64,000 nucleotides of DNA, taken from the NCBI GenBank assembly GCA_002205965.3, contig NADL03000199.1, positions 26,471 through 90,470 on the forward strand. Reading direction: 5' to 3'. Of the stretch, positions 1 through 64,000 are shown in pieces. A program made the translations under genes and the position numbers. Source of the DNA: Kappaphycus alvarezii (taxonomy: Eukaryota; Rhodophyta; Florideophyceae; Gigartinales; Solieriaceae). The notes under the pieces are model-generated. The model did no database searches. It worked only from the letters and a program-made list of their open reading frames with translations, and was not told the origin of the DNA. Positions within the stretch are counted from its first letter, which is position 1, and each line of letters starts with the position of its first letter.

Positions 1-3000
1 CAGTGCCCGTCCGAATGACTACGGAGGTAATGCTAGACAGCTGCACTGTACGAACTGCGGTCAATCTGTTCACACCGCTGACAGATGCTGGGGCAAAGAT
101 GTGAACGGTAAGCGCCCGGAAGCCGAGGGGCTATCGCCACCTGGGTCTCGTAGCGGCAGAGCATCTAATAGTCAGAAAAAAGATCAGCAGGCGTTCGTAG
201 GTGCAAATGTATTTGATTCGACTTATTCCCATCCTCCAGCTGATAGTGAGGACAGCATAGATGAGAGTGAAATCGTTTGCCTAATGTCACGAATTAAACA
301 GGCCGGAATTTCGGCCGGAACTTCCTCCTGGTACGCGGATTCGGCATGTACTTCCCATATGACATACGATAGGAGTGTTTTCACGAGATAACCGAATTCT
401 CTGCAGCTTCAGTCGAAATGGGAACTAAAGCCCGGGCTAGGATTGCTGGGCGAGGTGACGTGGAGCTGACCCTACTAGTGGATGGTTGTCGAAAGCGGTG
501 CATTCTGCGAGATGTTGTTCACGTTCCTACTTTCGAATACTCTCTCATTTCTGTAGGCAAAGCGGACATAGAAGGGATCAAAACTGTATTTGAGAACAAA
601 TCTATGCAGATGACAAAGAATGGGAAAGTTGTGGCAACTGGAAAAATGCTGTGCGATAGCCTTCTTTATGCCATCGAAATAGTCCAAAGATACCGAATGA
701 TACCTTGTACTCTGCGAAAGTCACCACACTCTCAACATGGCACGAGAGAATGGCTCATGTAAGCAAAGAGGGCATTGCATCCATGGTACGGAACAATGTT
801 GTAGACGGCTGCAGATCAGTGGCTCGAGTGCATCTGAAGTATGCACATCATGCGTTCATGGAAAGGCTCATCGTTCTGCAGTGCCGAAGAAACGTACGAG
901 TGGTAGAGCTGAAGCAATATTAGATCTTGTTCACAGTGACGTTTGTGGACCCATGGAGGTTTCTTCAGTTGGAGGAGCACGCTACTTTGTGACTTTCACG
1001 GACGATCACTCCTCCTGGGTTACCGTCTACATGATGCAGCGAAAATCAGAGGTCTTTGATAAATATAAACTGTTCCAAGCTCGTAGCGAAGCCCATACTG
1101 GGCGCCGCATTGGTATCTTTCGTTCAGATCGAGGTGGAGAATATGTACTGCATTCAAGGACTATCTTGCTGCGTGCGGAACAAAACATGAGCTTAGTGCA
1201 GTGGAGTCACCTGAACAGAATGGTGTTTCTGAGCGGCTGAACCGAACTCTGATGGATCTGGTTCGGTCAATGCTACATGCAAAGAGTCTGCCAAAACAGT
1301 TCTGGGCCGAAGCTCTGGCGACTGCTGTATACATTCGAAACAGAGTTACAACTCGCGCACTTCCAAGCCACACGACCCCGCATCATATCTGGTACGGGCG
1401 CAAGCCCAATTTTCGCACCTTCGTACGTTCGGAAGTAAATGTTGGTACACCATCCCGGCAAGCCAGTTGAGTAAGCTCGACTACCGAGCACGGGAAGCAA
1501 TTATGCTTGGATATGCGGAAGCAGCAAAGCTTACAAACTGTGGGATCCTGAATTACACAAGGTAGTTGTTTCCAGAGATGTCAGATTCAGTGAGAGCGAA
1601 ACCTGCACTCCGAAATAAATGAAAACGAATCAGATGAGCGTCTTGCAATTAGCTCTGATGAGGATCTTGTAGGTCTCGGCGCTGAACAGGATGATCAAGT
1701 CCGGCTTCCTACACTGGACACAGCCGAGATGGCTACAGCTTCGAGACAAGATATTCAGGGACAAAGCGATGACCAGGCTAATGCTGGAAACGACCCGACG
1801 GTCGCCGAAAACGTTGGTACTGATAACGAAAGCCCTGAGCCCCTGATGTAACTGTAGCTCCACGGAGATCTGAAAGGATTCGAAGGGCCCGAAATGCTTG
1901 GTGGAGGTCCAATATATCCTTGACACCTAATGACACGGCCTCGTCACAAATGTTGTCAACATCTCGTACCGAGACGCGGCGACAGGCCCGGACGCAGATC
2001 AAATATTCTTACTCCAAAATGGGTGTTGGCAATAAAAGATGCCCAGGACTCCAACGGTGGCTTTTCTCGAAAATCGAAGGCGCGTCTTGTCGCTCGTGGA
2101 TTCCAACAGGTCAAAGGGGTAGATTATCATGAAACGTACGCCCCTGTCGTGAAGCTCACGTCAATTCGGGTGCTTTTGGCACTTGTTGCGCATCAGGATC
2201 TGGAGCTGCATCAAATGGACGTCAAGACGGCATTTCTGAACGGTGATGTGGAAGAGGACGTATACATGGAGCAGCCGGATGGGTTTAAAACACCTCGAAA
2301 CCGATCATGTCTGCAAGTTTCTGAAGCCTTGTATGGTTTGAAACAGGCACATAGGCGGTGGCACCAGAAAATCGATGATTTCTTGTTGATGGGCTCAAGT
2401 TCAAAAGTAGCACTAATGATCCCTGTGTCTATGTAAAATTTGACCCAACCTCCGACTCAATCATGATTATCCTCCTGTATGTTGATGACTTGCTGCTTGC
2501 AGGAAACAACGTGGAGGCTATTGCATGGATGAAGGGGGAGCTGAACCGCCGTTTTGAAATGAAAGATTTGGGAGAGGTGAAAATGGTTGTTGGCCTTGAA
2601 ATTTCTCGCCGGAGATCCAGACGCTCCTTGTGTTTATCCCAGCCACGGTTTGTAGACAGCGTTCTAGAGCGATTTGGAATGCAGAATTGTAGACCTGTTC
2701 CAACTCCTATGAATATTAACACTGACGAGTTGAACATGGATCGGTCGGGACATACGGGTAATGATGCTCGGACAAATGCTCCATACAGGAGCGCTATTGG
2801 AGCTCTCATGTATTTGTCTGTTGGAACACGACCTGATATCTTATGCGGTGGCAAACTTGCACGTTTTGCGAAGAACCAAGAGAGAAGCATTGGTTAGCAG
2901 TAAAAAGAGTGTTAAGGTATCTTGCTGGGACCAAATATTTAGGTCTTGTGTTCCAAGGGAATGCTGAGCTGGGCTTGTCTGCATATTGTGACTCGGATTG

Positions 3001-3482
3001 GGCCGGAGATGTGTCCGATCGCAAATCGACGAGTGGTTTCGTGTTTCGTATGGCTGGAAGTGGGGTAAGTTGGTGCTCGCGAAAGCAAACGGTTGTCGCA
3101 GCTTCGTCATGTGAGGCCGAATACATTTCGTTAACTGCAGCAAGTAAAGAGGCAATATGGCTGAGACGTGTCGTTCGGGATATCCTTGAAACCTGGACAT
3201 CGCTGGGCGTGAAAGCACTTGGAATTGATCATGCTACTACAATACAGCGATAACCAGGGGGCTATGGAGCTCGCTCGAAACGAAAGCACCAACAGACGCA
3301 ACAAGCACATTGATATTGCATACCACTTTGTAAGAGATGCAGTTGTGCGTAAAGAGGTGGATTTGGTGTACGTGCCAACAAGTGAAAATGTTGCTGACGC
3401 CTTGACGAAACCACTAGGGCGAGTTCAGATGACAAAACTTGTTAGAATGATTGTAATGGTAGGAAGGGGGAGCATAAATTAA
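1..3482 (+). pseudogene. pol: A1 gag (nucleocapsid end) and pol, multiply frameshifted
   Basis: The window opens inside gag, just before a CCHC zinc knuckle (about 46-95). Protease motif SWYADSACTSHM is at about 326-361, with DSA rather than the usual DSG. Pre-integrase HERMAH is near 738-755. The integrase core shows HSDVCG, RSDRGGEY (about 1125) and SPEQNG-SERLN (about 1207). Reverse transcriptase shows HQMDVKTAFLNG (about 2209) and YVDD (about 2478). RNase H runs about 2980-3430 and ends in ADALTKPLG. The frame changes at least eight times, for example by a 2-base loss near 390 and indels near 690, 765, 1150 and 1420. No full polyprotein can be made as sequenced. Its 3' half matches A5 more closely than A2 or A3. 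Confidence 0.9.
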
Positions 3483-3501
3483 TCTAAAAAAAACAATGTG
3501 A

Positions 3502-3510
3502 TCGAGGGGG
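3502..3510 (+). promoter_or_regulatory. Polypurine tract of A1
   Basis: TCGAGGGGG directly abuts the TGTTG start of the LTR. Equivalent tracts precede the other LTRs: 10408-10416, 17245-17254, 26267-26275, 29299-29306, 35724-35733 and 49694-49703. In copia-type elements this tract primes plus-strand DNA synthesis. The position is diagnostic and fixes the LTR start. Confidence 0.8.
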
Positions 3511-3870
3511 TGTTGAAAAAGTGATAGAATGCATGCGATCCCATGGTTTTTAGTTGCCACCTGGACACGTGTACACTTGTAGCATGAAATGCGAGTTGCA
3601 CCCTTCTTCGGTGGCCACCTATGACGTGTAAAATGGGCCAAACCGAAAGTTGCCTGGGACGAAAGCCCATTTTCGGGCAACTCAAAATCACGGCGCATTT
3701 TGCCATTTTTCAAAGCACTTGGTATTCTGCCCTCTGATTGGCTGCTAGATACGCCTCCATACCCTCATATCGCTACAAGTGGCGATATCTGAGCTGATCA
3801 TTGTGGAGCATTCTGACACTTGGCATGTTATGGTTGGTTGATGGTTTGTCTCTCTTCTAGGCTCAAATAC

Positions 3871-3980
3871 TGTACACAGTGTGGCATACGTGTACTGTCT
3901 CCTAGGTGGCATACGTGTACTGTCTCCTCTCTGTCGTACGTGTACATTATTATGGTGTCGTACGTGTACAAGTAAACAGT
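3871..3980 (+). promoter_or_regulatory. ACGTGTAC box cluster in lineage A U3
   Basis: Two units of a roughly 24-bp repeat containing GGCATACGTGTACTGTCTCC are followed by two further TCGTACGTGTAC boxes. The ACGTG core resembles bZIP/bHLH binding sites, so these are enhancer candidates. The cognate LTR at 29307 carries three of the 24-bp units instead of two (29680-29770), so copy number changes. Function is inferred only. Confidence 0.4.
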
Positions 3981-4543
3981 GGTTTCTATATTTATCCTAT
4001 AGTTGCCTGGACTGGCTGCATACGGCTTACACTATACTCATTATACTGGCTGCGTACAAATCACTCTTGCACAAGTATGCAGCCAAGTATGTTGATGCAG
4101 CCACGTTGCTTCTACAGTATTGCACGTATGGCACGTAAGGCTTAATTCACGTTGAACGGCCTGCATGAGATTTACGTACTGTTACGTAGCAAAGTGAGAC
4201 AAGCCGCCGAAAATTGTTTTCTCTCTCATGATATATTAAGTTCCCGCCTTTGGGTTCTGTTACAGGCGAGAGATTACAGTTGCATAGGCGGGTACGTAAG
4301 GCATAATTCACAGGGTTGACTGTTTATTATATGTTTACGTAACAGAACGTGCATGGCTAGCATGAACGTAATGTTACTCACGTTTTGAATATTGGTAATT
4401 ATGAATTTCCCGCGCATGCAAATGAGGATTCTGAGGCATCTTGGCTTGGGTAGGCTATAGGATCAACAAAGATAGTACTGCAAATGTAGATTTTGCTACT
4501 TTCATTTTGCTTTCACAAAGCCGAAGTGAGTACCGGCAAACAG

Positions 4544-4549
4544 TATATA
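4544..4549 (+). promoter_or_regulatory. Candidate TATA box of lineage A LTR
   Basis: TATATA within CAGTATATAG, 178 bp before the LTR end and conserved in all A LTRs (11455, 18265 and 30369 regions). The position suits a U3/R boundary promoter. No transcript data support it. Confidence 0.35.
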
Positions 4550-4726
4550 GTTGTAGTCTAATAGCTCATCCAAGTAAAGAAGAGGTACGGACTTGCCTTT
4601 GATTTCAACACCAACCTCACCCTTGCCGTTCTATCTCCTTTCTGTTTCCTTTCTCCACCTGCACTCTTCCTACATTCCTTTTCATTCTCTCTCCTCATCC
4701 CTCACCATCCCCTGTTTCTTCTATCA

Positions 4727-4740
4727 GGTTATGGGCCCAG
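4727..4740 (+). promoter_or_regulatory. Primer binding site, half-tRNA initiator Met type
   Basis: GGTTATGGGCCCAG follows the LTR CA end with no gap. Drosophila copia has the same sequence here and primes reverse transcription from a cleaved half of initiator tRNA-Met, pairing with its anticodon arm instead of its 3' end. The tract contains CAT complement ATG in the anticodon position. It sets the 5' boundary of the A2 internal region. Confidence 0.85.
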
Positions 4741-4896
4741 CCCACGCTACCGCTCTTTCCGCTTGATCCGTTCAACCGTTGACGTTGACGTTGAGGTAAT
4801 TGCTTTTCTGTGTTGTTGGTGCTGTTGGTGTTGTCACTTGTTGCTTCTTGGTTATTGTTGTTGGGTTCTTGTCGTTGTTGGGACCATTTGGTGATT

Positions 4897-5185
4897 GTCA
4901 AGCACTCTGTGTGTGGATCCTGAGTGTTTTTGTGGTTATCATTGTGTGTTGTTGGAATCTTTTGTTTGTGAGAACCATTCTAAGGCTGTCAAGCACTCTG
5001 TGTTGGATCCTGAGTGTTTTTGTGGTTATTATTGTGTGTTAGACTAGAGCATTCATTGCTTGTGCTCTACTGCTGTTGAGACCATTTTGTGTTGTCAAGC
5101 ACTCTGTGTGAGGATCCTGAGTGCTTTGTGGTGTCATTGCTCTGGTCATTGTTTGTTGGTTTGGTTTTCTGTCTCTTTTGTGGTG
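4897..5185 (+). repeat. Three-copy leader repeat, about 90-106 bp units
   Basis: GTCAAGCACTCTGTGTG begins units at 4897, 4988 and 5094. Each continues with GGATCCTGAGTG and a GT-rich run. The same three units recur in the other A leaders (11813-12100, 18607-18880, 30727-31010). The GT-rich composition argues against coding. Confidence 0.7.
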
Positions 5186-6160
5186 GTCGTGGTCATTCGG
5201 CAATTGTCAGCTCGAGTTTATTGTTTGGAAATATTGGCCTTGTTTTTGAGGAGAATCTAGGCCTGGTTGTTGATACCCCTTGCACTCTTGGAAAGCCTTC
5301 ACGGCAACGGAAAAGAGAAGACAGAGTGCCGGGGGTCCGCCCAAGTTTTCCGAATCTCTTGCCGAATCGTGGTCCTGGCAATCGGTTTTGTGATCCTCTC
5401 ACCGGCTGTACTCTTTTGAGAACAGTGCCTTTGTGTAACGCGAGTTGGACGGACCGTACCATACAAACCCACGCGGTTGATAACGCGAGTTATCAGAAGT
5501 CGTAAGACTGAACCGATTCCGGTGGGAATCACGGTGTACCAGCCGAGTCGGTCCGTTGCAGTGGCCCTTTTGCGCGCCGGCGGGACAGAGACGCTCCTCG
5601 CTTGAACGATCGATACGTACGCGAAACACCATCGCCCGTGGTCGGAGAGGGAACGACTGTCTTCTAATTCCTTACTCTGGTAGCATACCGGGTACTAGTG
5701 TTCTGCACTTGTATTTTGGTACCTGCTGGCTATACTTCTGTTGAGGTATAGATACGTGCTGTGCACGGAAGGACGAGGCTCATTGGTGACCTTGAGTGCT
5801 TTCACACGAGTACGACGGAAGTCAAGCAACACAGTCCGGAAGGAAACGCGCCTGAGTTAGTACGGAAAGACTGTGATTGTGGTAAGACGCCCTTTGCTGC
5901 GGGGACCTTTCGGGCTAGTGGCTGAAAATTCCTGGCCGTCTACAGGTAAAAGTTGCTGTGCTTACTCGTGGCACACGGATCGCGCTCAAAGTTGAAAGAC
6001 CAGCACTGGCCGATATACAGGGGTAGCGCCCTAAGGCACAAATAAAGAGGTGGTAAGAGGTAAAGAGGAGGAAAACTAAAGAGGTAAAGAGTTGGAAATT
6101 AAACACCACGTGTCTTTGAGTAAACGCTGCAAACTTCTTATAGGGAAAGGCTTGCCGTGA

Positions 6161-6185
6161 CAAGCGACTATCGGTCGCCGGCTTG
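6161..6185 (+). other. Conserved leader hairpin upstream of A2 gag
   Basis: CAAG-CGAC, loop TATCG, GTCG, bulge CCGG, CTTG. The same structure in lineage B is CAAG-GGAC / GTCC-CTTG, so the pair next to CAAG is C-G in A and G-C in B. The surrounding block (TTCTTATAG to GAACAGA, about 70 nt) is also shared. It lies 89 nt before the gag ATG. A packaging, dimerisation or translation role is inferred. Confidence 0.65.
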
Positions 6186-6273
6186 GGATACCTGAACAGA
6201 GGACTTTGCATACTCACTGCATACGTGGTAATAGAGGTTTCAGATACAAAGGGTCTTGGATAAGAACGTAGTC

Positions 6274-7045
6274 ATGGACGATCGCGGAGGCGGAGTTCGA
6301 ATTGAAAAGCTCACCAACAATAATTTCCATGTTTGGAAGCAGAAGGTGCAGCTTCTTCTCGCCCTCCGGGAGCTTGATGACTACATTGTGGATGACCGCC
6401 TGAAGAATCCGATGACGGGGCTTTCAAATCATGGACTCGGGCCGACCGCAAAGCACGGGCGCTCATCGGTTGTCCCTTTCTGATGAGCACCTTGAGCATG
6501 TGCGCGCTGCGGCAACTGCAAAGGAGATGTGGACTATTATTCTCAACACGTTTGAAAGGCACACACTCCTCAATAAGCTTGCGGCTCGACGCCGCTTTTA
6601 CACCGCGGCTATGGACGGTAACGAGAGAGTTTTGCAGTATGTTAACCGTGTGACGCAGCTAGCAGCGACCCTGAAATCCATGGATGTGACTATTGATGAC
6701 AAAGAGATAGCCATGGCTGTGCTTAATGGATTGCCACCTCGGTTCGACAATCTCATCGTTGCCTTGGATGCGCTCGGAAATGAGGACAGGGTGTTTACTT
6801 TGGAATTTGTGAAGAGCCGGTTGTTGCAGGAAGAGGAGCGTGCTCAAATGAGAGAGTCAAAAGGTACAAAATCCAATGCGGCGCTCATATCCAGTGCCCG
6901 TCCGAATGACTACGGAGGTAATGCTAGACAGCTGCACTGTACGAACTGCGGTCATTCCGGTCATACGGCTGACAGATGCTGGGGCAAAGATGTGAACGGT
7001 AAGCGCCCGGAAGCTCCAGGGGCTATCGTCACCTGGGTCTCGTAG
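6274..7045 (+). pseudogene. gag: A2 gag, one frameshift
   Basis: ATG at 6274 begins MDDRGGGVRIEKL, the copia Gag N-terminal domain. The NFHVWKQKVQLLLAL segment is followed by a UBN2-type capsid region. The frame is lost between about 6395 and 6480 (deletion near GATGACCGCC relative to A3) and resumes to 7045. The zinc knuckle CTNCGHSGHTADRC (about 6937-6978) is intact CX2CX4HX4C. After the knuckle the frame ends prematurely at 7045, where A1 stays open into protease. The start was chosen because every A copy shares this ATG and no in-frame ATG lies upstream. Confidence 0.85.
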
Positions 7046-10000
7046 CGGCAGAGCATCTAATAGTCAGAAAAGAATCAGCAGGCGTTCGTAGGTGCAAATG
7101 TATTTGATTCGACTTATTCCCATTCTCCAGCTGATAGTGAGGACAGCATAGATGAAAGTGAATTTGTTTGCCTAATGTCACGAATTAAACAGGCCGGGAT
7201 TTCGGCCGGAACTTCCTCCTGATACGCAGATTCGGCATGTACTTCCCATATGACATACGATAGGAGTGTTTTCACGAGTTATACCGAATTCTCTGCAGCT
7301 TCAGTCGAAATGGGAACTAAAGCCCGGGCTAGGATTGCTGGGCGAGGTGACGTGGAGCTGACCCTACTAGTGGATGGTTTCGAAAGCGGTGCATTCTGCG
7401 AGATGTTGTTCACGTTCCTACTTTCGAATACTCTCTCATTTCTGTAGGCAAAGCGGACATAGAAGGGATCAAAACTGTATTTGAGAACAAATCTATGCAG
7501 ATGACAAAGAATGGGAAAGTTGTGGCAACTGGAAAAATGCTGTGCGATAGCCTTCTTTATGCCATCGAAATAGTCCAGAAGATACCGAATGATACCTTTT
7601 ACTCTGCGAATGTCACCACACTCTCAACATGGCACGAGAGAATGGCTCATGTAAGCAAAGAGGGCATTGCATCCATGGTACGGAACAATGTTGTAGACGG
7701 CGTGCAGATCAGTGGCTCGAGTGCATCTGAAGTATGCACATCATGCGTTCATGGAAAGGCTCATCGTTCTGCAGTGCCGAAGAAACGTACGAGTGGTAGA
7801 GCTGAAGCAATATTAGATCTTGTTCACAGTGACGTTTGTGGACCCATGGAGGTTTCTTCAGTTGGAGGAGCACGCTACTTTGTGACTTTCACGGACGATC
7901 ACTCCTCCTGGGTTACCGTCTACATGATGCAGCGAAACAGAGGTCTTTGATAAATATAAACTGTTCCAAGCTCGTAGCGAAGCCCATACTGGGCGCCGCA
8001 TTGGTATCTTTCGTTCAGATCGAGGTGGAGAATATGTCCACTGCATTCAAGGACTATCTTGCTGCGTGCGGAACAAAACATGAGCTTAGTGCAGTGGAGT
8101 CACCTGAACAGAATGGTGTTTCTGAGCGGCTGAACCGAACTCTGATGGATCTGGTTCGGTCAATGCTACATGCAAAGAGTCTGCCAAAACAGTTCTGGGC
8201 CGAAGCTCTGGCGACTGCTGTATACATTCGAAACAGAGTTACAACTCGCGCACTTCCAAGCCACACGACCCCGCATCATCATATCTGGTACGGGCGCAAG
8301 CCCAATTTGTCGCACCTTCGTACGTTCGGAAGTAAATGTTGGTACACCATCCCGGCAAGCCAGTTGAGTAAGCTCGACTACCGAGCACGGGAAGCAATTA
8401 TGCTTGGATATGCGGAAGCCAGCAAAGCTTACAAACTGTGGGATCCTGAATTACACAAGGTAGTTGTTTCCAGAGATGTCAGATTCAGTGAGAGCGAAAC
8501 CTGCCTCCGAAATAAATGAAAACGAATCAGATGAGCGTCTTGCAATTAGCTCTGATGAGGATCTTGTAGGTTCGGCGTTGAACAGGATGATCAAGTCCGG
8601 CTTCCTACACTGGACACAGCCGAGATGGCTACAGCTTCGAGACAAGATATTCAGGGACAAAGCGATGACCAGGCTAATGCTGGAAACGACCCGACGGTCG
8701 CCGAAAACGTTGGTACTGATAACGAAAGCCCTGAGCCTTCTGATGTAACTGTAGCTCCACGGAGATCTGAAAGGATTCGAAGGGCCCCAAATGCTTGGTG
8801 GAGGTCCAATATATCCTTGACACCTAATGACACGGCCTCGTCACAAATGTTGTCAACATCTCGTACCGAGACGCGGCGACAGGCCCGGACGCAGATCAAA
8901 TATTCTTACTCCAAAATGGGTGTTGGCAATAAAAGATGCCCAGGACTCCAACGGTGGCTTTTCTCGAAAATCGAAGGCGCGTCTTGTCGCTCGTGGATTC
9001 CAACAGGTCAAAGGGTAGATTATCATGAAACGTACGCCCCTGTCGTGAAGCTCACGTCAATTCGGGTGCTTTTGGCACTTGTTGCGCATCAGGATCTGGA
9101 GCTGCATCAAATGGACGTCAAGACGGCATTTCTGAACGGTGATGTGGAAGAGGACGTATACATGGAGCAGCCGGATGGGTTTAAAGACACCTCGAAACCG
9201 AATCATGTCTGCAAGTTTCTGAAGGCCTTGTATGGTTTGAAACAGGCACATAGGCGGTGGCACCAGAAAATCGATGACTTTCTTGTTGATGGGCTCAAGT
9301 TCAAAAGTAGCACTAATGATCCCTGTGTCTATGTAAAATTTGACCCAACCTCCGACTAAATCATGATTATCGTCCTGTATGTCGATGACTTGCTGCTTGC
9401 AGGAAACAACGTGGAGGCTATTGCATGGATGGAGGGGGAGCTGAACCGCTGTTTTGAAATGAAAGATTTGGGAGAGGTGAAAATGGTTGTTGGCCTTGAA
9501 ATTTCTCGCCGAAGATCCAGACGCTCCTTGTGTTTATGCCAGCCACGGTTTGTAGGCAGCGTTCTAGAGCGATTTCGAATGCAGAATTGTAGACCTGTTC
9601 CAACTCCTATGAATATTAACACTGACGAGTTGAACATGGATCGGTCGGGATATACGGGTAATGATGCTCGGACAGATGCTCCATACAGGATCGCTATTGG
9701 AGCTCTCATGTATTTGTCTGTTGGAACACGACCTGGTATATCTTATGCGGTGGGCAAACTTGCACGTTTTTGCGAAGAACCAAGAGAGAAGCATTGGTTA
9801 GCAGTAAAAAGAGTGTTAAGGTATCTTGCTGGGACCAAATTTAGGTCTTGTGTTCCAAGGAATGCTGAGCTGGGCTTGTCTGCATATTGTGACTCGGATT
9901 GGGCCGGAGATGTGTCCGATCGCAAATCGACGAGTGGTTTCGTGTTTCGTATGGCTGGAAGTGGGGTAAGTTGGTGCTCGCGAAAGCAAACGGTTGTCGC

Positions 10001-10380
10001 AGCTTCGTCATGTGAGGCCGAATACATTTCGTTAACTGCAGCAAGTAAAGAGGCAATATGGCTGAGACGTGTCGTTCGGGATATCCTTGAAACCTGGACA
10101 TCGCTGGGCGTGAAAGCACTTGGAATTGATCATGCTACTACAATATACAGCGATAACCAGGGGGCTATGGAGCTCGCTCGAAACGAAAGCACCAACAGAC
10201 GCAACAAGCACATTGATATTGCATACCACTTTGTAAGAGATGCAGTTGTGCGTAAAGAGGTGGATTTGGTGTACGTGCCAACAAGTGAAAATGTTGCTGA
10301 CGCCTTGACGAAACCACTAGGCGAGTTCAGATGACAAAACTTGTTAGAATGATTGTAATGGTAGGAAGGGGGAGCATAAA
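7046..10380 (+). pseudogene. pol: A2 pol, broken by frameshifts and stops
   Basis: The protease Trp codon is TGA (about 7219) before ADSACTSHMT. The integrase zinc part (HERMAH, CTSC near 7735-7750) and the DDE core through about 8130 are readable in two frames. RT carries HQMDVKTAFLNG (about 9104). At 9357-9359 a Ser codon is TAA, a stop shared with A3. The remainder, 9363-10334, is open for 323 codons. It holds YVDD (9378-9389) and a full RNase H set: CDSDWAGD, CEAEY, YSDNQGA and NRRNKHIDIAYHF. The last codons shift at ADALTKPLG. Confidence 0.88.
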
Positions 10381-10416
10381 TTAATCTAAAAAAAAACCAA
10401 TGTGATCGAGGGGGAG

Positions 10417-11639
10417 TGTTGAAAAAGTGATAGAATGCATGCGATCCCATGGTTTTTAGTTGCCACCTGGACACGTGTACACTTGTAGCATGAAAATGCG
10501 AGTTGCACCCTTCTTCGGTGGCACACCTATGACACGTGTAAAATGGGCCAAACCGAAAGTTGCCTGGGACGAAAGCCCATTTTCGGCCAACTCAAAATCA
10601 CGGCGCATTTTGCCATTTTTCAAAGCACTTGGTATTCTGCCCTCTGATTGGCTGCTAGATACGCCTCCATACCCTCATATCGCTACAAGTGGCGATATCT
10701 GAGCTGATCATTGTGGAGCATTCTGACACTTGGCATGTTATGGTTGGTTGATGGTTTGTCTCTCTTCTAGGCTCAAATACTGTACACAGTGTGGCATACG
10801 TGTACTGTCTCCTAGGTGGCATACGTGTACTGTCTCCTCTCTGTCGTACGTGTACATTATTATGGTGTCGTACGTGTACAAGTAACAGTGGTTTCTATAT
10901 TTATCCTATAGTTGCCTGGACTGGCTGCATACGGCTTACACTATACTCATTATACTGGCTGCGTACAAATCACTCTTGCACAAGTATGCAGCCAAAGTAT
11001 GTTGATGCAGCCACGTTGCTTCTACAGTATTGCACGTATGGCACGTAAGGCTTAATTCACGTTGAACGGCCTGCATGAGATTTACGTACTGTTACGTAGC
11101 AAAGTGAGACAAGCCCGCCGAAAATTGTTTTCTACTCTCATGATATATTAGTTCCCGCCTTTGGGTTTTGTTACAGGCGAGAGATTACAGTTGCATAGGC
11201 GGGTACGTAAGGCATAATTCACAGGGTTGACTGTTTATTATATGTTTACGTAACAGAACGTGCATGGCTAGCATGAACGTAATGTTACTCACGTTTTGAA
11301 TATTGGTAATTATGAATTTCCCGCGCATGCAAATGAGGGATTCTGAGGCATCTTGGCTTGGGTAGGCTATAGGATCAACAAAGATAGTACTGCAAATGTA
11401 GATTTTGCTACTTTCATTTTGCTTTCACAAAGCCGAAGTGAGTACCGGCAAACAGTATATAGTTGTAGTCTAATAGCTCATCCAAGTAAAGAAGAGGTAC
11501 GGACTTGCCTTTGATTTCAACACCAACCTCACCCTTGCCGTTCTATCTCCTTTCTGTTTCCTTTCTCCACCTGCACTCTTCCCTACATTCCTTTTCATTC
11601 TCTCTCCTCATCCCTCACCATCCCCTGTTTCTTCTATCA
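10417..11639 (+). repeat. Lineage A LTR (1223 bp) between A2 and A3
   Basis: Starts TGTTGAAAAAG after CGAGGGGGAG and ends CTATCA. It is nearly identical to 3511-4726, and most differences are single-base indels. It carries the same hairpin, ACGTG boxes and TATATA. It is shared by two internal regions, so it cannot be assigned to one insertion. Confidence 0.9.
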
Positions 11640-11652
11640 GGTTATGGCCCAG
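11640..11652 (+). promoter_or_regulatory. Primer binding site of A3 (one G short)
   Basis: GGTTATGGCCCAG, the initiator tRNA-Met half-tRNA site with one G missing from the GGG run. It directly follows the LTR end. Confidence 0.8.
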
Positions 11653-13191
11653 CCCACGCTACCGCTCTTTCCGCTTGATCCGTCCTCAACCGTTGACGTT
11701 GACGTTGAGGTAATTGCTTTCTCTGTGTTGTTGGTGCTGTTGGTGTTGTCACTTGTTGCTTTTTGGTTATTGTTGTTGGGTTCTTGTCGTTGTTGGGACC
11801 CATTTGGTGATTGTCAAGCACTCTGTGTGTGGATCCTGAGTGTTTTGTGGTTATCATTGTGTGTTGTTGGAATCTTTTGTTTGTGAGAACCAATTCTAAG
11901 GCTGTCAAGCACTCTGTGTGTGGATCCTGAGTGTTTTTGTGGTTATTATTGTGTGTTAGACTAGAGCATTCATTGCTTGTGCTCTACTGCTGTTGAGACC
12001 ATTTTGTGTTGTCAAGCACTCTGTGTGAGGATCCTGAGTGCTTTGTGGTGTCATTGCTCTGGTCATTGTTTGTTGGTTTGGTTTTCTGTCTCTTTTGTGG
12101 TGGTCGTGGTCATTCGACAATTGTCAGCTCGAGTTTATTGTTTGGAAATATTGGCCTTGTTTTTGAGGAGGAATCTAGGCCTGGTTGTTGATACCCCTTG
12201 CACTCTTGGAAAGCCTTCACGGCAACGGAAAAGAGAAGACAGAGTGCCGGGGGTCCGCCCAAGTTTTCCGAATCTCTTGCCGAATCGTGGTCCTGGCAAT
12301 CGGTTTTGTGATCCTCTCACCGGCTGTACTCTTTTGAGAACAGTGCCTTTGTGTAACGCGAGTTGGACGGACCGTACCATACAAACCCACGCGGTTGATA
12401 ACGCGAGTTATCAGAAGTCGTAAGACTGAACCCGATTCCGGTGGGAATCACGGTGTACCAGCCGAGTCGGTCCGTTGCAGTGGCCCTTTTGCGCGCCGGC
12501 GGGACAGAGACGCTCCTCGCTTGAACGATCGATACGTACGCGAAACACCATCGCCCGTGGTCGGAGAGGGAACGACTGTCTTCTAATTCCTTACTCTGGT
12601 AGCATACCGGGTACTAGTGTTCTGCACTTGTATTTTGGTACCTGCTGGCTATACTTCTGTTGAGGTATAGATACGTGCTGTGCACGGAAGGACGAGGCTC
12701 ATTGGTGACCTTGAGTGCTTTCACACGAGTACGACGGAAGTCAAGCAACACAGTCCGGAAGGAAACGCGCCTGAGTTAGTACGGAAAGACTGTGATTGTG
12801 GTAAGACGCCCTTTGCTGCGGGGACCTTTCGGGGTAGTGGCTGAAAATTCCTGGCCGTCTACAGGTAAAAGTTGCTGTGTTACTCGTGGCACACGGATCG
12901 CGCTCAAAGTTGAAAGACCAGCACTGGCCGATATACAGGGGTAGCGCCCTAAGGCACAAATAAAGAGGTGGTAAGAGGTAAAGAGGAGGAAAACTAAAGA
13001 GGTAAAGAGTTGGAAATTAAACACCACGTGTCTTTGAGTAAACGCTGCAAACTTCTTATAGGGAAAGGCTTGCCGTGACAAGCGACTATCGGTCGCCGGC
13101 TTGGGATACCTGAACAGAGGACTTTGCATACTCACTGCATACGTGGTAATAGAGGTTTCAGATACAAAGGGTCTTGGATAAGAACGTAGTC
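11653..13191 (+). other. A3 leader
   Basis: Same plan as the A2 leader: three GTCAAGCACTC repeats, an open frame ending at 12423, further short frames ending at 12586 and 12663, a purine-rich AAAGAGG tract (about 12960-13010), and the CAAG-CGAC hairpin at 13079-13103. The first intact ATG with copia similarity is the gag start at 13192. Confidence 0.6.
13079..13103 (+). other. Conserved leader hairpin upstream of A3 gag
   Basis: Identical to the stem at 6161-6185, 88 nt before the gag ATG. Confidence 0.65.
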
Positions 13192-13911
13192 ATGGACGAT
13201 CGCGGAGGCGGAGTTCGAATTGAAAAGCTCACCAACAATAATTTCCATGTTTGGAAGCAGAAGGTGCAGCTTCTTCTCGCCCTCCGGGAGCTTGATGACT
13301 ACATTGTGGATGACCCGCCTGAAGAATCCGATGACGGGGCTTTCAAATCATGGACTCGGGCCGACCGCAAAGCACGGGCGCTCATCGGGTTGTCCCTTTC
13401 TGATGAGCACCTTGAGCATGTGCGCGCTGCGGCAACTGCAAAGGAGATGTGGACTATTATTCTCAACACGTTTGAAAGGCACACACTCCTCAATAAGCTT
13501 GCGGCTCGACGCCGCTTTTACACCGCGGCTATGGACGGTAACGAGAGAGTTTTGCAGTATGTTAACCGTGTGACGCAGCTAGCAGCGACCCTGAAATCCA
13601 TGGATGTGACTATTGATGACAAAGAGATAGCCATGGCTGTGCTTAATGGATTGCCACCTCGGTTCGACAATCTCATCGTTGCCTTGGATGCGCTCGGAAA
13701 TGAGGACAGGGTGTTTACTTTGGAATTTGTGAAGAGCCGGTTGTTGCAGGAAGAGGAGCGTGCTCAAATGAGAGAGTCAAAAGGTACAAAATCCAATGCG
13801 GCGCTCATATCCAGTGCCCGTCCGAATGACTACGGAGGTAATGCTAGACAGCTGCACTGTACGAACTGCGGTCATTCGGTCACGGTGACAGATGCTGGGG
13901 CAAAGATGTGA
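13192..13911 (+). pseudogene. gag: A3 gag, best lineage A Gag frame
   Basis: It is open for 239 codons from the shared ATG. Order: N-terminal domain (residues about 9-40), UBN2-type capsid domain (about 60-200, with HTLLNKLAARR and VLNGLPPRF), then the nucleocapsid region. The frame breaks inside the knuckle: after CTNCGHS, bases are lost relative to A2, so the last His and Cys are replaced and the frame ends at 13911. Gag should form the cytoplasmic capsid and bind element RNA. The knuckle break is either an inactivating mutation or a read error. Confidence 0.85.
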
Positions 13912-16900
13912 ACGGTAAGCGCCCGGAAGCTCCAGGGGCTATCGTGCACCTGGGTCTCGTAGGGCAGAGCATCTAATAGTCATCGAAAAATCAGCAGGCG
14001 TTCGTAGGTGCAAATGTATTTGATTCGACTTATTCCCATCCTCCAGCTGATAGTGAGGACAGCATAGATGAGAGTGAAATTGTTTGCCTAATGTCACGAA
14101 TTAAACACCGGAATTTCGGCCGGAACTTCCTCCTGGTACGCAGATTCGGCATGTACTTCCCATATGACATACGATAGGAGTGTTTTCACGAATACCGAAT
14201 TCTCTGCACAGCTTCAGTCGAAATGGGAACTAAAGCCCGGGCTAGGATTGCTGGGCGAGGTGACGTGGAGCTGACCCTAGTGGATGGTTTCGAAAGCGGT
14301 GCATTCTGCGAGATGTTGTTCACGTTCCTACTTTCGAATACTCTCTCATTTCTGTAGGCAAAGCGGACATAGAAGGGATCAAAACTGTATTTGAGAACAA
14401 ATCTATGCAGATGACAAAGAATGGGAAAGTTGTGGCAACTGGAAAAATGCTGTGCGATAGCCTTCTTTATGCCATCGAAATAGTCCAAGATACCGAATGA
14501 TACCTTGTACTCTGCGAAAGTCACCACACTCTCAACATGGCACGAGAGAATGGCTCATGTAAGCAAAGAGGGCATTGCATCCATGGTACGGAACAATGTT
14601 GTAGACGGCGTGCAGATCAGTGGCTCGAGTGCATCTGAAGTATGCACATCATGCGTTCATGGAAAGGCTCATCGTTCTGCAGTGCCGAAGAAACGTACGA
14701 GTGGTAGAGCTGAAGCAATATTAGATCTTGTTCACAGTGACGTTTGTGGACCCATGGAGGTTTCTTCAGTTGGAGGAGCACGCTACTTTGTGACTTTCAC
14801 GGACGATCATCCTCCTGGGTTACCGTCTACATGATGCAGCGAAAGTCAGAGGTCTTTGATAAATATAAACTGTTCCAAGCTCGTAGCGAAGCCCATACTG
14901 GGCGCCGCATTGGTATCTTTCGTTCAGATCGAGGTGGAGAATATATGTCCACTGCATTCAAGGACTATCTTGCTGCGTGCGGAACAAAACATGAGCTTAG
15001 TGCAGTGGAGTCACCTGAACAGAATGGTGTTTCTGAGCGGCTGAACCGAACTCTGATGGATCTGGTTCGGTCAATGCTACATGCAAAGAGTCTGCCAAAA
15101 CAGTTCTGGGCCGAAGCTCTGGCGACTGCTGTATACATTCGAAACAGAGTTACAACTCGCGCACTTCCAAGCCACACGACCCCGCATCATATCTGGTACG
15201 AAATTTTCGCACCTTCGTACGTTGGAAGTAAATGTTGGTACACCATCCCGGCAAGCCAGTTGAGTAAGCTTGACTACCGAGCACGGGAAGCAATTATGCT
15301 TGGACATGCGGAAGCTAGCAAAGCTTACAAACTGTGGGATCCTGAATTACACAAGGTAGTGTTTCCAGAGATGTCAGATTCGGTGAGAGCGAAACCTGCC
15401 ACTCCAAAATAAATGAAAACGAATCAGATGAGCGTCTTGCAATTAGCTCTGATGAGGATCTTGTAGGTCTCGGCGTTGAACAGGATGATCAAGTCCGGCT
15501 TCCTACCTGGACACAGCCGAGATGGCTAAGCTTCGAGACAAGATATTCAGGGACAAAGCGATGACCAGGCTAATGCTGGAAACGACCCGACGGTCGCCGA
15601 AACGTTGGTACTGATAACGAAATGAGCAGATGTAACTGTAGCTCCACGGAGATCTGAAAGGATTCGAAGGGCCCGAAATGCTTGGTGGAGGTCCAATATA
15701 TCCTTGACACCTAATGACACGGCCTCGTCACAAATGTTGTCAACATCTCGTACCGAGACGCGGACAGGCCCGGACGCAGATCAAATTTCTTACTCAAAAT
15801 GGGTGTTGGCAATAAAAGATGCCCAGGACTCCAACGGTGGCTTTTCTCGAAAATCGAAGGCGCGTCTTGTCGCTCGTGGATTCCAAAGGTCAAAGGGGTA
15901 GATTATCATGAAACGTACGCCCCTGTCGTGAAGCTCACGTCAATTCGGGTGCTTTTGGCACTTGTTGCGCATCAGGATCTGGAGCTGCATCAAATGGACG
16001 TCAAGACGGCATTTCTGAACGGTGATGTGGAAGAGGACGTATACATGGAGCAGGATGGGTTTAAAGACACTCGAAACCGAATCATGTCTGCAAGTTTCTG
16101 AAGGCCTTGTATGGTTTGAAACAGGCACATAGGCGGTGGCACCAGAAAATCGATGATTTTCTTGTTGATGGGCTCAAGTTCAAAAGTAGCACTAATGATC
16201 CCTGTGTCTATGTAAAATTTGACCCAACCTCCGACTAAATCATGATTATCGTCCTGTATGTCGATGACTTTGCTGGAAACAACGTGGAGGCTATTGCATG
16301 GATGGAGGGGAGCTGAACCGCTGTTTTGAAATGAAAGATTTGGGAGAGGTGAAAATGGTTGTTGGCCTTGAAATTTCTCGCCGAAGATCCAGACGCTCCT
16401 TGTGTTTATCCAGCCACGGTTTTGTAGAGCGTTCTAGAGCGATTTAAGAGAGAGAATTGTAGACCTGTTCCAACTCTATGAATATTAGCACTGACGAGTT
16501 GAACATGGATCGGTCGGGATATACGGGTAATGATGCTCGGAAGATGCTCATACAGATCGCTATTGGAGCTCTCATGTATTTGTCTGTTGGAACACGACTG
16601 GTATATCTTATGCGGTGGGCAAACTTGCACGTTTTTGCGAAGAACCAAGAGAGAAGCATTGGTTAGCAGTAAAAGAGTGTTAAGGTATCTTGCTGGGACC
16701 AAAATTTAGGTCTTGTGTTCAAAGGAATGCTGAGCTGGGCTTGTTATATTGTGACTCGGGTTGGGCCGGAGATGTGTCCGATCGCAAATCGACGAGTGGT
16801 TTGTGTTTCGTATGGCTGGAAGTGGGGTAAGTTGGTGCTCGCGAAGCAAACGGTTGTCGCAGCTTCGTCATGTGAGGCCGAATACTTTCGTTAACTGCAG

Positions 16901-17215
16901 CAAGTAAGAGGCAATATGGCTGAGACGTGTCGTTCGGGATATCCTTGAAACCTGGACATCGCTGGGCGTGAAAGCACTATTGATCATGCTACTACATACA
17001 TACAGCGATAACCAGGGGGTATGGAGCTCGCTCGAAAACAACCACAGACGCAACAAGCACATTGATATTGCATAACTTTGTAAGAGATGCAGTTGTGTAA
17101 GAGGTGGATTTTGGTGTACGAAGTGAAAATGTTGCTGATGCCTTGACGGAACCACTTGGCGAGTAGATGACAAAACTTGTTAAAATGATTGTAATGCGTA
17201 GGAAGGGGGAGCATA
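13912..17215 (+). pseudogene. pol: A3 pol, heavily indel-riddled
   Basis: All pol domains are traceable: pre-integrase, integrase DDE core (about 14740-15060), RT (about 15790-16480) and RNase H (about 16740-17160). From about 15200 onward single-base losses occur every few tens of bases, far denser than in A2. The TAA shared with A2 is at 16236-16238. No frame exceeds 222 codons. Substitutions are few compared with deletions, which suggests poor base calling as much as age. Confidence 0.85.
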
Positions 17216-17254
17216 AAGTAATCTAAAAGAAAAACCAATGTGATCGAGGGGGAG

Positions 17255-18433
17255 TGTTGAAAAAGTGATAGAATGCATGCGATCCCATGGTTTTTAGTTG
17301 CCACCTGGACACGTCTACAGTAGCATGAAATGCGAGTTGCACCCTTCTTCGGTAGGCGCACCTATGTCACGTGTAAATGGGCCAAACGAAAGTTGCCTGG
17401 GACGAAAGCCCATTTTCGGCAACTAAAATCACGGCGCATTTTGCCATTTTTCAAAGCACTTGGTATTCTGCCCTCTGATTGGCTGCTAGATACGCCTCCA
17501 TAACCCTCATATCGCTACAAGTGGCGATATCTGAGCTGATCATTGTGGAGCATTCTGACATTTGGCATGTTATGGTTGGTTGATGGTTTGTCTCTCTTAG
17601 GCTCAGAATACTGTACACAGTGTGGCATACGTGTACTGTCTCCTAGGTGGCATACGGGTACTGTCTCCTCTTGTCGTACGTGTATTATTATGGTGTCGTA
17701 CGTGTAGTCAACATGGTTTCTATATTTGTCCTATAGGTGCCTGGACTGGATACGGCTTATACTCATTGTACTGGCTGCGTACAAATCACTCTTGCACAAG
17801 TATGCAGCCAGAGTATGTTGATGCAGCCACGTTGCTTCTTACAGTATGCACGTATGGCACGTAAGGCTTAATTCACGTTGAACGGCCTTCATGAGATTTA
17901 CGTACTGTTACGTAGCAAAGTGAGACAAGCTCGCCGAAAATTGTTTTCTGCTCTCATGATATATTAAGTTCCGGCTTGGGTTCTGTTACAGAGCGAGAGA
18001 TTACAGTTGCATAGGCGCGTACGTAAGGCATAATCCAGGTTGACTGGTTTATTATATGTTTACGTAACAGAACGTGCATCGCTAGCATGAACTTAATGTT
18101 ACTCACGTTTTGAATATTGGTATTTATGAATTTCCGCGCTGCAAATGAGTATTCTGAAGCATCTTGGCCGGGTAGGCTATAGGATCAACAAAGGTAGTAC
18201 TGCAAATGTAGATTTTGCTACTTTCATTTTGCTTTCACAAAGCCGAAGTGAGTACCGGCAAACAGTATATAGTTGTAGTCTAATAGCTCATCCAAGTAAA
18301 GAAGGGCAGGACTTGCCTTTGATTTCAATCACCCTTGCCGTTCTATCTCCTTTCTGTTCCTTTCTCACCTGCACTTCTTTCCTAATTCCTTTTTATCTCT
18401 TCTCCTCATCCCTCACCATTGTTTCTTCTATCA
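17255..18433 (+). repeat. Lineage A LTR (1179 bp) between A3 and A4
   Basis: Starts TGTTGAAAAAG after GAGGGGGAG and ends CTATCA. It is shorter than its sisters through many small deletions scattered over its whole length, as in the flanking A3 pol. Confidence 0.88.
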
Positions 18434-18446
18434 GGTTATGGGCCAG
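18434..18446 (+). promoter_or_regulatory. Primer binding site of A4 (one base short)
   Basis: GGTTATGGGCCAG directly after the LTR; initiator tRNA-Met half-tRNA type. Confidence 0.78.
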
Positions 18447-19963
18447 CCCACGTACCGCTCATTCCGCTTGATCCGTACCTCAACCGTTGACGTTGACGTT
18501 GAGGTAATTTCTTTGTCTGTGTTGTTGGTGCTGTTGGTGTTGTCACTTGTTGCTTCTTGGTTATTGTTGTTGGGTTCTTGTCGTTGTTGGGAGCCATTTG
18601 GTGATTGTCAAGCACTCTGTGTGTGGATCCTGAGTGTTTTGTGGTTAGCATTGTGTGTTGTTGGAATCTTTTGTTTGTGAGAACCCATTCTAGGCTGTCA
18701 AGCACTCTTGTTTGGACCCTGAGTGTTTTTTGTGGTTATTATTGTGTGTTAGACTAGAGCATTCATTGCTTGTGCTCTACTGCAGTAGACATTTTGTGTG
18801 TCAGCACTCTGTGTGAGGATCCTGAGTGCTTTGTGGTGTCATTGTCTGGTCATTGTTTGTTGGTTTGGTTTTCTGTCTCTTTTGTGGTCGTGTTCATTCG
18901 GCAATTGGTCAGCTCGAGTTATTGTTTGGAAATATTGGCCTTGTTTTTCGGAGGAATATAGGCCTGGTTGTTGATACCCCTTGCACTCTTGAAAAGCCTT
19001 CACGGCAACGGAAAAGAGGAAGACCGAGTGCCGGGGGTCCGCCCAAGTTTTCCGAATCTCTTGGCGAATCGTGGTCCTGGCAATCGGTTTTGTGATCCTC
19101 TCACCGGCTGTACTCTTTTGAGAACAGTGCCTTTGTGTAACGCGAGTTGGACGGACCGTACCATACAAACCCACGCGGTTGATAACGCGAGTTATCAGAA
19201 GTCGTAAGACTGAACCGGATTCACGGTGGAATCACGGTGTACCAGCCGAGTCGGTCCGTTGCAGTGGCCCTTTTGCGCGCCGGGACAGAGACGCTCCTCG
19301 CTTGAACGATCGATACGTACGCGAAACACCATCGCCCGTGGTCGAGAGGGAACGACTGTCTTCTAATTCCTAATCTGGTAGCATACGGGTACTAGTGTTC
19401 TGCACTTGTATTTGGTACCTGCTGGCTATACTCTGTTGAGGTATAGATACGTGCTGTGCACGGAAGGACGAGGCTCATTGGTGACCTTGAGTGCTTTCAC
19501 ACGAGTACGACGGAAGTCAAGCAACACAGTCCGGAAGGAAACGCTGAGTTAGTACGGAAAGACTGTGATTGTGGTAAGACGCCCTTTGCTGCGGGACCTT
19601 TCGGGGTAGTGGCTGAAAATTCCTGGCCGTCTACAGGTAAAAGTTGCTGTGCTTACTCGTGGCACACGGATCGCGCTCAAAGTTGAAAGACCAGCACTGG
19701 CCGATATACAGGGGTAGCGCCTAAGGCACAAATAAAGAGGTGGTAAGAGGTAAAGAGGAGGAAAATAAAGAGGTAAAGAGTTGGAAATTAAACACCACGT
19801 GTCTCTTTGAGTAAACGCTGCAAACTTCTTATAGGGAAAGGCTTGCCGTGACAAGCGACTATCGGTCGCCGGCTTGGGATACCTGAACAGAGGACTTTGC
19901 ATACTCACTGCATACGTGGTAATAGAGGTTTAGATACAAAGGGTCTTGGATAAGAACGTAGTC
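18447..19963 (+). other. A4 leader
   Basis: Colinear with the other A leaders: repeats at 18607-18880, open frame ending at 19207, purine-rich tract near 19730-19780 and the hairpin at 19852-19876. A frame at 19456-19686 (Cys-rich) is longer than in the sister copies because one G is missing near 19595. I treat it as an accident of that indel. Confidence 0.55.
19852..19876 (+). other. Conserved leader hairpin upstream of A4 gag
   Basis: Identical to 6161-6185; 88 nt before the gag ATG. Confidence 0.65.
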
Positions 19964-20655
19964 ATGGACGATCGCGGAGGCGGAGTTCGAATTGAAAAGC
20001 TCACCAACAATAATTTCCATGTTTGGAAGCAGAAGGTGCAGCTTCTTCTCGCCCTCCGAGCTTGATGACTACATTGTGGATGACCCGCCTGAAGAATCCG
20101 ATGACGGGGCTTTCAAATCATGGACTCGGGCCGACCGCAAAGCACGGGCGCTCATCGGTTGTCCCTTTCTGATGAGCACCTTGAGCATGTGCGCGCTGCG
20201 GCAACTGCAAAGGAGATGTGGACTATTATTCTCAACACGTTTGAAAGCAACACTCCTCAATAAGCTTGCGGCTCGACGCCGTTTTACACCGCGGCTATGG
20301 ACGGTAACGAGAGAGTTTTGCAGTATGTTAACCGTGTGACGCAGCTAGCAGCGACCCTGAAATCCATGGATGTGACTATTGATGACAAAGAGATAGCCAT
20401 GGCTGTGCTTAATGGATTGCCACCTCGGTTCGACAATCTCATCGTGCCTTGGATGCGCTCGGAAATGAGGACAGGGTGTTTACTTTGGAATTTGTGAAGA
20501 GCCGGTTGTTGCAGGAAGAGGAGCGTGCTCAAATGAGAGAGTCAAAAGGTACAAAATCCAATGCGGCGCTCATATCCAGTGCCCGTCCGAATGACTACGG
20601 AGGTAATGCTAGACAGCTGCACTGTACGAACTGCGGTCATTCGTCATACGGCTGA
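19964..20655 (+). pseudogene. gag: A4 gag, frameshifted
   Basis: It has the shared ATG at 19964. The frame is lost near 20058 (CTCCGAGCTTG lacks two G relative to A3), again near 20250, and near 20444. The capsid domain remains recognisable in three frames. The zinc knuckle is cut at the second half (frame ends 20655). Confidence 0.82.
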
Positions 20656-21582
20656 CAGATGCTGGGGCAAAGATGTGAACGGTAAGCGCCCGGAAGCTCC
20701 AGGGGCTATCGTCACCTGGGTCTCGTAGCGGCAGAGGATCTAATAGTCATCGGAAAAGAATCAGCAGGCGTTCGTAGGTGCAAATGTATTTGATTCGACT
20801 TATTCCCATCCTCCAGCTGATAGTGAGGACAGCATAGATGAGAGTGAAATTGTTTGCCTAATGTCACGAATTAAACAAACCGGAATTTCGGCCGGAACTT
20901 CCTCCTGGTACGCGATTCGGCATGTACTTCCCATATGACATACGATAGGAGTGTTTTCACGATTATACCGAATTCTCTGCAGCTTCAGTCGAAATGGGAA
21001 CTAAAGCCGGGCTAGGATTGCTGGGCGAGGTGACGTGGAGCTGACCCTACTAGTGGATGGTTTTCGAAAGCGGTGCATTCTGCGAGATGTTGTTCACGTT
21101 CCTACTTTCGAATACTCTCTCATTTCTGTAGGCAAAGCGGACATAGAAGGGATCAAAACTGTATTTGAGAACAAATCTATGCAGATGACAAAGAATGGGA
21201 AAGTTGTGGCAACTGGAAAAATGCTGTGCGATAGCCTTCTTTATGCCATCGAATAGTCCAAGATACCAATGATACCTTGTACTCTGCGAAAGTCACCACA
21301 CTCTCAACATGGCACGAAGAATGGCTCATGTAAGCAAAGAGGGCATTGCATCCATGGTACGGAACAATGTTGTAGACGGTGCAGATCAGTGGCTCGAGTG
21401 CATCTGAAGTATGCACATCATGCGTTCATGGAAAGGCTCATCGTTCTGCAGTGCCGAAGAACGTACGAGTGGTAGAGCTGAAGCAATATTAGATCTTGTT
21501 CACAGTGACGTTTGTGGACCCATGGAGGTTTCTTCAGTTGGAGGAGCACGCTACTTTGTGACTTTCACGGACGATCATCCTC
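20656..21582 (+). pseudogene. pol: A4 protease to integrase, truncated
   Basis: It contains the protease region (ADSACTSHM equivalent near 20905 with a lost base), the pre-integrase domain in frame at 21035-21256, HERMAH-like sequence near 21312 and the integrase start to FTDDH. It stops at 21582 and joins Ba LTR sequence with no target-site duplication. About 1 kb of integrase and early RT is absent before lineage A sequence resumes at 27761. Confidence 0.8.
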
Positions 21583-22829
21583 AGTTCTGAAGGGAAATAT
21601 ATGCCAAAATTTACCCGAAAAGCAAAGTTGCCGGACGAAAGGCCATTTTCAGGGGTCGACGAAAAATGCAAATTTTGCATAATTGTTGACAAGTGGAACT
21701 TGGCCCATAATGCCTAGGCTAAGAATTGCCTGCTTTAATCCTATTCGCTGACAGGGACAATACTGCAATTCTATTGGCCCAGGGTGTACACGGTCAGGTG
21801 TTGTAGAGGTTCCTTGGCTGGTTTAGTTGTTCAAGGCAGTATGGGATATAACGGTTATTTATGAGCTATTTTAGAGGTCAAAATGTTGTTTAGGGGGTCC
21901 TTTTACGTAGGGAAATGTGCTGTAAGGGTGTGAGGAATGTAGTGTACGGGAGCTGTGCTGAATAAGACATATACACGTGTACAGGTTGGCATTGGTGTAT
22001 GCGATGTACACGTGGTTACAGAAAGCGTAGAAACTATTGGTGCAGTGGGTGTCCACGTGTTGTACTATTGTCAGTTGTGGAACTTTACTTCGTACTGTAC
22101 TTCGTACCTATACTTTCGTCCTGTACTTCGTACTATACTTCGTACTGTATTTGTATTGTACTTCTACTGTACTTGAATTCATACAGTAAGGGGGGTTATG
22201 CGAATCGTTGTCATAATTGCACCGCTCCGTTGATTGAACGTACAGTAGATAGCCGGCTGCATCCGCCGGCTTGCAATCCACTACTACACTCCTGGCCGCA
22301 TCCACGACTGCATTCCACCACTGCACTTGTCGGTTCCATCTCTCCGGCTGCATTATGGAAGCGACTCTTGATTCTATAATGTGTATGAGGATTCTAGTTA
22401 TGATTCTATGCACCCGGCTGCATCCTCCGCTGCATTATGGAAGCGACTCTTGATTCTATAATGTGCATGAGGATCCTAGTTATGATTCCCTGCACCCGGC
22501 TGCATCCTCCGGCTGCATTATGGAAGCGACTCTTGATTCTATAATGTGTATGAGGATTCTAGTTATGATTCTATGCACCCGGCTGCATCCTCCGCTGCAT
22601 TATGGAAGCGACTCTTGATTCTATAATGTGTATGAGGATTCTGGTTATGATTCCTGCACCCGGCTGCATCCTCCGGCTGCACTATGGAAGCGATTCTTGA
22701 TTCATAATATGTATGAGGTTTCTAGTTATTTTTACGTGCCTGGCTACACCCTCCGGCTGCATCTCACAACATTTACCATATTCTATGATTTGTATGAGGG
22801 TTTGAGTACGTTATTATGGCCCAAGCAAA
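21583..22829 (+). repeat. Ba 5' LTR fragment with minisatellite
   Basis: It begins at AGTTCTGAAGGG, which is internal in the 3' LTR (about 26373). It includes GTACACGTGTAC boxes (about 21970), TACTTCGTACTG repeats (about 22085-22170) and five units of a roughly 80-bp repeat (22330-22790) marked by TATGGAAGCGA. It joins gag directly at TTGACGTGCAC. Confidence 0.82.
22330..22790 (+). repeat. U3 minisatellite, about 80-bp unit, five copies
   Basis: Each unit contains CCGGCTGCAT, TATGGAAGCGACTCTTGATT and TATGAGGATTCTAGTTATGA. The 3' LTR of the same element has only three units (27110-27400), so the array has expanded or contracted since insertion. Confidence 0.8.
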
Positions 22830-25800
22830 TTGACGTGCACTAATTGTGGTCACACCGGACACACCGCCTCCCGTTGCTGGGGAAAGGATGTCAATGGAAA
22901 GCGACCTTCTCCACCCGAACGATTCCAGCGGAGGCAATTACAGAAGCCAACGGCAATGATCTCTCAAGAAAAGATGGCTCGGAAGTGAATGAGGTGGAGT
23001 ACATTTGTCTGGTGAACAAAGCGGATAAGTCTAACGTTAAATAACCTCTAACACCTGGCTTATACATTCCGGGAGCTCCGCGCACATGACGTTTGACAGA
23101 AGTCTCTTTACAGACTACCGTGAGGTCTCGAACAGCCGCGTTGAGATGGGAACCAAGGCTTGTGCGATTGTGGCTGGAGTCGGAAACGTTCATTTGATGC
23201 TATCAGTAAACGGCATTGAAAAATCCTGTAAGCTCACCAATGTGCTACACGTTCCCAGTTTTGCCTTTTCTCTAATTTCAGTACGCCAGATGGTCGACAA
23301 TGGACTTGATGTTCAGTTTGTTCGTGACAAGTGTACTATAAAGAAAAATGACTGTACTGTGGCAACCGCGACAAGTGAAGGAGAGCTCTACGTGCTTGAT
23401 ACGTGTGATATGACTCATTCGGCACACAAAGCCTCCTTGAAGACGTGGCACGAAAGACTTGCGCACGTTCATACTCAAGGAATCTTGTCTATGTCTCGCA
23501 AAAGCGTGGTAAGTGGACTTCATCTTCTTCTTCAAATGATACCAAAGATATTGGCTCATCTTCTGACTGTGATTCCGTGAAATGCGATGCTTGTGTGGTA
23601 GGAAAAGCAACTCGTGCTGTAATTCCCAAACATCGCTCAGGAGGTAGGGCAAAGCAGCTGCTAGACTTAGTCCATTCGGACGTCTGTGGCCCACTCCAAA
23701 CACAGTCATTAGGCGGTGCGAGATACTTTGTCACATTCATCGATGATTACTCCAACTGGAGCGTTGTCTATCCGATGAAAAGTAAAGATGAAACTTTCGA
23801 GTTCTATAAGAAGTTTGCCAATTATGCCCTTACCTATACCGGTCAGCGAGTGAAAGTGTTTCGTTCAGATCGTGGAGGGGAGTATCTTTCCTCGCAGTTC
23901 CAATCCTTCTTATCTTCACAAGGAACGGTTCATCAAACGACCGCCGCGTACACGCCTGAACAAAATGGCGTCGCAGAACGGTTCAACCGTACATTGATAG
24001 ATCTGGTTCGGTCTATGCTGTCCCACATGCAGGTTCCAAAGTCATTTTGGGCTGAAGCCCTAGACAATGCCGTGTATGTGCGGAATCGTGTAACAAACAG
24101 AGCCCTGGGAAGTTCCATTACGCCTCATCACTTGTGGATGAAGGATAAACCAGATGTGTCTCACTTGAGGGTATTTGGCTGCCAATGCTGGTACAAACTG
24201 CATGCCCATGAGGTGCAGAAACTTGATGAACGTGCAGTGAAAGGAATGTTTCTTGGATACCCAGCCGGAACGAAGGCCTACAAGGTATGGGATGACGAAC
24301 TGAATCGCGTAGTTATCTCACGAAATGTGCAGTTTGATGAGTCCAGGCGAGGGCCTTGTTCGGTTGACGACAGTATATCGCATCAAAATGACGAGAATTT
24401 TGAGCCAGAGGATGTGGGCGTTGCTGACGAAACTGACCCCGATACTTAATGGCAAATATCGGTGAAAATGGAGACTCTGAGTCATCGAGAGGTCAAAATG
24501 AGCCCGTTCTAAATCCAAATATGAACCCAGAGCCCCCGGATGCGAGCTCGGAACCAGAACATACGGGTGGTGCAGACGGAGATGGATCTAGCAATGTACC
24601 ACTTCGCAGATCAGGTCGATCACGCCCCACCAAGACAATGGTGGAAGGGCCTCTTAGGAACTAATATACTCAGCACGTCTAATGAGGATGTTCCGGTACC
24701 AGACTCGTTCAAGGAAGCGATGAGTGGGACGCAACCAGATTTCTGGCAGAAAGCAGTTGACAAAGAGTTAAAATCACAACGCAAAACCAGACTTGGACGC
24801 TGGTTCCGCGCTCACAGGCCTCTAACATCCTCACATCGCGCTGGGTTTTCACCGTTAAAGATATTCCAGATGATCAGGGCCACCTCATTCAGCAAGGAAA
24901 GGGTCGCCTAGTCGTAAGAGGTTTCCAGCAGATTGAAGGAGTTGATTACTCAGAGACTTTCGCCCCGGTAATCAAATTCACGACAATTCGATTGCTACTG
25001 GCTATGGTTGCGCAATTTGACTTAGAGCTTCACCAAATGGACGTAGTCACCGCGTTTCTAAATGGAGAATTAGAGGAGGTATTTACATGGAACAACCCGA
25101 AGGATGCATCGACCCTTCCAAACCAAACCATGTTTGCAAACTCCTCAAGGCTATTTATGGCCTTAAACAAGCGAGTCGTCAATGGCAAAAAAGATTGAAG
25201 ACTTCTTGATTAATGGGCTTGGGTTTAAGACCACGAGAAGTGACGCTTGCTTGTACACAAACATATCGAATGACAGCATAATGCTCATTGCCCTTTATGT
25301 GGATGACTTGCTGCTCGCCGGTAGTGATCTAACCGCCGTAGCCTGGATGAAAGCGGAATTAAATAAAAGGTTTGAGATGAAAGACCTGGGTGAGGCGAAA
25401 AAGTGCATAGGGCTTGAAATTAGTAGGAAAAGGTCGTCCAAGCTAGTCTGTATATCGCAGAAAGCGTATGCCGAATCCGTACTGAAACGTTTGGAATGGT
25501 CAGCTGTAATTCCGTGAGTACACCAATGGAACAGGGATTCCATCCCGAGTCTTCGACAAGCCCGTACTGCGATGTCCCGTATCGACAGATCATCGGCTGT
25601 CTGATGTTCCTGATGGTTGGTTCTCGTCCAGATTTAGCATATGCCGTTGGCAAATTGTCTCAACACTGTGAGAAGCCTCGCGAGGACCACTGGCAGGCTG
25701 CGAAAAGGGTTTTGAGGTTCATCAAAGGAACACTCTCAACTGGTGTTATCCTAAACGGAAATCTCTCAGTGGAGTACCTCGAAGGCTTTAGTGATGCGGA

Positions 25801-26256
25801 CTGGGGTGGCTGCTTGAGTTCAAGAAAGTCCACCAGCGGCTATGTATTCAAGCTTTGTGGAGGAGCCGTCAGCTGGTCGTCGAGGAAGCAAACGGTTGTT
25901 GCAAAGTCTACCTGCGAAGCAGAGTACATCGCGCTTTGTGATGCCTGCAAAGAAGCCGCCTGGCTAAGATGCCTCCTGACAGATGCATTGGGAAAATCAG
26001 AAGATGTACTGTTACTATCGGTTGTGATAATACAGGAACTATATCCTTTGCAGGCAACGAGGGGGTCAGCCGGCGTAACAAGCATATCGATATCTCATAC
26101 CACTTTGTCAGAGATGCTATCCATCGCAATATTGTTTCCCTCTTCCATGTACCGTCTTCTGAAATGCCAGCAGATATACTAACGAAGCCTCTTGGACGAC
26201 TTTCGTTCAATAAATGTGTGAGGTTTCTGGGACTTGGGGATCTGCGCGATGCTTAG
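22830..26256 (+). pseudogene. pol: Ba gag (nucleocapsid end) and pol
   Basis: It starts at the zinc knuckle CTNCGHTGHTASRC. The protease reads WLIHSGSSAHMTFD (about 23060), with His replacing the catalytic Asp of DSG. The pre-integrase is open at 23086-23580. Integrase is open for 334 codons (23445-24449) with CDAC, HSDVCG, RSDRGGEY and TPEQNGVAERFN, a complete DDE core. RT is in pieces: [12 protein letters not shown] (about 25033) and YVDD (about 25298). RNase H is at 25496-26256 with FSDADWGG, CEAEY and NRRNKHIDISYHF split over two frames. Confidence 0.88.
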
Positions 26257-26275
26257 GGCATGTGATCGAGGGGGG

Positions 26276-27760
26276 TGTTGGTGATTTCGTGAGACGATCA
26301 CACGCCCATCGCACTGACTAGACGTCTCCACGGAGGTTGGAAAGCTGTATATGTGTACACGTGGACACATGTAGTTCTGAAGGGAAATATATGCCAAATT
26401 TACCCGAAAAGCAAAGTTGCCGGGACGAAAGGCCATTTTCAGGGGGTCGACGAAAAATGCAAATTTGCATAATTGTTGACAAGTGGAACTTGGCCCATAA
26501 TGCCTAGGCAAAGAATTGCCTGCTTTAATCCTATTCGCTGACAGGGACAATACTGCAATTCTATTGGCCCAGGATGTACACGTGCCAGGTGTTGTAGAGG
26601 TTCCTTGGCTGGTTTTAGTTGTTCAAAGGCAGATATGGGATATAACGGTTATTTATGAGCTATTTTAGAGGTCAAAATGTTTTTAGGGGTTCCTTTTACG
26701 TAGGGAAATGTGCTGTAAGGGTGTGAGGAATGTAGTGTAGCGGGAGCTGTGCTGAATAAGACATATACACGTGTACAGGTGTGGCATTGGTGTATGCGAT
26801 GTACACGTGGTACAGAAAAGCGTAGAAACCATTGGTGCAGTGGTGTCCACGTGTTGTACTATTGTCAGTTGTGGAACTGTACTTCGTACTGTACTTCGTC
26901 CTGTACTTCGTACTATACTTCGTACTGTACTTTGTATTGTACTTCGTACTGTACTTGAATTCATACAGTAAGGGGTGGTTATGCGAATCGTTGTCATAAT
27001 TACACCGCTCCGTTGATTGAACGTACAGTAGATAGCCGGCTGCATCCGCCGGCTGCAATCCACTACTACACTCCCTGGCCGCATCCACGACTGCATTCCA
27101 CCACTGCACTGTCGGTTCCATCCTCCGGCTGCATTATGGAAGCGACTCTTGATTCTATAATGTGTATGAGGATTCTAGTTATGATTCTATGCACCCGGCT
27201 GCATCCTCCGGCTGCATTATGGAAGCGACTCTTGATTCTATAATGTGCATGAGGATCCTAGTTATGATTCCCTGCACCCGGCTGCATCCTCCGGCTGCAC
27301 TATGGAAGCGATTCTTGATTCTATAATATGTATGAGGTTTCTAGTTACTTTTACGTGCCTCGCTACACCCTCCGGCTGCATCTCAGAACATTTACCATAT
27401 TCTATGATTTGTATGAGGGTTTGAGTACGTTATTATGGCCCAAGAAAATTTGGTGCCTACAGGCTGCGGAAATAAGGCACTGCATTCATGTGTCTAGTGG
27501 GCCAGTTGTTTTATGCAAATTTGGCAGCTTTGGAAGCAGTTCGAAAATGGACTCAAAGAACGTTTTTGCTGGGCCAATATCTTTCAACTTGCCCAAATGG
27601 TTTGGTTTATGGGATTTTGTAAATGGGGAGGAATGAAGTAGCGAGTAGTTTTAGAATGTACTTAAGGTCGACGTTTTCGAGCACCAAGTAAATTCTGGGG
27701 AGCTAAGCCCGCAGCTTCATCCTCTCTCCCACCAGCCTTCCCTATCGCAACTCATCATCA
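26276..27760 (+). repeat. Ba 3' LTR (1485 bp)
   Basis: Starts TGTTGGTGATTT after the purine run GAGGGGG and ends CATCATCA. It carries GTACACGTG boxes (about 26765, 26805), TACTTCGTACTG tandem words (26880-26955), three 80-bp U3 units (27110-27400) and the lineage B 3' end with CATCCTCTCTCCCACCAGCC. Confidence 0.88.
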
Positions 27761-29282
27761 AGTTAGTCCCACGTTTTGAGGCCTCAAATATTCTGACTCC
27801 AAAATGGGTGTTTGCAATAAAAGATGCCCAGGACTCCAACGGTGGCTTTTCTCGAAAATCGAAGGCGCGTCTTGTCGCTCGTGGATTCCAACAGGTCAAA
27901 GGGGTAGATTATAATGAAACATACGCCCCTGTCGTGAAGCTCACGTCAATTCGGGTGCTTTTGGCACTTGTTGCGCATCAGGATCTGGAGCTGCATCAAA
28001 TGGACGTAAAGACGGCATTTCTGAACGGTGATGTGGAAGAGGACGTGTACATGGAGCAGCCTGATGGGTTTTAAAGACACCTCGAAACCGAATCATGTCT
28101 GCAAGTTTCTGAAGGCCTTGTATGGTTTGAAACAGGCACATAGGCGGTGGCACCAGAAAATCGATGATTTTCTTGTTGATGGGCTCAAGTTCAAAAGTAG
28201 CACTAATGATCCCTGTGTTTATGTAAAATTTGACCCAACCTCCGACTCAATCATGATTATCCTCCTGTATGTTGATGACTTGCTGCTTGCAGGAAACAAC
28301 GTGGAGGCTATTGCATGGATGAAGGGGGAGCTGAACCGCCGTTTTGAAATGAAAGATTTGGGAGAGGCGAAAATGGTTGTTGGCCTTGAAATTTCTCGCC
28401 GGAGATCCGAACGCTCCTTGTGTTTATCCCAGCCACGGTTTGTAGACAGCGTTCTAGAGCGATTTGGAATGCAGAATTGTAGACCTGTTCCAACTCCTAT
28501 GAATATTAACACTGACGAGTTAAACGTGGATCGGTCGGGATATACGGGTAATGATGCTCGGACAGATGCTCCATACAGGAGCGCTATTGGAGCTCTCATG
28601 TATTTGTCTGTTGGAACACGACCTGATATATCTTATGCGGGGTAAACTTGCACGTTTTTGCGAGGAACCAAGAGAGAAGCATTGGTTAGCAGTAAAAAGA
28701 GTGTTAAGGTATCTTGCTGGGACCAAAGATTTAGGTCTTGTGTTCCAAGGGAATGCTGAGCTGGGCTTGTCTGCATATTGTGACTCGGATTGGGCCGGAG
28801 ATGTGTCCGATCGCAAATCGACGAGTGGTTTCGTGTTTCGTATGGCTGGAAGTGGGGTAAGTTGGTGCTCGCGAAAGCAAACGGTTGTCGCAGCTTCGTC
28901 ATGTGAGGCCGAATACATTTCGTTAACTGCAGCAAGTAAAGAGGCAATATGGCTGAGACGTGTCGTTCGGGATATCCTTGAAACCTGGACATCGCTGGGC
29001 GTGAAAGCACTTGGAATTGATCATGCTACTACAATATACAGCGATAACCAGGGGGCTATGGAGCTCGCTCGAAACGAAAGCACCAACAGACGCAACAAGC
29101 ACATTGATATTGCATACCACTTTGTAAGAGATGCAGTTGTGCGTAAAGAGGTGGATTTGGTGTACGTGCCAACAAGTGAAAATGTTGCTGACGCCTTGAC
29201 GAAACCACTAGGGCGAGTTCAGATGACAAAACTTGTTAGAATGATTGTAATGGGTAGGAAGGGGGAGCATAAATTAATCTAA
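27761..29282 (+). pseudogene. pol: A5 RT and RNase H
   Basis: It is open from LVPRFEASNILTPKWVF (27763), which fits lineage B better here than the A1-A4 sequence does. An extra T near 28073 (GGGTTTTAAAG) shifts the frame. The second part runs 28028-28645 with YVDDLLLA (28268). A missing base near 28641 shifts to the last part, ending at 29282. That part includes CDSDWAGD, CEAEY, SDNQGA and NRRNKHID. This is the cleanest lineage A 3' half. Confidence 0.88.
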
Positions 29283-29306
29283 AAAAAACAATGTGATCGA
29301 GGGGAG

Positions 29307-30552
29307 TGTTGAAAAAGTGATAGAATGCATGCGATCCCATGGTTTTTAGTTGCCACCTGGACACGTGTACACTTGTAGCATGAAAATGCGAGTTGCACTC
29401 TTCTTGGGTGTGCACACCTATGACACGTGTAAAATGGGCCAAACCGAAAGTTGCCTGGGACGAAAGCCCATTTTCGGGCAACTCAAAATCACGGCGCATT
29501 TTGCCATTTTTCAAAGCACTTGGTATTCTGCCCTCTGATTGGCTGCTAGATACGCCTCCATACCACTCATATCGCTACAAGTGGCGATATCTGAGCTGAT
29601 CATTGTGGAGCATTCTGACACTTGGCATGTTATGGTTGGTTGATGGTTTGTCTCTCTTCTAGGCTCAAAATACTGTACACAGTGTGCATACGTGTACTGT
29701 CTCCTAGGTGGCATACGTGTACTGTCTCCTATGTGGCATACGTGTACTGTCTCTCGTCGTACGTGTACATTATTATAGGTGTCGTACGTGTACAAGTAAA
29801 CAGTGGTTTCTATATTTATCCTATAGTTGCCTGGACTGGCTGCATACGGCTTACACTATACTCATTATACTGGCTGCGTACAAATCACTCTTGCACAAGT
29901 ATGCAGCCAAAGTATGTTGATGCAGCCACGTTGCTTCTACAGTATTGCACGTATGGCACGTAAGGCTTAATTCACGTTGAACGGCCTGCATGAGATTTAC
30001 GTACTGTTACGTAGCAAAGTGAGACAAGCCCGCCGAAAATTGTTTTCTACTGTCACGATATATTAAGTTCCCGCCTTTGGGTTTTGTTACAGGCGAGAGA
30101 TTACAGTTGCATAGGCGGGTACGTAAGGCATAATTCAGGGTTGACTGTTTTATTATATGTTTACGTAACAGAACGTGCATGGCTAGCATGAACGTAATGT
30201 TACTCACGTTTTGAATATTGGTAATTATGAATTTCCCGCGCATGCAAATGAGGGATTCTGAGGCATCTTGGCGCGGTAGGCTATAGGATCAACAAAGATA
30301 GTACTGCAAATGTAGATTTTGCTACTTTCATTTTGCTTTCACAAAGCCGAAGTGAGTACCGGCAAACAGTATATAGTTGTAGTCTAATAGCTCATCCAAG
30401 TAAAGAAGAGGTACGGACTTGCCTTTGATTTCAACACCAACCTCACCCTTGCCGTTCTATCTCCTTTCTGTTTCCTTTTCCACCTGCACTCCTTCCCTAC
30501 ATTCCTTTTCATTCTCTCTCCTCATCCCTCACCATCCCCTTTTCTTCTATCA
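29307..30552 (+). repeat. Lineage A LTR (1246 bp) between A5 and A6
   Basis: Starts TGTTGAAAAAG after GAGGGGAG and ends CTATCA. It has three instead of two GGCATACGTGTACTGTCTCC units (29680-29760), which explains most of its extra length. It again has a polypurine tract on its left and a primer site on its right, so A5 and A6 share it. Confidence 0.9.
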
Positions 30553-30566
30553 GGTTATGGGCCCAG
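30553..30566 (+). promoter_or_regulatory. Primer binding site of A6
   Basis: GGTTATGGGCCCAG, full 14-nt match to the anticodon arm complement of initiator tRNA-Met. Confidence 0.85.
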
Positions 30567-32102
30567 CCCACGCTACCGCTCTTTCCGCTTGATCCGTCCC
30601 TCAACCGTTGACGTTGACGTTGAGGTAATTGCTTTCTCTGTGTTGTTGGTGCTGTTGGTGTTGTCACTTGTTGCTTTTGGTTATTGTTGTTGGGTTCTTG
30701 TCGTTGTTGGGACCCATTTGGTGATTGTCAAGCACTCTGTGTGTGGATCCTGAGTTTTTTGTGGTTATCATTGTGTGTTGTTGGAATCTTTTGTTTGTGA
30801 GAACCAATTCTAAGGCTGTCAAGCACTCTGTGTGTGGATCCTGAGTGTTTTTGTGGTTATTATTGTGTGTTAGACTAGAGCATTCATTGCTTGTGCTCTA
30901 CTGCTGTTGAGACCTTTTGTGTTGTCAAGCACTCTGTGTGAGGATCCTGAGTGCTTTGTGGTTCATTGCTCTGTGTCATTGTTTGTTGGTTTGGTTTTCT
31001 GTCTCTTTTGTGGTGGTCGTGGTCATTCGCAATTGTCAGCTCGAGTTTATTGTTTGGAATATTGGCCTTGTTGTTTGGAGGAATCTAGGCCTGGTTGTTG
31101 ATACCCCTTGCACTCTTGGAAAGCCTTCACGGCAACGGAAAAGAAGAAGACAGAGTGCCGGGGGTCCGCCCAAGTTTGTCCGATCTCTTGCCGAATCGTG
31201 GTCTGGCAATCGGTTTTGTGATCCTCTCACCGGCTGTACTCTTTTGAGAACAGTGCCTTTGTGTAACGCGAGTTGGACGGACCGTACCATACAAACCCAC
31301 GCGGTTGATAACGCGAGTTATCAGAAGTCGTAAGACTGAACCCGATTCCGGTGGGAATCACGGTGTACCAGCCGAGTCGGTCCGTTGCAGTGGCCCTTTT
31401 GCGCGCCGGCGGGACAGAGACGCTCCTCGCTTGAACGATCGATACGTACGCGAAACACCATCGCCCGTGGTCGGAGAGGGAACGACTGTCTTCTAATTCC
31501 TTACTCTGGTAGCATACCGGGTACTAGTGTTCTGCACTTGTATTTTGGTACCTGCTGGCTATACTTCTGTTGAGGTATAGATACGTGCTGTGCACGGAAG
31601 GACGAGGCTCATTGGTGACCTTGAGTGCTTTCACACGAGTACGACGGAAGTCAAGCAACACAGTCCGGAAGGAAACGCGCCTGAGTTAGTACGGAAAGAC
31701 TGTGATTGTGGTAAGACGCCCTTTGCTGCGGGGACCTTTCGGGGTAGTGGCTGAAAATTCCTGGCCGTCTACAGGTAAAAGTTGCTGTGCTTACTCGTGG
31801 CACACGGATCGCGCTCAAAGTTGAAAGACCAGCACTGGCCGATATACAGGGGTAGCGCCCTAAGGCACAAATAAAGAGGTGGTAAGAGGTAAAGAGGAGG
31901 AAAACTAAAGAGGTAAAGAGTTGGAAATTAAACACCACGTGTCTTTGAGTAAACGCTGCAAACTTCTTATAGGGAAAGGCTTGCCGTGACAAGCGACTAT
32001 CGGTCGCCGGCTTGGGATACCTGAACAGAGGACTTTGCATACTCACTGCATACGTGGTAATAGAGGTTTCAGATACAAAGGGTCTTGGATAAGAACGTAG
32101 TC
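30567..32102 (+). other. A6 leader
   Basis: Colinear with the other A leaders. It has repeats from 30727, an open frame ending 31333, short frames ending 31496 and 31573, a purine-rich tract near 31870-31920 and the hairpin at 31990-32014. Confidence 0.6.
31990..32014 (+). other. Conserved leader hairpin upstream of A6 gag
   Basis: Identical to 6161-6185; 88 nt before the gag ATG. Confidence 0.65.
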
Positions 32103-32823
32103 ATGGACGATCGCGGAGGCGGAGTTCGAATTGAAAAGCTCACCAACAATAATTTCCATGTTTGGAAGCAGAAGGTGCAGCTTCTTCTCGCCCTCCGGGA
32201 GCTTGATGACTACATTGTGGATGACCCGCCTGAAGAATCCGATGACGGGGCTTTCAAATCATGGACTCGGGCCGACCGCAAAGCACGGGCGCTCATCGGG
32301 TTGTCCCTTTCTGATGAGCACCTTGAGCATGTGCGCGCTGCGGCAACTGCAAAGGAGATGTGGACTATTATTCTCAACACGTTTGAAAGGCACACACTCC
32401 TCAATAAGCTTGCGGCTCGACGCCGCTTTTACACGCGGCTATGGACGGTAACGAGAGATTTTGCAGTATGTTAACCGTGTGACGCAGCTAGCAGCGACCC
32501 TGAAATCCATGGATGTGACTATTGATGACAAAGAGATAGCCATGGCTGTGCTTAATGGATTGCCACCTCGGTTCGACAATCTCATCGTTGCCTTGGATGC
32601 GCTCGGAAATGAGGACAGGGTGTTTACTTTGGAATTTGTGAAGAGCCGGTTGTTGCAGGAAGAGGAGCGTGCTCAAATGAGAGAGTCAAAAGGTACAAAA
32701 TCCAATGCGGCGCTCATATCCAGTGCCCGTCCGAATGACTACGGAGGTAATGCTAGACAGCTGCACTGTACGAACTGCGGTCATTCGGTCATACGGCTGA
32801 CAGATGCTGGGGCAAAGATGTGA
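32103..32823 (+). pseudogene. gag: A6 gag, one frameshift
   Basis: The shared ATG opens a frame that is intact through the N-terminal and early capsid domains. One base is lost near 32434 (ACACGCGGC against ACACCGCGGC in A3). The second frame, 32461-32823, carries the rest of the capsid and the first half of the zinc knuckle. The frame fails inside the knuckle (GGTCATTCGGTCATACGG), at the site also damaged in A3 and A4. Confidence 0.83.
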
Positions 32824-35690
32824 ACGGTAAGCGCCCGGAAGCTCCGAGGGGCTATCGTCACCTGGGTCTCGTAGCGGCAGAGCATCTAATAGTCATCGAA
32901 CGAAAGAATCGCCCGAGAAGATCAGCAGGCGTTCGTAGGTGCAAATGTATTTGATTCGACTTATTCCCATCCTCCAGCTGATAGTGAGGACAGCATAGAT
33001 GAGATGAAATCGTTTGCCTAATGTCACGAATTAAACAGGCCGGAATTTCGGCCGGAACTTCCTCCTGGTACGCAGATTCGGCATGTACTTCCCATATGAC
33101 ATACGATAGGAGTGTTTTCACGAGTTATACCGAATTCTCTGCAGCTTCAGTCGAAATGGGAACTAAAGCCCGGGCTAGGATTGCTGGGCGAGGTGACGTG
33201 GAGCTGACCCTACTAGTGGATGGTTGTCGAAAGCGGTGCATTCTGCGAGATGTTGTTCACGTTCCTACTTTCGAATACTCTCTCATTTCTGTAGGCAAAG
33301 CGGACATAGAAGGGATCAAAACTGTATTTGAGAACAAATCTATGCAGATGACAAAGAATGGGAAAGTTGTGGCAACTGGAAAAATGCTGTGCGATAGCCT
33401 TCTTTATGCCATCGAAATAGTCCAGAAGATACCGAATGATACCTTGTACTCTGCGAAAGTCACCACACTCTCAACATGGCACGAGAGAATGGCTCATGTA
33501 AGCAAAGAGGGCATTGCATCCATGGTACGGAACAATGTTGTAGACGGCGTGCAGATCAGTGGCTCGAGTGCATCTGAAGTATGCACATCATGCGTTCATG
33601 GAAAGGCTCATCGTTCTGCAGTGCCGAAGAACGTACGAGTGGTAGAGCTGAAGCAATATTAGATCTTGTTCACAGTGACGTTTGTGGACCCATGGAGGTT
33701 TCTTCAGTTGAGGAGCACGCTACTTTGTGACTTTCACGGACGATCATTCCTCCTGGGTTACCGTCTACATGATGCAGCGAAAATCAGAGGTCTTTGATAA
33801 ATATAAACTGTTCCAAGCTCGTAGCGAAGCCCATACTGGGCGCCGCATTGGTATCTTTCGTTCAGATCGATGGAGAATATATGTCCACTGCATTCAAGGA
33901 CTATCTTGCTGCGTGCGGAACAAAACATGAGCTTAGTGCAGTGGAGTCACCTGAACAGAATGGTGTTTCTGAGCGGCTGAACCGAACTCTGATGGATCTG
34001 GTTCGGTCAATGCTACATGCAAAGAGTCTGCCAAAACAGTTCTGGGCCGAAGCTCTGGCGACTGCTGTATACATTCGAAACAGAGTTACAACTCGCGCAC
34101 TTCCAAGCACACGACCCCGCATCATATCTGGTACGGGCGCAAGCCCAATTTTCGCACCTTCGTACGTTCGGAAGTAAATGTTGGTACACCATCCCGGCAA
34201 GCCAGTTGAGTAAGCTGACTACCGAGCACGGGAAGCAATTATGCTTGGATTGCGGAAGCAGCAAAGCTTACAAACTGTGGGATCCTGAATTACACAAGGT
34301 AGTTGTTTCCAGAGATGTCAGATTCAGTGAGAGCGAAACCTGCACTCCAAATAAATGAAAACGAATCAGATGAGCGTCTTGCAATTAGCTCTGATGAGGA
34401 TCTTGTAGGTCTCGGCGCTGAACGGATGATCAAGTCCGGCTTCCTACACTGGACACAGCCGAGATGGCTACAGCTTCGAGACAAGATATTCAGGGACAAA
34501 GCGATGACCAGGCTAATGCTGGAAACGACCCGACGGTCGCCGAAAACGTTGGTACTGATAACGAAAGCCCTGAACCCCCTGATGTAAATGTAGCTCCACG
34601 GAGATTTGAGAGGATTCGAAGGACTCCAAATGCTTGGTGGAGGTCCAATATATCCTTGACACCTAATGACACGGCCCTTATCGTCCTGTATGTCGATGAC
34701 TTGCTGCTTGCAGGAAACAACGTGGAGGCTATTGCATGGATGGAGGGGGAGCTGAACCGCTGTTTTGAAATGAAAGATTTGGGAGAGGTGAAAATGGTTG
34801 TTGGCCTTGAAATTTCTCGCCGAAGATCCGGACGCTCCTTGTGTTTATGCCAGCCACGGTTTGTAGGCAGCGTTCTAGAGCGATTTCGAATGCAGAATTG
34901 TAGACCTGTTCCAACTCCTATGAATATTAACACTGACGAGTTGGACATGGATCGGTCGGGATATACGGGTAATGATGCTCGGACAGATGCTCCATACAGG
35001 AGCGCTATTGGAGCTCTCATGTATTTTTCTGTTGGAACACGACCTGGTATATCTTATGCGGAGGGCAAACTTGCACGTTTTTGCGAAGAACCAAGAGAGA
35101 CGCATTGATTAGCAGTAAAAAGAGTGTTAATGTATCTTGCTGGCACCAAATATTTAGGTCTTGTGTTCCAAGGGAATGCTGAGCTGGGCTTGTCTGGATA
35201 TTGTGACTCGGGTTGGGCCGGAGATGTGTCCGATTGCAAATCGACGAGTGGTTTCGTGTTTCGTATGGCTGGAAGTGGGGTAAGTTGGTGCTCGCGAAAG
35301 CAAACGGTTGTCGCAGCTTCGTCATGTGAGGCCGAATACATTTCGTTAACTGCAGCAAGTAAAGAGGCAATATGGCTGAGACGTGTCGTTCGGGATATCC
35401 TTGAAACCTGGACATCGCTGGGCGTGAAAGCACTTGGAATTGATCATGCTACTACAACATACAGCGATAACCAAGGGGCTATGGAGCTCGCTCGAAACGA
35501 AAGCACCAACAGACGAAACAAGCACATTGATATTGCATACACTTTGTAAGAGATGCAGTTGTGCGTAAAGAGGTGGATTTGGTGTACGTGCCAACAAGTG
35601 AAAATGTTGCTGACGCCTTGACGGAACCACTAGGGCGAGTTCAGATGACAAAACTTGTTAAAATGATTGTAATGCGTAGGAAGGGGGAGC
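32824..35690 (+). pseudogene. pol: A6 pol with a large RT deletion
   Basis: Protease and pre-integrase are open at 33021-33662 (SWYADSACTSHMTYD, HERMAH, CTSC). The integrase core is broken at 33868, where RSDRGGEY loses bases. At about 34676 the tether region joins straight to IVLYVDDLLLA, removing about 680 bp including the first catalytic RT Asp. RNase H follows at 35124-35549, with a base lost in the final AYHF motif. It shares many variants with A2 and A3 after the deletion. Confidence 0.85.
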
Positions 35691-35733
35691 ATAAATTAAT
35701 ATAAAAGAAAAACCATTTGTGATCGAAGGGGAA

Positions 35734-35998
35734 TGTTGAAAAAGTGATAGAATGCATGCGATCCCATGGTTTTTAGTTGCCCCTGGACACGTCTACACTT
35801 GTAGCATGAAATGCGAGTTGCACCCTTCTTCGGTAGGCGCACCTATGTCACGTGTAAAATGGCCCAAACCGAAAGTTGCCTGGGACGAAAGCCCATTTTC
35901 GGGCAACTCAAAATCACGGCGCATTTTGCCATTTTTCAAAGCACTTGGTATTCTGCCCTCTGATTGGCTGCTAGATACGCCTCCATACCCCTCATATC
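35734..35998 (+). repeat. Lineage A LTR fragment, cut by Bc1
   Basis: Starts TGTTGAAAAAG after GATCGAAGGGGAA and breaks at CTCATATC. That is the left arm of the ATATCGC/GCGATAT palindrome. The reversed Bc1 LTR begins at the next base. The rest of this A LTR is not seen elsewhere in the window. Confidence 0.85.
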
Positions 35999-37221
35999 TA
36001 ATGGGAATCGGAGAGGGTGAAGGACTTTGCTGGATGGATGAAGTTGCGGGCTTGGCTACCCAGAATTTACTCGGAACTCTAAAATCCTGGCCTTAAGTAC
36101 AACCTACAACTACTTTCTAACTCACTGCGTCCACTAACAGAATCCCACAAACTGAGCCATTTGAGCGGATTTCAAGATCTTGGCCCGGTGATAACAGTCA
36201 TTAGGGGCAAATTTGGAACTGCTTCCAAAGTTGACAAATTTGTGTAAATAGGTTGGCCCAATACACACATCAATACAGTACCTTATTTTGCAGACTTACC
36301 GGAAACGAATTCCCTTGTGCCAAAATAACGGACTCAATCCGTCATACGTAAAATAGAATCACATAACTGATTTTGGATGCAGTCGGTCCAATCTTCATCA
36401 TAATTACGAACCTCATACATATGATGGAATCACATAACTGATTTTTGGATGCAGTGTCCAATCTTCATCATAACTAGAACCTCATACATATGATGGAATC
36501 ACATAACTGATTTTTGGATGCAGTTGTACAAACCAATATCATAACTAGAAACCACATACGTATGATGGAATCACATAACTGATTTTTGGATGCAGCTGTA
36601 CAAACCAATATCATAACTAGAAACCATACGTATGATGAATCACATAACGATTTTTGGATGCAGCTGGATAAAACCCGTAATCATAACTAAATCCTCATAC
36701 ATAATATAAAATCAAATACCTCTTTCTAGCAGTCATGACAGTATTGCCATAATTGATTCCTACTGTACAAACTCAGGTATAGTAAGGAGTACAGTACTTG
36801 GTATATTACGATGTACAGTGCGAAGTACAGTTCCTCATTTGGCACTAGTACAGTACGTGTACAACACTGCACAAAAAGGTTTCTCTCTTAGCTGTACCAC
36901 GTGTACATCACATACACAACTGCCACCACGTACACGTGTACATAGCTTTCCTCAGCATATCTCTCATACAGTATACTCATCATCCACTTATAGTACCCTA
37001 CCCTACGTAAAATCACCCCATAAACAACATTTTGCCCTCTAAATCGCTGATCTCTCAAAATCGTACTTTCGTCCCTGGGAACTTTGGATTTCTTCCGGAA
37101 TGCCTTAGCGCCACCCTTCATTCGACACGTGTGCATGTGTACACGTGGAACATGCCTCATGCCTCTTATGAGGTTTGGCACCGATGTGGGGTCATGTGAT
37201 CGTCTTGCCAAATCAACAACA
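35999..37221 (-). repeat. Bc1 3' LTR (1223 bp)
   Basis: On the minus strand it starts TGTTGTTGATTTGGC and ends CCCATTA rather than CA. The same terminal TTA is seen in Bc4 before its primer site. It contains five units of a roughly 70-bp repeat (about 36370-36700), CACGTGTAC boxes (36890-36940) and TACAGT-type words. The target was the palindrome of a lineage A LTR. Confidence 0.85.
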
Positions 37222-37230
37222 CCCCCCTCG
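37222..37230 (-). promoter_or_regulatory. Polypurine tract of Bc1
   Basis: CGAGGGGGG on the minus strand, directly before the TGTTG of the LTR. Bc3 has the same tract at 57812-57820. Confidence 0.78.
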
Positions 37231-37275
37231 ATTACATGACCTAAGCATCGTGCAGCTCTCCGAGGCCTAGAGATT

Positions 37276-37725
37276 TTATGCATTGTATGAATTGAATGCG
37301 ACCAAAGGCTTGGTGAGTATATCTGCTGGCATATCTGTAGAAGGTACGTGAAACAGTGAAACAATCTTTCGAGTCACAGCATCTCGGACAAAATGATATG
37401 ATATGTCAATGTGCTTATTTCGCCTGTTCACTCCTTCGTTACCCGCAAACGCTATTGTACCAGCATTATCACACCCGATTGTAACTGTGCTGTCTTTCGA
37501 CTTTCCCAATGCGTCTGCAAGAAGGCACCTGAGCCAAGCTGCCTCTTTGCAAGCCTCACACAGTGCAATATACTGCTTCGCATGTGGATTTCGCAACGAC
37601 CGTTTGTCTCCTAGATGACCAACTAATAGCTCCCCCACACAGTTTGAACACATATCCACTGGTGGACTTTCTCGAGTCCAAGCAACCACCCAGTCTGCAT
37701 CGCTGAAGCCCTCTAGAGTTTGCAC
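37276..37725 (-). pseudogene. pol: Bc1 RNase H C-terminal part in a shifted frame
   Basis: This frame contains EGFSDADW (first RNase H catalytic region), then CDNAGTIAFAGNEGVNRRNKHIDISYHF and DMPADILTKPL. It overlaps the end of the long upstream frame (37556-40669). Between the two, small indels displace the middle of the domain, so neither frame gives a whole RNase H. Confidence 0.8.
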
Positions 37726-40669
37726 TGGGAGATTTCCATCTAGAAACTACACCTAGTGAGAGCGTTCCTTTGATATATCTCAGAACTCGTTTGGCTGCTT
37801 GCCAGTGGTCCTCGCGAGGGTTCTCACAGTGTTGGGACAGTTTTCCCACCACATATGCAAGATCTGGACGTGACCCTACCATAAGAAACATTAAGCAGCC
37901 AATGATCTGTCGATATGGTACATCGCAATACGGGCTAGTTGACATCTCAGGGTGTAATCCTTGTTCCATCGGAGTCCTCACGGGATTGCAACTGGCCATA
38001 CCAAAACGTTTCAAAATGGACTTGGCATACTCTGTCTGCGAGATATAGATCCGTCTAGGGACCCTTTTTCTACTTATTTCAAGCCCAATGCACTTTTTGG
38101 CCTCGCCTAAATCTTTCATCTCAAATCTCTTGTTCAGTTCACCTTTCATCCAGGTCACGGCTTTCAGGTCACTTCCCGCAAGAAGCAAGTCATCCACATA
38201 TAGGGCAATCAGCATAACGCCTTTTTCTGATATGTTTGTATATAGACAGGCGTCACTTCTCGTAGTCTTGAAGCCAAGCGTGTGAATTAGGAAATCGTCA
38301 ATCTTTTTGTGCCATTGTCGACTCGCTTGCTTAAGACCATAGATAGCCTTGAGAAGTTTGCAAACATGATTGGGCCTGGAAGAGTCAACGATACCTTCAG
38401 GCTGCTCCATATAAATATCCTCTTCTAAGTCACCGTTCAGAAAGGCCGTGACCACGTCCATTTGATGAAGCTCTAAATCGAAGTGGGCTACAATCGCCAA
38501 CAACAATCGAATCGTTGTAAATTTGATCACCGGCGCAAAAGTCTCTGAGTAATCAATCCCCTCAATTTGTTGAAAGCCCCGCACAACCAGGCGACCTTTT
38601 CCCTTTTGAGTCAACGTGCCGTTATCGTCCGGCATGTCCTTTACAGTAAATACCCAGCGAGAAGTTAGAATATTGGCACCTTCCGATCGTGGAACTAGTG
38701 CCCAGGTTTTGTTTTTGCGTTGGGACTCTAGCTCCTTATCAATCGCTTTCTGCCAGAACTGTGGTTGTGGTCCACCCATCGCCTCTTTAAAGGAGTTCGG
38801 TATGTTGATGTCGCCACAGGAAGGTGTGAGTAAGCTGGTTCCCACCAGGCCTGTCCACCACTGTCGGGGTGGGCGTCGTGAACGAGTGGAGCGGCGAGGT
38901 TCCACATCGCCGGGACCAGCATCTTGCTCACCACTCACTTCTTCTGGTTGCAAAGTCTCATTAGTTGAGTCGGGCTCAATACCTTGACTTTGAAAGTTCT
39001 CAACCTCCGCCGGTGACCCTGTTTCAATGCCATGTTCATTATCACCATTAGATGTTTCAGACTCAATTTCGTCAGTATCGGTCGTCTCCACTGGGTCAAC
39101 GTCCATCATTATCATCGGAAAATGTTCATCGTAAGAGCAAGCCCCTGGTCTCGTCTCATCGAACTGCACATCCCTGGAAATAACAATGCGATGTAAATTG
39201 TCATCCCAAATTTTGTAGGCCTTAGTTCCCGGCGGATACCCAACAAACATTCCCGTTGTTGCGCGGTCGTCAAGTTTACGCACCTCATTACCAGGCACCT
39301 TGTACCAGCATTGACATCCAAACACACGTAGGTGAGATACATCGGGCTTTTTCTTCATCCATAGGTGAAATGGAGTAACGAGACCACCCAAAGCTCTTGT
39401 CGTGACACGATTGCGAACGTAAACTGCGTTATCAAGAGCTTCAGCCCAGAAAGCTTTCGGAACCTTCATATGGGACAGCATAGACCTGACGAGATCAATC
39501 AGGGTACGATTGAGCCGTTCTGCCACACCATTCTGTTCAGGTGTGTATGCAGCGGTCGTTTGATGAACAGTTCCTTGTGACGATAGAAAGGATTGGAACT
39601 CTGAAGAAAGATACTCTCCTCCACGATCAGATCGAAGCACTTTCACGCGTTGACCAGTGTGTGTGAAGGCATATTGGGCAAACTTCTGATAAAAATGGAA
39701 CGTTTCATCTTTACTCTTCATCGGATAGACAACACTCCAGTTTGAGTGGTCATCGATAAAAGTGACAAAGTATCTAGCACCACCTACTGACTGTACTTGG
39801 AGTGGGCCGCAGACGTCCGAATGGACCAAGTCTAGCAAATGTTTGGCCCTGCCTCCAGAGCGCTGTTTAGGAATCACAGCACGAGTTGCTTTTCCTAACA
39901 CACACGCATCACATGTCACAGATTCACAGTCAGAAGATGAGCTAGCGTCTCTTGTTATATCTGAAGAGGAGATATGAAGTCCACTTACCACGTTCTTACG
40001 AGCCATGGACAATATTCCTTGAGTGTGAACGTGGGCCAATCTTTCATGCCATGTCTTCAAAGAGGCTTTGTGCGCCGAATGAACCTCGTTACATGTGTCA
40101 AGCACATACAGCTCTCCTCGACTTGTGGCAGTAGCCACGATGCAGTCACTCCTCTTCACAGTGCACTTGTCACGAACGAACTCAACGTCAAATCCATTAT
40201 CGACCATCTTACGTACAGAGATTAGGGAAAAAGCAAAGCTTGGAACGTGCAGCACATTGGTGAGCTTGCATGACTTTTGAACTCCGCTCACTAAAAGCGT
40301 AATGGGGACGGTCCCGACTCCAGCTACTACTGCACACGCTTTTGTTCCCATTTCTACGCGGCTGTTTGAGACCTCCCTGTAGTCGGAGAACAGTCTCTTG
40401 TCAAATGTCATGTGTGCGGAGCATCCAGAGTCGATAAGCCAAGTGTTTGAGGTTATGTTGATACCAGAGTTATCTACCTTGTTCATCAGACATATGTACT
40501 CGACTTCATTAATTTCCAGATCTTCTTGCTCTTGAGCAATCATCGCAGTAGGCTTCTGTGACTGTATACGTAGGAACCGGTCAGGTGGCGGTGGTCGCCT
40601 TCCGTTGATGTCCTTTCCCCAGCAGCGGGCAGCGGAGTGTCCATTGTGACCACAGTTGGTGCATGTCAA
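37556..40669 (-). CDS. pol: Bc1 Gag-Pol polyprotein, longest open frame (1037 codons)
   Basis: Domains by residue: CCHC zinc knuckle 3-16; protease DSG at 80-82; pre-integrase and HHCC zinc site H208, H213, C253, C256; integrase DDE at D285, D348, E384, with exactly 35 residues between the last two; Arg/Pro-rich linker 590-605; RT with D738 in HQMD and YVDD at 824-827; RNase H from about 975. Residues about 975-992 are out of phase and lose the first RNase H Asp, then the frame recovers until it stops at 1037. It starts inside gag because upstream gag is shifted by indels (see 40670-41336). As in copia, one gag-pol frame is expected. Enzymes up to RT look complete. Confidence 0.9.
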   Translation of the reverse strand: MTCTNCGHNGHSAARCWGKDINGRRPPPPDRFLRIQSQKPTAMIAQEQEDLEINEVEYICLMNKVDNSGINITSNTWLIDSGCSAHMTFDKRLFSDYREVSNSRVEMGTKACAVVAGVGTVPITLLVSGVQKSCKLTNVLHVPSFAFSLISVRKMVDNGFDVEFVRDKCTVKRSDCIVATATSRGELYVLDTCNEVHSAHKASLKTWHERLAHVHTQGILSMARKNVVSGLHISSSDITRDASSSSDCESVTCDACVLGKATRAVIPKQRSGGRAKHLLDLVHSDVCGPLQVQSVGGARYFVTFIDDHSNWSVVYPMKSKDETFHFYQKFAQYAFTHTGQRVKVLRSDRGGEYLSSEFQSFLSSQGTVHQTTAAYTPEQNGVAERLNRTLIDLVRSMLSHMKVPKAFWAEALDNAVYVRNRVTTRALGGLVTPFHLWMKKKPDVSHLRVFGCQCWYKVPGNEVRKLDDRATTGMFVGYPPGTKAYKIWDDNLHRIVISRDVQFDETRPGACSYDEHFPMIMMDVDPVETTDTDEIESETSNGDNEHGIETGSPAEVENFQSQGIEPDSTNETLQPEEVSGEQDAGPGDVEPRRSTRSRRPPRQWWTGLVGTSLLTPSCGDINIPNSFKEAMGGPQPQFWQKAIDKELESQRKNKTWALVPRSEGANILTSRWVFTVKDMPDDNGTLTQKGKGRLVVRGFQQIEGIDYSETFAPVIKFTTIRLLLAIVAHFDLELHQMDVVTAFLNGDLEEDIYMEQPEGIVDSSRPNHVCKLLKAIYGLKQASRQWHKKIDDFLIHTLGFKTTRSDACLYTNISEKGVMLIALYVDDLLLAGSDLKAVTWMKGELNKRFEMKDLGEAKKCIGLEISRKRVPRRIYISQTEYAKSILKRFGMASCNPVRTPMEQGLHPEMSTSPYCDVPYRQIIGCLMFLMVGSRPDLAYVVGKLSQHCENPREDHWQAAKRVLRYIKGTLSLGVVSRWKSPSANSRGLQRCRLGGCLDSRKSTSGYVFKLCGGAISWSSRRQTVVAKSTCEAVYCTV

Positions 40670-41336
40670 AGTCGAAACACGCCTTGCCTCAGGGATGTGC
40701 CCAATAAGAGCAGACCTTGGCGGATTCTGCCTTCTAGTAAGCTCATCGATGCACGTTGCTCCTCTTGGAGCAGGCGACTTTTTACATATTCTACTCCGAA
40801 CGTGTTATCTTCGGATCCAAGAGCGTCAAGCGCTACAATGAGATTTTGAAACCTCTGCGGAAGACCATTGAGAACTGCCATAGCCATTTCCTTGTCATCA
40901 ATGATGACTCCATTGACTTTAAGCGAGCTGCTAGGTGTCGCACACGTCCTATGTATGGCAAAACTTTCTCATTGTCTAGCATGGTGACCGTGTAGAAGTC
41001 TCTCCGGGCCGCCAGCTTATTTAGTAATGTGTGGCGCTCAAAAACTTCCAAGATGGCGTCCCACATTTCTTTGGCTGTGACAGCATCTCTCACATGATCC
41101 AGGTGATCATCGGACAGCGACAGGCCGATGATGGCCCGGGCCTTTCGATCCCCTTGCTTCCATGCCTTGTAAGTGGAAGATTGTTCATCTTCAGGAACGG
41201 TGCCATCAGTAATATACTGTTCCACATCGCGAAGGGCCAACAGGAGCTGAATCTTCTGTTTCCACACGTAGAAATTGGTATCCGTGAGCTTTTCGATCTT
41301 CATCGATCCTCCTCCTTGATCTTCTCCGCTACTCAT
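40670..41336 (-). pseudogene. gag: Bc1 gag, N-terminal and capsid domains
   Basis: ATG at 41336 (MSSGEDQGGGSMKIEKL) is shared with Bb and Bc4. The first frame runs to about 40905. There a lost G (KSMESSLM against KSMGVIID) shifts it. A second indel near 40740 separates this part from the knuckle frame. Capsid words HTLLNKLAARR and VLNGLPQRF are present. Confidence 0.87.
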
Positions 41337-41376
41337 TGCAATATTCTAGAGGTGCTAATGTTCTGTTCGAAGATCC

Positions 41377-41401
41377 CAAGCCGGGGACCGATAGTCCCTT
41401 G
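41377..41401 (-). other. Conserved leader hairpin upstream of Bc1 gag
   Basis: On the minus strand CAAG-GGAC, loop TATCG, GTCC, CCGG, CTTG. It is identical to Bc4 (62190-62214), with G-C where lineage A has C-G. Confidence 0.65.
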
Positions 41402-41496
41402 TAGTGGCAAGCCCACCTCTATAAGAACACAGCACACGAAACTCTAGACTAAAGCAAAGGCCAAAGACGTCGCTTCAAACAAACAAATGGATCTCT

Positions 41497-41998
41497 TTAA
41501 ATTCTCTGGGACAAAACTACTTTCAAGTGTTCCTTCCCGTTCTCTGACGCTTGAGAAACCTCGTGGGAATCGAACACTCTATCACAAGCAGTACACCTAG
41601 GGGTCTTTTTCTTGTTTTCTCTCTAGTCCTATACCCTTAGAATTGATGTGATCGTAGAATGTCTGTGCGCTATTGCAGCTAATATCACAGAGCTTGCAGT
41701 ACCTCTTGTTCCTCGGCGGAACTCTTCGTTTAGCCTTTAGTTCCTTCTTGGCAACTCGATCGGCGAGGGCTTTAGCTTTCTTTGCCGAGAGGCGTTGAAC
41801 TTTCTTTATTGGCTTATCCAGAGGTACTGACTTACGAGGGATCCTATACCTTTCCTAGACGAGGGAAGCGCGAGCGTCTTCGGCGGCGGTCCTTCTGGTT
41901 CGAGTACTTCGATCGATTCCACAACTGTCCTCCCCACAGATGGCAAAGTCCTAACTGTCGCAGCCCTGGGCACTCGGGCACCAGGGCTAATTCCGAGT
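41497..41998 (-). pseudogene. Bc1 leader zinc-finger ORF, exon 2, frameshifted
   Basis: This is a minus-strand copy of the Bc4 leader protein. Exon 2 would start at 41998 after the CTAG acceptor. The proline/basic stretch and both zinc-finger regions are present, but several single bases are missing. One lies in the second finger, where CTTGAGAAACC has lost and gained bases against Bc4. The ATG exon is missing because Bb sequence starts at 42063, inside the intron. Confidence 0.75.
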
Positions 41999-42062
41999 CT
42001 AGCAAACCCGCAAAAGCAGGCACAAAAGTGGAAGTGATCGTCAGTAACAGCTTTGGGATTAT

Positions 42063-43371
42063 TGTTGGTGATTTTGTGAGACGATCACACGCCCATCGCC
42101 TTGACTAGACGTCTCGCACGGAGGTTGGGAAGCTGTTTATCTGTACACGTGGACACATGTGGTTCTGAAGGATAATATATGCCAAATTTACCCGAAAAAC
42201 AAAGTTGCCGGGGACGAAAAGCCATTTTCGAGGGGTCGACGATAAATGCAAATTTTGCATAATTGTTGACAAGTGGAACTTGGCCCATAATGCCTAGGCT
42301 AAGAATTGCCTGCTTTAATCCTATTGGCTGATAGGTCAAATGCTGCAATTCTATTGGCTGGGGATGTACACGTGTAATGGCTGTAGAGGTGTAAGGGTTG
42401 ACTTTGAGCTATTTTAAAGGGCAGAATGGTGTTTATGGGGTCATTTTACATAGGGTAGGGCACTGTAAGTGGGTGAGGAGTATACTGTATAAGAGGTATG
42501 TCGAGGTAAGGTATGTACACGTGTACGTGTGGCAGTTGTGTATGTGATATACACGTGGTACAGCAAAGAGTAGAAACCTTTGGTGCAGTGGTGTACACAT
42601 ACTGTACTGGTGTCAAGTTTCGTACTGTACCTCGTACTGTGCTTCTTACTGTACCTCGTACTGTACTTCTACTGCACTTGAGTTCGTACAGTAGGAGTTT
42701 GTTATGAGAATACTATCATGGCTACACCGCTCCGGTCTCTCCAGGTACAGTAAATGCCTGCTGTATCCGCCGGCTGCATCCAAAATCAGTTATGTGATTC
42801 TATAATACGTATGAGGTTTCTAATTATGATTACGGGTTATCCGGCTGCATCCAAAATCAGTTGTGTGATTCCATAATAACGTATGAGGCTTCTGATTATG
42901 ATTAAGGTTTGCCCGCTGCATCCAAAATCAGCTATGTGATTCTATAACACGTATGAGGTTTCTGATTATGATTACGGTTTGCCGGCTGCATCCAAAATCA
43001 GTTGCGTGATTCCATAATACGTATGACGGGTTTGAGTCCGTTATTTTGGCACAAGAGAATTCGATTCGGATGAGTTTACAAAATAAGGTGCTGTATTGAT
43101 GTGTGTATTGGGCCAAACTGTCTTACACGAATTTGACAACTTTGGAAGCTGTTCTAAAATTGCCCCAATTGAACGTTATTACTGGGCCAATATGTTTCAT
43201 TCTGTCCAAATGGTCCAGTTTCTATGTTTTCGTTAATGGACGCAGTGAGCTAGAGAGTAGTTGCAGGTTGTACTTAAGGTCAGAATTTTAGAGTACCGAG
43301 TAAATTCTGGGTAGCCAAGCCCGCAGCTTCATCCTCTCTCCCACCAGCCTCCTTATCGCAACTCATCTTCA
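42063..43371 (+). repeat. Bb 5' LTR (1309 bp)
   Basis: TGTTGGTGATTT to ATCTTCA. It contains GTACACGTGTAC (about 42513), GATATACACGTGG (about 42547), TACTGTACCTCG tandem words (42620-42680) and four units of a roughly 71-bp repeat (42770-43030). Confidence 0.88.
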
Positions 43372-43384
43372 GGTTATGGCCCAG
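43372..43384 (+). promoter_or_regulatory. Primer binding site of Bb (one G short)
   Basis: GGTTATGGCCCAG follows CTTCA; initiator tRNA-Met half-tRNA type. A possible 5' splice site CCC/GTAAGTCGC follows near 43411. Confidence 0.8.
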
Positions 43385-43467
43385 TTCAACGCTATCTCTC
43401 TCTTTGATTCCCGTAAGTCGCCTGTGTCGTTGTCCTCTTTCGCTTTGTTTGTCTCAGCCTGTTGAAT

Positions 43468-44127
43468 ATGTCTCACGCTCCTGGTAAGTTATTTGAATAA
43501 TTCCATTTCTTTGCACATCGAAGTGATTCTCTTTGCACCTTTGGTTGGTCTAAAGACTTGTAGTTACATAAACCTGTTACTGACGATCACTTCCACTATC
43601 TGTGCCTGCTTCTGCGGGGTTGTGCTAGACTCGGAATTAGCCCTGGTGCCGCGAGTGCCCAGGGCTCCATTGGTCAGAGGTTTACCGTCAGGGAGGAGGT
43701 CAAGTGTGTAGAGGATCGAGGTGATTGAACCGACAACACCACCGCCGCCGACGCTCGCCCTTCCTGCCGCCCAGGAAGGATATAGGATCCCCCGCAGGTC
43801 AGTACCTCCACAGAAGCCGATTAGAAAAATTCAACAACTCTCGCCAAGAAAGCCAAAGCGCTTGCCGATCAAGTCGCGAAGAGGGAGCTGAAGGCGAAGA
43901 AGCGAGTTCCGCCGAGGCACAAGAGGTACTGCAAGACCTGCCAGATTAGCTGCAATAGTGCTAAGACATTCTACGATCACGTACATCTAAGGGTCATAAT
44001 ACTAGAGTAGCCAACAAAAAGGAGACCCCTAGGTGTACTGTTTGTGATAGAGTGTTCGACTCCCACGAAGTTCTGAACGCACGAGAACGGGAAAGATCAC
44101 TTGAAAGTATTTTTGTCTCAGCAGTAA
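43468..44127 (+). pseudogene. Bb leader zinc-finger ORF, spliced, broken
   Basis: The ATG exon 43468-43483 is 16 nt and ends CCTG/GTAAGT. The intron 43484-43628 (145 nt) ends GTGCTAG. Exon 2 resumes in frame with DSELALVPRVPRA, the same start as Bc4 exon 2. The frame then stops at about 43709 (TAG). Recognisable coding for the basic region and for two zinc fingers (RYCKTCQISC near 43928, RCTVCDRVFDSHE near 44035) continues in other frames to a TAA at 44125. Loss of bases in the first finger's His region (CACGTACATCTAAGG) is clear. Confidence 0.72.
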
Positions 44128-44223
44128 AAGGGATCCTATACTTTGGTTAAAAGCGAGTGCTCGGCTTTGCATTTAGCTTAGAGTTTCGTGTGCTGTGTTC
44201 TTATAGAGGTGGGCTTGCCATTG

Positions 44224-44248
44224 CAAGGGACTATCGGTCCCCGGTTTG
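44224..44248 (+). other. Conserved leader hairpin upstream of Bb gag
   Basis: CAAG-GGAC, loop TATCG, GTCC, CCGG, TTTG. The closing C of the other copies is T here, giving a G-U wobble that keeps the stem. Confidence 0.62.
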
Positions 44249-44289
44249 GGATCTTCGAACAGAACACAAGCACCTCTAATCTATTTACA

Positions 44290-45187
44290 ATGAGTAGCGG
44301 AGAAGATCAAGGAGGAGGGTCAATGAAGATAGAGAAGCTGAAGGATACGAATTTTATGTGTGGAAGCAGAAAATACAGCTACTTTTGGCACTGCGAGATG
44401 TAGGACAGTACATAACAGATGATACCGTCCCTGCTGATGAAAATTCTTCAACGTACAGGACATGGAAGCAGGGAGATCGAAAAGCCAGAGCAATCATAGG
44501 CTTCTCTTTCTGATGACCATTTGGACCATGTAAGAGATGCTGTTACTGCCAAGGGTATGTGGGATGCTATTCTAGAGTGTTTGAGCGACATACGCTGCTG
44601 AACAAGTTGGCTGCTCGTAGAGAGTTTTGCACTGTCAGTATGCTAGAAAATGAGAAGGTGCTCCGTATATCGGACGTGTAGACACCTGGCGGCTCGTTTG
44701 AAGTCCATGGGGGTCGTTATCGATGACAAAGAGATGGCTATTGCAGTGCTTAACGGCCTTCCACCGCGTTTTACAGCCTCATTGTTGCTCTGGACGCTCT
44801 TGGATCAGAAGACAACTCCTTTGGAGTGGAGTATGTCAAAAGTCGTCTACTTCAAGAGGAACAACGAGCTTCAATGAGGTCGTCCAGCGACAGATGACTT
44901 CAAGTGCCGCCCTTACTGGCAATGTTTTTGAAGGAAGGCGCCAGTCTTCTTTGACGTGCACTAATTGTGGTCACACCGGACACACCGCCTCCCGTTGCTG
45001 GGGAAAGGATGTTAATGGAAAGCGACCTTCTCCACCCGAACGATTTCAGCGGAGGCAATTACAGAAGCCAACGGCAATGATCGCTCAAGAAAAGGATGGC
45101 TCGGAAGTGAATGAGGTGGAGTATATTTGTCTGGTGAACAAAGCGGATAAGTCTAACGTTAAAAAACCTCTAACACATGGCTTATAG
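44290..45187 (+). pseudogene. gag: Bb gag, frameshifted
   Basis: ATG at 44290 starts MSSGEDQGGGSMKIEKL. The frame is lost near 44352 (one base missing before the Trp-Lys-Gln motif), near 44505 and near 44665. The nucleocapsid frame 44723-45187 contains intact CTNCGHTGHTASRC (about 44958-45000). It shifts again near 45165, before the protease. Confidence 0.83.
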
Positions 45188-46128
45188 ATTCCGGGTGCTC
45201 CGCGCACATGACGTTTGACAAAAGATCTTTACAGACTACCGTGAGGTCTCGAACAGCCGCGTTGAGATGGAAACCAAGGCTTGTGCGATTGTGGCTGGAG
45301 TCGGGAGCATTCATTTGATGCTATCAGTGAACGGCATTGAAAAATCTTGTAAGCTCAGCAATGTGCTACACTTTCCCAGTTTTGCCTTCTCTCTAATTTC
45401 AGTACGCCAGATGGTCGACAATGGACTTGATGTTCAGTTTGTTCGTGACAAGTGTACTGTACAGAAAAATGACTGTACTGTGGCAACCGCGACAAGTAAA
45501 GGAGAGCTCTACGTGCTTGATACGTGTGATATGACTCATTCGGCTCACAAAGCCTCCTTGAAGACGTGGCACGAAAGACTTGCTCACGTTCATACTCAAG
45601 GAATCTTGTCTATGTCTCGCAAGAACGTGGTAAGTGGACTTCATCTTTCTTCTACAAATGATACTAAAGATACTGGCTCATCTTCTGACTGTGATTCCGT
45701 GAAATGCGATGCTTGTGTGGTAGGAAAAGCAACTCGTGCTGTAATTCCCAAACATCGCTCAGGAGGTAGGGCAAAGCAGCTGCTAGACTTAGTCCATTCG
45801 GACGTCTGTGGCCCACTCCAAACACAGTCATTAGGTGGTGCGAGATACTTTGTCACGTTCATCGATGATTACTCCAACTGGAGCGTTGTCTATCCGATGA
45901 AAGTAAAGATGAAAACTTTCGAGTTCTATAAGAAGTTTGCCAATTATGCCCTTACGCATACCGGTCAGCGAGTGAAAGTGTTTTCGTTCAGATCGTGGAG
46001 GGGAGTATCTTTCCTCGCAGTTCCAATCCTTCTTATCCTCCAAGGAACGGTTCATCAAACGACCGCCGCTTACACGCCTGAACAAAATGGCGTCGCAAAC
46101 GGTTCAACCGTACATTGATAGATCTGGT
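45188..46128 (+). pseudogene. pol: Bb protease to integrase core, cut by solo LTR
   Basis: LIDSGCSAHMTFD (about 45180-45220) keeps the DSG protease triad. The frame 45267-46118 (283 codons) carries the pre-integrase domain, CDAC, HSDVCG and FIDDYSNW. A base gain near 45980 scrambles RSDRGGEY. TPEQNGVA follows at 46075, then bases are lost in the catalytic Glu region. The interruption at 46128 follows IDLV. Confidence 0.85.
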
Positions 46129-47431
46129 TGTTGGTGATTTTGTGAGTCGATCACACGCCCATCGCCTTGACTAGACGTCTCGCACGGAGGTTGGGAAGCT
46201 GTTTATCTGTACACGTGGACACATGTGGTTCTGAAGGATAATATGCCAAATTTACCCGAAAAACAAAGTTGCCGGGGACGAAAAGCCATTTTCGAGGGGT
46301 CGACGATAAATGCAAATTTTGCATAATTGTTGACAAGTGGAACTTGGCCATAATGCCTAGGCTAAGAATTGCCTGCTTTAATCCTATTGGCTGATAGGTC
46401 AAATGCTGCAATTCTATTGGCTGGGGATGTACACGTGTAATGGCTGTAGAGGTGTAAGGGTTGACTTTGAGCTATTTTAGAGGGCAGAATGGTGTTTATG
46501 GGTCATTTACATAGGGTAGGCACTGTAAGTGGGTGAGGAGTATACTGTATAAGAGGTATGTCGAGGTAAGGTATGTACACGTGTACGTGGTGGCAGTTTT
46601 GTATGTGATATACACGTGGTACAGCAAAGAGTAGAAACCTTTGGTGCAGTGGTGTACACATACTGTACTGGTGTCAAGTTTCGTATTGTACGTCGTACTG
46701 TGCTTCTTACTGTACCTCGTACTGTACTTCTTACTGCACTTGAGTTCATACAGTGGGAGTTTGTTATGAAAATACTATCATGGCTTCACCGCTCCGGTCT
46801 CTCCAGGTACAGTAGAATGCCTGCTGTATCCGCCGGCTGCATCCAAAATCAGTTATGTGATTCTATAATACGTATGAGGTTTCTAATTATGATTATGGTT
46901 AGTCCGGCTGCATCCGAAATCAGTTATGTGATTCTCCCATACGTATGAGGTTTCTGATTATGATTACGGTTTGCCGGCTGCATCCAAATCAGCTATGTGA
47001 TTCTATAACACGTATGAGGTTTCTGATTATGATTACGGTTTGCCGGCTGCATCCAAAATCAGTTGTGTGATTCCATAATACGTATGACGGGTTGAGTCCG
47101 TTAGTTTGGCACAAAAGAATTCGATTCGGATGAGTTTACAAAATAAGGTGCTGTATTGATGTGTGTATTGGGCCAAACTGTCTTACATGAATTTGACAAC
47201 TTTGGAAGCAGTTCTAAAAATGCCCCAATTGAACGTTATTACTGGGCCAATATGTTTCATTCTGTCCAAATGGTTCAGTTTCTATGTTTTTGTTAATGGA
47301 CGCAGTGAGTTAGAGAGTAGTTGCAGGTTGTACTTAGGGTCAGAATTTTAGAGTACCGAGTAAATTCTGGGTAGCCAGCCCGCAGCTTCATCCTCTCTCC
47401 CACCAGCCTTCCCCATCGCAACTCATCTTCA
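46129..47431 (+). repeat. Solo Bb-type LTR with 5-bp target duplication
   Basis: TGTTGGTGATTT to ATCTTCA, 1303 bp, flanked by CTGGT at 46124-46128 and again at 47432-47436. Integrase coding continues across the duplicated pentamer. Five-base duplications are typical of copia integration. The absence of internal sequence means LTR-LTR recombination after insertion. Four U3 repeat units lie at 46833-47090. Confidence 0.93.
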
Positions 47432-49692
47432 CTGGTTCGGTCTATGCTGTCCCACATGCAGGTTCCAAAGTCATTTTGGGCTGAAGCCCTAGACAATGCC
47501 GTGTATGTGCGGAATCGTGTAACAACCAGAGCCTTGGGAAGTTCCATTACGCCTCATCACTTGTGGATGAAGGATAAACCAGATGTGTCTCACTTGAGGG
47601 TATTTGGCTGCCAATGCTGGTACAAACCGCATGCCAATGAGGTGCAGAAACTTGATGAACGTGCAGTGAAAGGAATGTTTCTTGGATACCCAGCCGGAAC
47701 GAAGGCCTATAAGTATGGGATGACGAACTGAATCGCGTAGTTATTTCAAGAAATGTGCAGTTTGATGAGTCCAGGCGAGGGCCTTGTTCGGTTGACGACA
47801 ATAATCGCATCAAAATGACGAAACTTTTGAGCCAGAGGATGTGAGCGTTGCTGACGAAACTGACCCCAATACTTTAATGGCAAATATCGGTGAAAATGGC
47901 AACTCTGAGTCATTGGGAGGTCAAAATGAGCCCGTTCTAAATCCAAACATGAACCCAGAGCCCCGGGCGAGCTTGGAACCAGAGCATACAAGTGGTGCAG
48001 ACGGAGATGGACCTAGCAATGTACCACTTCGCAGATCAGGTCGATCACGTCGCCCACCAAGACAATGGTGGAAGGGCCTCTTAGGAACTAATTTACTCAG
48101 CACGTCTAATGAGGATGTTCCGGTACCAGACTCGTTCAAGGAAGCGATGAGTGGGACGCTACCAGATTTCTGGCAGAAAGCAGTTGACAAAGAGTTAAAA
48201 TCCCAACGCAAAAACCAGACTTGGACGCTGGTTCCGCGCTCACAAGCCTCTAACATCCTCTCATCGCGCTGGGTTTTCACCGTTAAAGATATTCCAGATG
48301 ATCAGGGCCACCTTATTCAGCAAGGAAAGGGTCGCCTAGTCGCAAGAGGTTTCCAGCAGATTGAAAGAGTTGATTACTCAGAGACTTTCGCCCCGGTAAT
48401 CAAATTCACGACAATTCGATTGCTACTAGCTATTGTTGCCCATTTTGACTTAGAGCTCCACCAAATGGACGTGGTTACCGCGTTTCTAATGGAGAATTAG
48501 AGGAGGATATTTACATGGAACAACCGGAAGGATGCGTCGACCCTTCCAAACCCAACCATGTTTGCAAACTCCTCAAGGCTATTTATGGCCTTAAACAAGC
48601 GAGTCGTCAATGGCACAAAAAGATTGACGACTTCTTGATTAATGGGCTCGGGTTTAAGACGACGAGAAGTGACGGTGCTTGTACACAAACATATCGAATG
48701 ACAGCATAATGCTCATTGCCCTTTATGTGGATGACTTGCTGCTCGCCGGTAGTGATATAACCGCCGTGGCCTGGATGAAAGCGGAATTAAATAAAAGGTT
48801 TGAGATGAAAGACCTGGGAGAGGCGAAAAAGTGCATAGGGCTTGAAATTAGTAGGAAAAGGTCGTCCAAGCTAGTCTGTATATCGCTGAAGGCGTATGCC
48901 GAATCCGTACTGAAACGTTTTGGAATGTTCAGTTGTAATTCCGTGACTACACCAATGGAACAGGGATTCCACCCGAGTCTTCGACAAGCCCGTACTGCGA
49001 TGTCCCGTATCGACAGATCATCGGCTGTCTGATGTTCCTGATGGTTGGTTCTCGTCCAGATTTAGCCTACGCCGTTGGAAAACTGTCTCAACACTGTGAG
49101 AAGCCTCGCGAGGACCACTGGCAGGCCGCGAAAAGGGTTTTGAGGTTCATCAAAGGAACACTCTCAACTGGTGTTGTCCTAAACGGAAATCTCTCAGTGG
49201 AGTACCTCGAAGGCTTTAGTGATGCGGACTGGGGTGGCTGCTTGAACTCAAGAAAGTCCACCAGCGGCTACGTATTCAAGCTTTGGGTGGAGCCGTCAGC
49301 TGGTCGTCGAGGAGGCAAACGGTTGTTGCAAAGTCTACCTGCGAAGCAGAGTACATCGCGCTTTGTGATGCCTGCAAAGAAGCCGCCTGGCTAAGATGCT
49401 TCTGGCAGATGCATTGGGAAAATCAGAAGATGGTACTGTTACAATCGGTTGTGATAGTACAGGAACTATATCCTTTGCAGGCAACGAGGGGGTCAACCGG
49501 CGTAACAAGCATATCGATATCTCATACCACTTTGCCAGAGATGCTATCCATCGCAATATCGTTTCCCTCTTCCGTGTACCGTCTTCCGAAATGCCAGCAG
49601 ATATACTAACGAAACCTCTTGGACGACTTTCGTTCAATAATTGTGTGAGGTTTCTGGGACTTGGCGATCTGCGCGATGCTAAGGGCATGTGA
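47432..49692 (+). pseudogene. pol: Bb integrase C-terminus, RT and RNase H
   Basis: It resumes with RSMLSHMQVPKSFWAE (47444). A missing base near 47712 and one near 47800 shift the integrase C-terminus. The frame 47841-48500 holds the Arg-rich linker, the RT fingers and HQMDVVTAF. It shifts at 48489 (lost A in AATGG). YVDDLLLA is at about 48727. RNase H is in pieces: FSDADWGG (about 49219), CEAEY (about 49342) and NRRNKHIDISYHF (about 49498). It ends at 49692. Confidence 0.87.
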
Positions 49693-49703
49693 TCGAGGGG
49701 GGG

Positions 49704-51011
49704 TGTTGGTGATTTTGTGAGACGATCACACGCCCATCGCCTTGACTAGACGTCTCGCACGGAGGTTGGAAGCTGTTTATCTGTACACGTGGACACATGT
49801 GGTTCTGAAGGATAATATATGCCAAATTTACCCGAAAAACAAAGTTGCCGGGGACGAAAAGCCATTTTCGAGGGGTCGACGATAAATGCAAATTTTGCAT
49901 AATTGTTGACAAGTGGAACTTGGCCCATAATGCCTAGGCTAAGAATTGCCTGCTTTAATCCTATTGGCTGATAGGTCAAATGCTGCAATTCTATTGGCTG
50001 GGGATGTACACGTGTAATGGCTGTAGAGGTGTAAGGGTTGACTTTGAGCTATTTAGAGGGCAGAATGGTGTTTATGGGGTCATTTTACATAGGGTAGGGC
50101 ACTGTAAGTGGGTGAGGAGTATACTGTATAAGAGGTATGTCGAGGTAAGGTATGTACACGTGTACGTGGTGGCAGTTTTGTATGTGATATACACGTGGTA
50201 CAGCAAAGAGTAGAAACCTTTGGTGCAGTGGTGTACACATACTGTACTGGTGTCAAGTTTCGTATTGTACGTCGTACTGTGCTTCTTACTGTACCTCGTA
50301 CTGTACTTCTTACTGCACTTGAGTTCATACAGTGGGAGTTTGTTATGAAATACTATCATGGCTTCACCGCTCCGGTCTCTCCAGGTACAGTAGAATGCCT
50401 GCTGTATCCGCCGGCTGCATCCAAAATCAGTTATGTGATTCTATAATACGTATGAGGTTTCTAATTATGATTATGGTTAGTCCGGCTGCATCCGAAATCA
50501 GTTATGTGATTCTCCCATACGTATGAGGTTTCTGATTATGATTACGGTTTGCCGGCTGCATCCAAAATCAGCTATGTGATTCTATAACACGTATGAGGTT
50601 TCTGATTATGATTACGGTTTGCCGGCTGCATCCAAAATCAGTTGTGTGATTCCATAATACGTATGACGGGTTGAGTCCGTTATTTTGGCACAAGAGAATT
50701 CGATTCGGATGAGTTTACAAAATAAGGTGCTGTATTGATGTGTGTATTGGGCCAAACTGTCTTACACGAATTTGACAACTTTGGAAGCAGTTCTAAAAAT
50801 GCCCCAATTGAACGTTATTACTGGGCCAATATGTTTCAATCTGTCCAAATGGTCCAGTTTCTATGTTTTTGTTAATGGACGCAGTGAGCTAGAGAGTAGT
50901 TGCAGGTTGTACTTAAGGTCAGAATTTTAGAGTACCGAGTAAATTCTGGGTAGCCAAGCCCGCAGCTTCATCCTCTCTCCCACCAGCCTTCCCCATCGCA
51001 ACTCATCTTCA
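49704..51011 (+). repeat. Bb 3' LTR (1308 bp)
   Basis: It follows ATCGAGGGGGGG; starts TGTTGGTGATTT and ends ATCTTCA. It shares variants with the solo LTR, not with the 5' LTR: CGTATTGTACGTCG, GGCAGTTTTGTATG, and GCATCCGAAATC followed by TTCTCCCATACG. Four repeat units lie at 50410-50672. Confidence 0.88.
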
Positions 51012-51151
51012 CTTTCTTTGCTGAGAGGCGTTGAACTTTCTTTATTGGCTTATCCAGAGGTACTGAGTTACGAGGGATCCTATACCTTTCCCTAAACGAG
51101 GGAAGCGCGAGCGTCTTCGGCGGCGGTCCTTCTGGTTTGAGTACTTCGATC
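51012..51151 (-). pseudogene. Fragment of a Bc leader zinc-finger ORF
   Basis: 140 bp matching the minus-strand leader ORF at about 41774-41915 (the proline/basic region of the protein, upstream of the fingers). It is bounded by the Bb LTR end and by a TGTTGG sequence, so it is a remnant of another Bc leader. Confidence 0.78.
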
Positions 51152-51388
51152 TGTTGGTACAATTACAGCTTACTGACAATGTATGCGGGGATAGCTACTG
51201 TACTTTACTATATTTTACTGTTTAATCTAGATCTTGACCTTTACGTTTATGCACTGTACTGTGCTGTGAGCTTGAGCTGATCTTTTTTAGATCAGCTCAG
51301 ATAGGTTTAGGGTTATTCTTTCACCGTCGTCTACATGGCTTCTGGAAACTTCCACAGGTCGTGCCGAAGCATCAAGCGACTCGCCCTG
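51152..51388 (+). repeat. Unassigned segment, possible short LTR plus leader scrap
   Basis: TGTTGGTACAATTAC at 51152 and CGTCTACA at 51335 could bound a 184-bp LTR of another copia family. TGTTG and CTACA are nearly inverted. It contains an 11-bp perfect stem (51273-51283 with 51289-51299, loop TTTTT) and TACTGTACTTTAC words. The next 53 bp up to the Bc2 LTR are unmatched here. No target duplication is seen. Confidence 0.35.
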
Positions 51389-51946
51389 TGTTGTTGATTT
51401 CGCAAGACGATCACATGACCCCACATCGGTGCCAAACTCATAAGAGGGTTGAGGCATGTTCCACGTGTACACATGCATACGTGTTGAATGAAGGGTGGCC
51501 CTAAGGCATTTCGGAAGAAATCCAAAGTTCCCAGGGACGAAATTACGATTTTGAGAGGTCAGCGACTTAGAGGGTAAAATGTTGTTTATGGGTGAATTTA
51601 CGTAGGGTAGGGTACTATAAGTGGATGATGAGTATACTGTATGAGAGATATGCTGAGGGAAGCTATGTACACGTGTACATGGTGGCAGTTGTGTATGTGA
51701 TGTACACGTGGTACAGCTAAGAGTAGAAACTTTTTGTGCAGTGTTGTACACGTACTGTACTAGTGCCAAATGAGGAAATGTACTTCGAACTGTACATCGT
51801 AATATACCAAGTACTGTACTCCTTACTGTACTTGAGTTTGTACAGTAGGAATCAATTATGGCAATACTGTCATGACTCCTAGAAGAGGTATTTGATTTTA
51901 TATTACGTATGAGGTTTCTAGTTATGATTATGGGTTTTATCCAGCT
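51389..51946 (+). repeat. Bc2 LTR fragment (558 bp)
   Basis: Starts TGTTGTTGATTTCGC like the other Bc LTRs. It breaks at TTTATCCAGCT, where the U3 repeat array should begin, and joins integrase coding directly. The 3' LTR half, primer site, leader, gag and protease are deleted. Confidence 0.83.
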
Positions 51947-53779
51947 CGTGGTAAGTGGACTTCATATATCCTCCTCAGATATAACAAGAGACGCTAGCTC
52001 ATCTTCTGACTGTGAATCTGTGACATGTGATGCGTGTGTGTTAGGAAAAGCAACTCGTGCTGTGATTCCTAAACAGCGCTCTGGAGGCAGGGCCAAACAT
52101 TTGCTAGACTTGGTCCATTCGGACGTCTGCGGCCCACTCCAAGTACAGTCAGTAGGTGGTGCTAGATACTTTGTCACTTTTATCGATGACCACTCAAACT
52201 GGAGTTTTGTCTATCCGATGAAGAGTAAAGATGAAACGTTCCATTTTTATCAGAAGTTTGCCCAATATGCCTTCACACACACTGGTCAACGCGTGAAAGC
52301 GCTTCGATCTGATCGTGGTGGAGAGTATCTTTCTTCAGAGTTCCAATCCTTTCTATCGTCACAAGGAACTGTTCATCAAACGACCGCTGCATACACACCT
52401 GAACAGAATGGTGTGGCAGAACGGCTCAATCGTACCCTGATTGATCTCGTCAGGTCTATGCTGTCCCATATGAAGGTTCCGAAAGCTTTCTGGGCTGAAG
52501 CTCTTGATAACGCAGTTTACGTTCGCAATCGTGTCACGACAAGAGCTTTGGGTGGTCTCGTTACTCCATTTCACCTATGGATGAAGAAAAAGCCCGATGT
52601 ATCTCACTACGTGTGTTTGGATGTCAATGCTGGTACAAGGTGCCTGGTAATAAGGTGTGTAAACTTGACGACCGCGCAACAACGGGAATGTTTGTTGGGT
52701 ATCCGCCGGGAACTAAGGCCTACAAATTTGGGATGACAATTTACATCGCATTGTTATTTCCAGGGATGTGCAGTTCGATGAGTCGAGACCAGGGGCTTGC
52801 TCTTACGATGAACATTTTTCCGATGATAATGACATGCACGTTGACCCAGAGGAGGCGACCAATACTGACGAAATTGAGTCTGAAACATCTAATGGTGATA
52901 ATGATCATGGCATTGAAACAGGGTCACCGGCGGAGGTTGAGAACTTTCAAAGTCAAGGTATTGAGCCCGACTCAACTAATGAGACTTTGCAACCAGAAAA
53001 GTGAGTGGTGAGCAAGATGCTGGTCCCGGTGATGTGGAACCTCGCCGCTCCACTCGTTCACGACGCCCACCCCGACAGTGGTGGACAGGCCTGGTGGGAA
53101 CCAGCTTATTCACACCTTCCTGTGGCGACATCAACATACCGAACTCCTTTAAAGAGGCGATGGATTGACCACAACCACAGTTCTGGCAGAAAGCGATTGA
53201 TAAGGACTAGAGTTCCAACGCAAAAACAGAACCTGGGCACTAGTGCCACGATCGGAAGGTGCCAATATTCTAACTTCTCGCTGGGTATTTACTGTGAAGG
53301 ACATGCCGGACGTTAACGGGACGTTGACTCAAAGGGAAAAGGTCGCCTGGTTGTGCGGGGCTTTCAACAAATTGAGAGGATTGATTACTCAGAGACTTTT
53401 GCGCCGGTGATCAAATTTACAACGATTCGATTGTTGTTGGCGATTGTAGCCCACTTCGATTTAGAGCTTCATCAAATGGACGTGGTCACGGCCTTTCTGA
53501 ACGGTGACTTAGAAGAGGATATTTATATGGAGCAGCCTGAAGGTATCGTTGACTCTTCCAGGCCCAATCATGTTTGCAAACTTCTCAAGGCTATCTATGG
53601 TCTTAAGCAAGCGAGTCGACAATGGCACAAAAAGATAGACGATTTCCTTATTCACACGCTTGGCTTCAAGACTACGAGAAGTGACGCCTGTCTATATACA
53701 AACATATCAGAAAAAGGCGTTATGCTGATTGCCCTATATGTGGATGACTTGCTTCTTGCGGGAAGTGACCTGAAAGCCG
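51947..53779 (+). pseudogene. pol: Bc2 integrase to RT, broken
   Basis: Integrase is open from VVSGLHISSS to about 52736. It has CDAC, HSDVCG, RSDRGGEY (about 52310) and TPEQNGVAERLN (about 52396), so a complete DDE set. A lost base at 52607 (CACTACGTG) shifts the frame. The linker is in two frames. A 53353-53779 frame holds the RT with [13 protein letters not shown] and YVDDLLLAGSDLKAV, then lineage C LTR sequence starts at 53780. It is near-identical to Bc1 and Bc3. Confidence 0.87.
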
Positions 53780-55105
53780 TGTTGTTGATTTGGCAAGACG
53801 ATCACATGACCCCCACATCGGTGCCAAACCACATGAGAGGCATGAGGCATGTTCCACGTGTACACATGCACACGTGTTGATTGAAGGGTGGTCCTAAGGC
53901 ATTTCGGAAGAAATCCAAAGTTCCCAGGGACGAAAGTATGATTTTGAGAGGTCAGCGACTTAGAGGCAAATGTTGTTAATGGGGTGATTTTACGTGGGGT
54001 AGGGTACTATAAGTGGATGAGGAGTATACGGTATGAGAGATATGCTGAGGGAAGCTATGTACACGTGTACATGGTGGCAGTTGTGTATGTGATGTACACG
54101 TGGTACAGCTAAGAGTAGAAACCTTTTGTGCAGTGGTGTACACGTACTGTAATAGTGCCAAATGAGGAACTGTACTTCGAACTGTACATCGTAATATACC
54201 AAGTACTGTACTTCTTACTGTACTTGAGTTTGTACAGTAGGAATCAATTATGGCAATACTGTCATGACTCCTAGAAAGAGGTATTTGATTTTATATTACG
54301 TATGAGGTTTCTAGTTATGATTATGGGTTTTATCCAGCTGCATCCAAAAATCAGTTATGTGAATCCATCATACGTATGAGGTTTCTAGTTATGATACTGA
54401 TTTGGACATCTGCATCCAAAAATCAGTTATGTGATTCCATCATACGTATGTGGTTTCTAGTTATGATACTGATTTGTACAACTGCATGCATCAAAAATCA
54501 GTTATGTGATTTCAGCATATGTATGTGGTTTTCTAGTTATGATGAAGATTGGACCGACTGCTTCCAAAATCAGTTATGTGATTCTATTATACGTATGACG
54601 GATTGAGTCCGTTATTCTGGCACAAGGGAATTCGGTTCCGATAAGTCTGCAAAAATCAGTTATGTGATTTCATCATATGTATGAGGTTCCTAATTATGAT
54701 GAAGATTGGACCGACTGCATCCAGAATCAGTTATTGATTCTATTATACGTATGACGGATTGAGTTCGTTATTCTGGCACAAGGGAATTCGGTTCCGATAA
54801 GTCTGCAAAATAAGGTACTGTATTAATGTGTGTATTGGGCCAACCTGTTTACACAAATGTGTCAACTTTGGAAGCAGCTCCAAAATGCCCCTAATACTGT
54901 TATCACCGGGCCAAGATCTTGGAGTCCGCTCAAATGGCAATAGTTTGCGGGATTCTGTTAGTGGACGCAGTGAGTTAGAAAGTAGTTGTAGGTTGTACTT
55001 AAGGCCAAGATTTTAGAGTTCCGAGTAAATTCTGGGTAGCCAAGCCGCAACTTCATCCGTCCAGCAAAGTCCTTCACCCTCCCCGATTTTCATCATCCTG
55101 AAGTC

Positions 55106-55113
55106 TATATAAG
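55106..55113 (+). promoter_or_regulatory. Candidate TATA box of lineage C LTR
   Basis: TATATAAG, 203 bp before the LTR end, followed by a pyrimidine-rich initiator-like region. It is stronger than anything seen in the Bc LTR, and lies in the part that is not Bc-derived. Confidence 0.5.
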
Positions 55114-55149
55114 CCATGGTCTCAGCCCATTCTTGGTCGAAGTAAAGCC

Positions 55150-55310
55150 TCTCACCACTTTCCCGTCTCTCAACTCTTCTCCTTGGTCGCTCACTTTCTC
55201 TCTTCTCTCCTCTTGCTCTCTCTCTCCCTCCACTCGCTCTCTCTCTCTCCACTCCTCTCTCTCCCTCTTCTCTCTCTCTCGTCCGCTCGCGCTCTCTCCC
55301 TTCTCCTTTT
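55150..55310 (+). repeat. CT-rich low-complexity tract
   Basis: CTCTCT runs with TCCCT interruptions fill the end of the lineage C LTR, presumably transcribed leader. Similar but weaker pyrimidine tracts end the A LTRs (4610-4720). Confidence 0.75.
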
Positions 55311-55316
55311 CCATCA

Positions 55317-55330
55317 GGTTATGGGCCCAG
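55317..55330 (+). promoter_or_regulatory. Primer binding site of lineage C
   Basis: GGTTATGGGCCCAG directly after CCATCA; initiator tRNA-Met half-tRNA type, identical to lineages A and Bc. Confidence 0.85.
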
Positions 55331-55820
55331 GACACTAGCGCTGCTCACGAATCCATCTCGCTTGCTCGCGCACCCTGGACGCTACCTCCTGTTCCTCCTA
55401 TCTCCAGGCTCAAGTCTTTCCTCCTGGTTTGTGACCTTTGCCAACTCAAAGTCTCGGGTCCAAAGCAGCTCGAGCAGCACAGAGGTGGAAGGAAGTGTCG
55501 AAACAGAGTCGAGAGGAGATCAGCCATCACTCCGTGTGTTTGCTGCAACCGTCTCTTCCAGACAAGACACGATCGCAACAGGCACATTGATCGTAGAAAT
55601 AAGTATATATGTTCTCGACCCCCTGTGCTCCCTCTATCTATAAGCACAGTTTTCTTCACTCCACTGCTTTTCTCCATGGACTCTTCAGGACTTCGACTCG
55701 ACAGCCTCGAGAAGCTCCGTGATGACAACTTCCACATCTGGAAGTCGAGAATTCAACTATTGCTCTCACTGAGGGAAGTTGACGACCACCTTACTGAAGA
55801 CCCTCCAGAATCCTCGTCAC
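55331..55820 (+). pseudogene. Lineage C leader zinc fingers in frame with Gag start, truncated
   Basis: One frame is open across the primer site to 55864. It encodes a finger with C-x2-C-x12-H-x5-C (CDLC from 55430) and another with C-x2-C-x12-H followed by a Cys eight residues on (CVCC from 55535). It then runs without a stop into MDSSGLRLDSLEKL at 55676, a Gag start with NFHIWKSRIQLLLSL. No ATG precedes the fingers. CTATCTCCAG near 55406 could be a splice acceptor for a small ATG exon, as in Bc4. Gag is cut at 55820 by a reversed LTR. Whether this is a true finger-Gag fusion or read-through is unknown. Confidence 0.65.
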
Positions 55821-57493
55821 TGAAGATGAGTTGCGATGGGGAAGGCTGGTGGGAGAGAGGATGAAGCTGCGGGCTTGGCTACCAGAATTTACTCGGTACT
55901 CTAAAATTCTGACCTTAAGTACAACCTGCAACTACTCTCTAACTCACTGCGTCCATTAACAAAAACATAGAAACTGAACCATTTGGACAGATTGAAAACA
56001 TATTGGCCCAGTAATAACGTTCAATTGGGGCATTTTTAGAACTGCTTCCAAAGTTGTCAAATTCATTTAAGACAGTTTGGCCCAATACACACATCAATAC
56101 AGCACCTTATTTTGTAAACTCATCCGAACGAATTCTTTTGTGCCAAACTAACGGACTCAACCCGTCATACGTATTATGGAATCACACAACTGATTTTGGA
56201 TGCAGCCGGAAAACCGTAATCATAATCAGAAACCTCATACGTATTATAGAATCACATAACTGATTTTGGATGCAGCCGGCAAACCGTAATCATAATCAGA
56301 AACCTCATACGTATGGTAGAATCACACAACTGATTTCGGATGCAGCCGGACTAACCATAATCATAATCAGAAACCTCATACGTGTTATAGACACATAGCT
56401 GATTTGGATGCAGCGGGCAAACCTTAATCATAATCAGAAACCTCATACGTATTATGGAATCACACAACTGATTTTGGATGCAGCGGGCAAACCTTAATCA
56501 TAATCAGAAACCTCATACGTATTATGGAATCACACAACTGATTTGGATGCAGCCGGATAACTCGTAATCATAATTAGAACCTCATACGTATTATAGAATC
56601 ACATAACTGATTTTGGATGCAGCCGGCAAACCGTAATCATGATCAGAAACCTCATACGTATTATAGAATCACATAACTGATTTCGGATGCAGCCGGACTA
56701 ACCATAATCATACTAGAAACCTCATACGTATTATAGAATCACAAAACTGATTTTGGATGCAGCCGGCGGATACAGCAGGCATTCTACTGTACCTGGAGAG
56801 ACCGGAGCGGTGTAGCCATGATAGTATTTTCATAACCAAATCCCACTGTACGAAACCCAAGTGCAGTAAGAAGTACAGTACGAGGTACAGTAAGAAGCAC
56901 AGTACGAGGTACAGTAAGAAGCACAGTACGATGTAAAACGAAACTTGACACCAGTACAGTATGTGTACACCACTGCACCAAAGGTTTCTAATCTTTGCTG
57001 TACCACGTGTACATCACATACACAACTGCCACCACGTACACGTGTACATACCTTACCTCGACATACCTCTTATACAGTATACTCCTCACCCACTTACAGT
57101 GCCCTACCCTATGTAAATGACCCCATAAAACACCATTCTGCCCTCTAAATAGCTCAAAGTCAACCCTTACACCTCTACAGCCATTACACGTGTACATCAC
57201 CAGCCAATAGAATTGCAGCATTGACCTATCACCCAATAGGATTAAAGCAGGCAATTCTTAGCCTAGGCATTATGGGCCAAGTTCCACTTGTCAACAATTA
57301 TGCAAAATTTGCATTTATCGTCGACCCTCGAAAAAGGCTTTTCGTCCCCGGCAACTTTGTTTTTCGGGTAAATTTGGCATATTTTATCCTTCAGAATCAC
57401 ATTGTCCACGTGTACAGATAACAGCTTCCCAACCTCCGTGCGAGACGTCTAGTCAAGGCGATGGGTGTGATCTGGTCACAAAAATCACCAACA
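55821..57493 (-). repeat. Reversed Bb-type LTR (1673 bp) with expanded U3 array
   Basis: On the minus strand it runs TGTTGGTGATTTTTG to ATCTTCA. It is 370 bp longer than other Bb LTRs because the roughly 70-bp U3 repeat has about nine units (56163-56765) instead of four. Flanking pentamers GTCAC and TGTAC differ, so it is not a clean insertion. Confidence 0.87.
56163..56765 (-). repeat. U3 minisatellite, about 70-bp unit, nine copies
   Basis: On the plus strand each unit reads through CTGATTTTGGATGCAGCC and AATCAGAAACCTCATACG. Units vary at GGCAAACCG / GGACTAACC positions in an alternating order, which suggests block duplication. Confidence 0.85.
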
Positions 57494-57811
57494 TGTACAT
57501 CACGATACACAACTGCCACCACGTACACGTGTACATAGCTTCCCTCAGCATATCTCTCATACAGTATACTCATCATCCACTTATAGTACCCTACCCTACG
57601 TAAAATCACCCCATAAACAACATTTTGCCTCTAAGTTGCTGACCTCTCAAAATCATACTTTCGTCCCTGGGAACTTTGGATTTCTTCCGGAATGCCTTAG
57701 GGCCACCCTTCATTCAACACGTGGCATGTGTACACGTGGAACATGCCTCATGCCTCTTATGAGATTTGGCACCGATGTGGGTCATGTGATCGTCTTGCCA
57801 AATCAACAACA
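57494..57811 (-). repeat. Bc3 3' LTR fragment (318 bp)
   Basis: It holds the minus-strand start TGTTGTTGATTTGGC and the first third of a Bc LTR. It breaks at the GTGATGTACA word where the reversed Bb-type LTR adjoins. The polypurine tract CGAGGGGGG is at 57812-57820. Confidence 0.83.
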
Positions 57812-57830
57812 CCCCCCTCGATTACATGAC

Positions 57831-59963
57831 CTAAGCATCGTGCAGCTCTCCGAGGCCTAGAGATTTTATGCATTTTATGAATAGAATGCGACCAAGAGGC
57901 TTGGTGAGTATATCTGCGGGCATATCTGTAGAAGGTACGTGAAACAGTGACACAATCTTTCGAGTCACAGCATCTCGGACAAAATGATATGATCTGTCAA
58001 TGTGCTTATTTCGCCTGTTCACTCCTTCGTTACCCGCAAACGCTATTGTACCAGCATTATCACACCCGATGTAACTGTGCTGTCTTTCGACTTTCCCATG
58101 CGTCTGCAAGAAGGCACCTGAGCCAAGCTGCCTCTTTGCAAGCCTCACACAGTGCAATATACTCTGCTTCGCGTGTGATTTCGCAACGACCGTTTGTTTC
58201 CTAGATGACCAACTGATAGCTCCCCCACAGTTTGAACACATATCCACTGGTGGACTTTCTCGAGTCCAAGCAACCACCCCAGTCTGCATCGCTGAAGCCC
58301 TCTATATTTGCAATGGGGATTTCCATCTAGAACTACACCTAGTGACAGTTCCTCTTGATATATCTCAGAACTCTTTTGGCTGCTTGCCAGTGGTCCTCGC
58401 GAGGGTTCTCACAGTGTTGGGACAGTTTTCCCACCACATATGCAAGATCTGGACGTGACCCTACCATAAGAAACATTAAGCAGCCAATGATCTGTCGATA
58501 TGGTACATCGCAATACGGGCTAGTTGACGTCTCAGGGTGTAATCCTTGTTCCATCGGAGTCCGCACGGGATTGCAACTGGCCATACCAAAACGGTTCAAA
58601 ATGGACTTGCCATACTCTGTCTGCGAGATATAGATCCGTCTAGGGACCCTTTTTCTACTTATTTCAAGCCCAATGCACTTTTTGGCCTCGCCTAAATCTT
58701 TCATCTCAAATCTCTTGTTCAGTTCACCTTTCATCCAGGTCACGGCTTTCAGGTCACTTCCCGCAAGAAGCAAGTCATCCACATATAGGGCAATCAGCAT
58801 AACGCCTTTTTCTGATATGTTTGTATATAGACAGGCGTCACTTCTCGTAGTCTTGAAGCCAAGCGTGTGAATAAGGAAATCGTCATCTTTTTGTGCCATT
58901 GTCGACTCGCTTGCTTAAGACCATAGATAGCCTTGAGAAGTTTGCAAACATGATTGGGCCTGGAAGAGTCAACGATACTTCAGGCTGCTCCATATAAATA
59001 TCCTCTTCTAAGTCACCGTTCAGAAAGGCCATGACCACGTCCATTTGATGAAGCTCTAAATCGAAGTGGGCTACAATCGCCAACAACAATCGAATCGTTG
59101 TAAATTTGATCACTGGCGCAAAAGTCCTGAGTAATCATCCCCTCAATTTGTTGAAAGCCCCGCACAACCAGGCGACCTTTTTCTTTTGAGTCAACGTGCC
59201 GTTAACGTCCGGCATGTCCTTCACAGTAAATACCCAGCGAGAAGTTAGAATATTGGCACCTTCCGATCGTGGCACTAGTGCCCAGGTTTTGTTTTTGCGT
59301 TGGGACTCTAGCTCCTTATCAATCGCTTTCTGCCAGAACTTGGTTGTGGTCCATCCATCGCCTCTTTAAAGGAGTTCGGTATGTTGATGTCGCCACAGAA
59401 AGGTGTGAATAAGCTGGTTCCCACCAGGCCTGTCCACCACTGTCGGGGTGGGCGTCGTGAACGAGTGGAGCGGCGAGGTTCCACATCGCCGGGACCAGCA
59501 TCTTGCTCACCACTCACTTCTTCTGGTTGCAAAGTCTCATTAGTTGAGTCGGGCTCAATACCTTGACTTTGAAAGTTCTCAACCTCCGCCGGTGACCCTG
59601 CTTCAATGCCATGTTCATTATCACCATCAGATAATTCAGACTCAATTTCGTCAGTATCGGTCGCCTCCACTGGGTCAATGTCACGTCATTATCATCGGAA
59701 AAATGTTCATCGTAAGAGCAAGCCCCTGGTCTCGACTCATCGAACTGCACATCCCTGGAAATAACAATGCGATGTAAATTGTCATCCCAAATTTTATAGG
59801 CCTTAGTTCCCGGCGGATAACCAACAAACATTCCCGTTGTTGCGCGGTCGTCAAGTTTACGCACCTCATTACCAGGCACCTTGTACCACATTGACATCCA
59901 AACACACGTAGGTGAGATACATCGGGCTTTTCTTCATCCATAGATGAAATGGAGTAACGAGAC
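57831..59963 (-). pseudogene. pol: Bc3 pol: integrase C-terminus, RT, RNase H
   Basis: It is read from 59963 down. Integrase starts at VTPFHLWM and is shifted near 59885. The linker with RRSTRSRRPPRQWW is open at 59308-59670. RT is in pieces, with [13 protein letters not shown] (about 59040) and YVDDLLLAG in the 186-codon frame 58339-58899. RNase H has lost its first Asp region and continues at 57831-58289 with NRRNKHID and ADILTKPLG. Breaks at 58899, 59113 and 59308 are small indels against Bc1. Confidence 0.86.
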
Positions 59964-59967
59964 TGTT

Positions 59968-61332
59968 TGTTGTTGATTTGGCAAGACGATCACATGACCC
60001 CACATCGGTGCCAAACTCATAAGAGGCATGAGGCATGTTCCACGTGTACACATGCACACGTGTTGAATGAAGGGTGGCCTAAGGCATTCCGGAAGAAATC
60101 CAAAGTTCCCAGGGACGAAAGTACGATTTTGAGAGATCAGCGATTTAGAGGGCAAAATATTGTTTATGGGGTGATTTTACGTAGGGTAGGGTACTATAAG
60201 TGGATGATGAGTATACTGTATGAGAGATATGCTGAGGAAAGCTATGTACACGTGTACGTGGTGGCAGTTGTGTATGTGATGTACACGTGGTACAGCTAAG
60301 AGTAGAAACCTTTTTGTGCAGTGTTGTACACGTACTGTACTAGTGCCAAATGAGGAACTGTACTTCGCACTGTACATCGTAATATACCAAGTACTGTACT
60401 CCTTACTATACCTGAGTTTGTACAGTAGGAATCAATTATGGCAATACTGTCATGACTGCTAGAAAGAGGTATTTGATTTATATTATGTATGAGGATTCTA
60501 GTTATGATTACGGGTTTTATCCAGCTGCATCCAAAAATCGGTTATGTGATTTCATCATATGTATGAGGTTTCTAGTTATGATATTGGTTTTACAGCTGCA
60601 TCCAAAAATCAGTTATGTGATTCCATCATACGTATGTGGTTTCTAGTTATGATATTGGTTTGTACAACTGCATCCAAAAATCAGTTATGTGATTCCATCA
60701 TACGTATGTGGTTTCTAGTTATGATATTGGTTTGTACAACTGCATCCAAAAATCAGTTATGTGATTCCATCATACGTATGTGGTTTCTAGTTATGATAGT
60801 TTGTACAACTGCATCCAAAAATCAGTTATGTGATTCCATCATATGTATGAGGTTCGTAATTATGATGAAGATTGACACTGCATCCAAAAATCAGTTATGT
60901 GATTCCATCATATGTATGAGGTTCGTAATTATGATGAAGATTGGACCGACTGCATCCAAAATCAGTTATGTGATTCTATTATACGTATGACGGATTGAGT
61001 CCGTTATTTTGGCACAAGGGAATTCGTTTCCGGTAAGTCTGCAAAATAAGGTACTGTATTGATGTGTGTATTGGGCCAACCTATTTACACAAATTTGTCA
61101 ACTTTGGAAGCAGTTCCAAATTTGCCCCTAATGACTGTTATCACCGGGCCAAGATCTTGAAATCCGCTCAAATGGCTCAGTTTGTGGGATTCTGTTAGTG
61201 GACGCAGTGAGTTAGAAAGTAGTTGTAGGTTGTACTTAAGGCCAGGATTTTAGAGTTCCGAGTAAATTCTGGGTAGCCAAGCCCGCAACTTCATCCGTCC
61301 AGCAAAGTCCTTCACCCTCCCGATTCCCATTA
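59968..61332 (+). repeat. Bc4 5' LTR (1365 bp)
   Basis: TGTTGTTGATTTGGC to TTCCCATTA. It contains GTACACGTGTACGTGG (about 60246), GATGTACACGTGG (about 60279), TACTGTAC words (60340-60430) and seven U3 repeat units. The end is TTA, not CA, just as in Bc1. Confidence 0.87.
60520..61000 (+). repeat. U3 minisatellite, about 70-bp unit, seven copies
   Basis: Units carry CTGCATCCAAAAATCAGTT, ATTCCATCATACGTATG and GGTTTCTAGTTATGATA. Middle units are nearly identical, which points to recent local duplication. A long open frame through them is a by-product of the 72-bp-like period. Confidence 0.87.
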
Positions 61333-61346
61333 GGTTATGGGCCCAG
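61333..61346 (+). promoter_or_regulatory. Primer binding site of Bc4
   Basis: GGTTATGGGCCCAG, initiator tRNA-Met half-tRNA type. It is followed 28 nt later by a possible 5' splice site CCCC/GTAAGT at 61375, whose nearest acceptor TATCTCAG (61418) would leave only a 44-nt intron. Confidence 0.85.
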
Positions 61347-61428
61347 TTCAACGCCGTCTCTTTCTCTGAACCCCGTAAGTCGCCGTGTGTTGCTGCATTG
61401 TTTTCTTGTCTATCTCAGTCTCTTGATT

Positions 61429-62094
61429 ATGTCTACTCGTTCCGGTAAGCTATTTGAATAATTCCATTTCTTTGCACATCGAAGTGATTCTCTTTGCACC
61501 TTTTGGTTGGTCTAAAGACTCATAATCCCAAAAGCTGTTACTGACGATCACTTCCACTTTTGTGCCTGCTTTTGCGGGGTTGTGCTAGACTCGGAATTAG
61601 CCCTGGTGCCCCGAGTGCCCAGGGCTGCGACAGTTAGGACTTTGCCATCTGTGGGGAGGACAGTTGTGGAATCGATCGAAGTACTCGAACCAGAAGGACC
61701 GCCGCCGAAGACGCTCGCGCTTCCCTCGTCTAGGGAAAGGTATAGGATCCCTCGTAAGTCAGTACCTCTGGATAAGCCAATAAAGAAAGTTCAACGCCTC
61801 TCGGCAAAGAAAGCTAAAGCCCTCGCCGATCGAGTTGCCAAGAAGGAACTAAAGGCTAAACGAAGAGTTCCGCCGAGGAACAAGAGGTACTGCAAGCTCT
61901 GTGATATTAGCTGCAATAGCGCACAGACATTCTACGATCACATCAATTCTAAGGGTCATAGGACTAGAGAGAAAAACAAGAAAAAGACCCCTAGGTGTAC
62001 TGCTTGTGATAGAGTGTTCGATTCCCACGAGGTTCTCAAGCGTCACGAGAACGGGAAGGAACACTTGAAAGTAGTTTTGTCCCAGAGAATTTAA
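61429..62094 (+). CDS. Leader-encoded tandem U1/JAZ-type zinc-finger protein (spliced, 173 aa predicted)
   Basis: Exon 1 is 61429-61444 (ATG plus 13 nt), with donor GTAAGC at 61445. A branch-like TACTGAC is at about 61540. The acceptor CTAG ends at 61588, and exon 2 is 61589-62094. The joined frame is phase-correct, and exon 2 alone has no ATG until far inside. Residues about 10-50 are Pro-rich and about 60-110 strongly basic. Finger 1 (61891-61959) and finger 2 (61996-62064) are both C-x2-C-x12-H-x5-H, joined by a 12-residue basic linker. This spacing is that of U1-type/JAZ zinc fingers, many of which bind double-stranded RNA. Bb shows the same 16-nt exon and intron. It is not part of standard Gag-Pol; a role in RNA handling or nuclear entry is inferred. 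Confidence 0.78.
61445..61588 (+). other. Predicted 144-nt GT-AG intron in Bc4 leader
   Basis: GTAAGC at the 5' end and GTGCTAG at the 3' end, with a T-rich stretch (CACTTTTGTGCCTGCTTTTG) before the acceptor. The Bb copy (43484-43628) keeps both sites, the 16-nt upstream exon and the phase despite flanking divergence. Unspliced RNA would lack a start codon for the finger protein. Confidence 0.65.
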
Positions 62095-62189
62095 AGAGAT
62101 CCATTTGTTTGTTTGAAGCGACGTCTTTGGCCTTTGCTTTAGTCTAGAGTTTCGTGTGCTGTGTTCTTATAGAGGTGGGCTTGCCACTA

Positions 62190-62214
62190 CAAGGGACTAT
62201 CGGTCCCCGGCTTG
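62190..62214 (+). other. Conserved leader hairpin upstream of Bc4 gag
   Basis: CAAG-GGAC, loop TATCG, GTCC, CCGG, CTTG, 40 nt before the gag ATG. It pairs as in lineage A, with one swapped base pair. Confidence 0.68.
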
Positions 62215-62254
62215 GGATCTTCGAACAGAACATTAGCACCTCTAGAATATTGCA

Positions 62255-63302
62255 ATGAGTAGCGGAGAAGATCAAGGAGGAGGATCGATGAAGATCGAAA
62301 AGCTCACGGATACCAATTTCTACGTGTGGAAACAGAAGATTCAGCTCCTGTTGGCCCTTCGCGATGTGGAACAGTATATTACTGATGGCACCGTTCCTGA
62401 AGATGAACAATCTTCCACTTACAAGGCATGGAAGCAAGGGGATCGAAAGGCCCGGGCCATCATCGGCCTGTCGCTGTCTGATCGATCACCTGGATCATGT
62501 GAGAGATGCTGTCACAGCCAAAGAAATGTGGGACGCCATCTTGGAAGTTTTTGAGCGCCACACATTACTAAATAAGCTGGCGGCCCGGAGAGACTTCTAC
62601 ACGGTCACCATGCTAGACAATGAGAAAGTTTTGCCATACATAGGACGTGTGCGACACCTAGCAGCTCGCTTAAAGTCAATGGGAGTCATCATTGATGACA
62701 AGGAAATGGCTATGGCAGTTCTCAATGGTCTTCCGCAGAGGTTTCAAAATCTCATTGTAGCGCTTGACGCTCTTGGATCCGAAGATAACACGTTCGGAGT
62801 AGAATATGTAAAAAGTCGCCTGCTCCAAGAGGAGCAACGTGCATCGATGAAGCTTACTAGAAGGCAGAATCCGCCAAGTTCTGCTCTTATTGGGCACATC
62901 CCTGAGGCAAGGCGTGTTTCGACTTTGACATGCACCAACTGTGGTCACAATGGACACTCCGCTGCCCGCTGCTGGGGAAAGGACATCAACGGAAGGCGAC
63001 CACCGCCACCTGACCGGTTCCTACGTAGACAGTCACAGAAGCCTACTGCGATGATTGCTCAAGAGCAAGAAGATCTGGAAATTAATGAAGTCGAGTACAT
63101 ATGTCTGATGAACAAGGTAGATAACTCTGGTATCAACATAACCTCAAACACTTGGCTTATCGACTCTGGATGCTCCGCGCACATGACATTTGACAAGAGA
63201 CTGTTCTCCGACTACAGGGAGGTCTCAAACAGCCGCGTAGAAATGGGAACAAAAGCGTGTGCAGTAGTAGCTGGAGTCGGGACCGTCCCATTACGCTTTT
63301 AG
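62255..63302 (+). pseudogene. gag: Bc4 gag and protease start, one frameshift in gag
   Basis: ATG at 62255 (MSSGEDQGGGSMKIEKL). An extra base near 62483 (TCTGATCGATCACC) shifts the frame. The second frame then runs to 63302 with the capsid domain (HTLLNKLAARR, VLNGLPQRF), zinc knuckle CTNCGHNGHSAARC (about 62931-62972) and protease WLIDSGCSAHMTFD (about 63152-63195, DSG). It ends where a C is missing in GTCCCATTACG compared with Bc1. With those two bases corrected by reads, gag to protease would be open; I infer that only from the Bc1 comparison. Confidence 0.87.
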
Positions 63303-64000
63303 TGAACGGAGTTCAAAAGTCATGCAAGCTCACCAATGTGCTGCACGTTCCAAGCTTTGCTTTTTCCCTAATTCTGTACGTAAGATGGTCGATAATGGAT
63401 TTGACGTTGAGTTCGTTCGTGACAAGTGCACTGTGAAGAGGAGTGACTGCATCGTGGCTACTGCCACAAGTCGAGGAGAGCTGTATGTGCTTGACACATG
63501 TAACGAGGTTCATTCGGCGCACAAAGCCTCTTTGAAGACATGGCATGAAAGATTGGCCCACGTTCACACTCAAGGAATATTGTCCATGGCTCGTAAGAAC
63601 GTGGTAAGTGGACTTCATATCTCCTCTTCAGATATAACAAGAGACGCTAGCTCATCTTCTGACTGTGAATCTGTGACATGTGATGCGTGTGTGTTAGGAA
63701 AAGCAACTCGTGCTGTGATTCCTAAACAGCGCTCTGGAGGCAGGGCCAAACATTTGCTAGACTTGGTCCATTCGGACGTCTGCGGCCCACTCCAAGTACA
63801 GTCAGTAGGTGGTGCTAGATACTTTGTCACTTTTATCGATGACCACTCAAACTGGAGTGTTGTCTATCCGATGAAGAGTAAAGATGAAACGTTCCATTTT
63901 TATCAGAAGTTTGCCCAATATGCCTTCACACACACTGGTCAACGCGTGAAAGTGCTTCGATCTGATCGTGGAGGAGAGTATCTTTCTTCAGAGTTCCAAT
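63303..64000 (+). pseudogene. pol: Bc4 pre-integrase and integrase, cut by window end
   Basis: It continues colinear with Bc1. There is a further shift near 63372 (CTAATTCTGTACG lacks bases against Bc1), then HERLAH (about 63546), CDAC (about 63680), HSDVCG (about 63771), FIDDHSNW (about 63834) and RSDRGGEY (about 63960). The catalytic Glu lies outside the window. Confidence 0.85.

Follow-up and report, generated by a model that had tools for sequence, protein, structure and literature searches.

Copia elements are usually described as carrying gag and pol only. Splicing that produces a subgenomic message is described for Drosophila copia and barley BARE1, given as the only Copia cases in which it had been demonstrated by 2013 (PMC3735527). 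Extra ORFs in plant LTR retrotransposons include env-like genes, Grande gene23, Retand ORF4 and others, and are reported to lie most often between pol and the 3' LTR, with positions upstream of gag-pol also possible (PMC7264820). A survey of 121 plant assemblies is stated to have found no domain gain in Copia-type elements (PMC9289625), Sireviruses, which are also Copia, may carry an envelope-like gene according to PMC2829016, and GalEa-like copia elements are given as known from red algae (PMC3587641). Outside this group, the account of rice tungro bacilliform virus (RTBV) describes a splice donor in a leader uORF that joins this uORF to an accessory ORF (P4), as well as ORFs I and II that are devoid of internal AUGs, which helps the polyprotein ORF to be reached by leaky scanning across 900 nt (PMC5902531). 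In the open full-text literature searched, neither a U1/JAZ-finger gene in a copia leader nor a copia case of a splice-switched uORF in an AUG-free leader was found.

The window analysed here, a stretch of 64,000 nucleotides from Kappaphycus alvarezii, contains an element (element A) in which what is almost certainly a real, conserved accessory gene lies between the PBS (61333) and the gag ATG (62255). According to the best model, to which we assign a probability of roughly 0.7, a splice-switched uORF in an AUG-free copia leader yields an accessory zinc-finger protein. The model is built on the ORF and its family, on purifying selection, on splice-like signals and phase in two copies, on AUG depletion, and on the conservation and predicted fold of the intron. 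The features are as follows.

59968-61329, plus strand: 5' LTR of element A (TG...CA, 1,362 bp; ends from alignment to other LTR copies)
60487-60990, plus strand: 72-bp tandem array inside this LTR
61333-61346, plus strand: PBS of element A, GGTTATGGGCCCAG
61429-61444, plus strand: proposed exon 1, carrying the start codon of the zinc-finger protein (16 nt; ATG, length and phase kept in copy C)
61445-61588, plus strand: proposed intron (144 nt; donor GTAAGC, branch-like TACTGAC at 61539, acceptor TGTGCTAG)
61445-62254, plus strand: AUG-free leader stretch (0 ATG in 810 nt, all frames)
61589-62094, plus strand: proposed exon 2 (506 nt including the stop codon; basic middle, two U1/JAZ-type fingers)
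61891-62064, plus strand: the two zinc fingers (61891-61959 and 61996-62064)
62164-62230, plus strand: pre-gag block starting TTCTTATAG, common to A, C and family F (about 6138-6205 in F)
62255-63302, plus strand: gag of element A and the beginning of its pol (Retrotran_gag_2 7.8e-24, Pol_BBD 2.7e-13; frame broken near 62480)
39592-42062, minus strand: copy B (99% identical to A; lacks everything upstream of 61522)
43372-46027, plus strand: copy C (79% identical to A, leader plan alike), with exon 1 at 43468-43483, the intron at 43484-43628 and the gag ATG at 44290
55317-55864, plus strand: family D leader with a gag start at 55676; its degenerate finger pair lies between PBS and gag, in a frame that stays open into gag
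4734-6273, 11647-13191, 18441-19963 and 30560-32102: leaders of the four family F copies

Element A is a copia (Ty1/copia) LTR retrotransposon, as judged from the type of its gag (Retrotran_gag_2 in Pfam) and from the order of integrase before reverse transcriptase, the pol ORF of copy B placing rve (326-422) ahead of RVT_2 (698-947) in Pfam. The 5' LTR and PBS were identified; the element extends past the window edge, and its 3' end lies outside. The PBS core GGTTATGG occurs in A and at six further plus-strand places in the window, seven in all (a minus-strand match at 17505 is not counted). We take the PBS to match the anticodon arm of the initiator tRNA-Met, with half-tRNA priming as in Drosophila copia, and the ATG within it (61333-61346) is presumably what would be expected if the PBS pairs with the CAU anticodon of this tRNA. 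Among the best 120 of 4,023 matches listed, the closest named relatives of the pol come from Chondrus crispus (first protein 56% identical), followed by those of plants (38% identity). In the comparison of A (61522-64000) with B (39592-42062), 14 gaps and 6 mismatches are found in 1,882 aligned columns, and several of the gaps fall within the zinc-finger frame of B; the frame of C is interrupted by indels and one stop.

The differences between A and B are chiefly single-base gaps, and may reflect sequencing errors in the assembly. The LTRs of this group carry tandem arrays with units of 69-83 bp, the copy number of which differs between LTR copies; besides the array at 60487-60990, array-bearing copies are located at 22.3, 27.1, 36.3, 42.8, 46.8, 50.4, 54.3 and 56.2 kb.

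The earlier note on this DNA had described two exons of 16 nt (with the ATG) and 506 nt that flank a GT-AG intron of 144 nt and join in phase to encode a 173-residue product. The coordinates, lengths, GT-AG ends, phase and 173-residue product were exact, and both fingers have the form C-x2-C-x12-H-x5-H with an equal length of 23 residues (69 nt) each, as that note had read them. Exon 2 is basic, with 42 K+R against 18 D+E. In Pfam, the two families that the note had named are both matched over two stretches and above their cut-offs, zf-C2H2_jaz with 53.6 bits (cut-off 22.6, E=2e-14) and zf-met with 42.3 bits (cut-off 21.2), and the fingers belong to this U1/JAZ-type class. In the AlphaFold model the fingers have high confidence, with block means of 94-98 across most of the stretch 61891-62064, and a basic helix is formed by residues 73-91. 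Exon 2 holds no Met codon, and its frame therefore requires a start that is either outside it or non-AUG.

The zinc-finger frame is under purifying selection, beyond chance. When the earlier note's proposal of a dN/dS measurement was followed, exon 2 gave 0.25 rather than a value near 1 for the single copy pair A and C (162 codons used, with five dropped for indels and one for a stop). The 38 amino-acid changes between the two copies compare with a neutral mean of 64.8, and a number as low was reached in 0 of 2,000 simulations. The value is 0.38 in the N-terminal half and 0.17 in the C-terminal half containing the fingers, whereas the two other frames of exon 2 give 1.50 and 2.92; that of gag is 0.04-0.05. 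A profile search returned 69 proteins, comprising the window's own protein or a near copy (P0001), 64 homologue clusters (P0002-P0065) and four host zinc-finger proteins (P0066-P0069; E 2.7e-4 to 6.3e-3, 27-37% identity across 24-71% of the query), these weak host matches including three ZMAT3-like proteins and one plant U1-type protein. Nine columns are invariant in 45 aligned sequences, among them finger cysteines and histidines and the IP of the YRIPR motif. No match was obtained by tblastn in phages, and no relative was found among viral contigs and genome contigs with alignment A1 or among viral contigs with the pol ORF. The viral structure library returned nothing at E <=0.001 (best 1.2e-3, a Riboviria polyprotein), and the sequence profile matched 17 PDB chains, most of which are C2H2 fingers of a generic kind; ZFa and ZNF622 are among them (E 0.005-0.006). 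No counterpart was found for the basic helix and the conserved N-terminal motifs IEVxEP and YRIPR, which the structure searches barely probed.

The splice-like signals are common to A and C: the exon-1 ATG, the 16-nt exon, the phase, a GTAAG[CT] donor, TACTGAC and the acceptor TGTGCTAG. The joined peptides would read MSTRSDSELALVPRV in A and MSHAPDSELALVPRV in C, and exon 1 is identical at merely 9 of 16 positions despite the kept ATG, length and phase. The T content is 37.5% in the intron against 20.0% in exon 2, and U-richness was taken as a mark of plant introns by the BARE1 authors (PMC3735527). The predicted proteins of 29 of the 64 homologues extend back across the acceptor, and in all 29 the junction residue (L in 18, T in 8, and I, P and S in one each) can be encoded by NYA. 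These were counted from 31 rows after the mis-anchored P0052 and P0058 had been dropped, the remaining 33 of 64 rows stopping short of the junction, and many of the 29 are closely related and so represent few independent changes. The residues fit a kept YAG, but are not proof of it. P0052 begins MSTELVPRV, which is similar to the spliced N-terminus and is suggestive only. We consider expression of the zinc-finger protein through the proposed 61444/61589 splice to be likely.

The leader of element A is further characterized by the complete absence of ATG between the donor and gag. Neither the 810 nt of A nor the 806 nt of C contains one, against means of 9.3 and 9.2 in shuffled stretches, and zero was reached by none of the 60 shuffles made for each. 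ATG is the sole trinucleotide that is absent from either stretch, with CAT occurring nine times in each. The four family F leaders likewise have 0 ATG from PBS to gag over 1523-1545 nt, with about 21 expected (20 shuffles each). Among the homologues, the 44 full-length proteins of the 64 (20 shorter ones excluded) contain 3 Met in 7,526 residues, with the first residue not counted, compared with 2.6% Met in 120 pol proteins. The simplest reading would be that ribosomes get to gag by scanning the AUG-free stretch, with the homologues residing in similar leaders; for the present element we regard it as likely that gag is reached by scanning past this stretch. In unspliced RNA the exon-1 ATG would open a uORF of 10 codons in both copies, MSTRSGKLFE* in A (ending at 61461) and MSHAPGKLFE* in C. 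In keeping with a leader of the RTBV type, no AUG lies between the leader uORF and the polyprotein AUG in A, C and the four F leaders, and in A and C the start codon of the uORF lies, by sequence, in an upstream exon that can be joined in phase to the accessory ORF. The uORFs that start in the PBS are 10 codons long in A and 29 in C; those of F1 and F4 have 11, those of F2 and F3 have 80 and that of D has 5; with a range of 5 to 80 codons over the seven leaders, they are therefore not all short.

The intron is better conserved between A and C than exon 2 is (94% against 78%, the latter 390 of 500), with 134 of 143 ungapped columns identical (93.7%) and three gap columns. Its predicted fold in A has an energy of -39.7 kcal/mol (z -3.63), which was equalled in 0 of 200 shuffles; the corresponding z in C is -2.1. 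Twelve 144-nt segments from the PBS through gag gave z values from -2.25 to +2.1, the value of -2.25 belonging to the segment that covers most of the intron. Copy C leaves 35 of the 40 base pairs predicted for A unaltered, keeps two paired through a one-sided change and loses three; all five altered pairs are situated in the apical part of the fold, and compensatory changes between A and C are absent. Recombination as the source of the intron identity is disfavoured, because the apical fold (alignment columns 56-91) accounts for six of the nine mismatches between A and C and for two of the three gaps. Rfam gave no match at the gathering threshold across the window, and its single match in the leader (E=1) is far below the gathering score.

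Ahead of gag, the pre-gag block is 80% identical between A and family F over 66 nt (E=3.8e-14), possibly serving as a cis-acting signal or as a second 3' splice site (62172/62173). A possible pre-gag hairpin, GSGAC/GUCSC, has one double change between A/C and F; no claim of a conserved structure is made for it, the fold being no better than shuffles (z +0.14, -0.14 and -0.74). Among the other copia leaders of the window, degenerate fingers were found in family D and no finger ORF in the family F leaders. The finger pair of D has an HMM i-E of 1.9e-4 and reaches 25.2 bits for zf-met (cut-off 21.2), zf-C2H2_jaz staying under its cut-off; its leader contains one ATG, and the stretch is incomplete and flanked by other LTR copies. 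These remnants lend support to the view that fingers of this kind have long accompanied copia leaders.

The expression of element A may be pictured as follows. The full-length RNA would retain the intron, and a ribosome starting at 61429 would make the 10-codon peptide and stop. The next AUG after this stop is that of gag, 793 nt further on, and gag would be the next one met because the intervening stretch is free of AUG; it could be reached by reinitiation or by leaky scanning. When the 144-nt intron is removed, the exon-1 AUG would be joined in phase to exon 2, the stop of the uORF would disappear, and the spliced RNA would give the 173-residue protein with its basic helix and two U1/JAZ-type fingers. 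The intron would thus be a conserved folded RNA that is present in the full-length RNA only. Pfam describes zf-C2H2_jaz as dsRNA-binding, and from this finger type the protein may be expected to bind dsRNA; on balance, we lean towards an action on RNA. Within the element cycle, the protein would most likely bind structured RNA of the element and affect the splicing, export, packaging or silencing of the full-length RNA. A more specific version, which we consider doubtful, is that its target is the hairpin conserved in its own intron, and that binding there sets the share of unspliced genomic RNA, in a self-regulating, Rev-like or packaging circuit; the accompanying idea that such a circuit arose independently of retroviruses and was kept across related copia elements is equally tentative.

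Among the alternatives, the gene may be as described and its protein may suppress host RNA silencing or dsRNA sensing rather than act on the RNA of the element. The Pfam description of the fingers agrees with this, as does RTBV P4, which comes from a comparable spliced RNA and is reported to interfere with silencing (PMC5902531). The conserved structured intron is, however, a nearer candidate target, and we hold this alternative to be possible but on the unlikely side. Exon 2 could instead be translated from unspliced RNA through a non-AUG codon such as a GUG before the acceptor, the 'intron' being merely a conserved cis-acting RNA. The exon-2 frame is indeed open upstream to 61516, a GTG stands ahead of CTAG in A at a place where homologues have V or a predicted start, and RTBV is described as having an AUU-started ORF I and upstream ORFs without internal AUG (PMC5902531). 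This explanation leaves the exon-1 ATG, length and phase, kept in C at 9/16 identity, unaccounted for, together with the kept donor, branch-like site and acceptor, and is improbable.

The spliced RNA might also serve mainly gag, exon 1 being spliced chiefly to the second acceptor (62172/62173) and the zinc-finger product being minor. TTCTTATAG is kept in A, C and the four F copies, and in C the joined exon 1 runs in frame into gag; in A, however, the same join meets a stop that overlaps the gag ATG, the gag-pol matches listed have no common N-terminal extension (those of P0072 and P0088 are short and unlike), and AUG depletion within the leader would be unnecessary were it always removed. We therefore rate this possibility as quite improbable. 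A reading of the ORF as a chance frame, or as a captured host gene fragment with no function in the element, might be suggested by the broken frames in B and C and by the weak matches to the three ZMAT3-like proteins and the plant U1-type protein, which fit a host origin, but with a dN/dS of 0.25, 64 homologue clusters and nine invariant columns over 45 sequences it is hardly credible. The accessory zinc-finger protein encoded by a spliced RNA upstream of a copia gag, as the earlier note had it, remains the best reading after these tests, with the splice itself deduced from the DNA; that account stands, and to it are added the conserved structured intron, the ATG-free leader, the 10-codon uORF and the family D remnants.

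In conclusion, this study describes a conserved accessory gene in a copia leader, with a probable expression scheme for which a plant pararetrovirus is the other example known to us. The leaders of A, C and family F, free of AUG over 0.8-1.5 kb, also offer a simple rule, open to checking, for the way in which gag is reached in these elements. Should the protein act on its own intron, one could test directly how an element with a single ORF allots its RNA to translation, splicing and packaging. For the finger type, the comparison set is that of U1/JAZ-type C2H2 proteins (JAZ, ZFa, ZMAT3 and spliceosomal fingers). A retroviral Rev-like factor, which is made from spliced RNA and exports unspliced RNA by binding an element inside the intron, resembles the present gene in layout, with a putative spliced gene and a predicted structured intron. 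The additional ORFs described in plant LTR elements are similar in being conserved, whereas the present ORF is situated in the leader upstream of gag. The splices described for copia and BARE1 give Gag-only messages by removal of pol sequence or of a 104-nt intron at the end of gag, whereas the leader intron here would open a new gene. As far as the RTBV account used here goes, P4 is not presented as a two-finger U1/JAZ protein. The likeness to RTBV is in both devices, the splice donor in a leader uORF and the upstream ORFs free of internal AUG; RTBV, however, is a pararetrovirus (Tungrovirus) with its spliced ORF IV downstream of the polyprotein ORF, whereas here the ORF lies upstream of gag, within the AUG-free region of a copia element.
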